NCBI RefSeq assembly: GCF_017355935.1 | Contig: NZ_JAFIQT010000009.1 | Coordinates: forward strand, 1 to 64,000 | Reading direction: 5' to 3' | DNA length: 64,000 bases | DNA from: Telluribacter humicola | GTDB taxonomy: Bacteria; Bacteroidota; Bacteroidia; Cytophagales; Spirosomataceae | Shown: one piece after another, positions 1 to 64,000 of the stretch | Position numbering within the stretch: position 1 is the stretch's first letter | Layout: each line of letters starts with the position of its first letter | The notes under the pieces: generated by a model | Database searches by the model: none | Told to the model about the DNA's origin: nothing | The model's input: the letters and a program-made list of their open reading frames with translations, nothing else | Made by a program: the position numbers and the translations under genes

Positions 1-89
1 ATACAGTGATATTTACAGTGTTTCTACTACAACCACAGGGTGGCTCAGTTTACTCCGAAATGGGTGGCTCAATTTCACCGGAATTTACA
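1..89. mobile_element. End of an IS21-like insertion sequence
   Basis: Two related 22-base direct repeats, both starting GGGTGGCTCA, lie at 38-59 and 62-83. They are followed by an apparent CA terminus at 88-89. IS21-family elements are known for multiple short repeats inside their ends and for TG...CA termini, so this looks like the tip of such an element whose body lies left of the window. The adjacent primase reading frame runs straight into this end and stops in it. Transposase genes are not visible, so the family call is inference from the end structure. Confidence 0.5.
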
Positions 90-354
90 CTAAAAAGCCG
101 CAGTTGTAAAAGAGTCTAACTAATCGGATAATGTCCCCTTTCATTTCTTCTGAGCCTCCAAAGTCATTAAAGCTGTTTTTGATGATGTTCACCGAGAAAG
201 AAGGAGTCTTTTCTTCTCTTAGTGGTGATAGATAAATTAACTCTCGCCCATATTCCTTAATAGGGTGGAGCCCTACCGATTGAAGGAAGCTAGTAATGGG
301 TACTTCTTTAACCTTTTCTATTATTTCCCTTTCGTAGAATCTTATATTTTCCAT
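85..354 (-). pseudogene. CHC2-type DNA primase, N-terminal remnant cut by the IS end
   Basis: The 89 residues match the N-terminal CHC2 region of DNA primases carried by Bacteroidota mobile elements, with the core EEKTPSFSV at about residues 47-55 and a glycine-rich FGGS stretch followed by GDIIRLV. Full-length relatives are around 300 residues and continue into a Toprim catalytic domain, which is missing here. The last codons and the TAA stop lie in the IS-like end, so truncation by insertion is the simplest reading. The Cys/His zinc ligands expected on either side of the core are not present. It sits downstream of the helicase gene on the same strand, as in element replication modules. It could still be expressed as a short protein, but primase activity is unlikely. 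Confidence 0.65.
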
Positions 355-475
355 TGGGTTGTGCTTTAAAATTTTTTGACTTTTAAAACTGTGTGACTAC
401 ACCTTGATACCTGGCTACAATTGGCCGTAAGTGATAGATATTAAATGATTTATTCTTTTTCTTTTAGCGGTAAAA

Positions 476-548
476 CTTAACTACAAAGTAGAATACAGGA
501 CTAAAAGGAGGTAATTTGTGTTAAGTTGTATTCATCTTTGTAGCTAAG
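476..548. repeat. Large inverted repeat between primase and helicase genes
   Basis: A 22-base arm at 476-497 (core CTACAAAG) pairs nearly perfectly with the arm at 527-548 (core CTTTGTAG), leaving a loop of about 29 bases that contains AAAAGGAGG. There is no T-run beside it, so it is not an obvious terminator. Its place in the 249-base gap between helicase and primase makes a replication origin or a protein-binding site possible, which is inference. Confidence 0.55.
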
Positions 549-603
549 TGAAATATCAAGAGGTGTATACAGCTATCTGACTGATAGATAGAGTATAAGA
601 TTG

Positions 604-1875
604 CTATGTAGCTATGTAGTCAACATGAGCAGCCAAATAATTTAAAATATCTGGGTTGTTGCTGGTAACGAAGTATCTGCTTGTAGGATTTGCTTGATAC
701 GGTAAGCGAATAGGATGCTTTTTTATTTTAAGGTGAGTAAGAGCTCTACCAATTTGTACACTACTTAGTTTGTTGCTGGTTTTGGTAACAGCCTGAATAG
801 CATCCAGTATATCAGTGGAAGTTACAGCATACGTATTAGGCATTCCTCTTTCAGAGCCAATGATATATTTGGATACATAATCTAACTCAGAAGTGGTACG
901 TTGATAGCTCCTATTAGCTTCTTCTACTTTCTTGATTTCTTCTGATGATAATTCACAAGCTTCTCCTTTTAGCACCAGAGCATAAGCTTGTGCCCAAACA
1001 TTATCAATATTTACTCGCTGTGAATAGCCGTTCTTGCCCCCTTGGTCATGCTGAAAACCATCAACTTCAAACACTAACCATCTGACATTACCTGTTGGGT
1101 CATTCAGAAATTCCCTTTCATTGGTGGTGCCGAAGAAACTTGCATAGCGAGCCTGGGAGCTATCTTTAGAAGCATAGTGCGCTCTTACTTTTATCTCCGC
1201 TTGTGAGAATAAGGATTTAACCTTGTTGGCATCAGCTTTACCTAGATCATGTAATTCGTCAATGTTGATGATGAAATACTTACCCAAGGCAAGAATGCTA
1301 TCCTTATGGTCTAATGGAGGGTTTTCTTTGTAGTAGTCTTTAAGCTGTTTAGGAGTAAGAAAACGCAAGAAAGAAGTCTTTCCATCATTCTGTTTTCCAA
1401 GTAGGACTAGACATTGTTTGTTGAAAGGTAGGATACGAAGAGAGCAAGCTACGGTTCTCATCAGATGCTTTCGGAACATCAGGCTATACCATGGCCGCTG
1501 TGTCTCATCTTCTAGTCTTACATGGTCAAGAAGTTCGCTGATATAGTCGTTTCCATCCCATGGAGGTAGTGATTGAAAATAATTCTTGAATGGGTTAAAG
1601 TCTGGACAGAAATGGTCTGATTTCAAAAGATCATCTAAAAGCCCTTTGAAGCCTGTGAAGCCCTGCTTTGTAAGCTCTATTCGTAGTTTAGCTATGCTTC
1701 TTTCACTTATAGAGCTGAACTTTTCAGTCCCTCTTTGTCTGAATTCTGTATCTTCATATACAATGTTGTATTGGAAGTCATACTTTGACTTAAGATATTT
1801 CTCTATACGAGTTAGCTTGTTTTCGTTGGAAGAATTTTCGTCCTGATTTGAGTTGTTTTGGTTGTTTTTTTTCAT
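604..1875 (-). CDS. VapE-family (virulence-associated E) helicase/ATPase
   Basis: A 423-residue P-loop NTPase of the VapE/D5-like kind used by mobile elements and phage satellites to open their own origin. Walker A is GKQNDGKTS at residues 160-168, Walker B is IINIDEL at 202-208, and a sensor-type stretch FFGTTNEREF with a conserved NVRWLVFEV follows near residues 250-270. The N-terminal 100 residues are Asn- and Ser-rich at first and then resemble the pre-helicase region of the family. It lies downstream of the integrase and upstream of the primase remnant, all leftward, forming an element replication module. Length is normal for the family, and no frameshift is seen. Confidence 0.85.
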   Translation of the reverse strand: MKKNNQNNSNQDENSSNENKLTRIEKYLKSKYDFQYNIVYEDTEFRQRGTEKFSSISERSIAKLRIELTKQGFTGFKGLLDDLLKSDHFCPDFNPFKNYFQSLPPWDGNDYISELLDHVRLEDETQRPWYSLMFRKHLMRTVACSLRILPFNKQCLVLLGKQNDGKTSFLRFLTPKQLKDYYKENPPLDHKDSILALGKYFIINIDELHDLGKADANKVKSLFSQAEIKVRAHYASKDSSQARYASFFGTTNEREFLNDPTGNVRWLVFEVDGFQHDQGGKNGYSQRVNIDNVWAQAYALVLKGEACELSSEEIKKVEEANRSYQRTTSELDYVSKYIIGSERGMPNTYAVTSTDILDAIQAVTKTSNKLSSVQIGRALTHLKIKKHPIRLPYQANPTSRYFVTSNNPDILNYLAAHVDYIAT

Positions 1876-1914
1876 CTTTACAGTGGTTTTAAAAAATTGA
1901 TACTAAGATTATTG

Positions 1915-1951
1915 GGCTCCATTCTCTGGCAGGAGAGGGGAGCCTTTTTTT
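1915..1951 (+). terminator. Hairpin with T-run at the integrase stop codon
   Basis: GGCTCC at 1915-1920 pairs with GGAGCC at 1939-1944, with further pairing inside, and a run of T follows at 1945-1951 on the plus strand. The T-run overlaps the stop codon of the leftward integrase gene. Its polarity is for rightward transcripts, so it may block antisense entry into the integrase rather than end it. Confidence 0.4.
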
Positions 1952-3230
1952 AGGAGGTGGTAGTAATAAGTTGAAAAATTTTTGCTTGCTCCCGAATGGT
2001 TCTTTCGGCTTGCTGATTTAGGTAGTGCTTTTCAGTGATTCCTATGCTGCTATGAGCCATTGCGTACTGGAGGCTCTCTTTGGATAGCCCTTTGTTGACC
2101 ATGAGGGTAGCAAACGTTTTACGGAAGACATGAGAAGTCAGCCTCTTATTGATTCCTATAATTTTGGCTATCTCCTTAATTACTCTATTGTATTGCTGAT
2201 TGGTAGGAACGGGTAGGCAAGTGCCACGAGCTATACAGACTGGGTGATTCTTGTACCGTTCTAAGATCTGCAGAGTAGTATCAATGAGCAGAGTTGCAAA
2301 ATCGTTATGCGTCTTGTACCTACGGGCGAAGATGTATTTCAAGCCATTCTCATTTGTGATAATCTGAGTAGGGGAAAGAATGTATAAATCTGCATAGGAA
2401 AGCCCCGTAAGGCACTGGAATAACACCAAGTCCCTTGTCTCTCGGTAGGTGTCATTCAGGAATTGAGCTTGCTGCAGTCGTTTGATTTCAGCATCATTTA
2501 AGAATAGAACTTCCTTTCGGGTGTGCTTAATACTGATTGACAGAAACGGGTTGTACTCGCACCAATTGTTAGCGATGGCAAAAGCATAGGTGCGTTTACA
2601 GAGTCCATGAAGCTTGCGCACAGTATCAGAGCAAAACCCCATTTGAGTCCTCATGTAATGAATAAAATCCTTGGCTGTGGCATGATTGATCTTTGAGAAT
2701 GCTACCTGTTTGGTACCGAATCGATGCTGTAGGAAAGTCCCAATGTGTTTGACGGAGTTTTCCATTTTATTCACCGTCTTTCGGGTGTATTCCACGTCTT
2801 CAAGATCCTGATACCTTTCAAGCTCTTTCTCTAAGACTTCATAGAATGTAGGGGTATCATCCTTTAGATCACATTCCTTCAAGATCAGACTCATAATTAG
2901 GAATGGGTCAAGCTCTCTTTCAGTAAGTCTGAAATCTGCAACAAAGCTTTCTGCCTTGATACAGGCTAGCTGGATAATAGAAGTTGCTTTTGAATCACCC
3001 TTGACTGTTCGAGTCTTTGCGTCTAAGGCTCCCTTTTTACAGTAAATCTGGAGACTTCTACGGGCTATCTTACTGCCGTGTTTGAGGGTAAGGTATATTA
3101 CAGCCTTATCGTTGCCGGATACTTTATCCGTTCTTTCCATTACAGAGATTCCAAACTTGGAAAGCCTGGACTGGCTTTCCGTAGATAGGACTTCCTGAAT
3201 GAGCTTTGAAAGTTTTCTCCCTTTTCTCAT
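1950..3230 (-). CDS. Tyrosine site-specific recombinase (integrase)
   Basis: A 426-residue tyrosine recombinase that would integrate and excise this element. It has an Arm-type N-terminal region, a SAM-like core-binding domain at about 125-235, and a catalytic domain from about 240. Catalytic positions visible are H367 and R370 in HVFR, H393 in MAHSS and the nucleophile Y403 in KHY. The first catalytic arginine, expected in TGLRxxDL, is replaced by serine (S278 in TGLSYADL); IntDOT-type integrases of Bacteroidota conjugative transposons are known to lack this Arg. The gene overlaps the upstream small HTH gene by 4 bases, so the two are translated together. Confidence 0.92.
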   Translation of the reverse strand: MRKGRKLSKLIQEVLSTESQSRLSKFGISVMERTDKVSGNDKAVIYLTLKHGSKIARRSLQIYCKKGALDAKTRTVKGDSKATSIIQLACIKAESFVADFRLTERELDPFLIMSLILKECDLKDDTPTFYEVLEKELERYQDLEDVEYTRKTVNKMENSVKHIGTFLQHRFGTKQVAFSKINHATAKDFIHYMRTQMGFCSDTVRKLHGLCKRTYAFAIANNWCEYNPFLSISIKHTRKEVLFLNDAEIKRLQQAQFLNDTYRETRDLVLFQCLTGLSYADLYILSPTQIITNENGLKYIFARRYKTHNDFATLLIDTTLQILERYKNHPVCIARGTCLPVPTNQQYNRVIKEIAKIIGINKRLTSHVFRKTFATLMVNKGLSKESLQYAMAHSSIGITEKHYLNQQAERTIREQAKIFQLITTTS

Positions 3231-3439
3231 AGCAGTTGATCGGCTGAAATTTTGAAGTAGGTGGCAATGGAATGCAGCTCTGAGCGAGTAGGGTCTATTT
3301 CATCCCGCATGATCTTAGCGAATCGGTGCTTGTTGATTCCTATCTGCTGATAGAAGTTCTTCCTTGGCTTGAATTCAACGTTGGGAGGCAACGCAGAGCC
3401 AATGATTTGTGAGATTGGCAGAAGTGGCGTATTTTGCAT
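3227..3439 (-). CDS. Small helix-turn-helix protein, likely regulator or excision factor
   Basis: This 70-residue protein has a Cro/C1-like HTH in its C-terminal two thirds: the segment from FYQQIGINKHRFAKIMR through ELHSIATYFKISADQLL looks like an XRE helix pattern. It overlaps the integrase start by 4 bases (ATGA-type junction), a common arrangement for control or directionality factors of mobile elements. A role in excision control is inferred from this coupling only. Confidence 0.65.
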   Translation of the reverse strand: MQNTPLLPISQIIGSALPPNVEFKPRKNFYQQIGINKHRFAKIMRDEIDPTRSELHSIATYFKISADQLL

Positions 3440-3556
3440 AATTAAGAATTAGATAAGGTTATTTATATGCGTTATTGATATATATCGCAAATATATAAAT
3501 ACTTATTCTGTATATGCAATACGTAAAACGCATTTATGCTTATATGATATAGTTAT
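3440..3556. promoter_or_regulatory. Divergent control region of the element
   Basis: This 117-base, very AT-rich gap separates the leftward HTH/integrase pair from the rightward XRE gene. It contains ATGCGTT at 3467-3473 and its inverse AACGCAT at 3527-3533, with a related TATGCAATACGT at 3513-3524 between them. Such repeated half-sites are plausible operators for the XRE repressor controlling both directions. No promoter boxes could be assigned with confidence. Confidence 0.4.
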
Positions 3557-4078
3557 ATGAATGATATATATTTGAAAATCAAGAGCATAAGAGTCAAAAA
3601 AAATTTGACTCAGGATGATGTTGCTAAGCATCTAGGTATGGCGCAGAGCAACTATGCCAGGATGGAAAGAGGCTTGTCTCAGATAACAGTAGAGCGACTG
3701 GCAGAACTGGCAGAGATATTTGAGATGTCTCCGGAAGCTATTATGGGCTACTCAGAGGAAGGAGGAGATTTCAAAGAAGATGCACAATACTACTACAATC
3801 AGGTTAAGAAGCTAGAAGAGAAGGTCAAGAAGCTTCAAAAGGAGCTAGAAGAAAGAGATACCGATGATCTAGATTCATTTAGTCGTAGAGAAGCAGAGAA
3901 GAAAAAGCTGTCGGAAAAAGTAGGAGAGCTTAGGAAAGAGCTTGCAGCAAAGGAAGCTTTATTACAAGAGAAACAGCAAGCTATAGAAAGGCTAGAGAGG
4001 GAAAAGGAGGAAAGAGGTAGGACAATAGAGCATCTACAGGCTGCTAATACAAAGCTGTTGGAGCTGCTGACAAGGTAA
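3557..4078 (+). CDS. XRE-family regulator with long C-terminal coiled coil
   Basis: Of 173 residues, the first 70 form a classic Cro/C1 HTH (IRVKKNLTQDDVAKHLGMAQ then SNYARMERG), with the usual ITVERLAELAEIFEMSPE tail. Residues about 78-173 are almost entirely Lys/Glu/Leu/Gln heptads, an uninterrupted coiled coil likely used for dimerisation or a partner. It is transcribed away from the integrase operon and is the natural candidate for the element's repressor. The coiled coil replaces the peptidase or ligand domains found in many element repressors. Function beyond DNA binding is unknown. Confidence 0.85.
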   Translation: MNDIYLKIKSIRVKKNLTQDDVAKHLGMAQSNYARMERGLSQITVERLAELAEIFEMSPEAIMGYSEEGGDFKEDAQYYYNQVKKLEEKVKKLQKELEERDTDDLDSFSRREAEKKKLSEKVGELRKELAAKEALLQEKQQAIERLEREKEERGRTIEHLQAANTKLLELLTR

Positions 4079-4193
4079 CTTAACCATCTCCTTTATCTCT
4101 AATATAAAGGCTGGACTTAAATTCTCAAAGTTAGATTTTAAACTTAAGCTATTACAGTATTCTAATAATTATTATAAAAGAAGGAAAGTATTT

Positions 4194-4400
4194 TGGTTGC
4201 ACATAGTGGGAGGCATTGGCGAAAGCAAGACGCTTTAATTTTTTTTGCCGATACGATTAAGGATTAAAAGTAAAATGATCTTTAATAATTCTAGATTGAT
4301 CAGCAAAAAGTCGGATACTTACTGCAGTTGGATTTATAGCAAGTATTAGTTGATTGTCCACCAGCCTTGCTTTCGCAAATGCAATGTTATGCAGCCATTT
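4194..4400. repeat. Imperfect palindromic element flanking the STAND gene 3' end
   Basis: GCGAAAGCAAG at 4219-4229 and its exact inverse CTTGCTTTCGC at 4366-4376 sit about 137 bases apart, and similarity extends outward through TTGCACATA on the left and TTATGCAGCC on the right, giving arms of about 35 bases. The right arm ends at the stop codon of the STAND gene. The middle is AT-rich. It occupies most of the 323-base gap between the XRE and STAND genes, and no reading frame is convincing here. It may be a recombination site, a structured transcript end, or the scar of a small element. Confidence 0.45.
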
Positions 4401-4401
4401 T

Positions 4402-7400
4402 TTATTTTTGCTTTAAATTCAACCTACCAACGATAGCACAGTTATCAAGATAGTATACCCCACTAATTTCAAGTCTTCCAGAATAATCCTTACCAAAAGT
4501 GCTGCCGCCAATTATAAGTTTCTCTCCTAAACATGTCCAAGCTATTTTTAGATTGTGTTCTTGTAGCCAATTTAGGAAGGGCTTCTTTTTGATAAGTAAA
4601 GAGGGCTTGGAACTGTTATATACGTTGGGAGCAAAACATTGGACTTCATTAGCTGTATTGAGGAATTCTCCTTCATTTTGGCTGTACTTTAATCGCATCC
4701 CTTCATATATTAGTTTACTGGGCTTCAAAAAGTATATTGACTCTTCTTTAGACATATCATATTCTTCTCCCCACGAGTAAGCTTGAGAGGTTATATTAAC
4801 TTTTGTAACGAACTTTCCAGACTTTTTATCATGAAGCTCTATCCATTCTGTCCCCATATTGCGTTCATTCATAAAATATTCCTGCGCAGGTGACCAATAG
4901 TACTCCCTACTGAACATCTCGTGTTGTTCATGACTTTCAGGCATCCAACGGCCCATAAAGTCTTGTTTACTAGCCCAATCTTTAAATGCGATGAACTCAC
5001 TATCATTAACAATATAACTCCTTATCTGGCTCCATAGTTCTTTGCGCGGCTGATTCCATTTTTCTTCACCAATTTTTTTGGGCTCCGACCACGATGGATA
5101 AGCTTCCAGTATCAACCATTCTTCGTCGTTATTATCCTTTACTTGAATCAATTCTTCATAACGTGGTAAAATAGTAGAATCTTGAACCCAATCATCGTTT
5201 GAGCTATTCCAATTGAATACTTCGTTGTTATCCCACCAGAAACTCTTAGACTGTTCTTCATCAAGCCTACCTGTTTTATTAATTAGTATTGATGGGTCTA
5301 TGTCTCTAACATATGGGTCCCAGGGACCTTGGTATGGGTTTTCTTCTCTATCGCCCCATCTGTCTTTTTTAATAAAGTTGTCAGATAAAAGTGACATGTA
5401 TTGATGATAGGCTATCCATTGATATTTTTTTCCAATTCTTTCATGAGGGTTGGTGTCCCTATTTCTGCCTGTGCCAATTTCTTTATCAAAAGCAAGATGC
5501 AATTCTGGATTCCACCCAAGATTTATAACTTTAGAGAAAATAAGCCGCTGGGCAACCCTTAAATCGAAATACTCTCCTGTATTTATAATTTTATGATTGT
5601 GATTCAAAAAAGGTTCTATTTCGTTTTCGTATTCCGATAATAACTCTTTTGACAAGGATTGTTTAAAATCAGTTCTGATTTGAGTTAATTGTTCTTCACT
5701 CTTCCGGCCAATAGCAATTTTAAAATCGATTTTTCTATCTACAAGCTTTAATGTTCTACTTGGTTCGTCAGATGTAATTATAGGATCTAAGGCGTTCAGG
5801 AACTGTAATTGGTCGTTGTTTAACTTGTTTTTAAACTTATAATAAAGTTGTTCCCTGTTAATAGGGGTCTCGCCTTTTTTGCAGCCAGACCAATCTGAAA
5901 TGCTATTATTTGTTCCAATGATATATCTGGAAAAATCGCCAAGCCCCATAATCGATTCCCATAAATGCCAGTATTTATCATTATTGTAATTTTCTTCCAA
6001 TTCATCATAAGAAGGAATTTCTTCTGGCCAAGCGCTTTTGTATGGGGGACGAATCTTTGATATTTCAAAACTAAGGTTGATGCCAAGATGATGAGTATAT
6101 TCAATAACACCTCTTGCATAGTCCCTCATTAATATATGTGGAACTACTCCTTGTGGATTATTGAAAATGCTGCTGAAAATATATTCGCTTAAATCAGCTA
6201 AGCTTTCTTTTTGCTGTGTTCTTAATGCACACCCATAGGCTACAGCATAAAGACGTTCACTTATATAAGGATCATTGACATTTTCAAACATTTTTAGAAT
6301 ATCAATCAATATATTCAATCGATATTGTAGTAAACTAACAAGTGCCTTTGTAGAACAGTCCCTGAGCTTTCTGTTAGTGGAAGTATGAAACCATGCTAGG
6401 GTAATCCCAGAAAGCAGTATGGATTGGTCAGATATATGTGATTTGTCTGTATCATTCCAGGCCCAATCAATAAGCCTCTTTACTGATGAATCATCACTAT
6501 ATCTATATTTAAGAAATTGAGTCCAATTCGCATCTCTTTCTGCCAAAGAGAACTTCAATAAATAAGCATGAAGCGAATTCGCATTAAAAAAGTGTCCTGG
6601 AACTCCCGTAATAGCAAGTATCGTTTCCAAAAAGAGCTCATACGTGCCATTATATGAGATTACATATTCATTTACATAATTTTGTGATATTTCATTGATA
6701 GTCTCTATTTTACGCCAAAGTAAGCTCTCAACAAATGATTCTATAATCGGGTACTCATCTTTAAGTTCGGGAATGTGAGCAAAGAATTCTTGACCTGTTT
6801 TCTCAGGAACTTGGATTGAAAAAGCTTCTACTAGCCCTTTATGTATGTACAAAGCATGTTGATCTTTCACATACTTGTATAGTTTACCCCCTTTTTTAAA
6901 AGCTGAGTCTAATTTAGGGCATTGATCAAGTAAATACTGAACAGTTAAGTGATCTTCAAATCGCTGATAAGCCAAATAAACTCCTTCTTCATAATCATTA
7001 TCATTTCTCCAGAAAAGGTTTTTAGATAAAACTCCTTCTGTAATTAGTTCATCAATAAAGCCCTTTCTTGTTATAAACTTTGAGATATTGTTATCAATAA
7101 CTTCGTAAGCTTTTTCATAAGGAATATATTCAAGGTTGTTCTTAATTTTATATTCAATCAAAACGTAAATAGACTTTTCTACTAAGTTCAAGCTAGTGGA
7201 GTATCCAAGCCTATTAGGTTTAGATAAAACGTTATTTACATTCTTGATGAAAAAGTTGTTAATAGAAGTGATTCCTTGAAGTCCATCAGGAATACGTGTT
7301 AAACCTGCTTTATTGATCCCTTCGCAAAATAACTTTAAGAAAAGTGGGTTTTGAAACTCTGGATTTAACAAGGGGACATTGGGTAATTCTATTTTATAAT

Positions 7401-8907
7401 TATCGAAGAATAGTTTGCTTGCTTCATATTCAATATTTTTGAATCCGTAATGGTGATGCTCCACCATACGCAATTCCAATAATTCGTCTTCTGGGAAAAT
7501 ATAATTCTTGTATGAGCTTCTAACAGTTATAACAAGTCCTAACCATTCATATCGTCTTATCTCATTAATAAAGCTCCTTATAAAGCTACTCCAGAAGTAG
7601 TTCCCTCTTCCCTCGTTAATAGCATCAATAAAAAGGATAATTCTCTTTCTTGATTTATCGGCATGTTGATTTAATTTTCTTAGGAAATCTTCAGACTTTG
7701 AATTAATTTGAAGTCTTTTAAATATTTGTGTCCACGGGTCTTCATCTGTGACAAAATGTTGCCCAAGTAGGAAAATACTTTCATATCCCCTATTATTTCT
7801 ACTTGAAACTATATCCCCAATTAAATGGGATTTTCCAATGCCGGCTTCACCGTCTAATAGTAAGAAAGGATTATTAGCTAGATTAAATGTAGAGCCACGT
7901 ATAAAAGTGTTGAAATTTGAAAGCTCATATTTAAACTCTTGAATATTTCTTAGCTCAAGGCCGTATTTGTGATAATATCTATGATCATCCTTTTCTTTAT
8001 GTAGTTTTATTTCTTCTTCTATGTAATAATTACGAATATGTTGAACTGAACTTTCAATATTATTAATTAAATATCTAATTTTATCTACAGGAAGTGTGCT
8101 GGTGCCTAAAAAGTCTGTATTATTGAATAAGTTGTATAGTTCATCAAAGTAGTTCTCCAAGCTCTCAACCCACTCTTTTATGCTAGATTCTTTCTCTAAT
8201 ACTTTTTTTCCCTTTATTAGAAGCATATCAAAAAGGTTTTCTACTTTTATTTTAAATTCTTCAGTTCTTCCAAGTCCTTCGAAGATTTCTGATACCTCCA
8301 GATGTACATTTATTTCTAGTGTATAACGTTTGCCTAAGTCAAATATAGATAGTCTACATTGTTCTAAAAGCCAATTTGTATGTGGATGAAATAATATTTC
8401 AGAGTTAAGATCTTGAACATTTGAGTTGATCAAATCAACTTTACCCTCAATTCTTTCTAGGTCTTTGCCAAGTGTAAAAATTTTAGATTTAAAGTTTTCG
8501 TCTATATACAATAACCTTAGGGTCTTATCTTTATTAACTTTTGAGGTAAAAATATGATAAAACGTTTCTAAATCTTTTGTATTTGGAACAATGATATTAG
8601 GGTTTTTATCTATAATGCTAGCAATAGCATTATAGTCAACATCTGAGTTTTTGAAAATGATGAATTTATTTAGCTCATCAAATAGTGATTGTGAGTAATA
8701 GAAGGGGAACTTGTTGTTGTAGCTTGCAATTGGTCTAATATTTTGATATTCCTTAATTGTTTCATAAATAATATCAGTAAGTCTGTTTGCATATTTCTCT
8801 GATGGAAATAAAAACTTTTTGATTCTACCGTACCCTTCGTCTTTGATGAACTGATCAACGAATTTGAGAGAAACGTATGTTATTATAGTAATTAATACTG
8901 GATCCAT
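4402..8907 (-). CDS. STAND (NACHT-like) NTPase, putative anti-phage sensor
   Basis: A 1501-residue protein with STAND architecture. Walker A is GEAGIGKS near residues 353-360, Walker B is IILFIDAINEG near 420-430, a sensor stretch LGLVITVRSSY follows, and NPLFLKLFCEG fits the helical domain after the NTPase core. The N-terminal 150 residues (start MDPVLITIITYVSLKF, later KFPFYYSQ) resemble the unassigned N-terminal region of other bacterial STAND ATPases, with no recognisable nuclease motif. The C-terminal 800 residues look mostly helical, possibly HEAT- or TPR-like, then become Trp-rich. Such proteins (for example the Avs group) detect phage proteins and trigger an effector. It is AT-rich and sits alone as cargo between element genes and host chromosome. 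Assignment to STAND is firm; a defence role is inferred. Confidence 0.8.
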   Translation of the reverse strand: MDPVLITIITYVSLKFVDQFIKDEGYGRIKKFLFPSEKYANRLTDIIYETIKEYQNIRPIASYNNKFPFYYSQSLFDELNKFIIFKNSDVDYNAIASIIDKNPNIIVPNTKDLETFYHIFTSKVNKDKTLRLLYIDENFKSKIFTLGKDLERIEGKVDLINSNVQDLNSEILFHPHTNWLLEQCRLSIFDLGKRYTLEINVHLEVSEIFEGLGRTEEFKIKVENLFDMLLIKGKKVLEKESSIKEWVESLENYFDELYNLFNNTDFLGTSTLPVDKIRYLINNIESSVQHIRNYYIEEEIKLHKEKDDHRYYHKYGLELRNIQEFKYELSNFNTFIRGSTFNLANNPFLLLDGEAGIGKSHLIGDIVSSRNNRGYESIFLLGQHFVTDEDPWTQIFKRLQINSKSEDFLRKLNQHADKSRKRIILFIDAINEGRGNYFWSSFIRSFINEIRRYEWLGLVITVRSSYKNYIFPEDELLELRMVEHHHYGFKNIEYEASKLFFDNYKIELPNVPLLNPEFQNPLFLKLFCEGINKAGLTRIPDGLQGITSINNFFIKNVNNVLSKPNRLGYSTSLNLVEKSIYVLIEYKIKNNLEYIPYEKAYEVIDNNISKFITRKGFIDELITEGVLSKNLFWRNDNDYEEGVYLAYQRFEDHLTVQYLLDQCPKLDSAFKKGGKLYKYVKDQHALYIHKGLVEAFSIQVPEKTGQEFFAHIPELKDEYPIIESFVESLLWRKIETINEISQNYVNEYVISYNGTYELFLETILAITGVPGHFFNANSLHAYLLKFSLAERDANWTQFLKYRYSDDSSVKRLIDWAWNDTDKSHISDQSILLSGITLAWFHTSTNRKLRDCSTKALVSLLQYRLNILIDILKMFENVNDPYISERLYAVAYGCALRTQQKESLADLSEYIFSSIFNNPQGVVPHILMRDYARGVIEYTHHLGINLSFEISKIRPPYKSAWPEEIPSYDELEENYNNDKYWHLWESIMGLGDFSRYIIGTNNSISDWSGCKKGETPINREQLYYKFKNKLNNDQLQFLNALDPIITSDEPSRTLKLVDRKIDFKIAIGRKSEEQLTQIRTDFKQSLSKELLSEYENEIEPFLNHNHKIINTGEYFDLRVAQRLIFSKVINLGWNPELHLAFDKEIGTGRNRDTNPHERIGKKYQWIAYHQYMSLLSDNFIKKDRWGDREENPYQGPWDPYVRDIDPSILINKTGRLDEEQSKSFWWDNNEVFNWNSSNDDWVQDSTILPRYEELIQVKDNNDEEWLILEAYPSWSEPKKIGEEKWNQPRKELWSQIRSYIVNDSEFIAFKDWASKQDFMGRWMPESHEQHEMFSREYYWSPAQEYFMNERNMGTEWIELHDKKSGKFVTKVNITSQAYSWGEEYDMSKEESIYFLKPSKLIYEGMRLKYSQNEGEFLNTANEVQCFAPNVYNSSKPSLLIKKKPFLNWLQEHNLKIAWTCLGEKLIIGGSTFGKDYSGRLEISGVYYLDNCAIVGRLNLKQK

Positions 8908-9867
8908 CTAATATTCTTGTAATGCGTAAGTTTAGATATATATACTATGGTGTATAACTAGTGAAAATGCCAAAAATTTGTAGTAGTATAGACTAAATCA
9001 TACTTTCATTGTTATATAGGGTGCTTTATATAGAATTTTTGTTCTGATATTTATTAGAATGAGAAATTGTAAAGAATAGTTGGTGGGTTGACAATGCTGT
9101 ATCAGTCTATCTTCTTGTTTAATTCGGCTAATGGTGAATCCAACAGACCTTACCGTTTGGTAGGCATCTTTATTTTACTTTGCAGTTTATTCTGGGTCTA
9201 TTGGCTGGAAATCGAAAGGCATATAGTTACTTCAATTTTAAATATCCTTTCTACTATCTGCAAAATGTATGTTCTGTAGTTTTAAATGCCTGGTGACTTA
9301 CCACCTTGGCTGCCGTGCTACTATTGTATGGTATTAAGTTCAAAAATAAATTTTGAAACAAGCATTAAAGAAACTAGACAGATAGGTCTTAATACTATCA
9401 ATTTTATATACATGCTAAGTATACTACCACACTTATAAGTGTCTTAATATTAAGTAGTTAATATATATGGGGGCTGTGTAAAGCTACAAAAAGATGTAAT
9501 AAATTGTGACAATTTATGATCACAAATGAAAAGTTCATTGCGCCTACCACCTAATGTATTGATACACAGCCATTTATATATTCATGCCTCTTCCCAGCTT
9601 CGGGAGCCTTGGTTGTCAAGCGCTTAGTCACTACGACTAAGCGCTTTATTGTTTGCACGCAAATTTGCACGCCTACCCGATAGTTCAAGCTTTGTATTCC
9701 TTTCTCTTAGCTACTAGCGGCCGCTAAATATTGGTCAATTGTTGAGCATGGTCAGTCCTTAATTTTGCCTTCTACTGAATAGAGACTTTACCTGACATAG
9801 GAGCTAATTATTGGAAGTAAAACCAATAAGAGTCCTGAGCAACTATACACTAGTATCAGGAGTTTGT
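8908..9867. other. Gene-poor AT-rich stretch at the element/chromosome transition
   Basis: No convincing gene is seen in 960 bases. A 63-codon frame at 9088-9279 would encode a hydrophobic peptide but has no other support. The left part must contain the promoter of the leftward STAND gene. Near 9504-9525 there is TTGTGA-N10-TCACAA. At 9618-9646 there is a strong hairpin, and TTTGCACGC occurs twice at 9652-9660 and 9664-9672. Base composition shifts from AT-rich to the GC-richer background by about 9.8 kb, so the right boundary of the island probably lies here. Confidence 0.5.
9618..9650 (+). terminator. Strong 12-bp hairpin terminator
   Basis: AAGCGCTTAGTC at 9618-9629 pairs perfectly with GACTAAGCGCTT at 9635-9646 around a 5-base loop, and TTATTGTTT follows. 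It has the form of an intrinsic terminator. No gene is recognised just upstream on the plus strand, so what it terminates is unclear; a short RNA gene or a displaced gene end is possible. Confidence 0.55.
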
Positions 9868-10437
9868 TCACGAGCGAGACCGGAGCGTTTTCAGCGGTGC
9901 TGGAGCTCCCTGAAAATGCTCGTATTTTCCCAATAAGCTACCTACCTGGTACGTAAAAGGCATGATCACTTTCCGAACTAAATACGGAATCTCTACCATG
10001 GTGTATTCGCTGGCATACTGCGTCAGGAGGTAGGCCGCATCAAAGGCTTCCGGCTGGGCCTTGCCCGATTTATTTTGGGCCGCATAGACTGCCGAAAGAA
10101 AAAATACTATGCTATTGGCGGGATTAACCCAGCCTTTACAATTGAGTACTTCCTCACCAGCGTTCCAGAAGCGGTGGGCAATACCCCGCTTAAACAAAAG
10201 GGTTTCCCCCTCACCGGCATATTGAGCCGGTTGTCCTGCCACCTGATATCCCATTTTGCCTTTGACGATCGTCAGACTTTCATCCTGTTGCCAGTGCACG
10301 TGCATAGGTGGCCCACTACCGGGCGCCACAAAATTTTCAACCAGAACCCTTTCTCCCTCTGGACTGCTTTCAGTTCCAAGAAAGATGAGCTTTTCACCGT
10401 GAGTGTTACTAATTGTGTAAGGGTAGGAGATGTTCAT
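9868..10437 (-). CDS. Cupin-domain protein
   Basis: This 189-residue protein has a conserved single cupin barrel: the first motif PPMHVHWQQDE at about residues 43-53 carries the metal-binding His, His and Glu, and the second motif HRFWN near residue 88 carries the later His. The remaining 80 residues are a helical tail. No signal peptide is evident. The substrate cannot be predicted; cupins of this size include sugar isomerases, dioxygenases and small-molecule sensors. It stands alone, facing the island, and is the first gene with background base composition. Confidence 0.75.
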   Translation of the reverse strand: MNISYPYTISNTHGEKLIFLGTESSPEGERVLVENFVAPGSGPPMHVHWQQDESLTIVKGKMGYQVAGQPAQYAGEGETLLFKRGIAHRFWNAGEEVLNCKGWVNPANSIVFFLSAVYAAQNKSGKAQPEAFDAAYLLTQYASEYTMVEIPYLVRKVIMPFTYQVGSLLGKYEHFQGAPAPLKTLRSRS

Positions 10438-10572
10438 AACCTCTGTGTATTAGTGTTTTATATTTTTAATTAGGTCAAAGCTATGAGAGAAGCCAACAAG
10501 TCTCAAGAGTGAGCCTGGTGAAGCGGAAGAAGCGCTGTATAAGGCGGCACTTGAGGGACATGGAGCCTTAAG

Positions 10573-10602
10573 TTGTCCTAAAATAAAACGACCTTACTTT
10601 TG
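10573..10602 (+). promoter_or_regulatory. Bacteroidota-type promoter
   Basis: TTG at 10573-10575 and TACTTTTG at 10595-10602 are separated by exactly 19 bases, matching the Bacteroidota primary sigma consensus TTG-N19-TAnnTTTG. Transcription would start near 10610, leaving a leader of about 235 bases before the DUF6807 gene. It lies in the 405-base gap 10438-10842, where no gene is visible. Confidence 0.55.
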
Positions 10603-10842
10603 CTACTATTAGCTGAAGTCATGATTAACTTCAACCATAAATAAGCAATCAATCCCCCTTACTAAGAGCCACTCTCTGCAAGTAGATTTTGAGACATACG
10701 ACCTTAAAATTTTTGATTTAAGATTAACACTTTTCCAGGTGAGCAGCCTTGGGCTGGAATAGGTATCCGTTGGCTTGCAATGCAGTACCTAGTCACTTTC
10801 TGTTCCTGAGGCATATTAATGTTTTGCCTGTACGTATACACT

Positions 10843-11778
10843 ATGATAAAGAAGATATCAGTTTTCGCCTTATTCGTTACCATTTTCACTGGCCTGGCAG
10901 GCGGTGTAGTACCTATAACGGCCTATGCGGCAGAAGGCTCCACTATTGACAACAAGACCCTCCGGGTAGAGCACGATGAGCAGGCGGGTACCATATCTGT
11001 TTTTCGGGCCGGGGATAAAGTGCCGATCCTGACGCAGAATGCCAGGGAGGATACGCGACCGTATATTCACCCGATTGTGGCTCCTGATGAAAAAGGCCTG
11101 CTGACAGAATACCGACCCAAACATCACCTGCACCAGACTGGGCTATACTGGGGCCTTAAACTGGTCAATGGCCGCGACTATTTTATGAACTGGCAGGGCA
11201 ACTACTGGCGCCGCGTGTCGGCTACGGTACTCAATAAAAAGGGGCAGGAGGTGAAATGGCAAACCGTGTATGACCTGATTGATGAAAAGGGAGCCATTAT
11301 CCTGACCGAAACCCAGAACTGGACCATGCAGGAGCAGGACGGGAAGTACCTGCTGGACCTGGAATGGAAGGGGAATGCCCACGTAGATATCAATCTGGGC
11401 AAGTTCTACGTCGGGGGCTTGTTTATCCGGATGCCTTGGAAACCGGGGGACAAGGGCGAGGTAGTCAATGCGGTGGGACAAAAAGATAAGGAGGCGGAGG
11501 GGCAACGCGCTATCTGGACGGATGTAGGCATTCAGGTGGAGGGACGTAATGATCTGGCCCACATCGCTATCTTCGATCACCCCGATAACCGCGCTTTCCC
11601 TACTCCCTGGCGTGTAGATAATGAATTGGGTGTAGGTCCATCTGTACAAATCCTGGGCGACTGGAAGATACCAAAAGAACAAACCGAGACAATCCGCTAC
11701 CGACTGGTTGTCTACACCGGAGACCTGAAGGATGCCGGACTGACCCAACAATGGAAAGAGTTTGTCCGGGCGTATTAA
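10843..11778 (+). CDS. Secreted DUF6807 (PmoA-like) protein
   Basis: About 311 residues from the ATG at 10843, chosen because it begins a clean signal peptide (MIKKISVFALFVTIF, ending near AYA); an ATG 24 bases upstream would add a poor leader. The mature part matches the DUF6807 family, formerly labelled methane oxygenase PmoA in databases, with the typical IHPIVAPDEKG, HHLHQTGLYWG and YFMNWQGNYWRR blocks. Despite that label there is no reason to assume methane chemistry: relatives occur next to carbohydrate-oxidation genes. It is followed after 56 bases by the quinoprotein fusion gene, so the two probably form one transcript. Confidence 0.75.
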   Translation: MIKKISVFALFVTIFTGLAGGVVPITAYAAEGSTIDNKTLRVEHDEQAGTISVFRAGDKVPILTQNAREDTRPYIHPIVAPDEKGLLTEYRPKHHLHQTGLYWGLKLVNGRDYFMNWQGNYWRRVSATVLNKKGQEVKWQTVYDLIDEKGAIILTETQNWTMQEQDGKYLLDLEWKGNAHVDINLGKFYVGGLFIRMPWKPGDKGEVVNAVGQKDKEAEGQRAIWTDVGIQVEGRNDLAHIAIFDHPDNRAFPTPWRVDNELGVGPSVQILGDWKIPKEQTETIRYRLVVYTGDLKDAGLTQQWKEFVRAY

Positions 11779-11834
11779 GGCCGCCTTTCCGTGTAGTATA
11801 CCTTTTCTTTGATTAATTACTGACTTAGTAGTAC

Positions 11835-14669
11835 ATGAAACCAGTTTCGTACCTCTTCCTGCTCCTTCCTTTTCTGTACCTGTATACCCCTAAGGCTCCT
11901 GAGCGTACATCCGGTGCTATAAGATTAGATAGTATTCCTAAAAGCGGTCAGAAGGACAAGTACGACAACTTTATGGACTGGGCCATCTACCGCGGGGATA
12001 AAAAAGCCAATCAGTATGCCGAGCTGGCGCAGATTAATGCTACGAATGTGCACCAGCTGGAGAAGGCCTGGGAGTACCATACCGGCGATCCGAAGGGACC
12101 CTCTATGTACAGCAACCCCATTATTGTCAATGGTCTTATGTACTTCACCACTCCTAAGCTACATGCTGTAGCCCTAAACGCGGTGACGGGGAAGCAGGTG
12201 TGGGTATTCGATCCAGCCCGATACAGTGAGGACAAAAAAGACTTCCGTGGGCGTAGCCGCGGCGTTACCTACTGGGAAGATGCTACAGGTGGAAAGCAGC
12301 GAATATTCAACTTTGTGAAGGACCGGGTGTATGCGCTGGACGCCAAAACGGGGGCTCTGATCGAATCATTTGGGGAGAAGGGCTATATTGATCTGCGTAA
12401 GAACCTGCCTGTTGATCCGGCCACGGCCGCTATCGAGGTCACTACGCCCGGCATCGTGTACAAGAATTTTCTGATCGTTGGCTCGCGGGTACCCGAAGGA
12501 GAAGATTCAACCCCGGGGGACATTCGGGCCTACGATACCGAAACCGGAGAATTTAAATGGATCTTCCATACCATACCACAGAAGGGTGAGTTTGGCTATG
12601 ACACCTGGAAGCGGGTGGAGGGCGTGACCTACGGCGGGGCTAACCCCTGGGGCGGCTTTTCGCTGGATGAAGAAAGAGGATGGGTTTTTTGTGCTACCGG
12701 ATCAGCGGCCGCCGACTTTATCTACGGGGGAGACCGCAAAGGAGCCAACTTGTTTAGTAACTGTGTACTGGCCCTGGATGCGACTACCGGCGAGCGCAAG
12801 TGGCACTACCAAACCATCCACCACGATATTTTTGACTACGACAATCCTCCGGCTCCCATGCTGACGACCATCAGCTCCAAAGGCAAGACCCGGGACGCAG
12901 TGGTTCAGTTTACCAAGATGGGCCTCACGTTCGTCTTGGATCGCGACACGGGAGAACCCATTTTTCCGGTGGTAGAGATGCCCGTACCACCCTCGGATGT
13001 ACCGGGCGAGGAAGCCTGGCCTACCCAGCCATTCCCCCTGAAGCCAGCACCCCTCAACCGATTGATACTAACGGAGGCTGACCTGACTAATATCACTCCT
13101 GAATCCCGCGCCTCGGCCCTCAAGCAGTTCAGAAAGTATAAAACCGGATTTCTGTATACACCCGCTTCTCAGCAGGGTACTATCACCCTCCCTGGACATC
13201 AGGGTGGCATGGAGTGGGGGGGAGGCTCCTATGACCCGTACACCAACCGGTTGTACATTAATGTCAATGAAGCGCCTACTATCAATCAACTGGTACCTTA
13301 TCAGGAAAGTGAGAATATGGCTAAGGCTACGCCGGGGGAGCGTGGTGCTGTGATCTATAATAAGAACTGCACGTCCTGTCACGGAGCTAATCGTCAGGGA
13401 AATCTGCCGGCTTTTCCTCCGCTCACCCAAATCAAGCTCAACAACGAGCAGATTCGTACTGTGCTCCACGCAGGGCGTGGTATGATGCCGGCATTCCCTC
13501 AGTTTAGCGATGCGCAGGTAAATGATCTGGTGGCTTTTCTGAAGACCCGACCTGGCGAAATAAAGCTGAAAGAAGTGGTCGGCGGGCGGACACGCTATGC
13601 CAATGAGGCTCCCTTCTTTGTGGACCCTTACGGAGTTCCGGCCATTGCGCCGCCCTGGGGTACGCTCAATGCCATTGACCTCGCTACGGGTGATATTCTG
13701 TGGAAGGTACCTCTGGGCGAATATCCGGAGCTGGTAGCCAAAGGCATTCGCAATACCGGATCAAAAAACTTTGGCGGACCCGTGGCCACGGCCGGAGACG
13801 TCGTATTCATAGCCGGTACTCCTGATGAGAAGATCCGGGCATTTAGTTCGCATACGGGCGAAGTACTTTGGGAGTACCAGTTGCCCGCGGGTGGCTACGC
13901 TACCCCAAGCGTGTACATGATCGACGGCAAACAGTATGTAGTGATAGCCGCCGGTGGTGGAGGTAAGAATGGCACCAAGTACGGCGATTCTATTATAGCC
14001 TTCGCTCTGCCAGAGTCGGATGGCAAGCAGCAGCCGAAACCCAAAAAGGCGGAAACAGGCTGGATTGATCTCTTCGATGGCTCTACCCTAAACGGATGGG
14101 TTCAGCTCAACGGTACCCATACCTTTGCTGTGGAAGACGGAGCCATCGTAGGGCGAACGAAGGAGGGTAGCCCCAATTCGTTTCTAGGTACCCGGCAAAA
14201 ATTCAGTGATTTTGAGCTAGAGCTGGACGTTATGGTCGATAGCGTGACCAACTCAGGTATCCAGATCAGGACTAGAGTCAAACCCGTAACGGCAGGAAAA
14301 GGGCATGATCAGCGGGCTGGAAGAGTATACGGTCCACAGGTAGAAATGCAGCGAAACCATCGTCCCGGTACCCCCACTACGGGACTCATATACGGAGAAG
14401 CGTTAGGAACGGGCTGGCTCTCTTCGCCGGAAAAGATACAGAACGGCCACCACTACCTGAATAATGAAGGCTGGAACAGGTTACGCATCGTGGCCAAAGG
14501 CCCGCGTATACAAACCTGGCTGAATGGCCAACCCACAGAAGACCTAACCAATGAGGCCGTTTATAAAACCAATCCCGAAGGCTTTATCGGCCTGCAGATG
14601 CACGGTATAGATGGCAAAGGCCCCTACTTGATGAAGTGGAAGAATATCAGGATTCGGGAGTTAAAGTAG
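11835..14669 (+). CDS. Fusion: PQQ-type dehydrogenase, cytochrome c, 3-keto-disaccharide hydrolase
   Basis: A 944-residue exported protein in three parts. Residues about 45-500 are PQQ dehydrogenase propeller repeats (ALNAVTGKQVWVFD, YDTETGEFKWIF, LDATTGERKWHY). A cytochrome c domain with CTSCH at 512-516 is inserted before the last blades (LDLATGDILWKVPLG type, about 620-715). From about residue 740 to the end comes a DUF1080 (PF06439) domain, starting DLFDGSTLNGW, the family named 3-keto-disaccharide hydrolase. Quinoprotein plus inserted cytochrome is a known layout; adding DUF1080 couples sugar oxidation and cleavage in one chain, if the domains act as their families do. The protein would act in the periplasm, passing electrons to the respiratory chain. 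Length and frame are intact. Confidence 0.85.
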   Translation: MKPVSYLFLLLPFLYLYTPKAPERTSGAIRLDSIPKSGQKDKYDNFMDWAIYRGDKKANQYAELAQINATNVHQLEKAWEYHTGDPKGPSMYSNPIIVNGLMYFTTPKLHAVALNAVTGKQVWVFDPARYSEDKKDFRGRSRGVTYWEDATGGKQRIFNFVKDRVYALDAKTGALIESFGEKGYIDLRKNLPVDPATAAIEVTTPGIVYKNFLIVGSRVPEGEDSTPGDIRAYDTETGEFKWIFHTIPQKGEFGYDTWKRVEGVTYGGANPWGGFSLDEERGWVFCATGSAAADFIYGGDRKGANLFSNCVLALDATTGERKWHYQTIHHDIFDYDNPPAPMLTTISSKGKTRDAVVQFTKMGLTFVLDRDTGEPIFPVVEMPVPPSDVPGEEAWPTQPFPLKPAPLNRLILTEADLTNITPESRASALKQFRKYKTGFLYTPASQQGTITLPGHQGGMEWGGGSYDPYTNRLYINVNEAPTINQLVPYQESENMAKATPGERGAVIYNKNCTSCHGANRQGNLPAFPPLTQIKLNNEQIRTVLHAGRGMMPAFPQFSDAQVNDLVAFLKTRPGEIKLKEVVGGRTRYANEAPFFVDPYGVPAIAPPWGTLNAIDLATGDILWKVPLGEYPELVAKGIRNTGSKNFGGPVATAGDVVFIAGTPDEKIRAFSSHTGEVLWEYQLPAGGYATPSVYMIDGKQYVVIAAGGGGKNGTKYGDSIIAFALPESDGKQQPKPKKAETGWIDLFDGSTLNGWVQLNGTHTFAVEDGAIVGRTKEGSPNSFLGTRQKFSDFELELDVMVDSVTNSGIQIRTRVKPVTAGKGHDQRAGRVYGPQVEMQRNHRPGTPTTGLIYGEALGTGWLSSPEKIQNGHHYLNNEGWNRLRIVAKGPRIQTWLNGQPTEDLTNEAVYKTNPEGFIGLQMHGIDGKGPYLMKWKNIRIRELK

Positions 14670-14687
14670 TGGTCTTACTGAAAAGTG

Positions 14688-14718
14688 AAAGCCTCCAACT
14701 GTAAGATCTGAGGCTTTT
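14688..14718 (+). terminator. Terminator after the quinoprotein fusion
   Basis: AAAGCCTC at 14688-14695 pairs with GAGGCTTT at 14710-14717, closing on TTTTG. It shares the GCCTC...GAGGC core with the terminators near 16.47 and 20.04 kb. Confidence 0.65.
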
Positions 14719-14782
14719 GTGTACTTACCATGAATCTCCTTCTTCTTTCTTGAAACTATCAGTATTACTGTATTTAAATGAT

Positions 14783-14812
14783 TAGGTGAGGAGGTCCTAA
14801 TTCTTACTTTTG
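14783..14812 (+). promoter_or_regulatory. Possible promoter of the SBBP lipoprotein gene
   Basis: TACTTTTG at 14805-14812 is an exact TAnnTTTG box. The -33 element at the right distance is weak (TTA instead of TTG around 14782-14784). It would give a leader of about 150 bases in the gap 14719-14970, where nothing else is seen. Confidence 0.35.
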
Positions 14813-14970
14813 CAAAATGTGGCATTATTAATGTGCCTCCATTAGTGGTTGAAGTCTTTGACTACGAAATGTGCTATGTACCTACAGCATCAATCAATCC
14901 AGTATTAATTTACTATTTGAATTATACCCTTTGAAACCTTACTCTGCATATAAGTATTCTACTATTTTTT

Positions 14971-16371
14971 ATGAAAAAAATATCTGTTGTTTTAATGTCA
15001 ATGATAGGAGCCTTATTGATAGGCTGCAAGGATCATAATCCTGATCCTGTTACCATTCCGCCTGTTACCAATCCTCAGTTCGAAGTTAATGCATGGCGAG
15101 CTGGCGGCACAGGAAAAGATGAGGGAAACTATATTACTGTTGATGGGAGCGGCAATGTATATGTATTAGGCCAATTTTTTAATTCAGTTACCTTTGGCAC
15201 GACTACTCTTACTTCAAATGGTGATAGAGATGTGTTTGTTGTAAAGTATAATAACAATGGAGAAGTGCAGTGGGCTAAGAGTGCAGGTGGTACAGGGTCA
15301 GATTCGGGGCTGAGTATTGCTGTTGATGGAAGTAGCAATGTATACGTAACAGGCTTCTACTATCACTCAATAAACTTTGGTGCGACTGCTTTAGCATCTG
15401 CCGGTCTTTCTGACATGTACGTGGCTAAATTCAAAAGCAATGGAGAAGTGCAGTGGGCCAAGAGCGCCGGTGGTACTGGATATGATAATGGAAGTGCTCT
15501 CGCCGTGGATGGGGGAGGGAATGTGTATGTTGGTGGCTCCTTTACAGGCAGTGTTTCCTTTGGTATGACTACACTAACCTGTACTGGGGAATCTGATATT
15601 TATGTTGCAAAATACAGCAGCAGTGGAGATCTACAATGGGCAAAAAGAGAAGGAGGAGTTGGATCTGAAACTGTTAGAGGGGTTGCTGTAGATAATAGTG
15701 GCAATATATATACAACAGGAACCTACATTGGCACGACTACCTTTGGTTCGACTACTCTAACACCCATTAATCCCATAGGTGTGGTTGTTGATATATACGT
15801 TACAAAATTCAGCAACAATGGTGAAGTGCAGTGGGCTAAGAGTGCCGGGAGTAGAGGGAATGAAACAACACTTGATATTGCTGTAGATGGCAGCGGCAAC
15901 GCATATATTACCGGCTATACAACTGGTCTTGCAACTACTTTTGGTAGCATAACATTAAATCCTATTGGTGATTATGATACATTCATAGCTAAATACAGCA
16001 CAAATGGTGAAGTGCAATGGGCTAAAATAGCAGGAGGTACAGGTGCTGATCAAGGGCAGGGAATCGCAGTTGATGAAAGTGGTAACCTATATGTGACAGG
16101 AAACTTCAGTGGTACATTTACTTTTGGTACAACTACACTAACGTCGAATGGTGATTTAGACATTTATGTAGCAAAATATAATAATGCTGGAGACGTTCAG
16201 TGGGTAAAATCAGCAGGAGGAAGTGGAACTGATCGAGGTCAGGATATCGTAGTTGATGGAAGCAGTAAAGCATATGTTACCGGACTATTTTCTGACACTG
16301 CTACTTTTGGCTCTACTACACTTACCTCCAGTGGTGACAAGGATATGTTTGTAGCCAAGTTTAAAAACTGA
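14971..16371 (+). CDS. SBBP-repeat beta-propeller lipoprotein
   Basis: This 466-residue protein starts with a lipoprotein signal (MKKISVVLMSMIGALLIGC, Cys at about residue 19). The rest is seven tandem repeats of about 60 residues, each with a VDGSGNVYVTG-type turn, a FGTTTLTS strand and a closing EVQWAKSAGGTG block. This is the SBBP (seven-bladed beta-propeller) pattern of surface or periplasmic proteins in Bacteroidota. Seven repeats fit one closed propeller. The repeats are similar enough to be visible in the DNA. No enzymatic motif is seen; a binding or scaffold role is likely. It is monocistronic, bounded by a promoter-like box and a long hairpin. Confidence 0.85.
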   Translation: MKKISVVLMSMIGALLIGCKDHNPDPVTIPPVTNPQFEVNAWRAGGTGKDEGNYITVDGSGNVYVLGQFFNSVTFGTTTLTSNGDRDVFVVKYNNNGEVQWAKSAGGTGSDSGLSIAVDGSSNVYVTGFYYHSINFGATALASAGLSDMYVAKFKSNGEVQWAKSAGGTGYDNGSALAVDGGGNVYVGGSFTGSVSFGMTTLTCTGESDIYVAKYSSSGDLQWAKREGGVGSETVRGVAVDNSGNIYTTGTYIGTTTFGSTTLTPINPIGVVVDIYVTKFSNNGEVQWAKSAGSRGNETTLDIAVDGSGNAYITGYTTGLATTFGSITLNPIGDYDTFIAKYSTNGEVQWAKIAGGTGADQGQGIAVDESGNLYVTGNFSGTFTFGTTTLTSNGDLDIYVAKYNNAGDVQWVKSAGGSGTDRGQDIVVDGSSKAYVTGLFSDTATFGSTTLTSSGDKDMFVAKFKN

Positions 16372-16451
16372 TATAGTTTACATGTGGCAAGAAATATGAA
16401 TGATTGCTAAGAATAGTCCAGTCAAGTTTTAGAGCATTAAGTATTATATTC

Positions 16452-16503
16452 CATCCAGCACAAAAGCCTTAGATCGCGCGATCTGAGGCTTTTGTGCTGG
16501 ATG
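16452..16503 (+). terminator. 52-base near-perfect palindrome, bidirectional terminator-like
   Basis: Two 26-base arms (outer CATCCAGCA / TGCTGGATG, inner AAAAGCCT / AGGCTTTT) pair with one G-T wobble and almost no loop. The inner part matches the terminator family at 14.69 and 20.04 kb; the outer extension is unique here. It lies in the 305-base gap between the SBBP gene and the hydrolase gene, otherwise empty. Confidence 0.6.
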
Positions 16504-16676
16504 ACTTCTGTTTGTATATGTGTTTACTGCCCTATGGGTTCTTTTTCGGTTCGTTGGATAAAGCATGGGCTTCTCTTATTCTGTCTAACCCGTAGAATAA
16601 AATTCAGGCTTACTGTTAGAAGTTAAGGAATGCAAGATTTACATTGAGGCTTCAATCAGAAATACTTTTGAAACAG

Positions 16677-17573
16677 ATGAAAATACTAAAGTTTATAGTA
16701 CTGGTGTGGGCTCTTTTTAGTTCAGTATATGCATCAAGGGCACAGGAAGCAAGCTCAAGAGTGGTTGAAGACGGGGGAACAGGCAAGTACTCCGCCATCA
16801 TGATGACGGAGACTTCCCTGCCGACGCACACCATCTTTAGGCCAGAAGAATTAAGTGAATTTGGCAAAAGGAATAAGTTGCCGGTTATTGCCTGGGGAAA
16901 CGGCGCATGCTACGACTCGCCTTGGGAGCATGTCAACTTCCTGAATGAGGTAGCGTCTCATGGATTTCTGGTCATAGCCATTGGGGTGATGCCCAAAGAA
17001 ACGGGGGAACAGGTAAAAGAGCGCTCCACCTCGAAAAAGCTGCTGGATGCCATTGACTGGGCCATTGCGCAGAATAACGATAAGAAAAGTCCTTACTATA
17101 ATAAAATAGATATATCCAAGATCGCAGTGAGTGGTATGTCGTGTGGGGGGCTGCAGACCCTTGAGGTCGCTGGCGATCCGAGAGTCACCACGACTGTGGT
17201 CTGCAACAGTGGGATCTTTATCAATCCGGCAAACAGCAAAATGCCTGGTATGCCTGCCCTCACGAAGGATCAGCTGAAAAAAATTCACACGCCCACGCTG
17301 TATCTGCTAGGTGGGCCGTCGGACATTGCTTATAACAATGGAATGGATGATTACAAGCAGATCAACCACGTACCCGTTTTTGTAGCGAACATGGATGTTG
17401 GGCATGGCGGTACATACAGTAAGCCTCACGGTGGTGAATTCGCCCGAGTAGCAACTGCCTGGTACAAGTGGCAGCTGAAAGGAGACCGTGAAGCAGGTAA
17501 AATGTTTACTGGTAATCCACCAGGACTTGCTCAATCTAAGGGATGGACGGTTGCGAAAAAAAATATGCCCTAA
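16677..17573 (+). CDS. Secreted alpha/beta hydrolase
   Basis: The ATG at 16677 is chosen because it starts a signal peptide (MKILKFIVLVWALFSS...); an in-frame TTG 33 bases upstream would add a charged leader. The 298-residue product has an alpha/beta hydrolase fold related to dienelactone hydrolase or lipase-like proteins: a strand-turn ISKIAVSGMSCGG holds the nucleophile elbow (Ser in GMSCGG), LPVIAWGNG is the oxyanion region, and the late GHGGTYSKPHGG block supplies the candidate catalytic His. The last Gly of the usual GxSxG is present at shifted spacing. Substrate unknown, probably an ester. It is convergent with the PL8 gene. Confidence 0.75.
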   Translation: MKILKFIVLVWALFSSVYASRAQEASSRVVEDGGTGKYSAIMMTETSLPTHTIFRPEELSEFGKRNKLPVIAWGNGACYDSPWEHVNFLNEVASHGFLVIAIGVMPKETGEQVKERSTSKKLLDAIDWAIAQNNDKKSPYYNKIDISKIAVSGMSCGGLQTLEVAGDPRVTTTVVCNSGIFINPANSKMPGMPALTKDQLKKIHTPTLYLLGGPSDIAYNNGMDDYKQINHVPVFVANMDVGHGGTYSKPHGGEFARVATAWYKWQLKGDREAGKMFTGNPPGLAQSKGWTVAKKNMP

Positions 17574-17607
17574 GGAGGTAGTTTTAATCCAATCTAGGAA
17601 TTCAAAA

Positions 17608-17652
17608 GGGGGGCGCTCGTTTGCTACTGATCCTTATTCGTGTAGCGCCCCC
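17608..17652. terminator. GC-rich hairpin between convergent genes
   Basis: GGGGGCGCT at about 17608-17617 pairs with AGCGCCCCC at 17644-17652 across a loop of about 26 bases. It lies between the convergent hydrolase and lyase genes and may end both transcripts. Confidence 0.45.
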
Positions 17653-17689
17653 TTCCCCCTAAAAGCTCTATCCAGATAAGGCCATTGGT

Positions 17690-19855
17690 TTATTTTACAC
17701 TCAGATGGACGCTTTTACCCAGGTACACTCCCTGGGGCAGGTCGACGATGAATAAGGTGCTGTTCTGCTTCTCATCCACAAGGGTACGGAAGTGCTCTCC
17801 CTGAACATTATAAACACCACTTACAGACAAGAGCATGCGGCTCAATTTTCTGGATGGATCGGCCAGGGTCAGTTCGCTCAGCCGTCCTCCCTCTATCTTC
17901 AGCATGGCCATCCCGGGGCTATCCAGCCTGATCTGTACGTCTTTGTCGATTTCTACGGATCCGGCCTTGTAGAAGGCCAACTGGGTGATCCCTAACTGGC
18001 CCTGTTTCACAGCCTGTAAGGCGGAGGTATTGGAGAGTATTTCAATGGAGCGATTGTGCTGGCTGGTTTGGTTCAGCTGCTCCTCCGTTACGTTAGGTAC
18101 CACGATGTACTGGTAGGACGCTCCGTTCGGCTTGCTGCCGTGGTCAAACCACAGGGCAAATACTTCTTCGCTTACCGGTTTAGAGCTTATATTTTTCTGG
18201 TCTGTAATGGCCGACCAACTGCCCGTTTCCGTCTGATTGGAGAGGTTGATGGTAGTAGGTTGGGGGAAGAGGTAGCCGATGTTATTGTGGTGTACCCACT
18301 TCACCTTCTGGAGCGGGCGGCTTCCTTTCTGAACACTTTGCCGGTTACCATCCTGCATCATGCGTACATCACTCCGTATCAGTACCTGGTCGAGCGTAGT
18401 GGCTACCGGCAGGGCAGACATGGATTTGATATCAGTACCGAGACAGACGTACTCTTCGTCAAAGAAGAACCATGACTTTTTAGCTTCGAGCGGGTCGTGC
18501 GGGCTCTTAAAATCAAAGACAACGGCTCCGTACAATCCATCGGTTACCGCACCTACAAAGTCGGTCAGCCCTTCTTTCTGAATGGCATCAGGGGCGGGTA
18601 ACTCCGGCTTCTGCACAATAGTTGTTCCTGAAATCTTCTGCCAGTTGTACACGGGCCAGATGTTGTGGTACTCATCGCCTTTCAGCATAAGGTAGTTGGT
18701 ACCATCGGCCCGGTGGTGGGTGAGTTTTCCGGGCCCGTTGTAGGGCTCTTCCATGTTCCGGTTGCGGGTCGAAAACATACGGACGGTGGTGTAGAAACGG
18801 GGGCGCTGGAAAACGAAATGTTCGGTTTGCCAGAAGAATTTTGCGAAGGACGCCGAGGGGGGGACTTCGCCTTTGCGCAACCGGATGATCTCTTCCAGCT
18901 CACTTTTACGGTAGTCAGTACTCACCAGCAACCGCTCTATTTCCAGCGTACTATGCGGCTTAAAAGTAGCCTGATTGGAGATACTGCGGTTTTTAACACT
19001 GATGTCTTCGTACACCCCGTACACCATCTGCTTATAGATCCCGTCGAGGTAGTAGTCCACCAGTTGGTTTATTTTCTCTTTGGAGAAAGCATAGCGGGTA
19101 TCTGCCACATAGTAGGACCAGTTCCCGAAGGCATTGGCATACTTACCATAGCCGTATGACGAGGTATTGTTCACGCGGTCCACCCGGTGGTGAAAGCTAT
19201 AATCGTGTTGCATACCCCGCTGTCCCGTTGCAAACTTTAGCTCTCCTTCAATGATTTTTATTACCTCATCAAATTGCTGATTGTCGCCCAGAAAAAGCAG
19301 GTTTTTAGCCAGAATCCCCGCGATCACAATCCGGTCGCCACTGGGCCGCGCCCCCGAGGCATTCATATTGGCCCGGCCAATGATGGGCTGGGCTTTAGCC
19401 ACAAGGTCTTTAGGTAGTTCGTCACCCATGATCAGCATCAGGTCCCCCAGATCGGTGGGGGTTGTGATCTGATTATCATGCCAGTTGTCTCCAAAGAAAT
19501 CGTGCTGGACCCAGTAGGACAGCCCCTGCTCAATACGGGTCTTCAGTAGCTTGCTCCGGTAGTATCGGGACTTTTTGGCTTTATAGGCCTTGGCCATGTA
19601 TACAAGATCGCGTGTGTGGGCTCTGTGCGGAAATCCGGCTGTTCGGCTTAGATCCTCATAGTTGATACCCACGAAGCTACCATCCTTGTTCATTCTGGCT
19701 AATATAGCCTCCACTGCACTGTCGCTGGGTATTGTTGACATCAGGTCAGTTACAACCCGCTCCTTTATTGTTTTTATATCATTCTGTGCCAGACAGAATG
19801 AAGTCAGCAGGGTAAGGCTCAGTGCCATGAAGAGGCATCTCAGTTGGGACATCAT
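17690..19855 (-). CDS. Polysaccharide lyase family 8-type protein
   Basis: A 721-residue secreted protein with a signal peptide (cleavage likely after CLAQ at residue 24). The N-terminal alpha/alpha-toroid carries PL8 hallmarks: NWHDNQI at 124-130 with the conserved Asn, MQHDYSFHHR at 215-224, and SYGYGKYA at 233-240 with the candidate catalytic Tyr. The C-terminal half is the beta super-sandwich. PL8 enzymes cleave hyaluronate, chondroitin or xanthan by beta-elimination. The usual HQH around the catalytic His reads HHR here with shifted spacing to the Tyr, so substrate cannot be predicted. No SusCD pair is adjacent on this strand. Confidence 0.8.
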   Translation of the reverse strand: MMSQLRCLFMALSLTLLTSFCLAQNDIKTIKERVVTDLMSTIPSDSAVEAILARMNKDGSFVGINYEDLSRTAGFPHRAHTRDLVYMAKAYKAKKSRYYRSKLLKTRIEQGLSYWVQHDFFGDNWHDNQITTPTDLGDLMLIMGDELPKDLVAKAQPIIGRANMNASGARPSGDRIVIAGILAKNLLFLGDNQQFDEVIKIIEGELKFATGQRGMQHDYSFHHRVDRVNNTSSYGYGKYANAFGNWSYYVADTRYAFSKEKINQLVDYYLDGIYKQMVYGVYEDISVKNRSISNQATFKPHSTLEIERLLVSTDYRKSELEEIIRLRKGEVPPSASFAKFFWQTEHFVFQRPRFYTTVRMFSTRNRNMEEPYNGPGKLTHHRADGTNYLMLKGDEYHNIWPVYNWQKISGTTIVQKPELPAPDAIQKEGLTDFVGAVTDGLYGAVVFDFKSPHDPLEAKKSWFFFDEEYVCLGTDIKSMSALPVATTLDQVLIRSDVRMMQDGNRQSVQKGSRPLQKVKWVHHNNIGYLFPQPTTINLSNQTETGSWSAITDQKNISSKPVSEEVFALWFDHGSKPNGASYQYIVVPNVTEEQLNQTSQHNRSIEILSNTSALQAVKQGQLGITQLAFYKAGSVEIDKDVQIRLDSPGMAMLKIEGGRLSELTLADPSRKLSRMLLSVSGVYNVQGEHFRTLVDEKQNSTLFIVDLPQGVYLGKSVHLSVK

Positions 19856-20024
19856 AGGAAAGTAAGTTTACGTACCTTGGGTTTAGCTATCTTAACAAAG
19901 TAGCTGTCCACCAATTTCTATTGACAGGGCGGGCAAAAAGGCTTGTAGAGCCGACCGGAAAGCACAGGTGCCAGAGGTATTTTATTTAAAAGTTCCTGCT
20001 TTTGCTCTTCCAGTTCCCTAAATA

Positions 20025-20060
20025 GAAAAAGCCTCAGAATGAATATTCTGAGGCTTTTTC
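20025..20060 (-). terminator. 16-bp stem terminator after the ThuA-like gene
   Basis: GAAAAAGCCTCAGAAT at 20025-20040 pairs perfectly with 20045-20060 around a GAAT loop, with A/T runs on both sides, so it works in either direction. It ends the leftward transcript of the ThuA-like gene and separates it from the PL8 gene. Confidence 0.75.
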
Positions 20061-20079
20061 TAATCAATATTTTATTAAA

Positions 20080-21018
20080 TCACTGCAACGAGCCGCCCAT
20101 CCAGCGGGCAGCGTTGGTAATAATCTGTAGGGGCCACTTCTCTTTGTATACCGGGTAGAGCTCATGGCCGGGGCGGAAGTAAAAGACTTGTCCCTTGCCT
20201 AATCGCCAGAGCATACCGCTGCGAAACCATTCGCCGGTCTCCCAGCGCTCTTCCAGCACTATCTCATCCGGCTCGGGTACATGAAAAGGTTCGTTGTACA
20301 TTTCGGTCTGAGGCACCTGAAACTGCTGAGGTACCCCTTTGGCAATGGGATGCTGTGGCTTGAGGATCTGAATGGTACTAGGCTTGCCATCACCCCGGTA
20401 GGCCGGAAAGCAGCAGTTTGGCAGATGTACATCCACCTTTACAGTTCTGTCCGGAAATTTGCGGGAGGCGGTATAGGGGGTGAGGCGGGTGTCATATTTA
20501 GGCATGATGTACTTCTGCGCGGGAGCAATGATCTTAAACTCTATCTGACTCTCGTTCGAAGCCTGATATGATTTCCGGGCATCCTGGATGGTACGCTCAT
20601 ACATAGCCTCTACAAACGGAGTAGACCAGTGTGAAGCATGCAGAGCGATCAGGGCTGTTTTACCGGCCAGTACCTGTTCTACTATCCGGCGTCCCGTTTC
20701 GGGTTTTATTTCGCCGTGTCTGACGTGCCCCCACCAGATCAGTACATCGCAGTTGTCAAGTACCTCAGCAGATAGTCCCTGCTCAGGATCATCCAGGGCA
20801 ACGGATCGTACCGAGAAGCCCGACTGCGTTTTGAAATGGTCGGCCAGATGGTTGCCTATGTAGTTGTCGTAGGCTTTTTTCTGATCGGGCTGGCGCTCAT
20901 CCCACACTACCACCCGGATGCCCTTTGTGGGAGAGGCCGTGAGCATACCATCAGGTACCAGGGTGACAGCCGTAGCCAGGGTAACATTTTTAATAAATTT
21001 TCTTCGGTTTGTGTGCAT
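20080..21018 (-). CDS. ThuA-like (trehalose utilisation) domain protein, Tat-exported
   Basis: This 312-residue protein begins NRRKFIKNVTLATAV, a twin-arginine signal. The body is a ThuA-like class I glutamine-amidotransferase-fold domain: RVVVWDERQPDQKKAY, CDVLIWWGHVRHGEI, ALIALHASHWSTPF and the late GKGQVFYFRPGHELYP are typical family blocks. ThuA proteins accompany sugar-oxidation and 3-keto-sugar loci, though their exact reaction is poorly defined. It follows DUF3237 by 106 bases on the same strand and may belong to that transcript. The catalytic role here is unknown. Confidence 0.85.
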   Translation of the reverse strand: MHTNRRKFIKNVTLATAVTLVPDGMLTASPTKGIRVVVWDERQPDQKKAYDNYIGNHLADHFKTQSGFSVRSVALDDPEQGLSAEVLDNCDVLIWWGHVRHGEIKPETGRRIVEQVLAGKTALIALHASHWSTPFVEAMYERTIQDARKSYQASNESQIEFKIIAPAQKYIMPKYDTRLTPYTASRKFPDRTVKVDVHLPNCCFPAYRGDGKPSTIQILKPQHPIAKGVPQQFQVPQTEMYNEPFHVPEPDEIVLEERWETGEWFRSGMLWRLGKGQVFYFRPGHELYPVYKEKWPLQIITNAARWMGGSLQ

Positions 21019-21124
21019 AGTAGTAGCTTATGAACAGATTCATAACCCGTAACATGGTACTCCGGTGAGAGTACAATTACTGCTACAAGTTAAATCTATA
21101 TATAGACTACATCTACTCTTACCG

Positions 21125-21583
21125 CTACAAAACCTTATAGACCCGGATAAGCACGTGGTCGGGTTGGCGGCTGCCCGTCGCGACAAAGATGGATTGGTTG
21201 AGCCAGGTGTAGCGCTCATCGGCGGTTTCAAATTCGGGGATGGAGCGGAAGTAGTACTCGGATGGGTCTACCCCCGCCCCCTGAGCCAGTCGCTGCATCA
21301 CCTCTTTGGGGCCGTGCCTTAGGCCCTGGTTGACGATGGTAATGGTAACGCCGTCGTCGGTATGGAGCAGGTAGCGGGCTTCCAACTCGGTAACACCATC
21401 GGCGCGGCCAATCTGCCAGTCGAAGCCGCCGGGCACTACTTCACCCCTGATAGCCGGGCCTTCAAAAGTACCCCCCGTGATGAGGATCACGCGGCGTACT
21501 CCTTTGGGCGTAGGACCCAGTTCTTCGATAGCGGCTACGGTTACGCGTAGTTCCAGAGCAAACTCAAGTTGTATGGTATCCAC
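21125..21583 (-). CDS. DUF3237 protein
   Basis: The 152 residues match the DUF3237 family of small beta-barrel-like proteins: GVRRVILITGGTFEGPAIRG, PGGFDWQIGRADGV and LEARYLLHTDDGVTITIVNQG are the conserved blocks. No catalytic residues are defined for the family. The start lies 3 bases after the stop of the FAD monooxygenase, so translation is almost certainly coupled. No signal peptide, so it is cytoplasmic. Relatives are often next to aromatic-degradation or monooxygenase genes, which fits this pairing. Confidence 0.8.
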   Translation of the reverse strand: MDTIQLEFALELRVTVAAIEELGPTPKGVRRVILITGGTFEGPAIRGEVVPGGFDWQIGRADGVTELEARYLLHTDDGVTITIVNQGLRHGPKEVMQRLAQGAGVDPSEYYFRSIPEFETADERYTWLNQSIFVATGSRQPDHVLIRVYKVL

Positions 21584-21586
21584 AGG

Positions 21587-22831
21587 TTAGTGTTTTTGGT
21601 TAAGGCTTTCCTTATCAAATCCGGCTATGACTTTGTAGCGGCTCATGATGGTGTCCATCTCGGCGTAGGGGAACACCTCGTACGGATCTGTAAATCCATT
21701 GGGAGCCCGCTCTTCCATAATATCCAGGATCTGGTCGGGGCCTTTCTGCCGGTTGCCCTGTACTACCTGCGAGGTCGCCGGCAGGCGCTTCTGTTCGTAA
21801 TTCTGTAAAGCAGCGGGTATATCCGGGGCACTCTGGAGACAATCGGCAAGTACCTCTGCGTCCAGTATAGCCTGCGAGGCCCCATTGGAGCCGATGGGGT
21901 ACATCGGGTGGGCAGCATCACCCAGTAGGGTGGTCCGGCCGAAGGTCCAGCGGCCGAGCGGATCTCGGTCCGACATGGGAAACTCGTATACGGCTCCGGC
22001 CCCGGCGATCATGGCGGGTACGTCCAGCCAGTCAAACGTCCATTGCTGGTACTTTTGCACCAGCCAGTCTTGGTCAGCCGGGCGGTTCCAGTCGCGGACC
22101 GTCATGAGCTGGGTGTCGGGCTCCTTCAGGTTTGCTACCCAGTTGATCAGTTGGTGACCATTGGCGTCGAGGTCAGGGCTGATGGGGTAAGCCACCATTT
22201 TCTGCTTCATGGAGCCGACCATGACCATGGAAGTACCGTTGAGGAAGGGAGGCATACGGGTCGTGCCGCGGTAGAGGACATTGCCCGAAAAGCATGGGGA
22301 GCCTTCCTGCGTATATAGTTGCTTACGTACCACCGAGTGAATGCCGTCGCAGCCGACCAGCAGGTCACCCACATCGGTACCTAGTACCTGACCAGTCTCC
22401 CGGTCTACGAAGGTAGCTCTGATACCTTCAGGCGTCTCTTCGAAAGACTCTAAATGATGATTGGTACGTACAGCGTCTTCGCCGAGCCGCTCCTTTACTG
22501 CTTCCAGCAGCAGCATCTGAAATCCGCCCCTGTGGATTGAGAACTGAGGCCACTGGTAGCCGGCATGCCTGCCGCGCGGCTCTTGCCAGAATTTCTGTCC
22601 GAACTTATTGAAGTATACCAGATCTGAGGTCTCGACGGCCATGCTGGCTATTTTTTCTTCCAGCCGGAGATTAGTCAGTACCCGTACACTATGGGGAAGG
22701 AGGTTAATACCCACACCTAAGGGCCGCAGTTCCTGGACCGACTCGTACACCTGTACGTCAATACCGGCTTCATTCAGACAGAGGGCCGTAGTGAGTCCTC
22801 CGATTCCTCCTCCTATGATGATCGCTTTCAC
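21587..22831 (-). CDS. FAD-dependent aromatic monooxygenase (PhzS/UbiH-like)
   Basis: This 414-residue group A flavoprotein hydroxylase has the dinucleotide fold GGGIGG at residues 7-12, the GCDGIHS motif at 160-166 that contacts FAD and NAD(P)H, and GDAAHPM at 304-310 for the FAD ribityl chain. Such enzymes hydroxylate aromatic rings using NAD(P)H and oxygen. Overall layout resembles PhzS-type phenazine monooxygenases and related flavin-dependent oxidoreductases, but the substrate cannot be read from sequence. It heads a leftward unit with DUF3237 and possibly the ThuA-like gene. The ATG at 22831 gives the expected short N-terminus before the FAD motif. Confidence 0.9.
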   Translation of the reverse strand: MKAIIIGGGIGGLTTALCLNEAGIDVQVYESVQELRPLGVGINLLPHSVRVLTNLRLEEKIASMAVETSDLVYFNKFGQKFWQEPRGRHAGYQWPQFSIHRGGFQMLLLEAVKERLGEDAVRTNHHLESFEETPEGIRATFVDRETGQVLGTDVGDLLVGCDGIHSVVRKQLYTQEGSPCFSGNVLYRGTTRMPPFLNGTSMVMVGSMKQKMVAYPISPDLDANGHQLINWVANLKEPDTQLMTVRDWNRPADQDWLVQKYQQWTFDWLDVPAMIAGAGAVYEFPMSDRDPLGRWTFGRTTLLGDAAHPMYPIGSNGASQAILDAEVLADCLQSAPDIPAALQNYEQKRLPATSQVVQGNRQKGPDQILDIMEERAPNGFTDPYEVFPYAEMDTIMSRYKVIAGFDKESLNQKH

Positions 22832-23609
22832 GGTCTATAACTTTTTAAAGGCGCTGATAATGAAGCCTAAAGGATTGCCAGCTACCTGCATACTTGTAGT
22901 TGTACCCGCAAAATGGTAATAAAGCCAGCAGAAAGTCTAATAGTATTTTCTTCTTTTTAGATAAGTAATACTTATCAGCTCCTGCCCATGATCCGGCAAT
23001 AGCAGAGCCTCCCGGGAGTGTGGAGGTAGCTTGGCAGGTACCCTAAAAAACAGGGTAGAGTACACTAAAACTATGGAAAGAGGTGGATTGAAAAGGCCGT
23101 ATGGGAGCAGCCTGTGCAGCTAAGAGAAGGAAATAAAAATAGATCACCTGACACTACAGGATAGTAAAAGAAAGTATCAGATGTAAATAGCACTTAGTAA
23201 TGCTTAAATGTGATTATCCAAATAGTTGTATAAGCTACTGCTTCAAAAAATAATATCTTAGTTTTAGATAGTATAAAAAGCTTACTAGCAGCAGCAGTAG
23301 CCGGAAAGGTGAAGTAAGGGTGTGAAATAGGCTGCAACGTTCACACATTCGGTTGGTAGCTGATAAGTAAATGTTGACAGTTACAACCTTCTGATTTGAA
23401 AATCTATACCGATACTTAAGCTTAAAAATAAAAAAGATGTACCGCCTATGATAGTATGATATAAGCTCATCTTATAAAAAAACAACCGACAGTGTGCCAC
23501 CACTATCGGTTGAGATTCCCCGCCCGTATCCCGTCTCAAGAGATTCATCCAAAAGATGAAGCAGGGCCCTATTGTCTTATTTTCTCACAAAATAAAACCT
23601 GTCAAAATT
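22832..23609. other. Long intergenic region upstream of susC
   Basis: No gene is convincing in these 778 bases. They lie between the leftward monooxygenase unit and the rightward SusC gene, so must hold both promoters, but no clear TTG-N19-TAnnTTTG pair was found. A hairpin with a minus-strand T-run lies at 23484-23511. An in-frame ATG at 23556 upstream of the chosen SusC start is also here. Confidence 0.4.
23475..23511 (-). terminator. Minus-facing hairpin just upstream of susC
   Basis: AACCGACAGTG at 23484-23494 and CACTATCGGTT at 23501-23511 form an 11-bp stem with one mismatch. The T-run is on the minus strand (A-rich 23475-23483), so the polarity is for leftward transcripts, opposite to susC. 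It could end an antisense RNA or act as a leader structure. Confidence 0.4.
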
Positions 23610-26600
23610 ATGAACGAATTGCGACAATTACAATTGTATGGTACTAGAGGCCACCTTCGCAAGCTATTTCTATACCCTGCTCTAGCAGCCTGTATGGTGC
23701 ATACAGGATCACTGGCTGCCACCGCATTGCCCGTGGGTACTTCGGCGGTAGCGGTGGCTGTCACTATAAAAGGAACCGTAACGGACGACGCTGGGCAGGG
23801 CCTGCCGGGGGTAAGTGTAGTGCTTAAAGGAACTACTACCGGTACCACTACCGGACCAGATGGAGGGTACTCCCTTGTAGTGCCCAATGTCACAGGGACG
23901 CTGGTGTTCTCCTACGTGGGTTTTACATCGCAGGAGGTCAGTATTAGCAACCAGACTACAATCAACATACAGATGACTGCCGATACCAAGGCTCTGTCAG
24001 AGGTAGTAGTAGTGGGATACGGTAGTCAGCTTAAGAAAGAAATTACCGGAGCGGTACAGACCGTAGGTGCGGCAGAGATTAAGGACTTGCCGGTTTCGCA
24101 AATCGGACAGAAGCTTCAGGGACGACTAGCCGGGGTACAGATTAATCAAACTACCGGTAAGCCGGGGCAGGGGATCAGCATCCGTATTCGCGGGCAGGTG
24201 TCGGTTTCGGCGGGTAGTGATCCGCTGTACGTAATTGACGGCTTTCCTATCACAGGAAACATCGCCCAGTTGAACCCGGACGAAATAGAAGATATCTCCA
24301 TTCTGAAAGATGCAGCTTCAACCTCACTGTACGGTTCGCGGGCGGCTAACGGCGTCGTGCTGATTACCACTAAGAAAGGTGTCCCCGGCAAAACTACCAT
24401 CAGCTTTAATGCTTTTGGAGGTATACAGAGTGTACCCGAGCGTGGCCGTGTCAAAATGCTGAACGCCCAGGAGTTTGCCCAGTTCAAGAAAGATTACTAC
24501 GAAGATCAGGGTCAGGCGGTACCTGCGGAGTTTCAGAACCCGGCAGATTGGGCTAACAAAGACAACGACTGGTACAATGCAGTACTTCGGAAGGCACCCG
24601 TTCAGAGCTACAACCTGAGTATCTCTAATAACACAGACCGCTCGAGCACCTCGCTGGTAGCGGGTGTATTCAACCAGGAGGGGGTTGTGATAAATAACAC
24701 CTACAAGCGTTATTCGCTGCGGATGAATTCCAACTATAACCTGTCTAATACCGTAAAGGTAGGTTTTAACATAGCGCCTTCGTACGTATATGACAACACG
24801 CCACGTACGGATGGTGACCGGGGTACAGGTATACTATTCAATGCGCTGCATACCTGGCCGGTTATGCCTATCTACGATCCGAATGGCGAGCTGACTCTGG
24901 TGAACCGCTTCCCCGGAAGTACCGGAAACATCTTTGCCTATCCCAACTGGGTACGGGCAGCGAATGAGCTGACCAACGAAAACAAGAATACCAATCTACT
25001 CGCCAATACGTATATTCAGTATACACCGCTTCCGGGCCTGTCGCTTAGGTCGACCTTCAACGTGGAGTACATGAACTCTAAGTTCTTCTTCTTCAACCCG
25101 TCGACAGCTACCAGTCAGATCAACGTACCCATTCCGACTACGGCCGTTTCTATCCGTCAGGGGCTTGAAAACGTATCCTGGCTGAATGAGAACCTGGCGA
25201 CGTACACGAGAAGCTTTAACGGTGATCATAACTTCGAATTACTGGCGGGTTTTACGCAGCAGCGCTTTAGCCAGGAGTTTTCCCGCGTTCAGGCTGATAC
25301 CTATGCCGATGACCGGCTACCAACTATCCAGGGAGCTCTTAACATCAACCGGGGGGGAACCATCAACGGGGTTAACGAATGGAGCCTGCTATCGTACCTG
25401 TCACGTCTGACCTATAACTACAAAGGTAAGTACCTCTTTACGGCGGCTATTCGTTCGGATGGATCGTCGCGCTTTGGTGCCAACAACCGCTGGGGTACCT
25501 TCCCGTCGGCATCGGTGGGTTGGGTTGTTTCGGATGAAGAATTCCTCAAGCCTGTTCAGCAGGTTTCGTTTGCCAAAGTACGGGCCAGCTACGGTGTGAT
25601 CGGTAACAATAACATCGGTAACTACACGCAGTACGCCCTGGTAAACAACACCGTCAATGCCGTTTTCGGAAGTACAGTGGGTACAGGAGCGGTAGTAACG
25701 TCTATTGCTAACCCTAACCTGGGCTGGGAAACTACCAAGCAGTTTGACTTAGGTTTGGATTTGGGCTTGTTCAACGATCGTGTACAGTTCATCTATGACT
25801 TCTATACCAAGCGTACTACCAATCTGTTGTACGCCGTACAACTGCCGCAGGAGTCCGGTTTTACCAACTTCAACGATAACATTGGTGAGATTAAGTTCTG
25901 GGGGCATGAGTTCTCGCTGACTACCCGCAACACAGTAGGTAAGCTGAAGTGGACTACCAACGCCAACATTTCGTTTAACCGTAACCTGGTAGTAGCACTG
26001 GCACCGGGCATTGACCGGGTATATGGTACTTTCCACATCACGCAGGTAGGTAAGCCTTTTGGTCAGTTCTACGGTCTGGTGAAAGAAGGCTACTACATGA
26101 GCCAGGAAGAACTCAAAACTTCGCCTATCATTCCGGGTCGCTCAGCAGTCGGTACGATCAAGATGCGTGACGTGAACGGTGATGGTGTAATTACCTACGG
26201 AGGTGACGCCGACGACCGGACTATCATCGGTAATCCGTTCCCCAAGTTTACATACGGTATCACCAACGACATGAAGTATGGCAACTGGGACCTGTCTATT
26301 ACAGGATCGGGTTCACACGGCAATCAGCTATGGGTACGCCACCTGTACAGTACTGCTAACCTGGACGGTGTGTTCAACATGGTGGCGGGTGTAAAGGATC
26401 GCTTCCGGGTTGACAAGAACGGGAATGTAATTACCCCTGGTGCAGGTATGTTTGGCGCGACTAACGGCGGTGGTAACTTCACCGGTATTGAGCGTGACTG
26501 GAACAGTACTCAGTTCCTGGCGGATGCCTCGTTCTTCACCATCCGTAACATCACGGTAGGCCACACGTTCGGCGCTTTGAACAAGTTCTTCAAGTCAGCC

Positions 26601-26780
26601 CGCGTGTACGCATCGGCTCAGCAGGTGTATGTATTCACTAAGTACTGGGGTGGTCCTAACCCTGAAACCAGTGCTCAGGGTGATGGTAACGGCGATGGTG
26701 GTAACCTGAGCCAGGGCGTTGACTTCTCCAACTATCCGGTTCCACGTACCTACACAGTTGGTGTTAACCTGAATTTCTAA
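23610..26780 (+). CDS. SusC/RagA-family TonB-dependent outer-membrane transporter
   Basis: The ATG at 23610 is preferred over one 54 bases upstream because it begins the usual SusC leader, giving about 1056 residues. After the signal comes a carboxypeptidase-regulatory-like domain (IKGTVTDDAGQGLPGVSVVL), then a plug with VVVVGYGSQLKKEITGAV, LQGRLAGVQI, DPLYVIDGFPI and SLYGSRAANGVVLITTKKG, all standard SusC signatures, and a 22-stranded barrel ending in VGVNLNF. It imports oligosaccharides or similar nutrients with its SusD partner 38 bases downstream. No FecR or sigma factor is adjacent, so regulation is not of the anti-sigma type. Substrate is unknown; the downstream genes suggest a glycoside. 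Confidence 0.95.
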   Translation: MNELRQLQLYGTRGHLRKLFLYPALAACMVHTGSLAATALPVGTSAVAVAVTIKGTVTDDAGQGLPGVSVVLKGTTTGTTTGPDGGYSLVVPNVTGTLVFSYVGFTSQEVSISNQTTINIQMTADTKALSEVVVVGYGSQLKKEITGAVQTVGAAEIKDLPVSQIGQKLQGRLAGVQINQTTGKPGQGISIRIRGQVSVSAGSDPLYVIDGFPITGNIAQLNPDEIEDISILKDAASTSLYGSRAANGVVLITTKKGVPGKTTISFNAFGGIQSVPERGRVKMLNAQEFAQFKKDYYEDQGQAVPAEFQNPADWANKDNDWYNAVLRKAPVQSYNLSISNNTDRSSTSLVAGVFNQEGVVINNTYKRYSLRMNSNYNLSNTVKVGFNIAPSYVYDNTPRTDGDRGTGILFNALHTWPVMPIYDPNGELTLVNRFPGSTGNIFAYPNWVRAANELTNENKNTNLLANTYIQYTPLPGLSLRSTFNVEYMNSKFFFFNPSTATSQINVPIPTTAVSIRQGLENVSWLNENLATYTRSFNGDHNFELLAGFTQQRFSQEFSRVQADTYADDRLPTIQGALNINRGGTINGVNEWSLLSYLSRLTYNYKGKYLFTAAIRSDGSSRFGANNRWGTFPSASVGWVVSDEEFLKPVQQVSFAKVRASYGVIGNNNIGNYTQYALVNNTVNAVFGSTVGTGAVVTSIANPNLGWETTKQFDLGLDLGLFNDRVQFIYDFYTKRTTNLLYAVQLPQESGFTNFNDNIGEIKFWGHEFSLTTRNTVGKLKWTTNANISFNRNLVVALAPGIDRVYGTFHITQVGKPFGQFYGLVKEGYYMSQEELKTSPIIPGRSAVGTIKMRDVNGDGVITYGGDADDRTIIGNPFPKFTYGITNDMKYGNWDLSITGSGSHGNQLWVRHLYSTANLDGVFNMVAGVKDRFRVDKNGNVITPGAGMFGATNGGGNFTGIERDWNSTQFLADASFFTIRNITVGHTFGALNKFFKSARVYASAQQVYVFTKYWGGPNPETSAQGDGNGDGGNLSQGVDFSNYPVPRTYTVGVNLNF

Positions 26781-26818
26781 TTAGCTAATCCATTTTTTCA
26801 TCCTTATACGAATACAGA

Positions 26819-28330
26819 ATGAAAAAGATAATCATACTAGCGGGTCTGATCGGGCTGTCCGTGACGAGTTGCAATACTGATAAGTTCCTGACGGTAGTAC
26901 CCGAAACCTTGCTTAGCTCAGCTACCTTCTTCACCAAAGAGGCCGACTTCCAGCAGGCTGTCAATGCGGCCTACGTACCTTTACGAGCTATGTACAATGA
27001 AGCTGCCTGGGCTTTGGAGGAGATGCACTCCGACAATACTTACTATGCACGTAACGTACTATTTGGGGCGGTTGAAAATACAGAGAACGTAGCCGATTTT
27101 GCCGTTCCTTCTGCAAACGGCGTGACTGCTAACACTATAGTACTTAACATCTTTCGTCTGAACTACCAGATCATCGCCAGAACCAACCAGGTACTGTCGG
27201 TTATCGACAATGTGGAGTTCGGCGCAGAGTCAAAGAGTAACCTAAAAGGCCAGGCCTTATTCCTGCGGGGATTTGCCTACTTTGAACTGGTTCGGTTGTT
27301 TGGCAAAGTACCCATGCACCTGCAGCCTGTACCTAACCGGGAAGAGGCTGCTGCGCCCCTGGCGACTACGGAAGAACTATACGCCCAGGTGGAGAAGGAC
27401 CTTTCCGAAGCAGCTAAACTACTGCCACCTAAGTCGAAGCAGGAGGCTGGCCGGGTTACATCGGGGGCGGCCAAAACAGCGCTGGCTAACCTGTACATGA
27501 TCCAGAAAAAATGGGCAGAGGCCGAAAAGCTCCTGATGGAAATCGTTAACAGTGGCGAGTACGCACTAATGCCGGATTACAACGACGCGTTCTCAACCAC
27601 GGGAGGTAACAAGAACAATAAGGAGTCGATCTTTGAAATCCAGTACATGGAAGGAGCGGCCGGCTATAACGGTAACCAGATTTACCGGTTTGTGCCTTCG
27701 CCGATCACCGCCGAAGAACTGAAGCCTATCACAGGTACGTCGAATCCTCAGGCTATCTCCGGTGAGAACAACAATGTTCCGACACCGGATCTGATTGCAG
27801 CCTACGAACCGGGTGACAAGCGGAAGGATATTTCGATCGGTTTTGTGACACTCAGCCAAAGCCTGCGGGATAACAAGGTGTATCCATACATTAAGAAGTA
27901 TGCCCGCACTCACTCTTTGCACGGTAACACAGGACAGAACTGGCCGGTGTATCGCTACTCAGAAGTACTGCTGTTCCTGGCCGAAGCCCTCAATGAGCAG
28001 GGTAAGACCAGTGAGGCGGCTACCTATCTGAATCAGGTGCGTACCCGGGCCGGGCTGGCTGCTACCACGGCGTCTTCTCAGGCCGACATGCGTAAGGCTA
28101 TTATGCAGGAGCGTCGTGTCGAGTTGGCATTCGAAAACAAGCGCTGGTTTGACCTGGTGCGTACCGGTATGGTCAATGAGGTAATTAGCGCCTACGGAGC
28201 CCGTATCAAAGCTAACCCGCAGGCGTACTACTTCCCTGCTGGTGCCGTGCCACCACCCAATGCCTTCACTAATCTGGAAATATACTATCCGTTGCCGGCA
28301 GTTGAGGCAGCCCTGACCCCGCACTTCTAA
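26819..28330 (+). CDS. SusD/RagB-family nutrient-binding lipoprotein
   Basis: A 503-residue outer-membrane lipoprotein with the lipobox in VTSCNTDKFL (Cys at about residue 18). It shows the SusD TPR helices (FTKEADFQQAVNAAYVPLRAMY, QALFLRGFAYFELVRLFGKVP) and the typical C-terminal blocks YRYSEVLLFLAEALNEQGK, YLNQVRTRAGL and ERRVELAFENKRWFDLVRTG. It caps the SusC barrel and binds the substrate. Co-transcribed with susC and followed by a strong terminator, so the pair is a transcription unit on its own. Confidence 0.95.
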   Translation: MKKIIILAGLIGLSVTSCNTDKFLTVVPETLLSSATFFTKEADFQQAVNAAYVPLRAMYNEAAWALEEMHSDNTYYARNVLFGAVENTENVADFAVPSANGVTANTIVLNIFRLNYQIIARTNQVLSVIDNVEFGAESKSNLKGQALFLRGFAYFELVRLFGKVPMHLQPVPNREEAAAPLATTEELYAQVEKDLSEAAKLLPPKSKQEAGRVTSGAAKTALANLYMIQKKWAEAEKLLMEIVNSGEYALMPDYNDAFSTTGGNKNNKESIFEIQYMEGAAGYNGNQIYRFVPSPITAEELKPITGTSNPQAISGENNNVPTPDLIAAYEPGDKRKDISIGFVTLSQSLRDNKVYPYIKKYARTHSLHGNTGQNWPVYRYSEVLLFLAEALNEQGKTSEAATYLNQVRTRAGLAATTASSQADMRKAIMQERRVELAFENKRWFDLVRTGMVNEVISAYGARIKANPQAYYFPAGAVPPPNAFTNLEIYYPLPAVEAALTPHF

Positions 28331-28341
28331 GACTAGTAGAT

Positions 28342-28387
28342 TGACAAGCTGGTATCCCTGGTGAGCCAGCTTGTCATTACTTTTTAT
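28342..28387 (+). terminator. Terminator after susD
   Basis: TGACAAGCTGG at 28342-28352 pairs perfectly with CCAGCTTGTCA at 28366-28376 and is followed by TTACTTTTTA. The rest of the gap to 28640 shows no gene and no confident promoter. Confidence 0.8.
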
Positions 28388-28640
28388 ACAATAGGATGCC
28401 GTAGCCCTTGATAAGGGCACAGCCGTACTTCCTTCGGGATATGTAATTTGTACGTAAAGTTTGAATTTGAGTATTAGCAGGATTTATATAAGTATTTATG
28501 CCCGTGGAGCACCTTTTACTAGTGCCGCATTTATAGAGAGTGCCTAAAAGTAACTTACTGAGTAGTTAAGGGTAAACGTAGCAAGAAGCTGTCAGTAAGA
28601 TATTGGAAGAATCATCCGGAATTTCCTAACATCCAACCTT

Positions 28641-31358
28641 ATGTTCAACAAGAATTCATCCGCCAGTACGACTGCCATTAAGTCCATGCTGGGCCTGGGA
28701 GTCGTTTTGATACTGGGCGCTTCCTATACCCAGATCAACAAAACGGAGCCAGCCCACACAGGCATCGATAACCCGAAGGTGGAGAAGCTCAAGCTCCAGC
28801 CCGGCTTTAAGGCTGAGCATTTGTACAGCCCATCTGAGAATCAGCAGGGGTCGTGGGTATCTATGGCTTTTGATGACAAGGGCCGCATGATCGTATCTGA
28901 TCAATACGGAGCCTTGTATCGCCTCAAAGTACCGGCAATGGGCTCCGGTTCTACCAAGCCGGAAGTGGAGAAGCTAAAGATCGGCAACGCCACTGATACG
29001 CTGGGTATGGGTACGGCACAGGGCCTCCTGTACGCATTCAATAGCCTGTATGTAGTAGTAAACAACCGCGTTACCGAGACGCTGCCACGCACCAGTGGTC
29101 TCTATCGCCTGCAGGATACCGACGGCGACGACCAGTTTGATAAGGTAACCATGCTGAAAGAGCTGGTTGGTAACGGTGAGCACGGCCCGCACAGCATTAT
29201 TCTGTCACCTGATAAAAAATCATTGTATGTCATAGCGGGTAACCATACCGATATACCCCCGATGGACTGGTACCGTCTGCCCAAAAACTGGTCAGAGGAT
29301 AACCTCTTTCCACTTATCAAAGACCCCCGCGGCCACGCCAACGACCGTATGGCTCCGGGTGGCTGGATCGCTAACGTTGACCCTGAGGGAAAGCGCTGGG
29401 AGCTGATCAGTGCGGGCTACCGCAACGCCTTTGATATGGCCTTTGATGCAAACGGCGACTTATTTGTATACGACGCGGATATGGAGTGGGACTTCGGGAT
29501 GCCCTGGTACCGCCCAACCCGTATTGTACATGCTACCAGTGCCAGTGAGTTTGGCTGGCGGACCGGTAACAGCAAGTGGTCGGCTGCTTATCCCGATAAC
29601 CTGCCTCCCGTGCTGAACATCGGACAAGGCTCCCCTACGAACCTGCTGCATACCCGCGACGCCAAGTTTCCGGCCAAATACAAAAATGCGCTGCTAGCCT
29701 TTGACTGGAGCTTTGGTATTGTACATACTATTCTGCTGAAGCCTTCCGGCTCTACCTTTACAGCCGACCACGAAGAGTTCCTGTCGGGTATACCACTACC
29801 GCTTACCGATGGTGTAATCGGACCGGATGGTGCCCTGTACTTCCTGACCGGAGGCCGCCGTCTGGAGTCAGATCTGTACCGGGTTTATTATGATGGTAAA
29901 GAGCCTCTGAACAGTACAGTAGCCGCGCCACCAATCAATCAGGCCAACGAACTACGCAGAAGCCTTGAGAAATTCCATACCGGCGGACCTAACAAGGATG
30001 CCATCGCAACTGCCTGGCCTCACCTCAACAACCCCGACCGCTTCATCCGCTATGCGGCGCGTCTGGCGGTTGAGCACCAGCCGTTAGCTGAGTGGCAGGC
30101 AAAAGCTCTGGCCGAAAAAGATCCTGTTCGCCTTACCAATGCTATGATTGCCCTGTCGCGTCAGGGATCACCTGAGCAGAAAGGCGCTATGCTGAAAGCA
30201 TTAACCTCTATCAACTATGCAGCACTTTCGGAGCAGCAGCAGATCGAGTTGCTGCGCGCTTTTGAACTGACATTTGCCCGTATGGGGCAGCCCGATGCCG
30301 CTACCAAGTCGCAGGTAATCGCTTACCTGAACCCTAAGTATCCGGCTAAGTCTAATGAGCTGAATCGTCTGTTCGCTAAGGTACTGGTATTTGTGGAGGC
30401 TCCCGGAGTAATACCTAAGACACTGGCCCTGCTGGAAGCGAAGGAGCAGCCCGGTGCTGCCACGGCTGGCGGCGAAACTGCTACTTCATCCGCCGAACTG
30501 ATCATGCGTAACCCGCAGTATGGACTGGATATTGCCGGTATGCTTGAGAAGATGCCACCGGCTCAGCAGACCTACCTGGCTACCGCGCTCAGCAAGGCCA
30601 AGACAGGCTGGACACCTGAACTGCATGACCGCTACTTTAAGTGGTTCCGTAAGGCATTCAGCTACCAGGGAGGACGCAGCTACATCGGATTTATTGATAA
30701 AGCCCGTAAGATGGCCCTCCAGAACGTGTCTGAATCCAGAATGGCTCATTACGATAAGCTATCGGGTGGTGATCTGCTAACTCAGAACGGAAACGATCTG
30801 GCTAAGGCGGTATATCCTAAAGGTCCCGGCCGCAGATGGGCACTGGATGAAGCCGTCACCGCGGTAGATGGTAAGCTGACCAACCGTAATTTTGCCCAGG
30901 GTAAGGCCATGTACAACGCCATTACCTGTAGCCGCTGCCATGCGATCGGGGGTGAAGGTGGAAACATCGGACCTGAGCTGTCTCAGTTGGCTACCCGCTT
31001 CTCTACCAAAGATGTACTGGAGGCCATCATTGATCCGCACAAAGCTGTTTCGGATCAGTATGCCGCTACGCAACTAACACTGAAAAATGGAGAGTCCATA
31101 GTAGGGCGCGTCACCAACGAAGATAAAGTTAACTACTTCGTGTCGCAAAATCCATTTGCACCGGATATGCTCTTGAAAGTACCTAAGAAAGACGTAGTTT
31201 CAAGCAAGTATTCGGCCGTTTCGATCATGCTTCCCGGCCTGATCAACAGTCTGAACGAAGAAGAGCTGAAAGACCTGATGGCCTACCTGATGGCCGGAGG
31301 AAACGAAAAGCACCCTTCTTTCTCAGCTTCGGCTGCCAAGAGTACTGGAGGAAAATAA
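28641..31358 (+). CDS. Secreted propeller-HEAT-cytochrome c dehydrogenase-like protein
   Basis: The 905 residues begin with a signal or anchor helix (about 14-32). Residues about 50-430 form a glucose/sorbosone dehydrogenase-like propeller (HGPHSIILSPDKKSLYVIAG, GYRNAFDMAFDANGDLFVYD, PLPLTDGVIGPDGALYFLTG). About 430-700 are HEAT-like helices. A cytochrome c domain follows with CSRCH at 763-767 and the block GNIGPELSQLATRF ... IIDPHKAVSDQY, which is the heme-binding domain pattern first described in Pirellula and Verrucomicrobium proteins (TIGR02603/02604). It probably oxidises a sugar in the periplasm. Located between SusCD and the DUF1080 gene. Confidence 0.85.
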   Translation: MFNKNSSASTTAIKSMLGLGVVLILGASYTQINKTEPAHTGIDNPKVEKLKLQPGFKAEHLYSPSENQQGSWVSMAFDDKGRMIVSDQYGALYRLKVPAMGSGSTKPEVEKLKIGNATDTLGMGTAQGLLYAFNSLYVVVNNRVTETLPRTSGLYRLQDTDGDDQFDKVTMLKELVGNGEHGPHSIILSPDKKSLYVIAGNHTDIPPMDWYRLPKNWSEDNLFPLIKDPRGHANDRMAPGGWIANVDPEGKRWELISAGYRNAFDMAFDANGDLFVYDADMEWDFGMPWYRPTRIVHATSASEFGWRTGNSKWSAAYPDNLPPVLNIGQGSPTNLLHTRDAKFPAKYKNALLAFDWSFGIVHTILLKPSGSTFTADHEEFLSGIPLPLTDGVIGPDGALYFLTGGRRLESDLYRVYYDGKEPLNSTVAAPPINQANELRRSLEKFHTGGPNKDAIATAWPHLNNPDRFIRYAARLAVEHQPLAEWQAKALAEKDPVRLTNAMIALSRQGSPEQKGAMLKALTSINYAALSEQQQIELLRAFELTFARMGQPDAATKSQVIAYLNPKYPAKSNELNRLFAKVLVFVEAPGVIPKTLALLEAKEQPGAATAGGETATSSAELIMRNPQYGLDIAGMLEKMPPAQQTYLATALSKAKTGWTPELHDRYFKWFRKAFSYQGGRSYIGFIDKARKMALQNVSESRMAHYDKLSGGDLLTQNGNDLAKAVYPKGPGRRWALDEAVTAVDGKLTNRNFAQGKAMYNAITCSRCHAIGGEGGNIGPELSQLATRFSTKDVLEAIIDPHKAVSDQYAATQLTLKNGESIVGRVTNEDKVNYFVSQNPFAPDMLLKVPKKDVVSSKYSAVSIMLPGLINSLNEEELKDLMAYLMAGGNEKHPSFSASAAKSTGGK

Positions 31359-31371
31359 ATAAGCTTACCAG

Positions 31372-31406
31372 GGACAGAGCTGTATCAATCAGCTCTGTCC
31401 TTTTTT
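31372..31406 (+). terminator. Strong terminator after the cytochrome dehydrogenase gene
   Basis: GGACAGAGCTG at 31372-31382 pairs with CAGCTCTGTCC at 31390-31400, followed by six T. Being between the dehydrogenase and DUF1080 genes, it should make the latter a separate or attenuated unit. Confidence 0.85.
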
Positions 31407-31454
31407 ATTAAGCTCTGCTGCACATCAGTCCACCTGTTAACTACTGCTACTATA

Positions 31455-32231
31455 ATGCTGAAAAGAAAAGACATCCGTTTTCTGATAGGAAGTATTGCAT
31501 TGGGCGCTATCCTTACCGGTAGCATCCTGACTCCGGCTATGAGCCAGAAAACCGAAAAAGGCTTTAAGTCCATATTTGATGGCAAAACCCTGAAAGGGTG
31601 GGAGGGCGACCCCAACTACTGGCGGGTCGAGAACGGCAGCCTGGTAGGAGAGATTACTCCTGATAAGCCCCTTAAGACAAACTCATTCATTATCTGGCAA
31701 GGTGGAGAGCCCGCCGATTTTGAATTGAAAGGTGAATTTAAAATCACTGAAAACGGCAACTCGGGTATCAACTACCGCAGCGAACGCCTTACTGATATTC
31801 CTTACGCGCTACGTGGCTATCAGGCCGATATTGACGGTAAAAACCGCTATACCGGCCAAAACTACGAAGAGCGCAAGCGTACTACCCTGGCCTACCGGGG
31901 CGAGGTAGCCCAGATCAACCCGTATGAGGGCGAGGCTACTCCCGAGGCAGTACGGGCCAAAACTGCCAGAAACGCCTGGACCAATCGGACTGTGACTGGC
32001 TCTTTGGGAGCCAATGAAGAGCTACAGGCTAAAATTAAGCCCGGTGACTGGAATGAGTTTCATCTGGTCGCCAAAGGAAACCGCCTGCAGCACTACGTCA
32101 ACGGGGTACTTATGAGTGACGTGATTGATGAGGATACCATTAACGGAATGAAAAAGGGACTGCTGGGCGTGCAGGTGCACGTGGGACCTCCTATGAAAGT
32201 AGAGTATCGTAACCTGCGGATCAAGCAGTAA
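31455..32231 (+). CDS. DUF1080 (3-keto-disaccharide hydrolase family) protein
   Basis: A 258-residue exported protein with a signal peptide ending near AMSQ (residue 31) and a single DUF1080/PF06439 jelly-roll domain: FKSIFDGKTLKGWEGD, YWRVENGSLVGEI, DFELKGEFKITENGNSGINYRS, GDWNEFHLVAKGNRLQHYVNG and the final GLLGVQVHVGPPMKVEYRNLRIK. Family members act on 3-keto-glycosides produced by a dehydrogenase. The neighbouring upstream gene is such a candidate oxidase, and a DUF1080 domain also terminates the fusion protein at 11.8 kb. Catalytic residues cannot be assigned by eye. Confidence 0.9.
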   Translation: MLKRKDIRFLIGSIALGAILTGSILTPAMSQKTEKGFKSIFDGKTLKGWEGDPNYWRVENGSLVGEITPDKPLKTNSFIIWQGGEPADFELKGEFKITENGNSGINYRSERLTDIPYALRGYQADIDGKNRYTGQNYEERKRTTLAYRGEVAQINPYEGEATPEAVRAKTARNAWTNRTVTGSLGANEELQAKIKPGDWNEFHLVAKGNRLQHYVNGVLMSDVIDEDTINGMKKGLLGVQVHVGPPMKVEYRNLRIKQ

Positions 32232-32333
32232 GCGTTTCGTTAACTCATTCCCGGCTAAAAAATCCTACATGTATAGAATAGGTACTACCGCCTTTCTGAC
32301 TTTATTAGCGTAGTACTTAATTTACCTGAACCC

Positions 32334-33218
32334 ATGAACAAGATTGGTTTTAATGTGCTTGCCTGGTCGGCGGTGGTGTCGGATGATCTTTTCCCCGTTG
32401 TCGACCGGCTAAAAGAAATTGGATACGATGGTGTAGAGTGCTTTGTAGGAGCCGCCGATGATCCTGCTGCGTATAAGCGCTTTGGCCGCCACGCCAGCGA
32501 CTTAGGATTGGGCATGACGGCCGTTACAGTAGTTGGAGCCGACACCAATCCTATCAGCGAATCAGCTTCTGTACGGGCCAAAGCCCTGGATCGGATCAAG
32601 TGGAGCATTGATCGTACGCATGATCTGCAGGGTACTATTCTGTGTGGCCCGTTTCATTCGGCACATACCGTATTTGCCCAGCATCCGGCCCTCGAAGATG
32701 AGTACAACTGGGCCGCTGAGGTACTGCATGCGGCCGGTGAGCACGCCGCTCAGGCTAATATCATACTAGGTCCGGAGGCACTCAATCGTTTTGAATGCTA
32801 CCTCTGCAATACCATGGATCAACTGCTATACCTGGTGCAGAAGGCGAATCATCCCAACGTGCGGGCTATGTTCGATACGCACCACGCCAACATCGAAGAA
32901 AAACGCTACCAGACAGCACTCAGTACCATAGCTCCCGTACTGGCTCACGTACACATCAGCGAGAACGACCGGGGTACTCCCGGGGATGGCCATATCCCCT
33001 GGGACGATGCCTTCGGCGGGCTGGCGGATATCAACTACGGGGGCTGGCTCACCATTGAGGCCTTCTCGCGTAATGATCCCGATTTTGCCAACTCTATTGG
33101 GGTGTGGCGCGAGTACAATGATCCCTGGCATATCGCCGAAAACGGTTTGAGCTTTATTAAAAAAATGGCTGCCAAGCACGGTCTCAAAGAAAACGCTACA
33201 TGGAACGTACCGAGCTGA
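32334..33218 (+). CDS. D-tagatose/D-psicose 3-epimerase-type TIM barrel
   Basis: This 294-residue AP-endonuclease-2-like TIM barrel has the ketose 3-epimerase signature: metal ligands E148 (GPEALNRFE), D181 (MFDTHHANIEE), H207 (HVHISENDRGTPGDGH) and E242 (LTIEAF). The SENDRGTPGxGH stretch is diagnostic of the tagatose/psicose epimerase group. The same fold also supplies lyases and hydratases of 3-keto-sugar pathways, so epimerisation is likely but not certain. No signal peptide; cytoplasmic. It overlaps the next gene by 19 bases. Confidence 0.85.
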   Translation: MNKIGFNVLAWSAVVSDDLFPVVDRLKEIGYDGVECFVGAADDPAAYKRFGRHASDLGLGMTAVTVVGADTNPISESASVRAKALDRIKWSIDRTHDLQGTILCGPFHSAHTVFAQHPALEDEYNWAAEVLHAAGEHAAQANIILGPEALNRFECYLCNTMDQLLYLVQKANHPNVRAMFDTHHANIEEKRYQTALSTIAPVLAHVHISENDRGTPGDGHIPWDDAFGGLADINYGGWLTIEAFSRNDPDFANSIGVWREYNDPWHIAENGLSFIKKMAAKHGLKENATWNVPS

Positions 33219-34279
33219 CACCACAACACATAAGTACCATGATTGCCAATCCGGCCCAGATGGGTGGGATTGAAACCTCCGTTCTCGACAATGGATCAGG
33301 ACGGGATACCCGCATCGCCTGGATCAACACCGGCACCGGCCTGCGCTACAAAGTAGTGATAGACCGGGGCATGGACATCTACGATGCCTTTTATAACCAG
33401 TACAGCCTGGCCTGGCAGAGCCACGTAGGTATTACCGCGCCCCAGCCTTTCTCGGACAAGGGCATTGACTGGTTGCGTACGTTTGGTGGTGGGCTACTGG
33501 TGACTTGCGGCCTGTCGCACGTAGGTGGTCCCGAGTCAGATGAACACGGTGAAAGAGGAATACATGGGCTGATTAGTAACCTGCCGGCTGAGATTGAGTC
33601 CATCATTCAACCCGATCCCGCCGCTGGACGAATGGAAATGAGCATCACCGGCCGCATCAGGGAAACGAAGGTCTTCGGGCCTAGCCTGGAGCTGCGGAGG
33701 ACTATCTCAGGTACCCTGGGGCAGCCCTTTATCCGCATACACGATGAGGTCATCAACCGGGGCAATACGCCGGCTCCGCACATGCTGCTGTACCACTTCA
33801 ACCTGGGCTGGCCCCTGGTGGATGAGGGTGCCGATATACTTTGGCAGGGCGACTGGCAACCAAGATTTGACCCGAGTAAGCACAAAATATTCAGGGAGGG
33901 GGGTAACTTCAGAAAGTGTCCGGCTCCTTTAGATAGTCATTCAGGATCGGGCGAAGAAGTAGCCTTTATTGACCCGGCTACCAACGAGTCAGGAGAGTGC
34001 GTGTGCGGTCTGCACAACGGCAGGATCGGCCTCGCGCTGGCAATCCGATTCCAGAAGGAGCAGCTACCCTGGCTCACCAACTGGCAGCACTGGGGCAGGG
34101 GCGAGTACGTAACAGGACTTGAGCCCGGTACCCATCCGCCCATCGGGCAGGCGAAGGCCCGGGAAGAGGGAACACTGATCCAGCTGGCACCCGGCGAAAG
34201 CCGGACGTACGATCTGGTACTGGAAGTACACAGTGGTCATGAATCCGTACAAGAGTTCAGAAGTCAGTTTCCGGAGTAG
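33200..34279 (+). CDS. DUF4432 aldose-epimerase-like protein
   Basis: A 359-residue cytoplasmic protein of the DUF4432 group within the galactose mutarotase-like fold: YKVVIDRGMDIYDAFYN, FGGGLLVTCGLSHVGGP, RGIHGLISNLPAE, LLYHFNLGWPLVDEGADI and YVTGLEPGTHPPIG are typical. It likely binds and epimerises or mutarotates a sugar. The ATG at 33200 lies inside the previous gene, giving a 19-base overlap and probable translational coupling, so both enzymes act on one pathway. Confidence 0.85.
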   Translation: MERTELTPQHISTMIANPAQMGGIETSVLDNGSGRDTRIAWINTGTGLRYKVVIDRGMDIYDAFYNQYSLAWQSHVGITAPQPFSDKGIDWLRTFGGGLLVTCGLSHVGGPESDEHGERGIHGLISNLPAEIESIIQPDPAAGRMEMSITGRIRETKVFGPSLELRRTISGTLGQPFIRIHDEVINRGNTPAPHMLLYHFNLGWPLVDEGADILWQGDWQPRFDPSKHKIFREGGNFRKCPAPLDSHSGSGEEVAFIDPATNESGECVCGLHNGRIGLALAIRFQKEQLPWLTNWQHWGRGEYVTGLEPGTHPPIGQAKAREEGTLIQLAPGESRTYDLVLEVHSGHESVQEFRSQFPE

Positions 34280-34390
34280 AGGGTCAGGCCTCACAGGCCA
34301 GGCATAAGGCTCAGCAACTACGCTGATAATACTATTTCATACCAAGAACAGCTAAGCGCTAATAACTAATTACTAACACCTAAATACCTT

Positions 34391-35614
34391 ATGGAAACAT
34401 TGAGTAACGTGAGTGTAGCCGAAAAAGCATTAGAACAGGGCAAAGGAATCCTGCGCCTGGCTCCAACCTGGGTACCCCGGTCGTTTTGCGTACCGGGCCG
34501 ACGGATCAAGCTACACCCCGACGACTACTACGTACTGGGAGGGCAGCGCGGCGGTATTGATGAGCGCTGGCTCTCTTCAACCACACCTGCCAAGAATGGT
34601 CCCCTTACCGGCGAGAACGAAGGTTTGAGCATGATAGTATTCAACGATGGTAGCCAGGAAGTAAAAGTCCTGCTCAAAGACGTAATCGACGAGCTGAAAG
34701 GAGAGATCATTGGCGACCGACTGTGGAATGAGTACCAGAGCTGGCCGATGTACTCAAAGTTTTTTGATAACATGGGTCCCCTGCCGCACCACATCCACCA
34801 CAACGACGAGCACGCGGCCAAGATCGGCCAGTTGGGCAAGCCGGAGGCCTACTACTTCCCCCCACAGCTCAATAACCACGGCGGCGACTTCCCTTATACC
34901 TTCTTTGGCATTGCTCCGGGTACTACCAAAGAAGAGATCAAGGAGTGCCTGATGAACTTCACAAAGGGCGATAACAAGATCACCATGTACTCGCAGGCCT
35001 TCCCGCTCATTCCGGGTACGGGTTGGGATGTGCCTCCAGGCATGCTTCACGCACCCGGTAGCCTATGTACCTACGAGCCTCAGAAGGCATCGGACGTATT
35101 TGCGATGTACCAGTCGCTGGTGAACGAGGCGGTAATTCCGGAAGAACTACTCTGGAATGGTACTCCTGAGGATCGCAAGGGTGACTACGACCAACTGATG
35201 GAGGTAATCGACTGGGAGTTGAATACTAACCCGAACCTGCTCGAGACCCGCTTTATGCGTCCCATCCCGGTGCGTGACCTGGCCGAAATGCAGGCCGAAG
35301 GCTATGAAGAGAAATGGGTATGCTACCGCTCCGACGCATTCAGTGCCAAAGAACTGACTGTGATGCCGGGTGCTACCGTGACCATCAAAGACAGCGCTGC
35401 GTATGGCTTGATCATGATGCAGGGACATGGTACCATGGGCGAATGGGATATCGAAACTCCGGCCCTGATCCGCTACGGCCAGCTTACCAACGATGAATTC
35501 TTCGTGACTGAAAAAGCAGCCCGCGAAGGCGTAACCATCGTGAACAAGTCCAGCACCGACCCTATCGTGATGCTGAAGCACTTTGGTCCCGGCAACCCTG
35601 ATCTGGTACTTTAA
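34391..35614 (+). CDS. Cupin-fold, phosphomannose-isomerase-like protein
   Basis: The 407-residue cytoplasmic protein has two cupin-like parts. The first carries HHIHHNDEHAAKIGQ and PEAYYFPPQ near residues 136-160, then GTGWDVPPGMLHAPGS near 215-230, matching in order the metal-binding layout of class I mannose-6-phosphate isomerases (His, His, Glu, later His). The C-terminal part (VTIKDSAAYGLIMMQGHGTMG) is a second jelly roll without clear ligands. An isomerase of an unphosphorylated or phosphorylated hexose is probable, supported by its neighbours. Exact substrate unknown. It sits 42 bases before the next TIM-barrel gene. Confidence 0.65.
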   Translation: METLSNVSVAEKALEQGKGILRLAPTWVPRSFCVPGRRIKLHPDDYYVLGGQRGGIDERWLSSTTPAKNGPLTGENEGLSMIVFNDGSQEVKVLLKDVIDELKGEIIGDRLWNEYQSWPMYSKFFDNMGPLPHHIHHNDEHAAKIGQLGKPEAYYFPPQLNNHGGDFPYTFFGIAPGTTKEEIKECLMNFTKGDNKITMYSQAFPLIPGTGWDVPPGMLHAPGSLCTYEPQKASDVFAMYQSLVNEAVIPEELLWNGTPEDRKGDYDQLMEVIDWELNTNPNLLETRFMRPIPVRDLAEMQAEGYEEKWVCYRSDAFSAKELTVMPGATVTIKDSAAYGLIMMQGHGTMGEWDIETPALIRYGQLTNDEFFVTEKAAREGVTIVNKSSTDPIVMLKHFGPGNPDLVL

Positions 35615-35656
35615 CCTACACTAGCACTATATCATTAACCCTTAACATCCAATACC

Positions 35657-36712
35657 ATGCAAGAAAACAACTATCCTAAACTCCACAACGCTACCTGGCC
35701 CGGTATCGTGGGCAAAGGCGAAGGCTCTGAGCCGGTAATACCATTTGATACCATGCTGGAAATGACCGCTAAGGCCGAAGTAAATGGTGTCAAGTTTGAT
35801 GGAGTGGACCTTGGTTTGCTGGGACCACATGTTGATATCGATAGCTCGGATGATGATATAAAGCGTCTGGCTGATAAGATTGCCGGATATGGTCTTAACG
35901 TAGGTAGCCTGGTGGCTCCCATCTGGGGCGGCCCTACGCTGGGTACCGACGACGACCGCCGGACTTTTGTTGAAATGGTACGTAAGTCGTGCAACTTTGG
36001 AAAGATATTCCGGGAGGCGGGCATCCGTCCCTACGGCGTCATCCGTATTGACTCCGCTACCAATCCGGAGAGCTGGGCCAAGGACCCGGTGAATAATACC
36101 AAACTAATTGCCAAAACTTTCCGCGAAGCCTGTGATGTAGCCGCTGAATTTGACGAGAAACTCGCCGCCGAGGGAGAAATCTGCTGGGGGGGGATGCACA
36201 GCTGGAAAACCATGATTGATACGCTGGAAGCAGTGGATCGCCCTAACATTGGATTCCAGGCTGATATGTCGCACACGCTGCTGTATACCATGGGCTACAA
36301 CAGGCCTGAGGACCGCCTCCTGCCCGAAAACTTCGACTGGAACGACCGCGAGACACTCACTGCCGCGCTTAAGAAACTGACCAACGCGCTGCGCCCCTGG
36401 ACCATCGACTTCCACGTAGCTCAGAATGATGGTACGGTACATGGTACCGGTTCACACGACAAGACTGGTCGTCACTGCCTTGCCACAGATCCCAATGGTA
36501 AACTGGATGTAGTACAAGACGCGGGCCTCTGGCTGCGCGACGAAAACGGCGAATTGACTAAGCGCTTCAAGCACATCTGCTGGGATGGCTGTATGTTTGA
36601 CAACGCTGTTATGCTTAAGCAGCAGACCTGGAATGATATCCTGGCTACACTGGTGAAGGTACGTCAGAAGCATGGCTGGTATGAGCCAGAGCGGGAGAAG
36701 ATAGCTCTGTAA
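35657..36712 (+). CDS. Xylose-isomerase-like TIM-barrel protein
   Basis: This 351-residue AP-endonuclease-2-like barrel has an early [13 protein letters not shown] strand, [14 protein letters not shown] with a candidate ligand Glu, [14 protein letters not shown] with Asp and His, and [20 protein letters not shown] with His. The [19 protein letters not shown] loop corresponds in place to the SENDRGxPGxGH loop of ketose epimerases but differs. Relatives are annotated as sugar phosphate isomerase/epimerase; some fold members are 3-keto-sugar lyases or hydratases. The last strand differs from the paralogue at 32.3 kb, so different reactions are likely. It immediately precedes the Gfo/Idh/MocA gene (74 bases). 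Confidence 0.75.
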
Positions 36713-36786
36713 CAGTGGCTATCCACTCCGTATAGTAGTGTATCTATTTACCAGTTTAACATTCTTCTACCGTAAATTTCCAGATA

Positions 36787-37962
36787 ATGAGCAATAAAAA
36801 AGAGCTAAGAATAGGCTTGATCGGTTGCGGCTTTATGGGCCGTACCCACTCCAATGGCTATAAGCGTGTCAATGACTTCTTTCCGCAGCTGGGCTTCCGT
36901 CCTATCCTGAAAGCGGCCTGTGCCCGTAGCGAAGAAAAGGTAAAAGCCTTTGCGGAGCAGTGGGGCTATGAGTCGTACGAAACTGACTGGAAAGCCTTAA
37001 TCGTCCGGGATGATATTGATGCTGTAGATATCTGTACCCCCAACGACAGCCACGCCGAAATCGCGATCGCTGCTGCCGCTGCGGGTAAAATGATCCTGTG
37101 CGAAAAGCCGCTGGCCCGCAACATGGAGGAGTCTCAGCAGATGCTGGATGCCGTTGAAAAAGCGGGTGTGGCTAATACCGTATGGTACAACTACCGTCGC
37201 TTACCGGCTGTAACGCTGGCTAAGCAGATCATCGCTTCCGGTAAGCTTGGCAAAATATTCCACTACCGTGCCAACTTCCTGCAGGACTGGACCATCAGTG
37301 CCGATGTACCTCAGGGTGGAACCGGTACCTGGCGGATGGATTCGGCGGCGGCCGGCTCGGGTGTGACCGGTGACCTGCTGGCGCACTGTATCGATACGGC
37401 TATGTGGCTCAATGGCGCCATTACGGATGTATCGGCCATGACCGAGACCTTTGTCAAGGAGCGTATGCACCAGCTGACCGGTAAGGTAGAGAAAGTAGGT
37501 ATTGACGATGCCTGTATCTTCCACTGCCACTTCCAGAACGGCTCACTCGGTCTGTTTGAGTCGACCCGCTACGCCCGCGGACACAAAGCGCTTTATACCT
37601 TCGAGATCAACGGTGAGCATGCTTCTATCCGCTGGGATCTGCACGACCTCAACCGCCTCGAGTACTTTGACCACCGCGATGAGTCTATCGTGCGGGGCTG
37701 GCGTTCGATCCACGTTACTGACGGCGATCAGCCTTACATGGATAAGTGGTGGGTACCCGGCCTAGGTATTGGTTACGAGCATTCGTTCATTCACCAGGTA
37801 GCTGACTTCCTTAAGAGCCTCGAAACCGGCGAGCCTTGCTCACCTACCTTCTATGATGCCCTGCAGACCCAGAAGGTGTGTGAGGCAGTACTCGAGTCAG
37901 CTCAATCCAGAAGCTGGAAGGATACCAAAGTAGAGTGGAGAGAGCTGATGGCTGCCCTGTAA
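36787..37962 (+). CDS. Gfo/Idh/MocA-family NAD(P)-dependent oxidoreductase
   Basis: A 391-residue cytoplasmic dehydrogenase with the Rossmann motif GCGFMG at residues 13-18, the family lysine in CEKPLARN near 105, and the catalytic-helix block [18 protein letters not shown] with Asp and His. The family oxidises or reduces a sugar or inositol hydroxyl, including C3 of glycosides in 3-keto pathways. No Tat signal, so it acts on imported sugar. A strong terminator follows, closing the enzyme unit that starts at 32.3 kb. Confidence 0.92.
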
Positions 37963-37978
37963 GGATAAGCCTATAAGC

Positions 37979-38027
37979 GTGCGGTGATGGACGGAGTTTA
38001 GAACTCGGCCATCACCGCACTTTTTTT
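37979..38027 (+). terminator. Terminator closing the sugar-enzyme operon
   Basis: GTGCGGTGATGG at 37979-37990 pairs perfectly with CCATCACCGCAC at 38009-38020, followed by seven T. Confidence 0.88.
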
Positions 38028-38169
38028 GTGCCCTTGCCCGGGCTGGATACAGTAGTAAAACGGCAGATAAGAGTACTTTTACTAAGGCAGCGTCCTCCTG
38101 GTGGGGCGCCGGTAGCTTTACGTTAGTACGAGAAGCTACCTGATTTTTTCTCCGTTACTACTCTACACG

Positions 38170-39714
38170 ATGAGCCTGACTCAGGATTACATACTCAGTG
38201 TACACGGACTGTCCAAGTCATTTGCTGGTGTACGGGCGCTACAGGACGTGTGCTTCCAGCTACGAAGGGGGGAGGTACACGCGTTGATGGGTGAAAACGG
38301 CGCGGGCAAGTCTACCTTTATGCGGATCCTGGTCGGCATGGAAACCGCCGATGCGGGTACTATCCTTTTTGAAGGAAATGAATTGAAGAGCAGCGGCGTC
38401 CGGCAGTCCCGGCGCTTTGGCATATCCATGATCCACCAGGAAATGCTGGTGGTACCCGAGCTGACGGTAGCGCAGAATATCTTTCTGGGCCGGGAAAAGA
38501 AAAAGACTTTATTTGGTTTCCTTCCCGGTTTCTCCGACGACCGTACCATGTCCGCTGAGGCCGGGGTACTGTTGCAAAAGCTGGGACTGAACCTCGACCC
38601 GGACCTACCCATGAAGTACCTCAGCGTAGCCGAGATGCAAATGGTAGAGATTGCCAAAGCTATTTCTAACGACGCCAAAGTCATTATTATGGATGAGCCT
38701 ACGTCGGCCATTTCGGACCGGGAGGTAGCGGCGCTGTTTGAAGTAATCGAAGATCTTAAATGCAAGGGGGTAGCGATCATCTACATCTCCCACAAAATGG
38801 AGGAGGTATACAAGATCTGTGATACCATTACGGTCCTGCGGGATGGGAAGTATATAGGTACCCGCCCTGCCTCCGAATTGGACAAAAATGGGTTGATCAC
38901 CATGATGGTAGGCCGGGAGATCAGTGACCTGTTCCCAGCGTCTACGGCCGCAAAGGGCGAGGCCTTGCTGTCAGTACGTGGGTTGAGCCAGGTTGGTAAA
39001 TTCACCAACATCCATTTTGACGTACACCGGGGCGAAGTGCTGGGTATAGCCGGTCTGATGGGAGCGGGGCGTACCGAAGTCGCCCGTGCCCTCGTGGGGC
39101 TGGACAAACCTACGGGCGGGGAGGTATATTTTAAGGGAAAGCTTACAACTATAAAAACACCCAGTGATGCCATCCGGCAGGGGATCGGGTATGTCAGCGA
39201 AGACCGAAAAGGCTTTGGCTTCATCCCTGAACTATCCGTCGTAAATAACCTGACGTTATCCAGCCTGCCTCGCCACCGCAAGGGAGTTTTTGTCAATGAG
39301 AAAAGCGAACAGAGCGCGGCAGAGGAGATGATCAGGGAGCTGAAAATAAAAGTCTCGGGCCCTGACCAGAAAGTAGGCGTACTAAGCGGTGGTAACCAGC
39401 AAAAGGTAGTGATCGGGAAGGTACTGCTGACGGAGCCGGAACTGATCATTCTGGACGAGCCGACCCGCGGGATTGATATTGGAGCCAAGCACGAAATCTA
39501 TAAGCTCATTACCCGGCTGACCGAGGCGGGGATGGCCGTTATTCTTATTTCGTCGGAGCTGCCGGAGATACTGGGGCTGTGTGATCGGGTAGTGGTGCTG
39601 TCCAAAGGCCGGCAGACGGCTCTGCTCTCCAAAGAAGAAATTACGCAGGAAACAATCATGAAACACGCGATGGAGTTCTCCAAACCCGTCGACCTACTAC
39701 TCAATGAGGAATGA
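38170..39714 (+). CDS. rbsA: Ribose-type sugar ABC transporter, fused-domain ATPase
   Basis: The 514-residue protein has two ABC domains in tandem, as in RbsA/XylG/MglA. The first has Walker A GENGAGKST at 41-49, an LSVAEMQMVEIAKAI signature and Walker B VIIMDEPTSA. The second has the degenerate GLMGAGRTEVARAL P-loop typical of these proteins, an intact LSGGNQQKVVIGKVL signature and LIILDEPTRGIDIG. It powers monosaccharide import. The stop overlaps the start of the permease gene by 4 bases. The symbol reflects family, not proven ribose specificity; such CUT2 importers are uncommon in SusCD-type organisms. Confidence 0.92.
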   Translation: MSLTQDYILSVHGLSKSFAGVRALQDVCFQLRRGEVHALMGENGAGKSTFMRILVGMETADAGTILFEGNELKSSGVRQSRRFGISMIHQEMLVVPELTVAQNIFLGREKKKTLFGFLPGFSDDRTMSAEAGVLLQKLGLNLDPDLPMKYLSVAEMQMVEIAKAISNDAKVIIMDEPTSAISDREVAALFEVIEDLKCKGVAIIYISHKMEEVYKICDTITVLRDGKYIGTRPASELDKNGLITMMVGREISDLFPASTAAKGEALLSVRGLSQVGKFTNIHFDVHRGEVLGIAGLMGAGRTEVARALVGLDKPTGGEVYFKGKLTTIKTPSDAIRQGIGYVSEDRKGFGFIPELSVVNNLTLSSLPRHRKGVFVNEKSEQSAAEEMIRELKIKVSGPDQKVGVLSGGNQQKVVIGKVLLTEPELIILDEPTRGIDIGAKHEIYKLITRLTEAGMAVILISSELPEILGLCDRVVVLSKGRQTALLSKEEITQETIMKHAMEFSKPVDLLLNEE

Positions 39715-40694
39715 AAGAAACCCTAACCGCCTATTTTAACCGCTCTGCCGAAAGCCCTGCTATCCAGACTAAGCGTATTGGGAAGTACGGTATATTCCTG
39801 GCTTTTATCCTGCTCTGCATCCTGCTTTCGCTGATGACGCCCCGCTTCCTCACCGTGGCCAATCTAACCATCATTGTTACGCAGGTGTCTATCAACGCCC
39901 TGCTGGCCTTTGGCGTAACCTTTGTGATCCTGACGGGTGGCATTGACCTATCGCTGGGCTCTATGGTGGCAGTGACAGGTGTAGTGGCGGCGACCTTTGC
40001 TCATCCCGACGACTACCCGCTCCTGGTACCTATCGGAGTGGGGTTACTGGCGGGAGTAATCTTTGGCGCGCTTAATGGCTTCGTCATTACCCGTAGCAGG
40101 GTTGCTCCCTTTATCGTGACGTTAGGTACCATGACCATCGGCCGCGGCCTCGCCCTGATCATCAGCAAAGGCAGGCCTATCTCCAACCTCTCTGACTCCT
40201 TTAACTTCATCGGCGGCGGGCACCTGTTTGGCATTCCATTCCCAATCGTTATCCTCCTGATCGCCTTCGCCGTCTGTTCTTTGATTCTTAGAAAAACAAT
40301 ACTGGGACGCTACATCTACGCCATTGGAGGCAACGAGCAGGCTGCCCGTGCGTCGGGTATACAGGTAAGCCGGGTTAAAATGTGGGTATATACCATCAGC
40401 GGCCTGCTGGCCGCCGTAGCCGGTATTGTCCTTACGTCCCGCATCACGACCGGACAGCCCAATGCAGGTGTGGGATTTGAACTGAGTGCCATTGCCGCGG
40501 CTATTATCGGCGGTACCAGTACCTCGGGCGGCAGCGGCACCATGGCGGGTACCCTTATTGGCGCTCTACTGATCGGGGTGATCAGCAATGGCCTGGACCT
40601 GCTCAACGTTACCTCGTACTATCAGCAGGTGGTCATGGGCGCTATCATTATCGGAGCGGTGGTGCTGGATGGCTTAAACAAAAAATCATCCTAG
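39711..40694 (+). CDS. rbsC: Ribose-type sugar ABC transporter permease
   Basis: This 327-residue inner-membrane protein of the CUT2 permease family has about eight to ten hydrophobic segments and the family blocks VTFVILTGGIDLSLGSMVA, ALNGFVITRSRVAPFIVTLG and the coupling loop YAIGGNEQAARASGIQV. It forms the channel for the ATPase encoded immediately upstream, with an ATGA-type 4-base overlap. The binding protein gene is 1.7 kb downstream, beyond a kinase gene. Confidence 0.92.
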   Translation: MKETLTAYFNRSAESPAIQTKRIGKYGIFLAFILLCILLSLMTPRFLTVANLTIIVTQVSINALLAFGVTFVILTGGIDLSLGSMVAVTGVVAATFAHPDDYPLLVPIGVGLLAGVIFGALNGFVITRSRVAPFIVTLGTMTIGRGLALIISKGRPISNLSDSFNFIGGGHLFGIPFPIVILLIAFAVCSLILRKTILGRYIYAIGGNEQAARASGIQVSRVKMWVYTISGLLAAVAGIVLTSRITTGQPNAGVGFELSAIAAAIIGGTSTSGGSGTMAGTLIGALLIGVISNGLDLLNVTSYYQQVVMGAIIIGAVVLDGLNKKSS

Positions 40695-40973
40695 CTACGC
40701 CAGTACTGATAATCAGAAAAAAATATGCAACGTATAAAGAGTATCCGTTGCCAATGTGTTGCTTACTAATCAACTGACTGTCTGCTGGTTTTAGTGATAA
40801 AGTATTAAGCTTGATGGAAGTAATATCCATTCAGGGGCTCAAAAAGGCATATTTCTTCCAAAAGCCGCATAACACTTATCATCCACAATGGGTTTGGCAG
40901 AAGTCATATCAAAACCTATCTCTAACCTGTTAGCACATTTCCTTTCCGGAAAAGCTACAAGCTGGACTTTGCA

Positions 40974-42149
40974 ATGGAGGGAAAAAAAGCGCATCGAAAT
41001 ACTGCTCAGCCTATTGCTATAGAAGAGCAATTTCGAATCATGGCTGACACGGCACCCGTAATGATCTGGATTTCGGGGACGGATAAACTATGCTACTGTT
41101 TTAATCAGGGATGGCTGACCTTTACCGGGCGCTGCATGGAAGAGGAGTACGGTAACGGCTGGGCCGAAGGCGTTCATCCGGATGATTTTGATCGTTGTCT
41201 GCAAATTTATACTAGTCACTTTGATCAGCAGAAAGAGTTTAAGATGGACTATCGGCTCAGGAGGCACGATGGGGTGTACCGCTGGATTCTGGACCATGGG
41301 GTACCTCGTTACACCGCCACGGGGGAGTTTGCCGGTTTTATAGGATCTTGTATTGACATAGAAGAGAAGAAGCAGGTAGAAACCTCCCTGGAAAAAATAG
41401 TACTGCAACGGACAAAGGATCTCCAGCAGGCCATTTTTGAACTGCGACGTTCTAATCAGGAGCTGGAGCAATTTGCATATGCGGCTTCCCATGATATGAA
41501 AGAGCCGCTACGGAAGATACTCGTCTATAGTGAAGCTGTTTTGTCCGACCCGGATAGTACAGAGCAGTTTGTCCCTAAAATCCAGGGCGCAGCCCGACGA
41601 ATGACCGCTTTGGTAGAAAATCTGCTGGAGCTTTCTAAGGCAGTCAAGGACGAAAAGCTATACGAAGAGGTAAATCTGAATGAAATAATCAGCGAGGTTA
41701 ACACTGATCTGGAACTGGTTATTACTGAGAAGCAGGCAGCCATTACCAGTGATCAGCTCCCTACTATCAAAGCCATTCCGGAGCAGATGCGGCAGCTTTT
41801 CCGGAATCTATTGAGCAACGCCCTTAAGTACAGCAAAGAATCGGTGCCACCCAGTGTACATATAACGGCAGAATGGGTCAGGGATATACCACCGTCTTTT
41901 TTAGATAGATGGGTTCCCGGCAGAGAGTATGTGGAGATAACAGTCGAGGATAACGGTATCGGTTTTGATCCTCAGTACGCAGATGTGATATTCAATACTT
42001 TTCAGCGGCTTCATACCGACAATCAGTTTCCGGGTACCGGCGTAGGGCTGGCTCTATGCAAAAAGGTAGTACATAACCATGAGGGTGAAATATTCGCCGA
42101 ATCCCAGGAGGACCAGGGAGCTCGATTTCGGATTATTCTGCCTGTGTAA
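40974..42149 (+). CDS. PAS-domain sensor histidine kinase
   Basis: This 391-residue soluble kinase starts with a PAS/PAC domain (about 20-135: APVMIWISGTDKLCYCFN, YRLRRHDGVYRWILDHG, FIGSCIDIEEKKQ). A HisKA dimerisation helix carries the phosphoacceptor H173 in AASHDMKEPLRK. The HATPase has the N box NLLSNALKYS, G1 VEDNGIGF and G2 GTGVGLAL. There is no transmembrane segment, so it senses a cytoplasmic signal. No response regulator is adjacent. It lies between permease and binding-protein genes on the same strand, 279 bases after the permease. Confidence 0.92.
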   Translation: MEGKKAHRNTAQPIAIEEQFRIMADTAPVMIWISGTDKLCYCFNQGWLTFTGRCMEEEYGNGWAEGVHPDDFDRCLQIYTSHFDQQKEFKMDYRLRRHDGVYRWILDHGVPRYTATGEFAGFIGSCIDIEEKKQVETSLEKIVLQRTKDLQQAIFELRRSNQELEQFAYAASHDMKEPLRKILVYSEAVLSDPDSTEQFVPKIQGAARRMTALVENLLELSKAVKDEKLYEEVNLNEIISEVNTDLELVITEKQAAITSDQLPTIKAIPEQMRQLFRNLLSNALKYSKESVPPSVHITAEWVRDIPPSFLDRWVPGREYVEITVEDNGIGFDPQYADVIFNTFQRLHTDNQFPGTGVGLALCKKVVHNHEGEIFAESQEDQGARFRIILPV

Positions 42150-42372
42150 GCTATTCCATCTCTTCCCTCTGATTCTTACTTCCTGCTTATATCTGGGCAG
42201 AGGCTACTGGTATGCTGGCAGGGAGGAATAAGTCTCCTTTCGTTATTTTCTTGCCTATCCAGGTAGGGGTAAATCGCCCCGCACTTCTTCTTTGCTTATA
42301 GGACGAGCTCCCAGGTGGTAGGTGTGGGCTCGGCAGTTTTATTTTCAGACTATTCTTATCTTAATACGTACT

Positions 42373-43320
42373 ATGAAAAGTGCCTCTTCTTCTATTTTAC
42401 AAGCTACTATTCTGTTTCTGGGATTGTACCTGTCCGGCTGTAACCAGTCCGGCGGAGACGGTGCTGGCGGAAAGGACAAAATCGTAGTAGGCGTATCCAT
42501 GCTGAGTATGCAGAACGAGTTTATCGTCAACGTCGCCGATGAAATCGAGAAGAAAGCGGAAGAAATGGGCGTAGAATTGATTACGGTGGATGCCGAGCGC
42601 TCCCCGCTGAAGCAGATTGAGCAGGTAGAAAGTTTTATCGCTCAGGATGTGGATGTCATCATCATGAATCCCTGCGAAGTAGAGGCCAGCTCACCGGCTG
42701 TGACCAAAGCACTGGCTGCCAAGGTACCTATCATCAATGTCAACTCGGCCACCAGCTCCAATCCAACGGCTTTTGTAGGCTCAGATGACGTGGAGTCAGG
42801 GCGCATCGCCATGGAGTACATCGCCAAGCGTTTGGGGGGTAAGGGCAACGTCATCATGATCCACGGCTATATGGGGCAGGCGGCGCAGCTCCAGCGGGAG
42901 CAGGGCGCACGTGAGGTACTCAAGAAGTACCCCGGACTGAAGCTGATTGCGCACCAGAGTGGTGAATGGGATCGGGCCAAGGCCATGTCACTCACCGAAA
43001 ACTGGATACAATCGTACGGCGGACAGATCAACGCAATCTTCGCGCACAATGATGAAATGGGCATGGGAGCCGTGAAGGCCCTCTCAGATGCTGGTATGAA
43101 GGATAAGGTCGTGGTAGTAAGTGTGGACGCTATCCCTGATGCGCTGCAGGCCGTTCAGAAAGGTACCCTGGATGCCACCGTGTTCCAGAATGCCGAGCAG
43201 CAGGGTTCCAAAGCCATCGAAACAGCCGTAAAAATTGTCAAAGGCCAACCTTTCGATGCCCAGACGCTGGTACCTTTCCAGCTTGTTACGAAGGAGAATG
43301 TAGGGCAGTATATCAAGTAG
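42373..43320 (+). CDS. rbsB: Ribose-type ABC transporter substrate-binding lipoprotein
   Basis: The ATG at 42373 starts a lipoprotein signal (MKSASSSILQATIL..., lipobox LSGC), giving 315 residues; a GTG 51 bases upstream would only lengthen the leader. The mature part is a periplasmic-binding-protein type 1 sugar binder: KIVVGVSMLSMQNEFI, QVESFIAQDVDVIIMNP, NSATSSNPTAFVGSDDVESG and FAHNDEMGMGAVKALSDAG are RbsB/XylF-family blocks. In Bacteroidota it would be anchored to the inner membrane. It completes the importer; a REP-like hairpin follows 15 bases after the stop. Confidence 0.92.
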   Translation: MKSASSSILQATILFLGLYLSGCNQSGGDGAGGKDKIVVGVSMLSMQNEFIVNVADEIEKKAEEMGVELITVDAERSPLKQIEQVESFIAQDVDVIIMNPCEVEASSPAVTKALAAKVPIINVNSATSSNPTAFVGSDDVESGRIAMEYIAKRLGGKGNVIMIHGYMGQAAQLQREQGAREVLKKYPGLKLIAHQSGEWDRAKAMSLTENWIQSYGGQINAIFAHNDEMGMGAVKALSDAGMKDKVVVVSVDAIPDALQAVQKGTLDATVFQNAEQQGSKAIETAVKIVKGQPFDAQTLVPFQLVTKENVGQYIK

Positions 43321-43335
43321 GTCCATGATATAAGT

Positions 43336-43368
43336 ACCCGTGGCACCGCTTAAAGCGCTGCCACGGGT
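43336..43368. repeat. GTGGCAC-core palindrome (REP-like), left of the RAYT gene
   Basis: ACCCGTGGCA pairs with TGCCACGGGT around an inner CCGCTTAAAGCG. Relatives with the same GTGGCAC/GTGCCAC core occur at 55775-55802 and 56606-56636. It may also serve as the terminator of the binding-protein gene. Confidence 0.65.
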
Positions 43369-43382
43369 GCACCGCTCCGCTA

Positions 43383-43403
43383 CCGCCGGTTTGCAACCGG
43401 TGG
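43383..43403 (+). repeat. REP hairpin, left flank of RAYT gene
   Basis: This 21-base self-complementary sequence (CCGCCGGTT / AACCGGTGG arms) matches the right-flank copy at 44024-44044 in inverted orientation at 20 of 21 bases. Confidence 0.75.
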
Positions 43404-43439
43404 AATAAAATAATCTAAGTTTTCAACTTAAATAAACCC

Positions 43440-43985
43440 ATGAGCCGCAACTACAAGATACTCGATCAGGGCGGGGTATATTTTGTCACTATGACCGTTG
43501 TCGGCTGGATTGATCTGTTTACGCGAAAAGAATATCGGGATCTTTTCCTGGACAGTTTTCGCTATTGCCAGCAAGAAAAAGGGTTGGTTGTATATGCCTG
43601 GTGCATTATGTCTAACCATATCCACCTGATCCTAAGAGCGGAGGAGGGGAACCTTTCGAATGTGATTCGAGATCTTAAAAAGTTTACAAGCAAAAAGTTG
43701 TTTGCCGCTATTGAGGCGAATCCTGAAGAGAGTCGACGCAATTGGATACTGGCGATCTTTCGCAAAAGCGGTGAGTTCAACACCAATAACGTAAACTTTC
43801 AGGTGTGGCAGCAGCACAATCAGCCTGTTGAATTGTATTCGCCTGCTGTACTCGAACAACAGCTCAATTATATTCACGAGAACCCGGTTAAGGCGGGTTG
43901 GGTAGAGAATTCATGGGAATACTTGTATAGTAGCGCCCGTGATTATGCAGACCAGAAAGGATTATTGATGATTGAATTAATTTAG
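43440..43985 (+). CDS. REP-associated tyrosine transposase (RAYT)
   Basis: A 181-residue Y1 transposase of the IS200-like RAYT group. It has the opening GVYFVTMTVVGWIDLF, the HUH motif HIHLI at 60-64 preceded by VVYAWCIMSN, a middle VIRDLKKFTSKKL helix, and the late QLNYIHENPVKAGWV block with the candidate catalytic Y144. These single-copy enzymes process REP hairpins by single-strand transfer and are not flanked by normal transposon ends. Here inverted REP hairpins bracket the gene, as expected. It separates the ABC importer from the GH28 gene. Confidence 0.92.
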   Translation: MSRNYKILDQGGVYFVTMTVVGWIDLFTRKEYRDLFLDSFRYCQQEKGLVVYAWCIMSNHIHLILRAEEGNLSNVIRDLKKFTSKKLFAAIEANPEESRRNWILAIFRKSGEFNTNNVNFQVWQQHNQPVELYSPAVLEQQLNYIHENPVKAGWVENSWEYLYSSARDYADQKGLLMIELI

Positions 43986-44023
43986 TTTTGGATACTACAG
44001 TCATAGACTATAATTATATTTAG

Positions 44024-44044
44024 CCACCGGTTACAAACCGGCGG
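44024..44044 (-). repeat. REP hairpin, right flank of RAYT gene
   Basis: Inverse copy of the left-flank hairpin, differing at one base. The pair forms a symmetric frame around the transposase gene. Confidence 0.75.
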
Positions 44045-44151
44045 CAGCTGTAGAAAAAGTAGTGGAAGAGTTCCACTTGTCGCGTCTATGGAAATGCACC
44101 TAGTTCTCGACTAAGACCCGTTAGGGGTTTTATAAATTTAGAATTGACAAC

Positions 44152-45480
44152 ATGAAATTCCTAAGTATTCTTCTACTCCATATCCTCTGCCTTGCCTCAA
44201 CTACCTATGCGCAGGGGGATCAAAAGAATGTTTTCCCAGACGGTACCCCCATGTCCCCCTGGTTTCTGGATTACACCAAGGTAAAGCTAAGCGATTTGGG
44301 CAAGCAGTACGTAATTACCAGCTTCGGGGTTAAACAGGATAGTACCTTAGTGCAGACCAAAGCTATTCAGAAAGCCATTGACGAGGCCGCTCGTAAGGGA
44401 GGAGGGGTAGTGGTAATTCCGAAGGGTACCTTTATGAGTGGAGCCCTGTTCTTCAAGCCCAAGACTCACCTGTACGTTTCGGAAGGTGGCAAGTTGAAAG
44501 GCTCAGATAACATCGCGGACTACCCCAGCATGCCCTCACGGATGGAAGGGCAGAGCCTCGACTACTTCCCAGCCCTGGTTAATGCCTACGGAGTTAATGG
44601 ATTCACGATCTCGGGCAAAGGTACCATTGATGGCAATGGACTCAAATACTGGGAGGCTTTCTGGCAGCGCCGCAAGGAGAATCCGCAGTGTACCAATCTG
44701 GAAGTAAGCCGTCCGCGCCTGGTATTTGTCTGGAACAGTAACGATGTACAGGTACAGGACGTAAATCTGCATAATGCCGGCTTCTGGACCAGCCACTACT
44801 ACAAGTGCAACAACGTGAAGATCCTCGATCTGCACATCTCTTCGCCCCATAGCCCTGTCAAGGCTCCCAGCACCGACGCTATTGATATTGATGCCTGTAA
44901 CAATGTACTGGTGAAGGGCTGCTACATGTCTGTAAACGATGATGCTATTGCGCTGAAAGGCGGTAAAGGTCCCTGGGCGGATACTGACTCAACCAACGGG
45001 GCCAATACCAACATCCTGATCGAAGACTGCAAATTTGGCTTCTGCCACGCCGCCCTTACCTGCGGAAGCGAAGCCATTCATAACAAGAACATAGTCATGC
45101 GGAATTGCCACGTGGATGAAGCCATGCGGGTACTATGGCTCAAAATGCGCCCCGACACCCCTCAGAAATATGAGCACATACGGGTTGAAGGCATAACAGG
45201 GCAGGCCCACAGCCTGATCTATGTCAAGCCCTGGACGCAGTTCTTCGACCTGAAAGGCCGCAAGGAGGTGCCCTTGTCGTACTCGCAGTACATTACTTTG
45301 AAGAATATCGACATGAAGTGCGCTGTATTCTTTGATATCGCCATCACGGAATACGACAAACTCGCACAGTTTAGCTTTGAGAATCTCAAAATAGAAGCCA
45401 GGAATGATGCGTACAACAAAAGCATCATCGATGGTATTACTTTCAAAAACGTAGTGGTGAACGGGAAATCAATTCTCTAA
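44152..45480 (+). CDS. GH28 polygalacturonase-type glycosidase
   Basis: A 442-residue secreted protein with a signal peptide ending at TYAQG. The parallel beta-helix begins ITSFGVKQDSTLVQTKAIQKAI. GH28 catalytic blocks are visible in order: TDAIDIDACNN, NDDAIALKGGKG (two acidic residues), CHAALTCGSE in place of the usual GHG-type segment, and LWLKMRPD for the RxK region. GH28 enzymes hydrolyse polygalacturonate or rhamnogalacturonan by inversion. Short hairpin-like CCCGTTAGGGG lies just upstream at about 44117-44127. The gene is not physically coupled to its neighbours. Confidence 0.9.
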   Translation: MKFLSILLLHILCLASTTYAQGDQKNVFPDGTPMSPWFLDYTKVKLSDLGKQYVITSFGVKQDSTLVQTKAIQKAIDEAARKGGGVVVIPKGTFMSGALFFKPKTHLYVSEGGKLKGSDNIADYPSMPSRMEGQSLDYFPALVNAYGVNGFTISGKGTIDGNGLKYWEAFWQRRKENPQCTNLEVSRPRLVFVWNSNDVQVQDVNLHNAGFWTSHYYKCNNVKILDLHISSPHSPVKAPSTDAIDIDACNNVLVKGCYMSVNDDAIALKGGKGPWADTDSTNGANTNILIEDCKFGFCHAALTCGSEAIHNKNIVMRNCHVDEAMRVLWLKMRPDTPQKYEHIRVEGITGQAHSLIYVKPWTQFFDLKGRKEVPLSYSQYITLKNIDMKCAVFFDIAITEYDKLAQFSFENLKIEARNDAYNKSIIDGITFKNVVVNGKSIL

Positions 45481-45808
45481 ACCTAGTCTACGAGCTTAGT
45501 ACTTCCGCTACGGGTACATCAAGGTGAATAGCTGCTTCCCCAGGTGGCTAATCACCTTTTTCCTTTTTAGGCTAATGAAAATTATAATTAATCGCAGAGT
45601 AGTCCAAAACGCTGGATTCGAGTCATTATAAATAGCAGGTAGTTAGCTTTCTACTAGTAGTCGCTAGCTGCTGTAATGGAATAAGCTCTGAGAGCCTTAC
45701 TTCCATGTTTTACCAGAATTATTAATCAGGAGGATTAGCTGAAGTTTACTCTACTTCTACGCTGAGTGCTACCGAACGTATTCTTGTCAACTACTAACCT
45801 ATTACCTA
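45481..45808. other. Intergenic region before the cytochrome block
   Basis: These 328 bases contain no recognisable gene, hairpin terminator or clear promoter pair. They must include the start signals for the five-gene block downstream. Confidence 0.4.
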
Positions 45809-48172
45809 GTGCAGGAAGTATCAGAAACATTTTGGTTATGGCAGCTTCTGGGCCGGCTTCACCCCCTGATCGTCCATTTTCCGCTTAGTTTGCTATGCGT
45901 GGCTCTGCTGGTAGAGGTCATCTCCTGGCGGAGACCCACTAATGAGTACCGGGCCGGGATTACCCTGATGGTCAGGATAGGTGCCATTAGCTCGGTAGTA
46001 GCCGTTGTTTTTGGATTACTACTTGCCAATCAGGAAGGGTACAGCGGCGATATCGTGACCATCCACCAGTGGTCCGGACTGGCCACCATGGCTCTGTCCT
46101 TTGTGACCCTAATGGCGCTACGGTCGGGTCGTTTGGCCCTATACAGGTCTATGCTGGCACTGACCGTAGTGGGCGTCACCGTGGCGGGGCACTACGGGGC
46201 CCTGTTGACGCATGGTGAAGATTACCTCACCAGTGTACTGCCGCTGGATGATGCACAGAAAGCTCCCGGAAACACCGCCGCTGTTTTTACCTTCGCCAGT
46301 AACAGCACCAACGGACCTCTGACCGCCCAGCAGGTAGAAGAACTAAATCTGGAGGTACGTTCCATACTGGCTCATAATTGCTACAGCTGCCACAGTGCTA
46401 CCAAAATGAAGGGTGAGCTACGCCTGGATAAAAAGGAGCTGGTCATGAAGGGGGGAGAAAGCGGACCCGTTATTGTGGCGAACCATCCGGAAGACAGCGA
46501 GCTAATCCGGAGGATTACCCTTCCGGCCGGTCATAAGGAGGCTATGCCTACCAAGGGAAAGCGGCTCACAGACAGAGAAGTAGCTATACTCGAATTCTGG
46601 ATCAAACAGGGGGCACCCTGGCCGAGTGGAGCTGAGAAGAGTATTTACAAAGTAGCGGCTCTGGAGCCGCGCCTGCCATTATTGCCACCTGCTACTAATG
46701 GCCTCACCAATCCCGTTGATCGGTTTGTAAATGTCTATTTTCAGAAGAATAATGTAAGCTGGCAAAAGGTTGTGGACGATCGTACCTACATCCGACGCGT
46801 CTTTCTGGACGTGGTGGGGCTACTGCCTCCTCCCGAGAAGGTGCAGGCTTTTGTGGCGGATACCCGCCCGGATAAGCGGGAGGTACTGGTCAAGGAGCTA
46901 CTTAAACGCAACGAGGACTACGCCCAGCACTGGCTGACTTTCTGGAACGATGCTCTCCGCAACGACTATACCGGCACGGGCTACATCACCGGCGGGCGCT
47001 TTGATATTACCAGGTGGCTATACAGCTCTTTGAAGACAAACAAACCCTACAACTGGTTTGTGAGAGAGCTTATTAGCCCAACCAAAGAATCAGAAGGCTT
47101 CATCAAGGGGATACAGTGGCGCGGCACGATCAATTCCAGCCAGCGTACCGAGATGCAGGCCGCTCAGAATGTCTCGCAGGTATTCCTGGGGCTGAACCTC
47201 AAGTGCGCCTCCTGCCACGACAGCTTTATCAGCGACTGGAAGCTGGAGGATGCCTACGCATTTGCCAATGTATTTTCTGATACTACCCTAGAGATCAACC
47301 ACTGCGACAAGCCTACCGGAAAAATGGCCGGACGTCGCATACTCTTCAAAGAATTAGGAGAAATCAGTGTAGATGCCCCCACCGAAAAACGGCTACGCGA
47401 GCTGGCTGACTTCCTGGTGCAGCCAAAGGATGGCCGGCTGTACCGTACGCTGGTAAACCGGATCTGGGCCCAGCTGATGGGACGTGGAATTATAGAGCCA
47501 GTGGATATGATGGACAATGCTCCCTGGAGCCAGGACCTGCTGGACTACCTGGCGTACGATTTTGTACAACAAGGCTATGACATCAAGAAGCTGCTGTACA
47601 CGGTACTAACCTCCCGTACCTACCAGCTACCTACCGTAGGAGTACAGGAGGCAGAGCTACTGATGGCACCTGACTACGTATTTAAAGGCATGGTTCGTCG
47701 TCGGCTTACGGCTGAGCAGTTTGCCGATGCCGTCAGTGTGGCCTTCAATCCTCTCTACGCTGACTCGGCCATTGTCTATAAGCGGCTACCGGAAACCATT
47801 CAGCAGGAAATCCCTTTTGTACGCGCCGCTTTGGTAAAGAATGATCCTTTCCTGACTGCTCTGGGGCGACCCAATCGGGAGACCGTCAGCACCGCCCGAA
47901 CCTCGCAGGCTAATCTGCTGCAGGCGCTGGAGCTGACCAATGGTAATAAGTTGAATAAGACCCTGAAAGCTGGTGCCGAACGCTGGCGGACTCAGTATCC
48001 GGCTACGGATGCGCTGGTACGGGAACTCTACCGAAAGGCGCTGGGACGAGATCCCTCGGCCAAAGAACTAGCCGTAGCTGAGAAAATGCTGGGCAAGCAA
48101 CCTAATGTGGCCGGGGTACAGGACCTGGCCTGGGCGATTGTACTACATCCTGAATTTCAGTTGATCTTCTAG
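45809..48172 (+). CDS. Membrane-anchored PSCyt1/DUF1549/DUF1553 cytochrome protein
   Basis: This 787-residue protein starts at a GTG. Residues 14-140 form four membrane helices of the DUF2231 type with conserved His (H18, H23, H86, H128, H135). A planctomycete-type cytochrome c domain has CYSCH at 191-195 and ends PTKGKRLTDREVAILEFWIKQGAPWP. DUF1549 follows (about 300-490: FVNVYFQKNNVSWQKVVDDR, CASCHDSF with a second CxxCH), then DUF1553 (about 530-780). Such proteins pair with DUF1501 proteins, as here with a 2-base gap. Role unknown; export plus heme suggests respiratory oxidation of an external substrate. The pairing with SusCD-type organisms is less common than in Planctomycetes. Confidence 0.85.
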   Translation: MQEVSETFWLWQLLGRLHPLIVHFPLSLLCVALLVEVISWRRPTNEYRAGITLMVRIGAISSVVAVVFGLLLANQEGYSGDIVTIHQWSGLATMALSFVTLMALRSGRLALYRSMLALTVVGVTVAGHYGALLTHGEDYLTSVLPLDDAQKAPGNTAAVFTFASNSTNGPLTAQQVEELNLEVRSILAHNCYSCHSATKMKGELRLDKKELVMKGGESGPVIVANHPEDSELIRRITLPAGHKEAMPTKGKRLTDREVAILEFWIKQGAPWPSGAEKSIYKVAALEPRLPLLPPATNGLTNPVDRFVNVYFQKNNVSWQKVVDDRTYIRRVFLDVVGLLPPPEKVQAFVADTRPDKREVLVKELLKRNEDYAQHWLTFWNDALRNDYTGTGYITGGRFDITRWLYSSLKTNKPYNWFVRELISPTKESEGFIKGIQWRGTINSSQRTEMQAAQNVSQVFLGLNLKCASCHDSFISDWKLEDAYAFANVFSDTTLEINHCDKPTGKMAGRRILFKELGEISVDAPTEKRLRELADFLVQPKDGRLYRTLVNRIWAQLMGRGIIEPVDMMDNAPWSQDLLDYLAYDFVQQGYDIKKLLYTVLTSRTYQLPTVGVQEAELLMAPDYVFKGMVRRRLTAEQFADAVSVAFNPLYADSAIVYKRLPETIQQEIPFVRAALVKNDPFLTALGRPNRETVSTARTSQANLLQALELTNGNKLNKTLKAGAERWRTQYPATDALVRELYRKALGRDPSAKELAVAEKMLGKQPNVAGVQDLAWAIVLHPEFQLIF

Positions 48173-48174
48173 CT

Positions 48175-49614
48175 ATGAGTAGAATAGTAAATACCTGGAA
48201 CCGGCGGGAGTTTTTGCAACGTACCAGTGCCGCTACGCTGGCCGCCCTGGCCGCGGGGGCTCCCGTGAGCAGCCTGCTCTCAGGTTGTACAGGCAAGGCG
48301 GGTGGTACCAAAGGTACCGCTGATACAGTAATCCTGCTCTGGATGGCGGGCGGAATGGCCCATACCGAAACCTTCGACCCCAAGCGCTATACACCCTTCG
48401 AAAAGGACATGGAGGGTAATCGGGTGCTGAGTACCTTCAAATCAGTACCTACTGTTTTGGATGGAATCCACCTTTCCGAAGGGCTGGAGTCCATCGGAAA
48501 GGTGATGGATAAAGGTACCCTCATCCGATCTTACGTAGCCGCTGATCTGGGGCACATCCTGCATTCGCGCCACCAGTACCACTGGCATACCGGCTATGAG
48601 CCCCCCCAGACAGTAGCCGCCCCTCACATAGGCGCTTGGATAGCGAAAGAGTTAGGACCTAAAAATCCGGTCATACCTGCTTTTATTGACATTGGACAAC
48701 GATTCACCGTAGGCGAGGGTGAAGAACTGAAAGCCTTTCACACGGCCGGTTTCCTAGGTAATGAGTTCGGTCCTTTCTTCATACCCGACCCCAGTAAAGG
48801 GCTGGAGAGCGTACGTCCTCCAGTAGGGATGGATGCGAAGCGGTTTGAGCGGCGCAATCAGTTGTACAACGAACTCATAAGCAATAGTCCTCACGGGGAG
48901 TATGGAAGTGACTATCAGAAAGAGTCCCTGCGAAGGTCGATGGAGCAAGCCTATATGCTGCTCAATTCGCCCGAAGCCAAGGCATTTGATCTGACTAATG
49001 AGCCAAAGGAGAGCTACGATGTGTACAATACCGGGCGCTTTGGGCTGGGCTGTCTGCTGGCGCGACGGCTTACGGAGCAGGGCGCCCGATTTATCAGCGT
49101 GACCACGGAGTATGAGCCATTCATGGGCTGGGACACACACGAAAACGGCCACACCCGACTGCAGGATATGAAAAAGATGATTAACGGGCCGGTAGCGCAG
49201 CTGATCAAAGACCTGGACAAAACGGGCCATCTGGACCGAACCCTGGTGATCCTAGCCAGTGAATTCAGCCGGGATATGATGGTGGAAGGCCGACCCGACG
49301 CTAAAGTACTGGAGCAGGTCAATCAGCCGGATATACTATCGGATATCAAATTCTACGGCATGCACAGACATTTCACGGACGGATGCTCAGTACTGATGTT
49401 CGGAGGAGGAATCAAGAAAGGATTTGTGTACGGAAAGACGGCGGACGAGCGTCCCTGTAAAACCATCGAGAACCCGGTACGCATTGACGGTATTCACCAG
49501 ACCATCTACCATGCGCTGGGTATTCCGCCTGATACCAACTATGAAATAGAAAAACGACCTTTCTACACTACTCCCGATGGCAAAGGAAAACCCGTAATGG
49601 ATTTGCTCTCCTGA
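48175..49614 (+). CDS. DUF1501 protein, Tat-exported, first copy
   Basis: The 479 residues open with NRREFLQRTSAATLAALAAG and a lipobox-like LLSGC, so Tat export and lipidation are likely. The body belongs to DUF1501 within the alkaline phosphatase/sulfatase-like fold: VILLWMAGGMAHTETFDPK, ARFISVTTEYEPFMGWDTHENGH, LVILASEFSRDM and PVRIDGIHQTIYHALGI are family blocks. The Asp and His in the WDTHENGH stretch resemble metal ligands of the superfamily. Enzyme activity of DUF1501 is not established. It forms a tight unit with the preceding DUF1553 gene. Confidence 0.85.
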   Translation: MSRIVNTWNRREFLQRTSAATLAALAAGAPVSSLLSGCTGKAGGTKGTADTVILLWMAGGMAHTETFDPKRYTPFEKDMEGNRVLSTFKSVPTVLDGIHLSEGLESIGKVMDKGTLIRSYVAADLGHILHSRHQYHWHTGYEPPQTVAAPHIGAWIAKELGPKNPVIPAFIDIGQRFTVGEGEELKAFHTAGFLGNEFGPFFIPDPSKGLESVRPPVGMDAKRFERRNQLYNELISNSPHGEYGSDYQKESLRRSMEQAYMLLNSPEAKAFDLTNEPKESYDVYNTGRFGLGCLLARRLTEQGARFISVTTEYEPFMGWDTHENGHTRLQDMKKMINGPVAQLIKDLDKTGHLDRTLVILASEFSRDMMVEGRPDAKVLEQVNQPDILSDIKFYGMHRHFTDGCSVLMFGGGIKKGFVYGKTADERPCKTIENPVRIDGIHQTIYHALGIPPDTNYEIEKRPFYTTPDGKGKPVMDLLS

Positions 49615-49685
49615 GTAGGATCGAAAGCTTTACAATAGGCCGCAAGAGGAAGAGAGACTTAATCCCTCCCTAAAACATATTCAGT

Positions 49686-52013
49686 ATGCGCAGGAAACTT
49701 TACAGCCTGGTATATATAGCAGCAGGTATTGCCTGTACTATACAGTCATGTACTACCGGCTCCGCTACCTTAGGTGATGAGAAGTTGCCCGAGGTAGTCA
49801 GCTACAACTTTGACATCCGGCCCATTCTCTCCGACAAGTGTTTTGCCTGCCATGGCCCCGATGCCAACAAGCGGGAGGCGGGCTTGCGACTGGACATGGC
49901 GGATAGTGCCTACAAGGCGTTGGCTGATAATCCCGGAGCACACGCTATTGTTCCCGGTAAGCCCGAGCTGTCAGAAGTGTTTCGGAGAGTGTCATCCCAA
50001 GATACTAGTATCATTATGCCTCCCAAGGACTCTAACCTCAAGCTCACAAGCCGCGAAATAGATCTAATCGAAAAATGGATCAAGCAGGGGGCAAAGTATG
50101 AGAAGCACTGGGCCTTTGTAATACCTCAAAAACCAGCCCTGCCACAGGTAGAAAAGCAGGATTGGCCCCGAAACGAAATTGACTATTTTGTACTACACAA
50201 GCAGGAGCAAAGAGGCCTGGTACCCAACGAGGAGGCCGATAAAGAGCGCCTGCTGAAGCGGCTCAGTCTGGATATTACCGGCCTGCCACCCAGCCTGGCC
50301 CTGATGGAGCAGTTCATGGCGGACAACAGCCCCAAAGCCTACGAAAAGGTAGTGGACCAGCTCCTGAAGAGCCCGGCCTATGGCGAGCGGATGGCGCTGC
50401 ACTGGCTGGACCTGGCTCGATACGCCGATTCACATGGCTATCAGGACGATGGCTACCGTACGCAGTGGCCCTGGCGCGACTGGGTCATTCACGCGCTGAA
50501 CCGAAACATGCCTTATGACCAGTTTGTGACCTGGCAGTTGGCGGGGGATCTGCTGCCCAAGAAAAATGATAAGGTAGCGAAGGAGCAATTATTGGCAACT
50601 GGCTTCAACCGAAATCATAAAATTACGGAAGAAGGAGGTGTCATTCCCGAAGAGTATCGGGTCTCCTACGTCACCGACCGCACAGATCTGTTGGGGAAAG
50701 GCCTGCTGGGCGTAACAGTTGAATGCGCCCGTTGCCACGATCATAAGTACGATCCATTCTCTCAGAAAGAATACTACCAGCTCTACGCCTTCTTCAACAA
50801 TGTAGACGAAAAAGGCATTGAATCCGTGATCGGTGGCCCCGAAACCTACGCTAAGAAGCCCCTGATGGAGATCAGCAACGAGGAGGTCAAAAGCATCCTG
50901 ACGTTTATCAATAAGCCCGACACCAACCGACTTATCGTGTCGGTGATGGGGGACCTGGATACGCTACGCAAGTCGTATATCCTCAATCGGGGAGAGTATG
51001 ATAACCTGGGAGAGGAAGTACAGGCAGGTACTCCGCAGGCCATTTTACCTTTCAACCCCAAGTACCCTAAAAACCGCCTGGGCCTGACTCAATGGATGTT
51101 TGATAAGAACAATCCTCTCACCGCTCGGGTGTTTGTCAACCAGGTCTGGCAGGAGCTATTTGGACAGGGCATTGTAAAAACGGCCGGAGACTTTGGTATG
51201 CAGGGCGAACTCCCATCGCACCCCCAGTTGCTGGACTGGCTGGCGGTTGATTTTCGGGAGCACGGCTGGGATATCAAGCGGCTGGTGAAGCAGATGGTTA
51301 TGTCTGCTACCTACCGCCAGTCAGCCGTTATCACTAAAGACAAGCTACAGGCCGACCCGGACAATATACTACTGGCCCGGGGCCCCCGCTACCGCATTCA
51401 TGCGGAGTTTGTACGGGACCTGGTGCTATCCAGCAGTGGCCTGCTCCATCTGGCTATTGGTGGTCCTCCCGTGAAGCCTTACCAGCCTGCCGGGCTATGG
51501 GAAGGAGCTACGTCGGGCCGTGGGCTGCTTTCTGCCTATAACCAGGATCATGGCTCGGCGCTGTACCGACGGGGCATGTACACGCTCATCAAGCGCACGG
51601 TACCCCCACCCGCCCTGGGTATCTTCGACGCCAGCAACCGTGACCAGTGTGAAGTAAAGCGACTTAAAACGAATACGCCCCTGCAGGCGCTGGTTATGAT
51701 GAACGACCCGGCCGTGTTGGAGGCATCCCGGGTACTGGCAACCCGTCTGTTGCAGGAGAAGGGTTCAACTCAGGACCAGATCACCAAAGCCTTCCGGCTG
51801 ATCGTCTGCCGAAAACCAAGCGAGAAGGAGCTTTCACTACTGACTACTTACTACGATAAGGAGCTGAAAAAGATAGAGGCCTCCACCGCCGAAAAGATAG
51901 TATCCGTAGGAGAGTACCCCCTGGCTCAGGGTGTGGATAAAAAGAAGCTTGCTGCCCTGATGCGGGTGGTAAATACCCTCTATAATCTGGAAGAAACTAT
52001 TACAAAAACCTAG
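49686..52013 (+). CDS. PSCyt1/DUF1549/DUF1553 lipoprotein, second copy
   Basis: A 775-residue exported protein with a lipobox-like IQSC at residue 21-24 and no membrane head. PSCyt1 follows at about 40-115 with CFACH at 52-56 and IMPPKDSNLKLTSREIDLIEKWIKQGA. DUF1549 spans about 160-370 (WPRNEIDYFVLHKQEQRGL, LHWLDLARYADSHGYQDDG, VECARCHDHKYDPFSQKEYY with a second CxxCH). DUF1553 is about 450-740 (NRLGLTQWMFDKNNPLTARV, TYRQSA, NRDQCEVKRLKTNTPLQAL). It is the classic three-domain planctomycete layout, shortened between DUF1549 and DUF1553. Next gene starts 5 bases later. Confidence 0.88.
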   Translation: MRRKLYSLVYIAAGIACTIQSCTTGSATLGDEKLPEVVSYNFDIRPILSDKCFACHGPDANKREAGLRLDMADSAYKALADNPGAHAIVPGKPELSEVFRRVSSQDTSIIMPPKDSNLKLTSREIDLIEKWIKQGAKYEKHWAFVIPQKPALPQVEKQDWPRNEIDYFVLHKQEQRGLVPNEEADKERLLKRLSLDITGLPPSLALMEQFMADNSPKAYEKVVDQLLKSPAYGERMALHWLDLARYADSHGYQDDGYRTQWPWRDWVIHALNRNMPYDQFVTWQLAGDLLPKKNDKVAKEQLLATGFNRNHKITEEGGVIPEEYRVSYVTDRTDLLGKGLLGVTVECARCHDHKYDPFSQKEYYQLYAFFNNVDEKGIESVIGGPETYAKKPLMEISNEEVKSILTFINKPDTNRLIVSVMGDLDTLRKSYILNRGEYDNLGEEVQAGTPQAILPFNPKYPKNRLGLTQWMFDKNNPLTARVFVNQVWQELFGQGIVKTAGDFGMQGELPSHPQLLDWLAVDFREHGWDIKRLVKQMVMSATYRQSAVITKDKLQADPDNILLARGPRYRIHAEFVRDLVLSSSGLLHLAIGGPPVKPYQPAGLWEGATSGRGLLSAYNQDHGSALYRRGMYTLIKRTVPPPALGIFDASNRDQCEVKRLKTNTPLQALVMMNDPAVLEASRVLATRLLQEKGSTQDQITKAFRLIVCRKPSEKELSLLTTYYDKELKKIEASTAEKIVSVGEYPLAQGVDKKKLAALMRVVNTLYNLEETITKT

Positions 52014-52018
52014 CTGGT

Positions 52019-53473
52019 ATGGAAAAGGAGATGTTAGAATACGGGATGAGCTTTAACAGGCGCCGCTTCCTGTCCAGTCTAAGTCTGGGGCTGGGAGGGG
52101 TCGCTTTGGGCTCCCTCATGATTCCTGACCTCTTTAAAGGAGGAGGAAGAGGAGAGGATGGGCTAACACCCGGTATTCCTCATTTTGCTCCCAAAGCCAA
52201 GCGGGTCATCTACCTGTTCCAGAACGGAGCACCCTCGCAGCAGGAGCTATTCGACTACAAGCCGAAGCTGAGGGATATGATGGGGCAGGAGATACCGCCT
52301 TCGGTACGGGGCAACCAGCGATTAACGGGTATGACAGCCAATCAAAGTTCATTTCCGCTGGTAGGCTCTTTTGTGGATTTTAAACAGTACGGCCAGTCCC
52401 GCGCATGGGTAAGTGACCTGATGCCTTACACGGCCAAGATCGTGGATGATCTTTGTATCATCAGGTCCATGTATACCGAAGCCATCAACCATGATCCGGC
52501 GCTTACCTTCTTGCAAACCGGCTCGCAGCAGGGCAACCGGCCGAGTATGGGAGCCTGGCTGAGCTACGGGTTAGGGAATGAAAACAAAAACCTACCCGAT
52601 TTTACAGTACTGCTTTCGCGGGGAGTCGGCAACGGACAGGGCGTGTATTCCAAGCTATGGTCCAACGGCTTCCTGGACTCTATTCACCAGGGGGTGCAGT
52701 TTAGTAAGGGCGAAGATCCGGTACTGTACCTGCGCGACCCGGAGGGGATGAACCGGCACGACCGGCGACAGATGCTGGACCAGCTCTCCGAGCTGAATCA
52801 GCTAGCCTACGATGAGTTTGGCGACCCGGAGATCATGGCAAAGGTTAAGCAGTACGAAATGGCCTACCGCATGCAGACTGCCATACCCGAAGTGATGGAT
52901 CTGTCGCGGGAGTCGGATGATATCATCAAGCTCTATGGTCCTGACTGCCTCGTACCCGGTACCTACGCGGCCAACTGTCTGCTGGCGCGTAAGCTGTCCG
53001 AGAGTGGCGTTCGCTTTGTGCAGCTGTACCACCAGGGTTGGGACCAGCACGGCAATCTACCCTTCGAGATAACCAGTCAGGCCAAAGATGTAGATCAGGC
53101 GTCGGCCGCGCTGGTGACCGACCTCAAGCAGCGCGGACTCCTGGACGAAACACTGGTAATCTGGGGCGGTGAATTTGGCCGTACCAGCTATACCCAGGGC
53201 AAACTGACTAAGGATAATTACGGCCGTGATCACCACCCGCGGTGCTTTACGATCTGGATGGCTGGTGGCGGTATCAAACCCGGTATCGTCTACGGCGAAA
53301 CTGACGAACTTGGCTATAACATCAGCCGTAATCCGGTACATGTACACGATTTTCAGGCTACGGTGCTGCATCAGTTGGGGCTGGACCACGAGAAGCTGAT
53401 TTTCAAGCACCAGGGCCGCCGCTACCGGCTTACCGATATCTCCGGAAAAGTAGTCAGGGATATAATTAGCTAG
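52019..53473 (+). CDS. DUF1501 protein, Tat-exported, second copy
   Basis: This 484-residue partner of the preceding DUF1553 protein has a Tat signal (FNRRRFLSSLSLGLGGVALG) and the DUF1501 blocks AKRVIYLFQNGAPSQQELFD, ESGVRFVQLYHQGWDQHGNL, LVIWGGEFGRTSYTQGK, GRDHHPRCFTIWMAGGGIKPG and VHVHDFQATVLHQLGLDH. It differs clearly from the copy at 48.2 kb and is closer to the standard planctomycete type (GGEFGRT, RDHHP). Acts in the periplasm. Reaction unknown. Confidence 0.88.
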   Translation: MEKEMLEYGMSFNRRRFLSSLSLGLGGVALGSLMIPDLFKGGGRGEDGLTPGIPHFAPKAKRVIYLFQNGAPSQQELFDYKPKLRDMMGQEIPPSVRGNQRLTGMTANQSSFPLVGSFVDFKQYGQSRAWVSDLMPYTAKIVDDLCIIRSMYTEAINHDPALTFLQTGSQQGNRPSMGAWLSYGLGNENKNLPDFTVLLSRGVGNGQGVYSKLWSNGFLDSIHQGVQFSKGEDPVLYLRDPEGMNRHDRRQMLDQLSELNQLAYDEFGDPEIMAKVKQYEMAYRMQTAIPEVMDLSRESDDIIKLYGPDCLVPGTYAANCLLARKLSESGVRFVQLYHQGWDQHGNLPFEITSQAKDVDQASAALVTDLKQRGLLDETLVIWGGEFGRTSYTQGKLTKDNYGRDHHPRCFTIWMAGGGIKPGIVYGETDELGYNISRNPVHVHDFQATVLHQLGLDHEKLIFKHQGRRYRLTDISGKVVRDIIS

Positions 53474-53566
53474 GAGCTAGTAGGTTTTCCGTCCTATCGG
53501 TAGGAAACCTGGAGCCTGTTTGGCACAGGCCATGGGGTAGATAGAGAAGCAAAGAAATTCTTTTAT

Positions 53567-55741
53567 ATGAATAGCAAAGTCAAAGGAATAGCCGAACAGG
53601 TACTTATAGCCGCCGGTATCTTTATCCTGTTTCTACTACTGGTAGAGGACCGGCTGGTGGTACCTGTGTGGCTGCAGCCTTTTGGCCGAATGCACCCTAT
53701 GCTCCTGCACTTTCCCCTGGTCATCCTGCTCCTGGCGATGGGGATGGAATTCTTTCGGTTCAACAGCCGCTACGCTGCTGAGCCCTTCTACCGCGTCTTC
53801 CTCAATAACCTGCTCCTGTTCGGCGCGTTATCATCGGCTCTGGCCGTGATCATGGGATTGTTCCTTGCCCGCGAAGAGGGCTATACCGGAGAAACGCTGC
53901 AATGGCATAAATGGGCAGGGATCAGTGTATTTGGGCTGTCTCTCCTGCTATACTGGAGCCGGAGTGCCTCCTGGTACAAGGCGGCTACGGCTCGGGGCGG
54001 AGCCCTCCTCATGGTGGTTCTTCTGCTCGTAGCCGGGCATTATGGAGCTACCCTTACCCATGGCGATGGCTTTGTGGTAGAGCCTTTGATGGGGCAAAAG
54101 CAGGAAGACCTTGTCCCGCTCGAAGAGGCCCAGGTATTTGATCATGTCATCCAGCCCATCTTCCAGCAGAAGTGCGTGAGCTGCCATAACTCCGGGAAGA
54201 GCAAAGGCGGACTACTACTCACCGACGAAGCCGCCATTCGGAAAGGAGGGAAAACCGGGCAACTGTTTGTAGCCGGAATGCCGGAGCAGAGCCTGCTGCT
54301 GAAACGCCTGCACCTGCCTATGGAGGAAAAGAAGCATATGCCGCCTAAGGGCAAGGAACAGTTAACGACGGAAGAGATAGCGTTGCTGTCGTGGTGGGTG
54401 AAGGGCCGGGCTGAATTTAGAAAGAAGGTACTTGACCTGCCCGCTACGGATACATTGAGGATTCTGGCCGCAAGCATGTTCAACACTGAGAGTCCCACGG
54501 AGCTTTACACTTTCGCGGCGGCGGATGACGATGTTATTCAGAAGCTCACTAATAACTACCGTTCTATTGCGCCCCTGGCGAGGGAGTCGCCCGCCTTATC
54601 GGTCAATATCTACAATAAGAATGAATATGCCCCGGAGCAGATAGAGGAGCTGAGCGAGCTTAAGAAGCAGATCGTATTCCTGAACCTGTCGAAGATGCCC
54701 GTTAAAGATGCGGATCTGAAAAAGATCAGCCAGTTTGAGAATCTGCAAAAGCTGAATCTGAACTTTACGGATATTTCGGGCAAAGGACTCAGCGAGCTGG
54801 CTTCTTTGACGAAGCTGAAGAGTCTTTCCCTGTCCGGAACGCAGGTGGCCTACGCAGATTTGCAAAAGTCTTTAGGAGCCATCAAAAGCCTGCAGACCGT
54901 GTCGGTCTGGGATACCGGGCTGACGGATCAGGATATACAGCGGTTGCAAAAAGGATTTCCGGGCATCCGCTTCATTGCGGGCTTCCAGGACGATGGCCTT
55001 AACCCACTCAAATTGAATCCCCCACAGGCAGGCAACCAGTCCACGGTTTTTACGGAGTCGCTGCCCATGCTATTAAAGCATCCCATCCGGGGTGTCCAGA
55101 TTCGGTACACCACCGACGGTACAGAGCCCGACAGCGTTCATTCGCCCGTATTTAAGGAAGGTACCCTATTGCGTACAAGTACCTCCGTCAAAGCCCGGGC
55201 CTATAAGGAGGGGTGGCTGGGCAGTGAGGTGGCGCAAATCCACTTTTACAAGAGTACCTACAAGCCCGACAGCGTTCGGCTGCTGCTTCCGCTCAACCGG
55301 GTGCATCAGGCGGAGCGGAACCGTACCTTCTTCAATGAAAAGCTGGGTACATTTAATGCCAATAGTCCCGCCTGGGCCAACAACTGGGCCGGCGTCCGGG
55401 ATAATGACCTGGCCTTCGTAGCCGAATTCAAACAACCGGTAACCATTAGCTCCGTTGCTCTGCGTACGATGGTGGAGCCTGAGAATGGCATATTCCCGCC
55501 CGCTATGGTAGAGGTGTGGGGAGGTGCCACAGAGTCACAGCTGAAGCTGTTAGGTACCTATCGGCCCACAATACCTACCAAAAAAACCAAACCATCCCTC
55601 AGTGCCTATGGGCCTGCCTTCAAACCGCAATCCGTCACATTTATTAAAGTCGTAGCCAAACCGCTTAATGAGATGCCAGCCTGGCATAACAACAAGGGGA
55701 ACAAGGCGCTGCTGCTGGTCGATGAGGTGTTTGTGAATTAG
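53567..55741 (+). CDS. Membrane cytochrome c protein with LRR and chitobiase-like C-terminus
   Basis: A 724-residue protein. The head (about 35-170) is a DUF2231-like membrane part with His at 43, 48, 114, 158 and 165, spaced as in the 45.8 kb protein. PSCyt1 follows with CVSCH at 203-207 and MPPKGKEQLTTEEIALLSWW. Residues about 355-470 are leucine-rich repeats (LQKLNLNFTDISGKGLSELA, LKSLSLSGTQVAYADLQ). About 495-565 is a chitobiase/beta-hexosaminidase C-terminal-like domain (IRYTTDGTEPDSVHSPVF, VKARAYKEGWLGS), and the last 150 residues look like a discoidin-type beta sandwich. It lacks DUF1549 and DUF1553. Probably an electron acceptor or anchor with carbohydrate-binding parts. Confidence 0.8.
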   Translation: MNSKVKGIAEQVLIAAGIFILFLLLVEDRLVVPVWLQPFGRMHPMLLHFPLVILLLAMGMEFFRFNSRYAAEPFYRVFLNNLLLFGALSSALAVIMGLFLAREEGYTGETLQWHKWAGISVFGLSLLLYWSRSASWYKAATARGGALLMVVLLLVAGHYGATLTHGDGFVVEPLMGQKQEDLVPLEEAQVFDHVIQPIFQQKCVSCHNSGKSKGGLLLTDEAAIRKGGKTGQLFVAGMPEQSLLLKRLHLPMEEKKHMPPKGKEQLTTEEIALLSWWVKGRAEFRKKVLDLPATDTLRILAASMFNTESPTELYTFAAADDDVIQKLTNNYRSIAPLARESPALSVNIYNKNEYAPEQIEELSELKKQIVFLNLSKMPVKDADLKKISQFENLQKLNLNFTDISGKGLSELASLTKLKSLSLSGTQVAYADLQKSLGAIKSLQTVSVWDTGLTDQDIQRLQKGFPGIRFIAGFQDDGLNPLKLNPPQAGNQSTVFTESLPMLLKHPIRGVQIRYTTDGTEPDSVHSPVFKEGTLLRTSTSVKARAYKEGWLGSEVAQIHFYKSTYKPDSVRLLLPLNRVHQAERNRTFFNEKLGTFNANSPAWANNWAGVRDNDLAFVAEFKQPVTISSVALRTMVEPENGIFPPAMVEVWGGATESQLKLLGTYRPTIPTKKTKPSLSAYGPAFKPQSVTFIKVVAKPLNEMPAWHNNKGNKALLLVDEVFVN

Positions 55742-55774
55742 GGATAGGATAGTACTTCTACTTACCCAATCTAT

Positions 55775-55802
55775 CCGTGCCACGGTTTAAACCGTGGCAC
55801 GG
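55775..55802. repeat. Perfect GTGGCAC-core palindrome
   Basis: A 28-base palindrome (CCGTGCCACGGTTT and its inverse) follows the last gene of the cytochrome block. It shares its core with the repeat left of the RAYT gene and may serve as a terminator. Confidence 0.65.
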
Positions 55803-55934
55803 GTTTACGGCGTATTTCAGGTAGTCCGGTATCTTATGCAGCTGCCTTTACGAAGTATTCCCGTTCTACCTAGAACTCAGACTTACTTTATGTAGTAGCT
55901 AAATTAATAACTTGGAACAGTTTTAGTCAACCCA

Positions 55935-56561
55935 ATGGCTAAGACTAAAACAAGTACTACTATGGCTCTGAAGATAAAAGTATATTCGGACTATGTGTGT
56001 CCGTACTGCCTGCTGGCGAAGAAGCCGCTGGATGAGGCCATTCAGGGGAAGGATGTGGAGGTGGAATGGATGCCTTATGAGCTACGGCCCTATCCGGCGG
56101 AGACACTGAGGCCCGAAGGTGACTACCTGCAGAATACATGGAGGAGCTCTGTGTACCCGCTAGCCAGGCAACTGGACGTGCCGATCAGGCTCCCGAGGGT
56201 GTCGCCCCAGCCCCACACGCACCTGGCTTTTGAGGGGTACCAGTACGCCCGCGAAAAAGGCAAAGGGCAGGAGTACAATGAACGAATGCTGAAAGCCTTC
56301 TTTCAGGAGGAGCTGGACATAGGCGATATAGATATACTAATCCGACTGGCGGCTGAGGTAGGTTTGGACGCGGAGGAGTACAGGGAGGTACTTGTTGCGC
56401 GCAAGTATAAAGAGGCGCATCAGAAGGCGCTACGACATGCTTATGAAGAGGCTAACATTACGGCGGTACCTACATTTATTATTGGAGATACCGTACTGCG
56501 GGGACTGAATGCCCGGGAAACTATTGAAAGAGTAATCGCGAAGGAATCAGGAGCTGTTTAG
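55935..56561 (+). CDS. FrnE-like DsbA-family oxidoreductase
   Basis: The 208-residue thioredoxin-fold protein has the active site VCPYCLL near residue 21-27, the late cis-Pro loop AVPTFIIG and the tail VLRGLNARETIERVIAK. This is the FrnE/2-hydroxychromene-isomerase-like subgroup. No signal peptide, so it is cytoplasmic. The ATG at 55935 is used; an ATG at 55962 that begins MALKIKVYSDY is an equally good start. Gene is single and convergent with the esterase. Confidence 0.88.
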   Translation: MAKTKTSTTMALKIKVYSDYVCPYCLLAKKPLDEAIQGKDVEVEWMPYELRPYPAETLRPEGDYLQNTWRSSVYPLARQLDVPIRLPRVSPQPHTHLAFEGYQYAREKGKGQEYNERMLKAFFQEELDIGDIDILIRLAAEVGLDAEEYREVLVARKYKEAHQKALRHAYEEANITAVPTFIIGDTVLRGLNARETIERVIAKESGAV

Positions 56562-56605
56562 AAAAGCTGTACGTTGAGATTTAACTCCGGAACAGCTAAA
56601 TAAGA

Positions 56606-56636
56606 CCTGTGGCACCGCTTTGAGCAGTGCCACGGG
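56606..56636. repeat. GTGGCAC-core palindrome between convergent genes
   Basis: CCTGTGGCAC and GTGCCACGGG arms surround CGCTTTGAGCA, with imperfect pairing. It is the third copy of the palindrome family in the window and lies between the convergent DsbA-like and esterase genes. Confidence 0.6.
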
Positions 56637-56646
56637 TAGCTACACA

Positions 56647-57330
56647 TTACGATACAACATCTTTCAGTACCTCCCACACATTTTCGGCCAAGATTTGGTG
56701 GCCTTCGGCAGTGGGGTGAATACCGTCCCGCTGGTTGAGCTTTACTTCGCCACCTACTCCTTCGAGCAGGAAGGGGATCAGCGTGATGTCATTTTTACGA
56801 GCCAGTTCAGGATAGATATTCCTGAAGTCAGTGGCGTACCGGGCTCCCATATTGGGCGGGATCTGCATACCGGCCAGTACGATCTTCGCCTCTGGGTACT
56901 TGGCTCGTACCTTATCAATGATTGACTGCAGGTTCTTTTTTGTTTCGGATACAGGTATACCCCGCAGGCCATCGTTACCTCCTAGTTCCAGTACAAACAC
57001 ATCAACCGGCTGGCGCAGTACCCAGTCTACCCGGCCATTACCGCCCGCGGTGGTTTCGCCGCTATTACCGGCGTTGATGACCTTGTAGGGAAGGTTTAGG
57101 GAGTCGATCCGCTCCTGAATCAGGGCCGGGAATGCTTCGGATGGATCCAGTCCATAGCCGGCGGTAAGGCTATTCCCAAAAAAAAGTATGGTCTTCACCT
57201 GCCGGGCAGTAGCGGTGGTGTCAGACTGAGCAGTAGCCGGTGGTTGTTCTGCCGACTCCTGTTTGCTATTATTACAGGAAACTAGTAGGAAGATCCAACA
57301 AAACAGGCTATAATAGATTAGTTTATACAT
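56647..57330 (-). CDS. TesA-type SGNH arylesterase/lysophospholipase, lipoprotein
   Basis: This 227-residue lipoprotein (lipobox LLVSC near residue 19) is an SGNH hydrolase with block I FFGNSLTAGYG (nucleophile Ser), block II NAGNSGETT, block III ELGGNDGLRG and block V DGIHPTAEGH. Such TesA-like enzymes cleave esters and thioesters in the envelope. It is transcribed divergently from a YbbA/YbbP-like ABC pair, the same arrangement as tesA and ybbAP in E. coli, suggesting a conserved functional link. Confidence 0.9.
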   Translation of the reverse strand: MYKLIYYSLFCWIFLLVSCNNSKQESAEQPPATAQSDTTATARQVKTILFFGNSLTAGYGLDPSEAFPALIQERIDSLNLPYKVINAGNSGETTAGGNGRVDWVLRQPVDVFVLELGGNDGLRGIPVSETKKNLQSIIDKVRAKYPEAKIVLAGMQIPPNMGARYATDFRNIYPELARKNDITLIPFLLEGVGGEVKLNQRDGIHPTAEGHQILAENVWEVLKDVVS

Positions 57331-57435
57331 AGGAGATATGAATGGAAATCAGACTAACTATCTTCTAAACGAATTAGAAACTCAAGATGCTAATAAAAAC
57401 CGGAAAAAATCCGGCTGTAAGTTAATCCCAAACCC

Positions 57436-58137
57436 TTGATGAATACAATACTAAGTCTGCAGCAGGTGAGCAAAACCTACCGGAGCGGTAACCGGGACCT
57501 GACTGTACTGGACCACGTGAGCTTTGATGTACCTGCGGGCTCTACCATGGCCATTGTTGGCCCTTCGGGCAGCGGCAAAACCACCCTGCTGGGCCTCTGT
57601 GCCGGTCTGGACCGCGCCACATCCGGTAGTGTACACCTGCACGATACCCGCCTGGATGGGCTGAGCGAAGACCAGCTGGCGGCGGTGCGTAACCGCTACG
57701 TGGGCTTTATATTCCAGAACTTCCAGCTATTACCTACCCTCACGGCGCTCGAAAATGTAATGGTACCTCTGGAGCTACGGGGCGAAAAGAACATCAGGCC
57801 CCGGGCCCTGGACCTGCTAGATAAGGTGGGTCTGGCCGACCGCAGTCATCATTATCCTACCCAGCTCAGTGGAGGAGAGCAGCAACGGGTATCTCTGGCC
57901 CGGGCTTTCTCCAACCAGCCCCAGATCCTGTTTGCCGACGAGCCTACCGGTAATCTCGACGCCGAAACCAGCGAGAAGGTAGTACACCTGCTTTTTGACC
58001 TGAACCGGGATGCCGGTACTACCCTGGTACTGGTCACGCACGACTTGGACCTGGCCGCGAAGACACAGCGTATCATAAGAATAAAAGGAGGCCGGATCAG
58101 TTCGGATGAGAGAGTCGGGATGCAAGACTCGAATTAA
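57436..58137 (+). CDS. LolD/YbbA-like ABC transporter ATPase
   Basis: The 233-residue ATPase has Walker A GPSGSGKTT near 38-46, the signature LSGGEQQRVSLARAF and Walker B ILFADEPTGNLD, with the MacB/LolD-family GFIFQNFQLLPTLTALENVMVPL. It powers the large permease encoded 15 bases downstream. The pair resembles YbbA/YbbP, of uncertain substrate, sometimes linked to lipid or peptide export. No fused membrane domain, as expected. Confidence 0.92.
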   Translation: MMNTILSLQQVSKTYRSGNRDLTVLDHVSFDVPAGSTMAIVGPSGSGKTTLLGLCAGLDRATSGSVHLHDTRLDGLSEDQLAAVRNRYVGFIFQNFQLLPTLTALENVMVPLELRGEKNIRPRALDLLDKVGLADRSHHYPTQLSGGEQQRVSLARAFSNQPQILFADEPTGNLDAETSEKVVHLLFDLNRDAGTTLVLVTHDLDLAAKTQRIIRIKGGRISSDERVGMQDSN

Positions 58138-58152
58138 ATCTATAAAGAAAGA

Positions 58153-60678
58153 ATGAACTTTCCCTGGCTCTTACAAATGGCCTGGCGCGATAGTCGCCGT
58201 AACCGGGCCCGCCTGCTGCTGTTTATCTCGTCGGTGGTGCTGGGTATCGCGGCACTGGTGGCGATCTATTCCCTTGGTGATAACCTCCGGCAGAATATCG
58301 ACAACCAGGCCGCTGAATTACTGGGTGCGGACCTAGAAATATCCGGGAGCCGTCCCGCCGGTACCCGTATGCAAAAGCTGATCGACTCGCTGGGTACACA
58401 GCGGTCGGAGGAGCGGAGCTTTGCCTCCATGATCTACTTCCCGAAGAATGGGGGATCACGTCTGGCGCAAGTCCGGGCGCTAAAGGGGGAATTTCCCTAC
58501 TACGGCGAGCTGGAAACCCAGCCCGCTACGGCCGCTCAGGCCTTCCGTGATCAGCGGCAGGCCCTGGTGGACCAGACCCTGATGCTGCAGTACGGAGCGC
58601 AGGTAGGTGACTCCATCAGGCTCGGAGAGATTACCTTTGCCATTGCGGGAGTACTGCTCAAAGCCCCCGGTCAGACGGGTATCTCTACTACGGTGGCTCC
58701 CTCGGTGTACATTCCCCTCCGCTACCTCGAGCAGACCGGCCTCGCCCAAAAGGGGAGCCGTATCAACTACCGCTACTACTTCCAACTAGCTCCGAAGACA
58801 GACGCGGGCGGGTTGGTCAAGCTGATTAAGCCGCGCCTTGACGTGGAAGGCTTACGCTACGAAACCATCGAAAGTCAGAAGGAGGATACAGGACGCTCGT
58901 TCCGTGACCTGACCCGCTTCCTGGCATTGGTAGGCTTTATCGCGCTGCTGCTGGGTTGTATAGGAGTGGCCAGTGCTATCCACATCTATGTACGCGAAAA
59001 GCTCAATTCCATCGCGGTACTGCGTTGTCTGGGTGTCAAGGCGTCGCAGGCCTTCCTCATTTACCTGATACAGATTACGGGCATCGGCATCATCGGGTCG
59101 GTAATCGGGGCGGTGTTGGGTACAGTCATCCAGCAATTTCTGCCGCTGGTGATTGAAGATTTTCTTCCCATTGAAGTCACTACCGATATTTCGTGGTCAG
59201 CCATCGGGCAGGGACTGGTTCTGGGGGTACTGATCTCCATCCTGTTTGCCCTGTTGCCTCTGCTGTCTATCCGCAAGATATCGCCGCTCAATGTACTTCG
59301 GGCCTCCTATGAGCCTACCGGACGTGCCACAGACCCGGTGGCGTGGGTAGTGTATGCCCTGATCGTACTATTTATCTTCGGCTTTACGCTACTCCAGATG
59401 AAAGACTGGCGGGAGGCCGCAGTATTCACCGGTAGTGTACTGGGTGCTTTCTTCGTACTGATCGGGATGGCTATGCTACTGATGTGGCTCGTGCGCCGGT
59501 TCTTCCCGGCCTCGTGGAGCTATCTGTGGCGGCAGGGACTGGCTAACCTGTACCGTCCCAACAACCAGACGGCAATCCTGATGGTAGCTATTGGCCTGGG
59601 TACCGCATTTATCTGTACGCTCTACTTTGTACAAGGCATCCTGCTCAGTCGGGTCACGCTATCCAGCAGTGGCAATCAACCCAATATAGTACTCTTTGAC
59701 ATTCAGTCGGCGCAGCGCGATGAAGTTGTGGCGCTGGCCCGGCAGCAGGGGCTGCCCGTCAACCAGACGGTACCTATCGTAAACATGCGCCTGGAGGAAG
59801 TGAACGGAAATACAGCTCTGGAAGCGCAGAAAGACACTACCATCGAGGTCCCCCGCTGGCTCTTTGGCCGGGAGTACCGGGTTACCTTCCGCGATTCTCT
59901 TACCGCTTCCGAAAAAGTTACCGAAGGTGCATGGCAGGGTGTGGCTCCGGCTACAGGCTTGGCACCCGTTTCGCTGGAGCAGGGCTTTGCGCGGCGTAGC
60001 AATATTGAAATTGGCGACACGCTATCGTTCAATGTACAAGGTACCCTCATCCCGACCGTCGTAAGCAGCTTCCGCGAGGTGGACTGGAACCGCCTCCAGA
60101 CCAACTTTGTGGTAGTATTCCCGACCGGAGTACTTGAGCAGGCCCCCCAGTTCCATGTACTGCTGACTCATGTACCTTCGCAGGAGGTATCGGCGCGTTT
60201 TCAGCAGGCGGTAGTGCGTCAGTTTCCGAATATTTCCATCATAGACCTTGGACTCATCCTGAAGGTACTTGACGACTTGTTCGAGAAGATTGGCTTTGTA
60301 ATACGCTTCATGGCGGGCTTCAGTATCCTGACGGGGCTGGTGGTGCTGGTGGCTTCGGTCCTGATCAGTAAGTACCAACGTATACAGGAGAGTGTACTCC
60401 TGCGTACCCTGGGCGCTAGTCGCCGGCAGATCTTTGTCATTACGGCTCTGGAGTACTTCTTTCTGGGGGCGTTGGCGGCGGCTACGGGTATCCTGCTGGC
60501 GCTGGCCGGTAGCTGGGCTCTGGCCCGGTATAACTTCGAAACCGAGTTCCAGCCTCAGTTTCTGCCGGTACTGATCATCTTTGTCCTGGTGTCCCTGATT
60601 ACAGTTATTATTGGCCTGGTCAATAGTCGCGGTATCCTGTCACGGCCTCCGCTGGAAGTACTGAGACAGGATGTATAA
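58153..60678 (+). CDS. YbbP-like FtsX-family ABC permease
   Basis: An 841-residue inner-membrane permease with two FtsX-like cores: an N-terminal helix then a periplasmic loop, helices around residues 255-380, two more near 395-445, a second loop, and the final three helices (about 710-830) including LLRTLGASRRQIFVITALEYF. AVLRCLGVKASQAFLIYLIQ is the equivalent repeat in the first core. This duplicated layout defines YbbP/LolC-like permeases. It is co-transcribed with the ATPase gene. Confidence 0.9.
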   Translation: MNFPWLLQMAWRDSRRNRARLLLFISSVVLGIAALVAIYSLGDNLRQNIDNQAAELLGADLEISGSRPAGTRMQKLIDSLGTQRSEERSFASMIYFPKNGGSRLAQVRALKGEFPYYGELETQPATAAQAFRDQRQALVDQTLMLQYGAQVGDSIRLGEITFAIAGVLLKAPGQTGISTTVAPSVYIPLRYLEQTGLAQKGSRINYRYYFQLAPKTDAGGLVKLIKPRLDVEGLRYETIESQKEDTGRSFRDLTRFLALVGFIALLLGCIGVASAIHIYVREKLNSIAVLRCLGVKASQAFLIYLIQITGIGIIGSVIGAVLGTVIQQFLPLVIEDFLPIEVTTDISWSAIGQGLVLGVLISILFALLPLLSIRKISPLNVLRASYEPTGRATDPVAWVVYALIVLFIFGFTLLQMKDWREAAVFTGSVLGAFFVLIGMAMLLMWLVRRFFPASWSYLWRQGLANLYRPNNQTAILMVAIGLGTAFICTLYFVQGILLSRVTLSSSGNQPNIVLFDIQSAQRDEVVALARQQGLPVNQTVPIVNMRLEEVNGNTALEAQKDTTIEVPRWLFGREYRVTFRDSLTASEKVTEGAWQGVAPATGLAPVSLEQGFARRSNIEIGDTLSFNVQGTLIPTVVSSFREVDWNRLQTNFVVVFPTGVLEQAPQFHVLLTHVPSQEVSARFQQAVVRQFPNISIIDLGLILKVLDDLFEKIGFVIRFMAGFSILTGLVVLVASVLISKYQRIQESVLLRTLGASRRQIFVITALEYFFLGALAAATGILLALAGSWALARYNFETEFQPQFLPVLIIFVLVSLITVIIGLVNSRGILSRPPLEVLRQDV

Positions 60679-60831
60679 GAGGGACCGTAGCGGCCTTTAC
60701 ATTATGTGGTTGTAAATATGTACCTTGCACTTATTGAATAAAAGAGCAAAATGTCTGCTGGATTAGAACATTTTTTGATCCAGTAGTTATAAGCATACTC
60801 CGATTCGATAAGCCTTCTACATAGTATATAA

Positions 60832-63800
60832 ATGATCAGCGACGAAACGCCATTGGAATATCAAGCCTCTGCCAAAGAGATAAGTAAAGTACTTGCTCAG
60901 GTCCCCCAGGATGCTATCTGGGACTGGGATATTGCGTCTGGTCGGATCTGGTGGAATGAAGGATTTAATAATCTGTTTGGGTATCGGACTGATGAAATGA
61001 AACCCAGCTCGGAGCAGTGGTATAGCTGCATCCATCCGGGGGACATAGAGCGGGTACGGAAGAGTATCATGGGTGCCGTGGAACAGGGCGGGGCTGAGTG
61101 GTCAGAAGAGTACCGCTTTCGCCGGGCCGATGGCTCGTATGCCTATGTATTTGACCGCGGATTTACAATCAGAATAGATGAGAAGCCGGTCAGGATGGTA
61201 GGTTCCATATCGGATATCTCCGGGAGGGTACAGTTGTGGAGGGCACAGCAGGAAAGCGAAGACTGGATGCGGATCGCGCTGGATGCGGCCGAAATGGGTA
61301 CCTGGACCTACGACCCCCGGACTGGAGTAGAAGTATGGGATGATCGCTGCCGGGAAATATTTGGAGTTCCCAAAAGCAGCGGAAATATCCAGTACGGCGA
61401 AACTATGAAGCAGGTACATCCGGATGATGCTGACTCTTTGTGGAAAGCCGTACAGACTGCAATGGACCCCATCCTTGGAGGTAGTTACCACTCTGATCAC
61501 CGCATTATCGATGCTACTACTGGCCAAGTCAAATGGGTACGTAGCAAGGGTAAAGCTTTTTTTACTCCCGAAGGCATACCTTATCGCTTTGCGGGTACCA
61601 TTATGGATATCACCGAGGAGAAGCGTAAGGAGGTGGCTTTAATGAACATAGAGAAGCGGTTTCAGGCAGGCTTCGACAATGCATCCCTTGGGATTGTTAT
61701 CTCGGACGTAGAAGGTAGATTTATCCTGGTTAATAAGGCCTTTAGTGAGATGGTGGGCTACAGCCGCGAGGAGCTATACAAAGGCTGGTTTACTGAAATT
61801 ACGCATTCGGATGACCTGGCGACTAGCCATGAGCAGTTAAACAGGTTGATGACTGGTCAGGCTGACTCCTTTTCTATGGAGAAGCGCTATATGCATAAGG
61901 ATGGGCGGATAATATGGGCGAATATTCATAATACACTTGTCTATAATGAGCAGGGTAATAAGGATAGCTTCTTTGCAATTGTGCAGGATATCACGGCCGA
62001 GGTAGCTATGCGGGAAGAGCAGCGGAAGCTGCTGGCTCTTGTAGAAAACAGTGTTGAGCTGATGTCTGTGCTGGAACTGGACGGGCGAAACTCCTACCTC
62101 AATAAAGCTGGTAGGGATATGCTGGGATTCGAAACCGAAGAGCAGGTCCTGCAGACTCCTATCTCAGAACTACACGCGCCGGAGCATTTTGAACTGGTCG
62201 AGCGGGAGGTACTGCCCTCTCTGATGAATAACGGTCGGTGGTCAGGTCAGATGCTGGTGCGTAACCTCAAGACGGGGGACATATTTCCGGTCTATAATAA
62301 TACCGTTCGCATTGACGACCCTATAACCGGCCAGCCTCTGGCCGTGGGGGCCGTTATGCGCGATATGAGGCCGGAGCTGGCAACTCAGGAGGCCCTGATT
62401 AAGAGTGAGGAGCGCTTCCGGAATATTGTTGCCCAGGCTCCCGTGGCGATTGGGCTTCTGCGGGGTGAAGATATGGTGATCGAAACGGCCAATGAGCCCA
62501 TTCTGGAACTTTGGGGCAAAGGGAGCGAAATCATAGGCCAGCCTCTGCTGCAGGCTCTGCCCGAAATCAAAGGGCAGGGATTTATGGAACTCCTGCAGGG
62601 AGTATATAAATCCGGTACAGCGTATTATGGCTATGAAACGCTGGCCCGGCTGAACCGGAATAACGAGCTGGAAGACTGCTATTTTAACTTTGTATATGCC
62701 CCCCTGCGGGAGTCCGGTGAAAGTGTGAGCGGAGTGACCGTTATCGCCTCTGACGTAACTCAGCAGGTAAAGGCCAAGCGGGAACTGGAAGAAAGCGAGC
62801 TGCGATTCCGTAGCCTGATTCTGAACGCCCCCGTAGCCACCGCCATTTATGTTGGGCCGGATATGGTAATTCAGCTGGCTAATGATGCTATGCTGAACCT
62901 GTGGGGCAAGGACGAGTCGGCTATTGGAAAAAATCTGGAAGATGCCGTACCAGAGCTGGAGGGGCAGGCTTTTATGAGGCTGCTGACGCAGGTGTATGAA
63001 ACTGGTATACCCTACCACGGTACTGAAGACCGGGCCGACCTGATCATAGATGGCAAGCTGCAGACGTTTTATTTCAACTATACCTATAAACCTCTGCATG
63101 ATGCCGATGGTAAGGTATATGCTATCCTGAATATGGCCGTAGATATTACCTATCAGGTAATAGCCAAAAAACAGTTGAAGGATGTGGAGGAAAGCCTGCG
63201 CGAAGCCATTGATCTGGCCGAGCTGGGTACCTGGAGTATCTATCCGCTAACAGGTAAAGTAGAGTGTTCGGATCGGGTAAAAGAATGGATCGGCATACCC
63301 CTGGATCAGCCGGTGACTTTGGAAGATATATCGCTTAGTACCCACGAACGGGACCAGCAGCGTACCAGTGAGGCTACCCAACGGGAGCTAAGTCCGACGG
63401 GTAGTGGTAAATTGGATATAGAATACACTATTGTAAACCGATTGACGGGGCAGGAACGGATCGTTCATACGCAGGCCCGGGCTTACTTAAATGAGCAGGG
63501 CGAAATATACCTGCTGCGTGGTACTACCCAGGATATTACGGTACAGCGCTCCATCCAGCAGGAGCTGGAACGACAGGTGCAGCTACGTACGGAGCAGCTT
63601 CAGAAGTCGAACGCTTACCTGCTACAGTCCAACCTGGAGCTGGAGCAATATGCTTACATAGCTTCGCATGACCTGCAGGAGCCTCTTCGCAAGATCCGTA
63701 TCTTCTCGGATATGCTCAGTAATATGCAGGGGCTTCCGGACGAAGCAAAACAGATTCTGGTGAAGGTGATCAACTCGTCGGAGCGGATGTCGCTGCTGAT

Positions 63801-64000
63801 CAAGGACCTGCTCGAGTACTCAAGACTGCTTAAGTCAGAGATAAAGGTACTTCCTACCCAGCTGAGAGAGGTGCTGGATAAAGTGGTGGTTGACTTTGAG
63901 TTGACTATCGAAGAGAAAAAGGCCCGGATTACAATCGGAGAACTCCCTACCATAGAAGCGGTGCCGTTGCAGATCAATCAGCTGTTTTATAACCTGCTTA
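60832..64000 (+). CDS. Seven-PAS-domain histidine kinase, 3' end outside the window
   Basis: The ATG at 60832 opens a frame still open at 64000 (1056 codons). About seven PAS/PAC units of 120-130 residues run in tandem from residue 20 to about 915, for example VRMVGSISDISGR, YRFAGTIMDITEEKR and SFFAIVQDITAE at unit ends. Units five and six are close duplicates (VAQAPVAIGLLRGEDMVIE versus ILNAPVATAIYVGPDMVIQ). A coiled linker leads to HisKA with H946 in IASHDLQEPLRKI; the HATPase domain is just beginning at the edge. There is no membrane segment, so it is a cytoplasmic multi-sensor. Its H-box resembles that of the kinase at 41 kb. Confidence 0.92.
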   Translation, partial: MISDETPLEYQASAKEISKVLAQVPQDAIWDWDIASGRIWWNEGFNNLFGYRTDEMKPSSEQWYSCIHPGDIERVRKSIMGAVEQGGAEWSEEYRFRRADGSYAYVFDRGFTIRIDEKPVRMVGSISDISGRVQLWRAQQESEDWMRIALDAAEMGTWTYDPRTGVEVWDDRCREIFGVPKSSGNIQYGETMKQVHPDDADSLWKAVQTAMDPILGGSYHSDHRIIDATTGQVKWVRSKGKAFFTPEGIPYRFAGTIMDITEEKRKEVALMNIEKRFQAGFDNASLGIVISDVEGRFILVNKAFSEMVGYSREELYKGWFTEITHSDDLATSHEQLNRLMTGQADSFSMEKRYMHKDGRIIWANIHNTLVYNEQGNKDSFFAIVQDITAEVAMREEQRKLLALVENSVELMSVLELDGRNSYLNKAGRDMLGFETEEQVLQTPISELHAPEHFELVEREVLPSLMNNGRWSGQMLVRNLKTGDIFPVYNNTVRIDDPITGQPLAVGAVMRDMRPELATQEALIKSEERFRNIVAQAPVAIGLLRGEDMVIETANEPILELWGKGSEIIGQPLLQALPEIKGQGFMELLQGVYKSGTAYYGYETLARLNRNNELEDCYFNFVYAPLRESGESVSGVTVIASDVTQQVKAKRELEESELRFRSLILNAPVATAIYVGPDMVIQLANDAMLNLWGKDESAIGKNLEDAVPELEGQAFMRLLTQVYETGIPYHGTEDRADLIIDGKLQTFYFNYTYKPLHDADGKVYAILNMAVDITYQVIAKKQLKDVEESLREAIDLAELGTWSIYPLTGKVECSDRVKEWIGIPLDQPVTLEDISLSTHERDQQRTSEATQRELSPTGSGKLDIEYTIVNRLTGQERIVHTQARAYLNEQGEIYLLRGTTQDITVQRSIQQELERQVQLRTEQLQKSNAYLLQSNLELEQYAYIASHDLQEPLRKIRIFSDMLSNMQGLPDEAKQILVKVINSSERMSLLIKDLLEYSRLLKSEIKVLPTQLREVLDKVVVDFELTIEEKKARITIGELPTIEAVPLQINQLFYNLL

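Follow-up and report, generated by a model that had tools for sequence, protein, structure and literature searches.

What would a single protein do with a PQQ propeller, a cytochrome c inserted into it, and a C-terminal DUF1080 domain, whose family is known to cleave oxidized sugars? This question is raised by a gene at 11835–14669 of the window, the whole 64,000-nucleotide stretch of DNA analyzed here (all coordinates within this gene refer to the + strand). The joining of PQQ and DUF1080 parts is rare, recurs in several phyla, and sometimes lies beside sugar-degrading genes, which suggests a sugar enzyme that would oxidize its substrate and then cleave it.

Overall organization of the fusion protein

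The reading frame runs uninterrupted from ATG to stop and encodes 944 residues. An earlier note on this DNA had placed a propeller, a CTSCH cytochrome and a DUF1080 domain in one frame, and this is borne out by the ORF and by the Pfam search that the note had proposed, in which PF01011, Cytochrome_CBB3, PQQ_2 and PF06439 all match the protein. The AF2 model of the full chain is confident (pLDDT 87.1, pTM 0.89). The N-terminus (MKPVSYLFLLLPFLYLY, 11835–11885) is hydrophobic and, by eye, resembles a signal peptide; the protein is thus probably exported and would be soluble in the periplasm. Some of the flavobacterial fusions, also judged by eye, appear to be lipoproteins.

The propeller is built from two stretches. 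Its N-terminal part (residues 49–501, 11979–13337) matches PF01011 with an E-value of 1.9e-193, and its C-terminal part (about residues 570–728, 13542–14018) contains a PQQ_2 match (residues 609–705, E 3.1e-20) as well as a second PF01011 stretch (13587–13940). The PF01011 score of 644.9 bits lies far above the curated cut-off of 26.7. The closest curated subfamily is TIGR03074 (glucose/quinate/shikimate dehydrogenase), for which the whole fusion protein scores below the cut-off (492.9 vs 832.65 bits). The propeller fold aligns with PQQ alcohol dehydrogenases at a VIA Z of 36–37, and it shares both this fold and the aligned site residues with the TIGR03074 subfamily and with the quinohemoprotein alcohol dehydrogenases 1yiq and 1kb0. 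The latter two also carry heme c in the same chain; however, judging from the order of the aligned stretches, the heme domain follows the propeller in 1yiq and 1kb0 but sits within it in the fusion, which has the DUF1080 domain in addition.

Five candidate PQQ/metal-site residues, aligned to 1kb0 and 1yiq, are present in 16 of 16 fusions: R142 (12258–12260), E221, D334 and D336 of the motif D334-Y-D336 (12834–12842), and K361 (12915–12917). We take the Asp of 1kb0 that aligns with D334 to be the catalytic base and D336 to be the second Asp. K361, which aligns with a Lys of 1kb0, is presumably a PQQ contact, and the PQQ/metal-site roles of all five, that of R142 from knowledge of the family, are likewise our assumption.

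The inserted cytochrome c (residues 502–569, 13338–13541; Cytochrome_CBB3, E 1.4e-14; PF13442 above cut-off) contains both the CxxCH heme motif, as CTSCH at residues 512–516 (13368–13382), and a candidate sixth ligand, M551 (13485–13487), assigned from its motif. The heme residues are retained in 15 of the 16 fusions, the exception being L106, a fused PQQ–DUF1080 member that lacks the cytochrome. The domain is also found in all five unfused relatives checked by Pfam (L205, L036, L060, L208 and L209), so that the cytochrome described in the earlier note is present but is not peculiar to the fusion.

The DUF1080 domain

An unconserved linker (residues 729–741, 14019–14057), with 0–15% identity across 11 relatives (L095–L105) and a pLDDT of about 69 in the block 731–740, leads into the DUF1080 domain (3keto-disac_hyd, PF06439, residues 742–941, 14058–14657). 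The Pfam match is complete (profile positions 1–187 of 187, E 2.1e-39, 135.9 bits vs a cut-off of 26.8), and the AF2 model of the domain is again confident (pLDDT 94.9, pTM 0.91). It belongs to the BT3469/4jqt-N subtype: BT3469 of Bacteroides thetaiotaomicron (4jqt) is its closest solved relative (37–39% identity, Z 28.4), a protein of 431 residues with two DUF1080 domains in tandem, crystallized as a chain without a dehydrogenase. The Pfam family and fold are also shared, at Z 19–20, with BT2157 (3osd) and with the 3-keto-glycoside eliminase/hydratases and 3-keto-2-hydroxy-glucal hydratases 8rr2 (Z 19.5), 9fbe (Z 20.3), 8tda and 8v31. PDB titles among these solved relatives name a 3-keto-glycoside eliminase/hydratase and bound 3-keto-glucose or 2-hydroxy-3-keto-glucal.

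Ten candidate active-site residues (N806, R812, Q835, E837, Y853, E855, W880, N881, Q921 and H923; 14250–14603) show no substitution in any of the 16 fusions. N806, W880, N881, Q921 and H923 are common to QDHG-type (BT2157-type) rows, and among 148 diverse DUF1080 rows, which include some genes entered twice, they are retained in 134, 144, 122, 144 and 123, respectively. At positions 835, 837 and 922 the fusion carries Q/E/M, whereas 15 of 15 QDHG rows and the BT2157 sequence itself (3osd) carry E/Q/D; this marker set is our own rather than a published definition, the 15 rows were chosen by D922 and H923, and 8rr2, 9fbe, 8tda and 8v31 were compared by fold. The earlier note had held that a domain lacking the conserved residues of active members would speak against its reading. 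Since all positions invariant across its alignment of 38 sequences are retained in the fusion, no such loss is seen within its own subtype, although it does differ from the BT2157 subtype.

Distribution and evolution of the fusion

Seeded scans and samples found 19 separate genomes, from Bacteroidota, Verrucomicrobiota and Acidobacteriota, that encode PQQ and DUF1080 in a single ORF, and we therefore reject a chance frame or an assembly error as the origin of the fusion. The genome scan contributed 15 of these among the 80 loci it kept (L094 is cut by a contig end, and L106 is the member without the cytochrome), and three further flavobacterial genomes carry the fusion, each with the cytochrome. 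A search of 288 Verrucomicrobiota genomes, with at most seven candidates scored in each, returned no further fusion, the single genome having it being the chosen centre; a long frame from this phylum (L194) encodes a PQQ protein of 733 aa that has no DUF1080 domain.

In the DUF1080 tree, all 16 domains from fusions fall into a single clade with support of 100/100. The Telluribacter trio and the group of nine seen in that tree reappear in a PQQ tree built by a quick method, so that two of the three main groups agree, and the two parts are inherited jointly. Between the window and L093, dN/dS is 0.021 for PQQ_N and DUF1080 alike; both domains are under equal purifying selection. The fusion is thus a conserved, constrained unit, found partly in carbohydrate contexts. 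Mobile spread is unsupported, as none of 72,556 plasmid records has a single place covering 80% of the protein. Within the bacterial family of the host, PQQ-cytochrome dehydrogenases are present in 143 of 150 genomes (best E ≤1e-160), and 148 of the 150 contain some match to the fusion protein.

Gene neighborhood and split versions

A gene for a DUF6807 protein (PF14100, E 5.3e-46; 319 aa; 10819–11778, + strand) ends 56 bp before the fusion begins, in the same orientation, and co-transcription of the two is likely. Relatives of the DUF6807 gene adjoin the fusion in L093 (89% identical) and an unfused sister PQQ dehydrogenase in G320 (58%). In the latter, which holds the nearest unfused relative, a DUF1080x2 gene, a DUF6807 gene and the PQQ dehydrogenase gene follow one another in the same orientation, separated by about 30 and 60 bp, and these separate genes are predicted to form one operon. 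Other arrangements occur: in G198 the PQQ dehydrogenase is followed 0.7 kb on by DUF1080x2, with a Gfo/Idh gene as well, and the C17 paralogue of the host has a divergent DUF1080 gene with an AP_endonuc_2 TIM barrel 18 bp past its end. The C23 paralogue has no DUF1080 in 16 kb.

All seven flavobacterial fusions have a ThuA-domain gene of one family within 1.4 kb, with an AraC-type gene in between in five and the ThuA gene directly upstream of the fusion in two (13 and 18 bp). Sulfatases are found near the fusion in G1275 and G1349, the latter also with an alpha-L-fucosidase, and a Gfo/Idh gene lies upstream of the fusion in L104. Among the 12 non-flavobacterial fusions, several of them on short contigs, TIM-barrel, Gfo/Idh, ThuA and DUF6807 seeds gave matches in just three, those of the window, L093 and L104; L098 has a TIM-barrel match below cut-off.

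Near unfused PQQ dehydrogenases, DUF1080 was found in 4 of 40 loci (L211–L250, one per genus, about ±6 kb with fewer bases at some contig ends, the PQQ gene being called in 39) vs 0 of 20 control windows 80–100 kb distant on the same contigs. A set of 57 PQQ dehydrogenase loci with 1.5 kb flanks, which includes the two host paralogues and a few loci that are one gene twice, has DUF1080 in six, five of them from one genus. A count of 4/40 vs 0/20 is too weak to claim a general link between these genes, and our argument therefore draws solely on the clade of fusions, the unfused relative closest to it, and the operons named above.

A proposed mechanism and its alternatives

In our judgment the most likely reading, held with about even confidence, is that the fusion is an exported glycosidase that oxidizes and then cleaves. 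A secondary hydroxyl of the substrate, most likely that at C3 of a glycoside or of the end of an oligosaccharide, would be oxidized by the PQQ propeller, and the two electrons would travel through the protein's own heme c to the respiratory chain. On the resulting keto-glycoside the DUF1080 domain would act by beta-elimination, perhaps combined with hydration, and so open the glycosidic bond, and the fusion would serve to set the labile keto intermediate beside the domain that receives and cleaves it. The leftover 2-hydroxy-3-keto-glucal could be hydrated by another DUF1080 protein of the host, whose genome has 26 DUF1080 matches. Full-length domains with confident models, solved relatives titled as 3-keto-glycoside enzymes, a single clade, equal dN/dS, invariant residues, split versions, the flavobacterial neighbors and the Gfo/Idh gene of L104 all suggest this reading. 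Against it, most unfused PQQ dehydrogenases are without a nearby DUF1080, the non-flavobacterial fusions are mostly without such neighbors, the closest curated subfamily is of the glucose/quinate type, and PqqC was found in none of the genomes searched for it. The interpretation of the earlier note is supported in part: its reading of the domains is correct and the fusion is conserved. A subtype other than that of BT2157 and the occurrence of DUF1080 on sulfatases and a GDPD speak against it. More tentatively, and somewhat short of even confidence, we propose a redox glycosidase in a single chain, which would have arisen from one joining of a PQQ/heme dehydrogenase to a DUF1080 lyase and is now present in three phyla. 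It would open glycosidic bonds by combining quinone-driven oxidation with beta-elimination, without NAD or Koshland hydrolysis, using scavenged PQQ and sending electrons into respiration, and in some marine flavobacteria it would belong to loci for sulfated, fucose-containing glycans.

The alternative that survives best, unlikely as we consider it, is that DUF1080 serves as a carbohydrate-binding module and keeps a PQQ sugar dehydrogenase of the ordinary kind on a glycan, with oxidation at C1 or another hydroxyl and no cleavage. Glucose dehydrogenases oxidize C1, and the PQQ domain is closest to the glucose/quinate subfamily, albeit below its cut-off. DUF1080 strongly resembles the CBM66 fold (Z 18.3 over 156 residues, rmsd 2.2), and it is elsewhere fused to sulfatases, a GDPD and ThuA, so it may just bind sugar. 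According to PMC5673643, assignments to DUF1080 and to CBM66 overlap. A binding role fits less well with G320, where DUF1080 is encoded separately in the same predicted operon and therefore could not tether the dehydrogenase, nor with the ten invariant polar or aromatic residues and a purifying selection on DUF1080 equal to that on the dehydrogenase.

We regard as rather improbable a reversed order of events, in which DUF1080 is a GH16-like hydrolase of the kind claimed for Thermogutta THTE_1561. It would release a reducing sugar first, and the PQQ domain would then oxidize this sugar at C1. GH16 enzymes do align to the domain at Z ~15, a PL8 lyase is encoded 3 kb downstream of the fusion on the opposite strand, and PMC9007349 and PMC10881899 report endo-xanthanase/lichenase activity for one DUF1080 protein. 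However, both relatives with a bound sugar named in the PDB title are 3-keto-glycoside enzymes, and some of the neighbors are ThuA, Gfo/Idh and TIM-barrel genes.

The supply of PQQ bears on the remaining alternative. A profile search found PqqC in neither the host genome nor 18 other genomes, with 6 of 56 alphaproteobacteria matching as a control; three PqqE matches all fell below cut-off, and since that model reaches its cut-off in no control genome, PqqC alone was used. PQQ would therefore have to be scavenged. That the propeller is instead an empty quinoprotein or purely structural, leaving a role for DUF1080 and heme alone, would agree with the missing PqqC and a weak match to the empty-quinoprotein family TIGR04528, but is very improbable given that this match is far under cut-off (235 vs 650 bits), that the five PQQ/metal-site residues are invariant, and that other bacteria are known to scavenge PQQ.

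Comparison with known systems

If the oxidize-then-cleave reading is true, glycan breakdown would be coupled directly to respiration with no need for NAD, and a function would be suggested for the PQQ-cytochrome dehydrogenases so common in the bacterial family of the host. The fusion also offers a compact protein on which to test this, with natural variants that are fused, split, or without heme. The Caulobacter lactose 3-dehydrogenase LacABC is, to our knowledge, not a PQQ propeller. PMC9007349 proposes that LacABC oxidizes in the periplasm and that the DUF1080 protein CCNA_01705 then cleaves the 3-keto sugar, in agreement with the statement of the earlier note that the 3-keto route uses separate dehydrogenase and DUF1080 proteins. 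The same proposed chemistry would here reside in one chain, and the non-hydrolytic 3-keto route would thus gain a one-protein, PQQ-driven form. A cluster elsewhere in the window (28641–37962), which differs from the fusion in that its genes are separate and its propeller part matches weakly (TIGR02604, below cut-off), places a PVC-type CxxCH heme protein (TIGR02603, over cut-off) directly upstream of a DUF1080 gene, together with TIM-barrel and Gfo/Idh genes.

Architecture of the fusion protein

The frame at 11835-14669 on the forward strand is open throughout and encodes a 944-residue protein, exactly as the earlier note placed it, and a Pfam search recovers all three parts that the note had assigned to one polypeptide: a PQQ propeller (PF01011; residues 49-501) with a second segment at residues 609-705, an inserted c-type cytochrome (residues 502-569), and a C-terminal DUF1080 domain (PF06439; residues 742-941) covering the whole profile. 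The top NCBIfam subfamily is TIGR03074, the membrane PQQ dehydrogenases of the glucose/quinate/shikimate family, although the score of 492.9 falls below the curated cut-off of 832.65. AlphaFold2 models have a pLDDT of 87.1 and pTM of 0.89 for the whole fusion, and 94.9 and 0.91 for the isolated DUF1080 domain. In structure alignments the propeller matches PQQ alcohol dehydrogenases at Z 36-37. The cytochrome insertion is a common trait, and Pfam detects it in all five unfused relatives checked.

The fused DUF1080 domain aligns structurally with BT3469 (4jqt; Z 28.4) and with 3-keto-glycoside eliminase/hydratases (9fbe, Z 20.3; 8rr2, Z 19.5), and also with CBM66 (Z 18.3). In an alignment of 148 diverse DUF1080 rows, some genes being included twice, all 148 have G808; W880 and Q921 are conserved in 144 each, N897 in 140, N806 in 134, H923 in 123 and N881 in 122. 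At positions 835, 837 and 922 the 15 rows of the QDHG subtype, selected by D922 and H923, have E, Q and D, whereas the fusions have Q, E and V, I or M; BT2157 (3osd) sides with the QDHG rows. In the tandem proteins L207 and 4jqt the second domain is of the QDHG type and the first is more like that of the fusion, and there are perhaps two complementary subtypes, eliminase and hydratase. Telluribacter's 6.56-Mb genome holds 26 PF06439 matches, 25 of them over the cut-off, and two of its proteins have two DUF1080 domains each.

Distribution of the architecture

A DUF1080-domain scan of 84,980 species genomes returned 459 relatives, and in 15 of the best 80 a PQQ propeller shares the ORF. These are Telluribacter, one Persicitalea MAG (whose ORF ends at the contig edge), one Bacteroidia MAG, five Opitutales/Opitutaceae, four Flavobacteriaceae, two Bryobacterales and one further Verrucomicrobiota. 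Among these best 80 of 459, every match with a DUF1080 identity of at least 56% is fused and none of the rest (at most 54%) is joined to a PQQ propeller; outside them, two verrucomicrobial stand-alone domains reach 57%. The architecture is thus recurrent, and sampling shows it to be rare: among the matches listed, it occurs in 3 of the 150 genomes sampled from the window's family, in 1 of 395 from Bacteroidota (the window's own genome), in 4 of 299 from Flavobacteriaceae, one of them the genome chosen as centre, and, with the chosen centre itself as the single case, in 1 of 288 from Verrucomicrobiota and 1 of 247 from Acidobacteriota. The three new flavobacterial fusions all contain the cytochrome. 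With the window counted, the fusion is found in at least 19 genomes, a lower bound since two short patterns served as seeds for the scan, of whose 459 matches the best 80 were used.

Evidence for a single fusion event with both halves kept

The 16 fused domains form a single clade in a 58-row DUF1080 tree (support 100/100). In an 87-row PQQ tree, built by a quick method, the fused rows group together with one unfused row, from genome G320, beside the Telluribacter group, and two changes of the fused/unfused label are needed, such as one fusion and one loss. Both trees contain the Telluribacter trio and a group of nine (L096-L103, L106). The remaining four loci (L095, L104, L105 and L149) cluster as a clade in the PQQ tree only. 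Over the 11 rows L095-L105 (L106 and L149 left out), the PQQ core is 60-67% and DUF1080 57-64% identical to the window, with 31-40% in the cytochrome and 0-15% in the linker. Comparison of the window with the close relative's fusion (L093) gives a dN/dS of 0.021 for both PQQ_N and DUF1080, 0.017 for PQQ_C and 0.056 for the cytochrome. Heme residues are present in 15 of 16 fusions, and L106:4048-6600 is a natural 851-residue fusion wholly lacking the cytochrome domain, so that the heme seems to be the dispensable part.

Proposed activity and cofactor supply

We give roughly an even chance to a reading in which the PQQ domain would oxidise a secondary hydroxyl on the ring of a glycoside, probably the one at C3, electrons would pass to heme c, and DUF1080 would cleave the resulting keto-glycoside. 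Quinate dehydrogenases oxidise a ring secondary alcohol. Alongside them, a quinone-dependent enzyme reported to act on deoxynivalenol C3 (PMC10146952) shows that the PQQ family can reach such alcohols; the entries for the deoxynivalenol enzyme, 7wmd and 7wmk, are among the structure matches of the propeller.

Fusion partners of DUF1080 are varied: it also occurs attached to sulfatase (L143, L155), ThuA (L128) and GDPD (L142) domains, as a module widely shared among fusions. Because of these joinings it may instead serve as a sugar-binding module, a reading we consider less likely; N806, R812, Q835, E837, Y853, E855, W880, N881, Q921 and H923, its candidate residues, are invariant in 16 of 16 fusions. 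Hydrolysis first, followed by oxidation at C1, strikes us as improbable. An empty propeller is very improbable, and the candidate PQQ-site residues R142, E221, D334, D336 and K361 are likewise invariant in all 16.

PqqC is a PQQ-synthesis enzyme. A profile search did not find it in the window's genome or in 18 others (15 with the fusion; many of them MAGs), and the search works, since 6 of 56 alphaproteobacterial genomes score above the cut-off of the model. This points to PQQ, if used by the fusion enzyme, probably being scavenged.

Each domain is already known; what appears to be new is the conserved fusion, read as a putative redox-plus-cleavage enzyme. In the literature searched, no paper pairs 'pyrroloquinoline quinone' with DUF1080, and an earlier mention in 2024 work on the 3-keto pathway is possible.

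Neighbours of fused and separate forms

Three protein families are associated with 3-keto-sugar metabolism: ThuA, Gfo/Idh and the xylose-isomerase-like TIM barrels. A DUF6807 gene lies 56 bp upstream of the window fusion on the same strand. In G320, DUF1080x2, DUF6807 and PQQ-dehydrogenase genes follow in succession on one strand with short gaps; the dehydrogenase is unfused and sister to the Telluribacter group, and identity to the window is 58% for DUF6807 and 62% for the PQQ protein but only 39% for DUF1080. From this gene row, Telluribacter's one chain seems to be made there as separate proteins. In another genome with an unfused dehydrogenase (G198), genes for a tandem DUF1080 protein and for Gfo/Idh follow 0.7 kb on, same strand. 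The C17 paralogue in the window's genome has a divergently oriented DUF1080 neighbour, and 18 bp beyond the paralogue's end comes an AP_endonuc_2 TIM-barrel gene. Such an association does not extend to PQQ dehydrogenases in general: of 40 unfused loci, each from a different genus, 4 have a DUF1080 gene no more than 6 kb away, compared with 0 of 20 control windows, and none occurs in 16 kb around the C23 paralogue in the window's genome.

A ThuA-domain gene of one family lies within 1.4 kb of all seven flavobacterial fusions (L097, L099, L100, L102, L277, L278, L279). Five of these genes are divergent, and an AraC-type gene separates them from the fusion (assigned by Pfam for L097 and by similarity for the others). 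The other two, in flavobacterial genomes G1275 and G1349, end 13 and 18 bp ahead of the fusion; sulfatases are near in both, with an alpha-L-fucosidase also in G1349. At the other 12 fusions, none of them flavobacterial and several on short contigs, TIM-barrel, Gfo/Idh, ThuA and DUF6807 seeds matched only at the window, L093 and L104. LacABC and DUF1080 are linked to 3-keto-sugar metabolism in PMC9007349. At L098:1657-6618, tandem PQQ dehydrogenases, the second bearing DUF1080, have a below-cut-off TIM-barrel match ahead of them. Downstream of the window fusion, on the opposite strand, lie a PL8 polysaccharide lyase and a ThuA-domain gene (17690-21018).

Other features of the window

A second possible 3-keto-sugar cluster occupies 28641-43320 on the forward strand, with a PVC-type heme CxxCH protein (TIGR02603, over cut-off), a stand-alone DUF1080 gene 96 bp after it, two AP_endonuc_2 TIM barrels, a DUF4432 protein and a Gfo/Idh gene, followed by a sugar-ABC-transporter-like set recognised by eye. 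On the reverse strand, 4402-8907 encodes a 1501-residue protein with a 1568-bit match to PADLOC Avs2; together with integrase-like (1950-3230) and primase-like (604-1875) genes nearby, both recognised by eye, it may make up a defence island carried by an integrated element. Sets of cytochrome/DUF1549-DUF1553 and DUF1501 genes are associated with Planctomycetes. By eye, two successive pairs of genes resembling these lie at 45809-53473 on the forward strand, and a further cytochrome-like gene at 53567.
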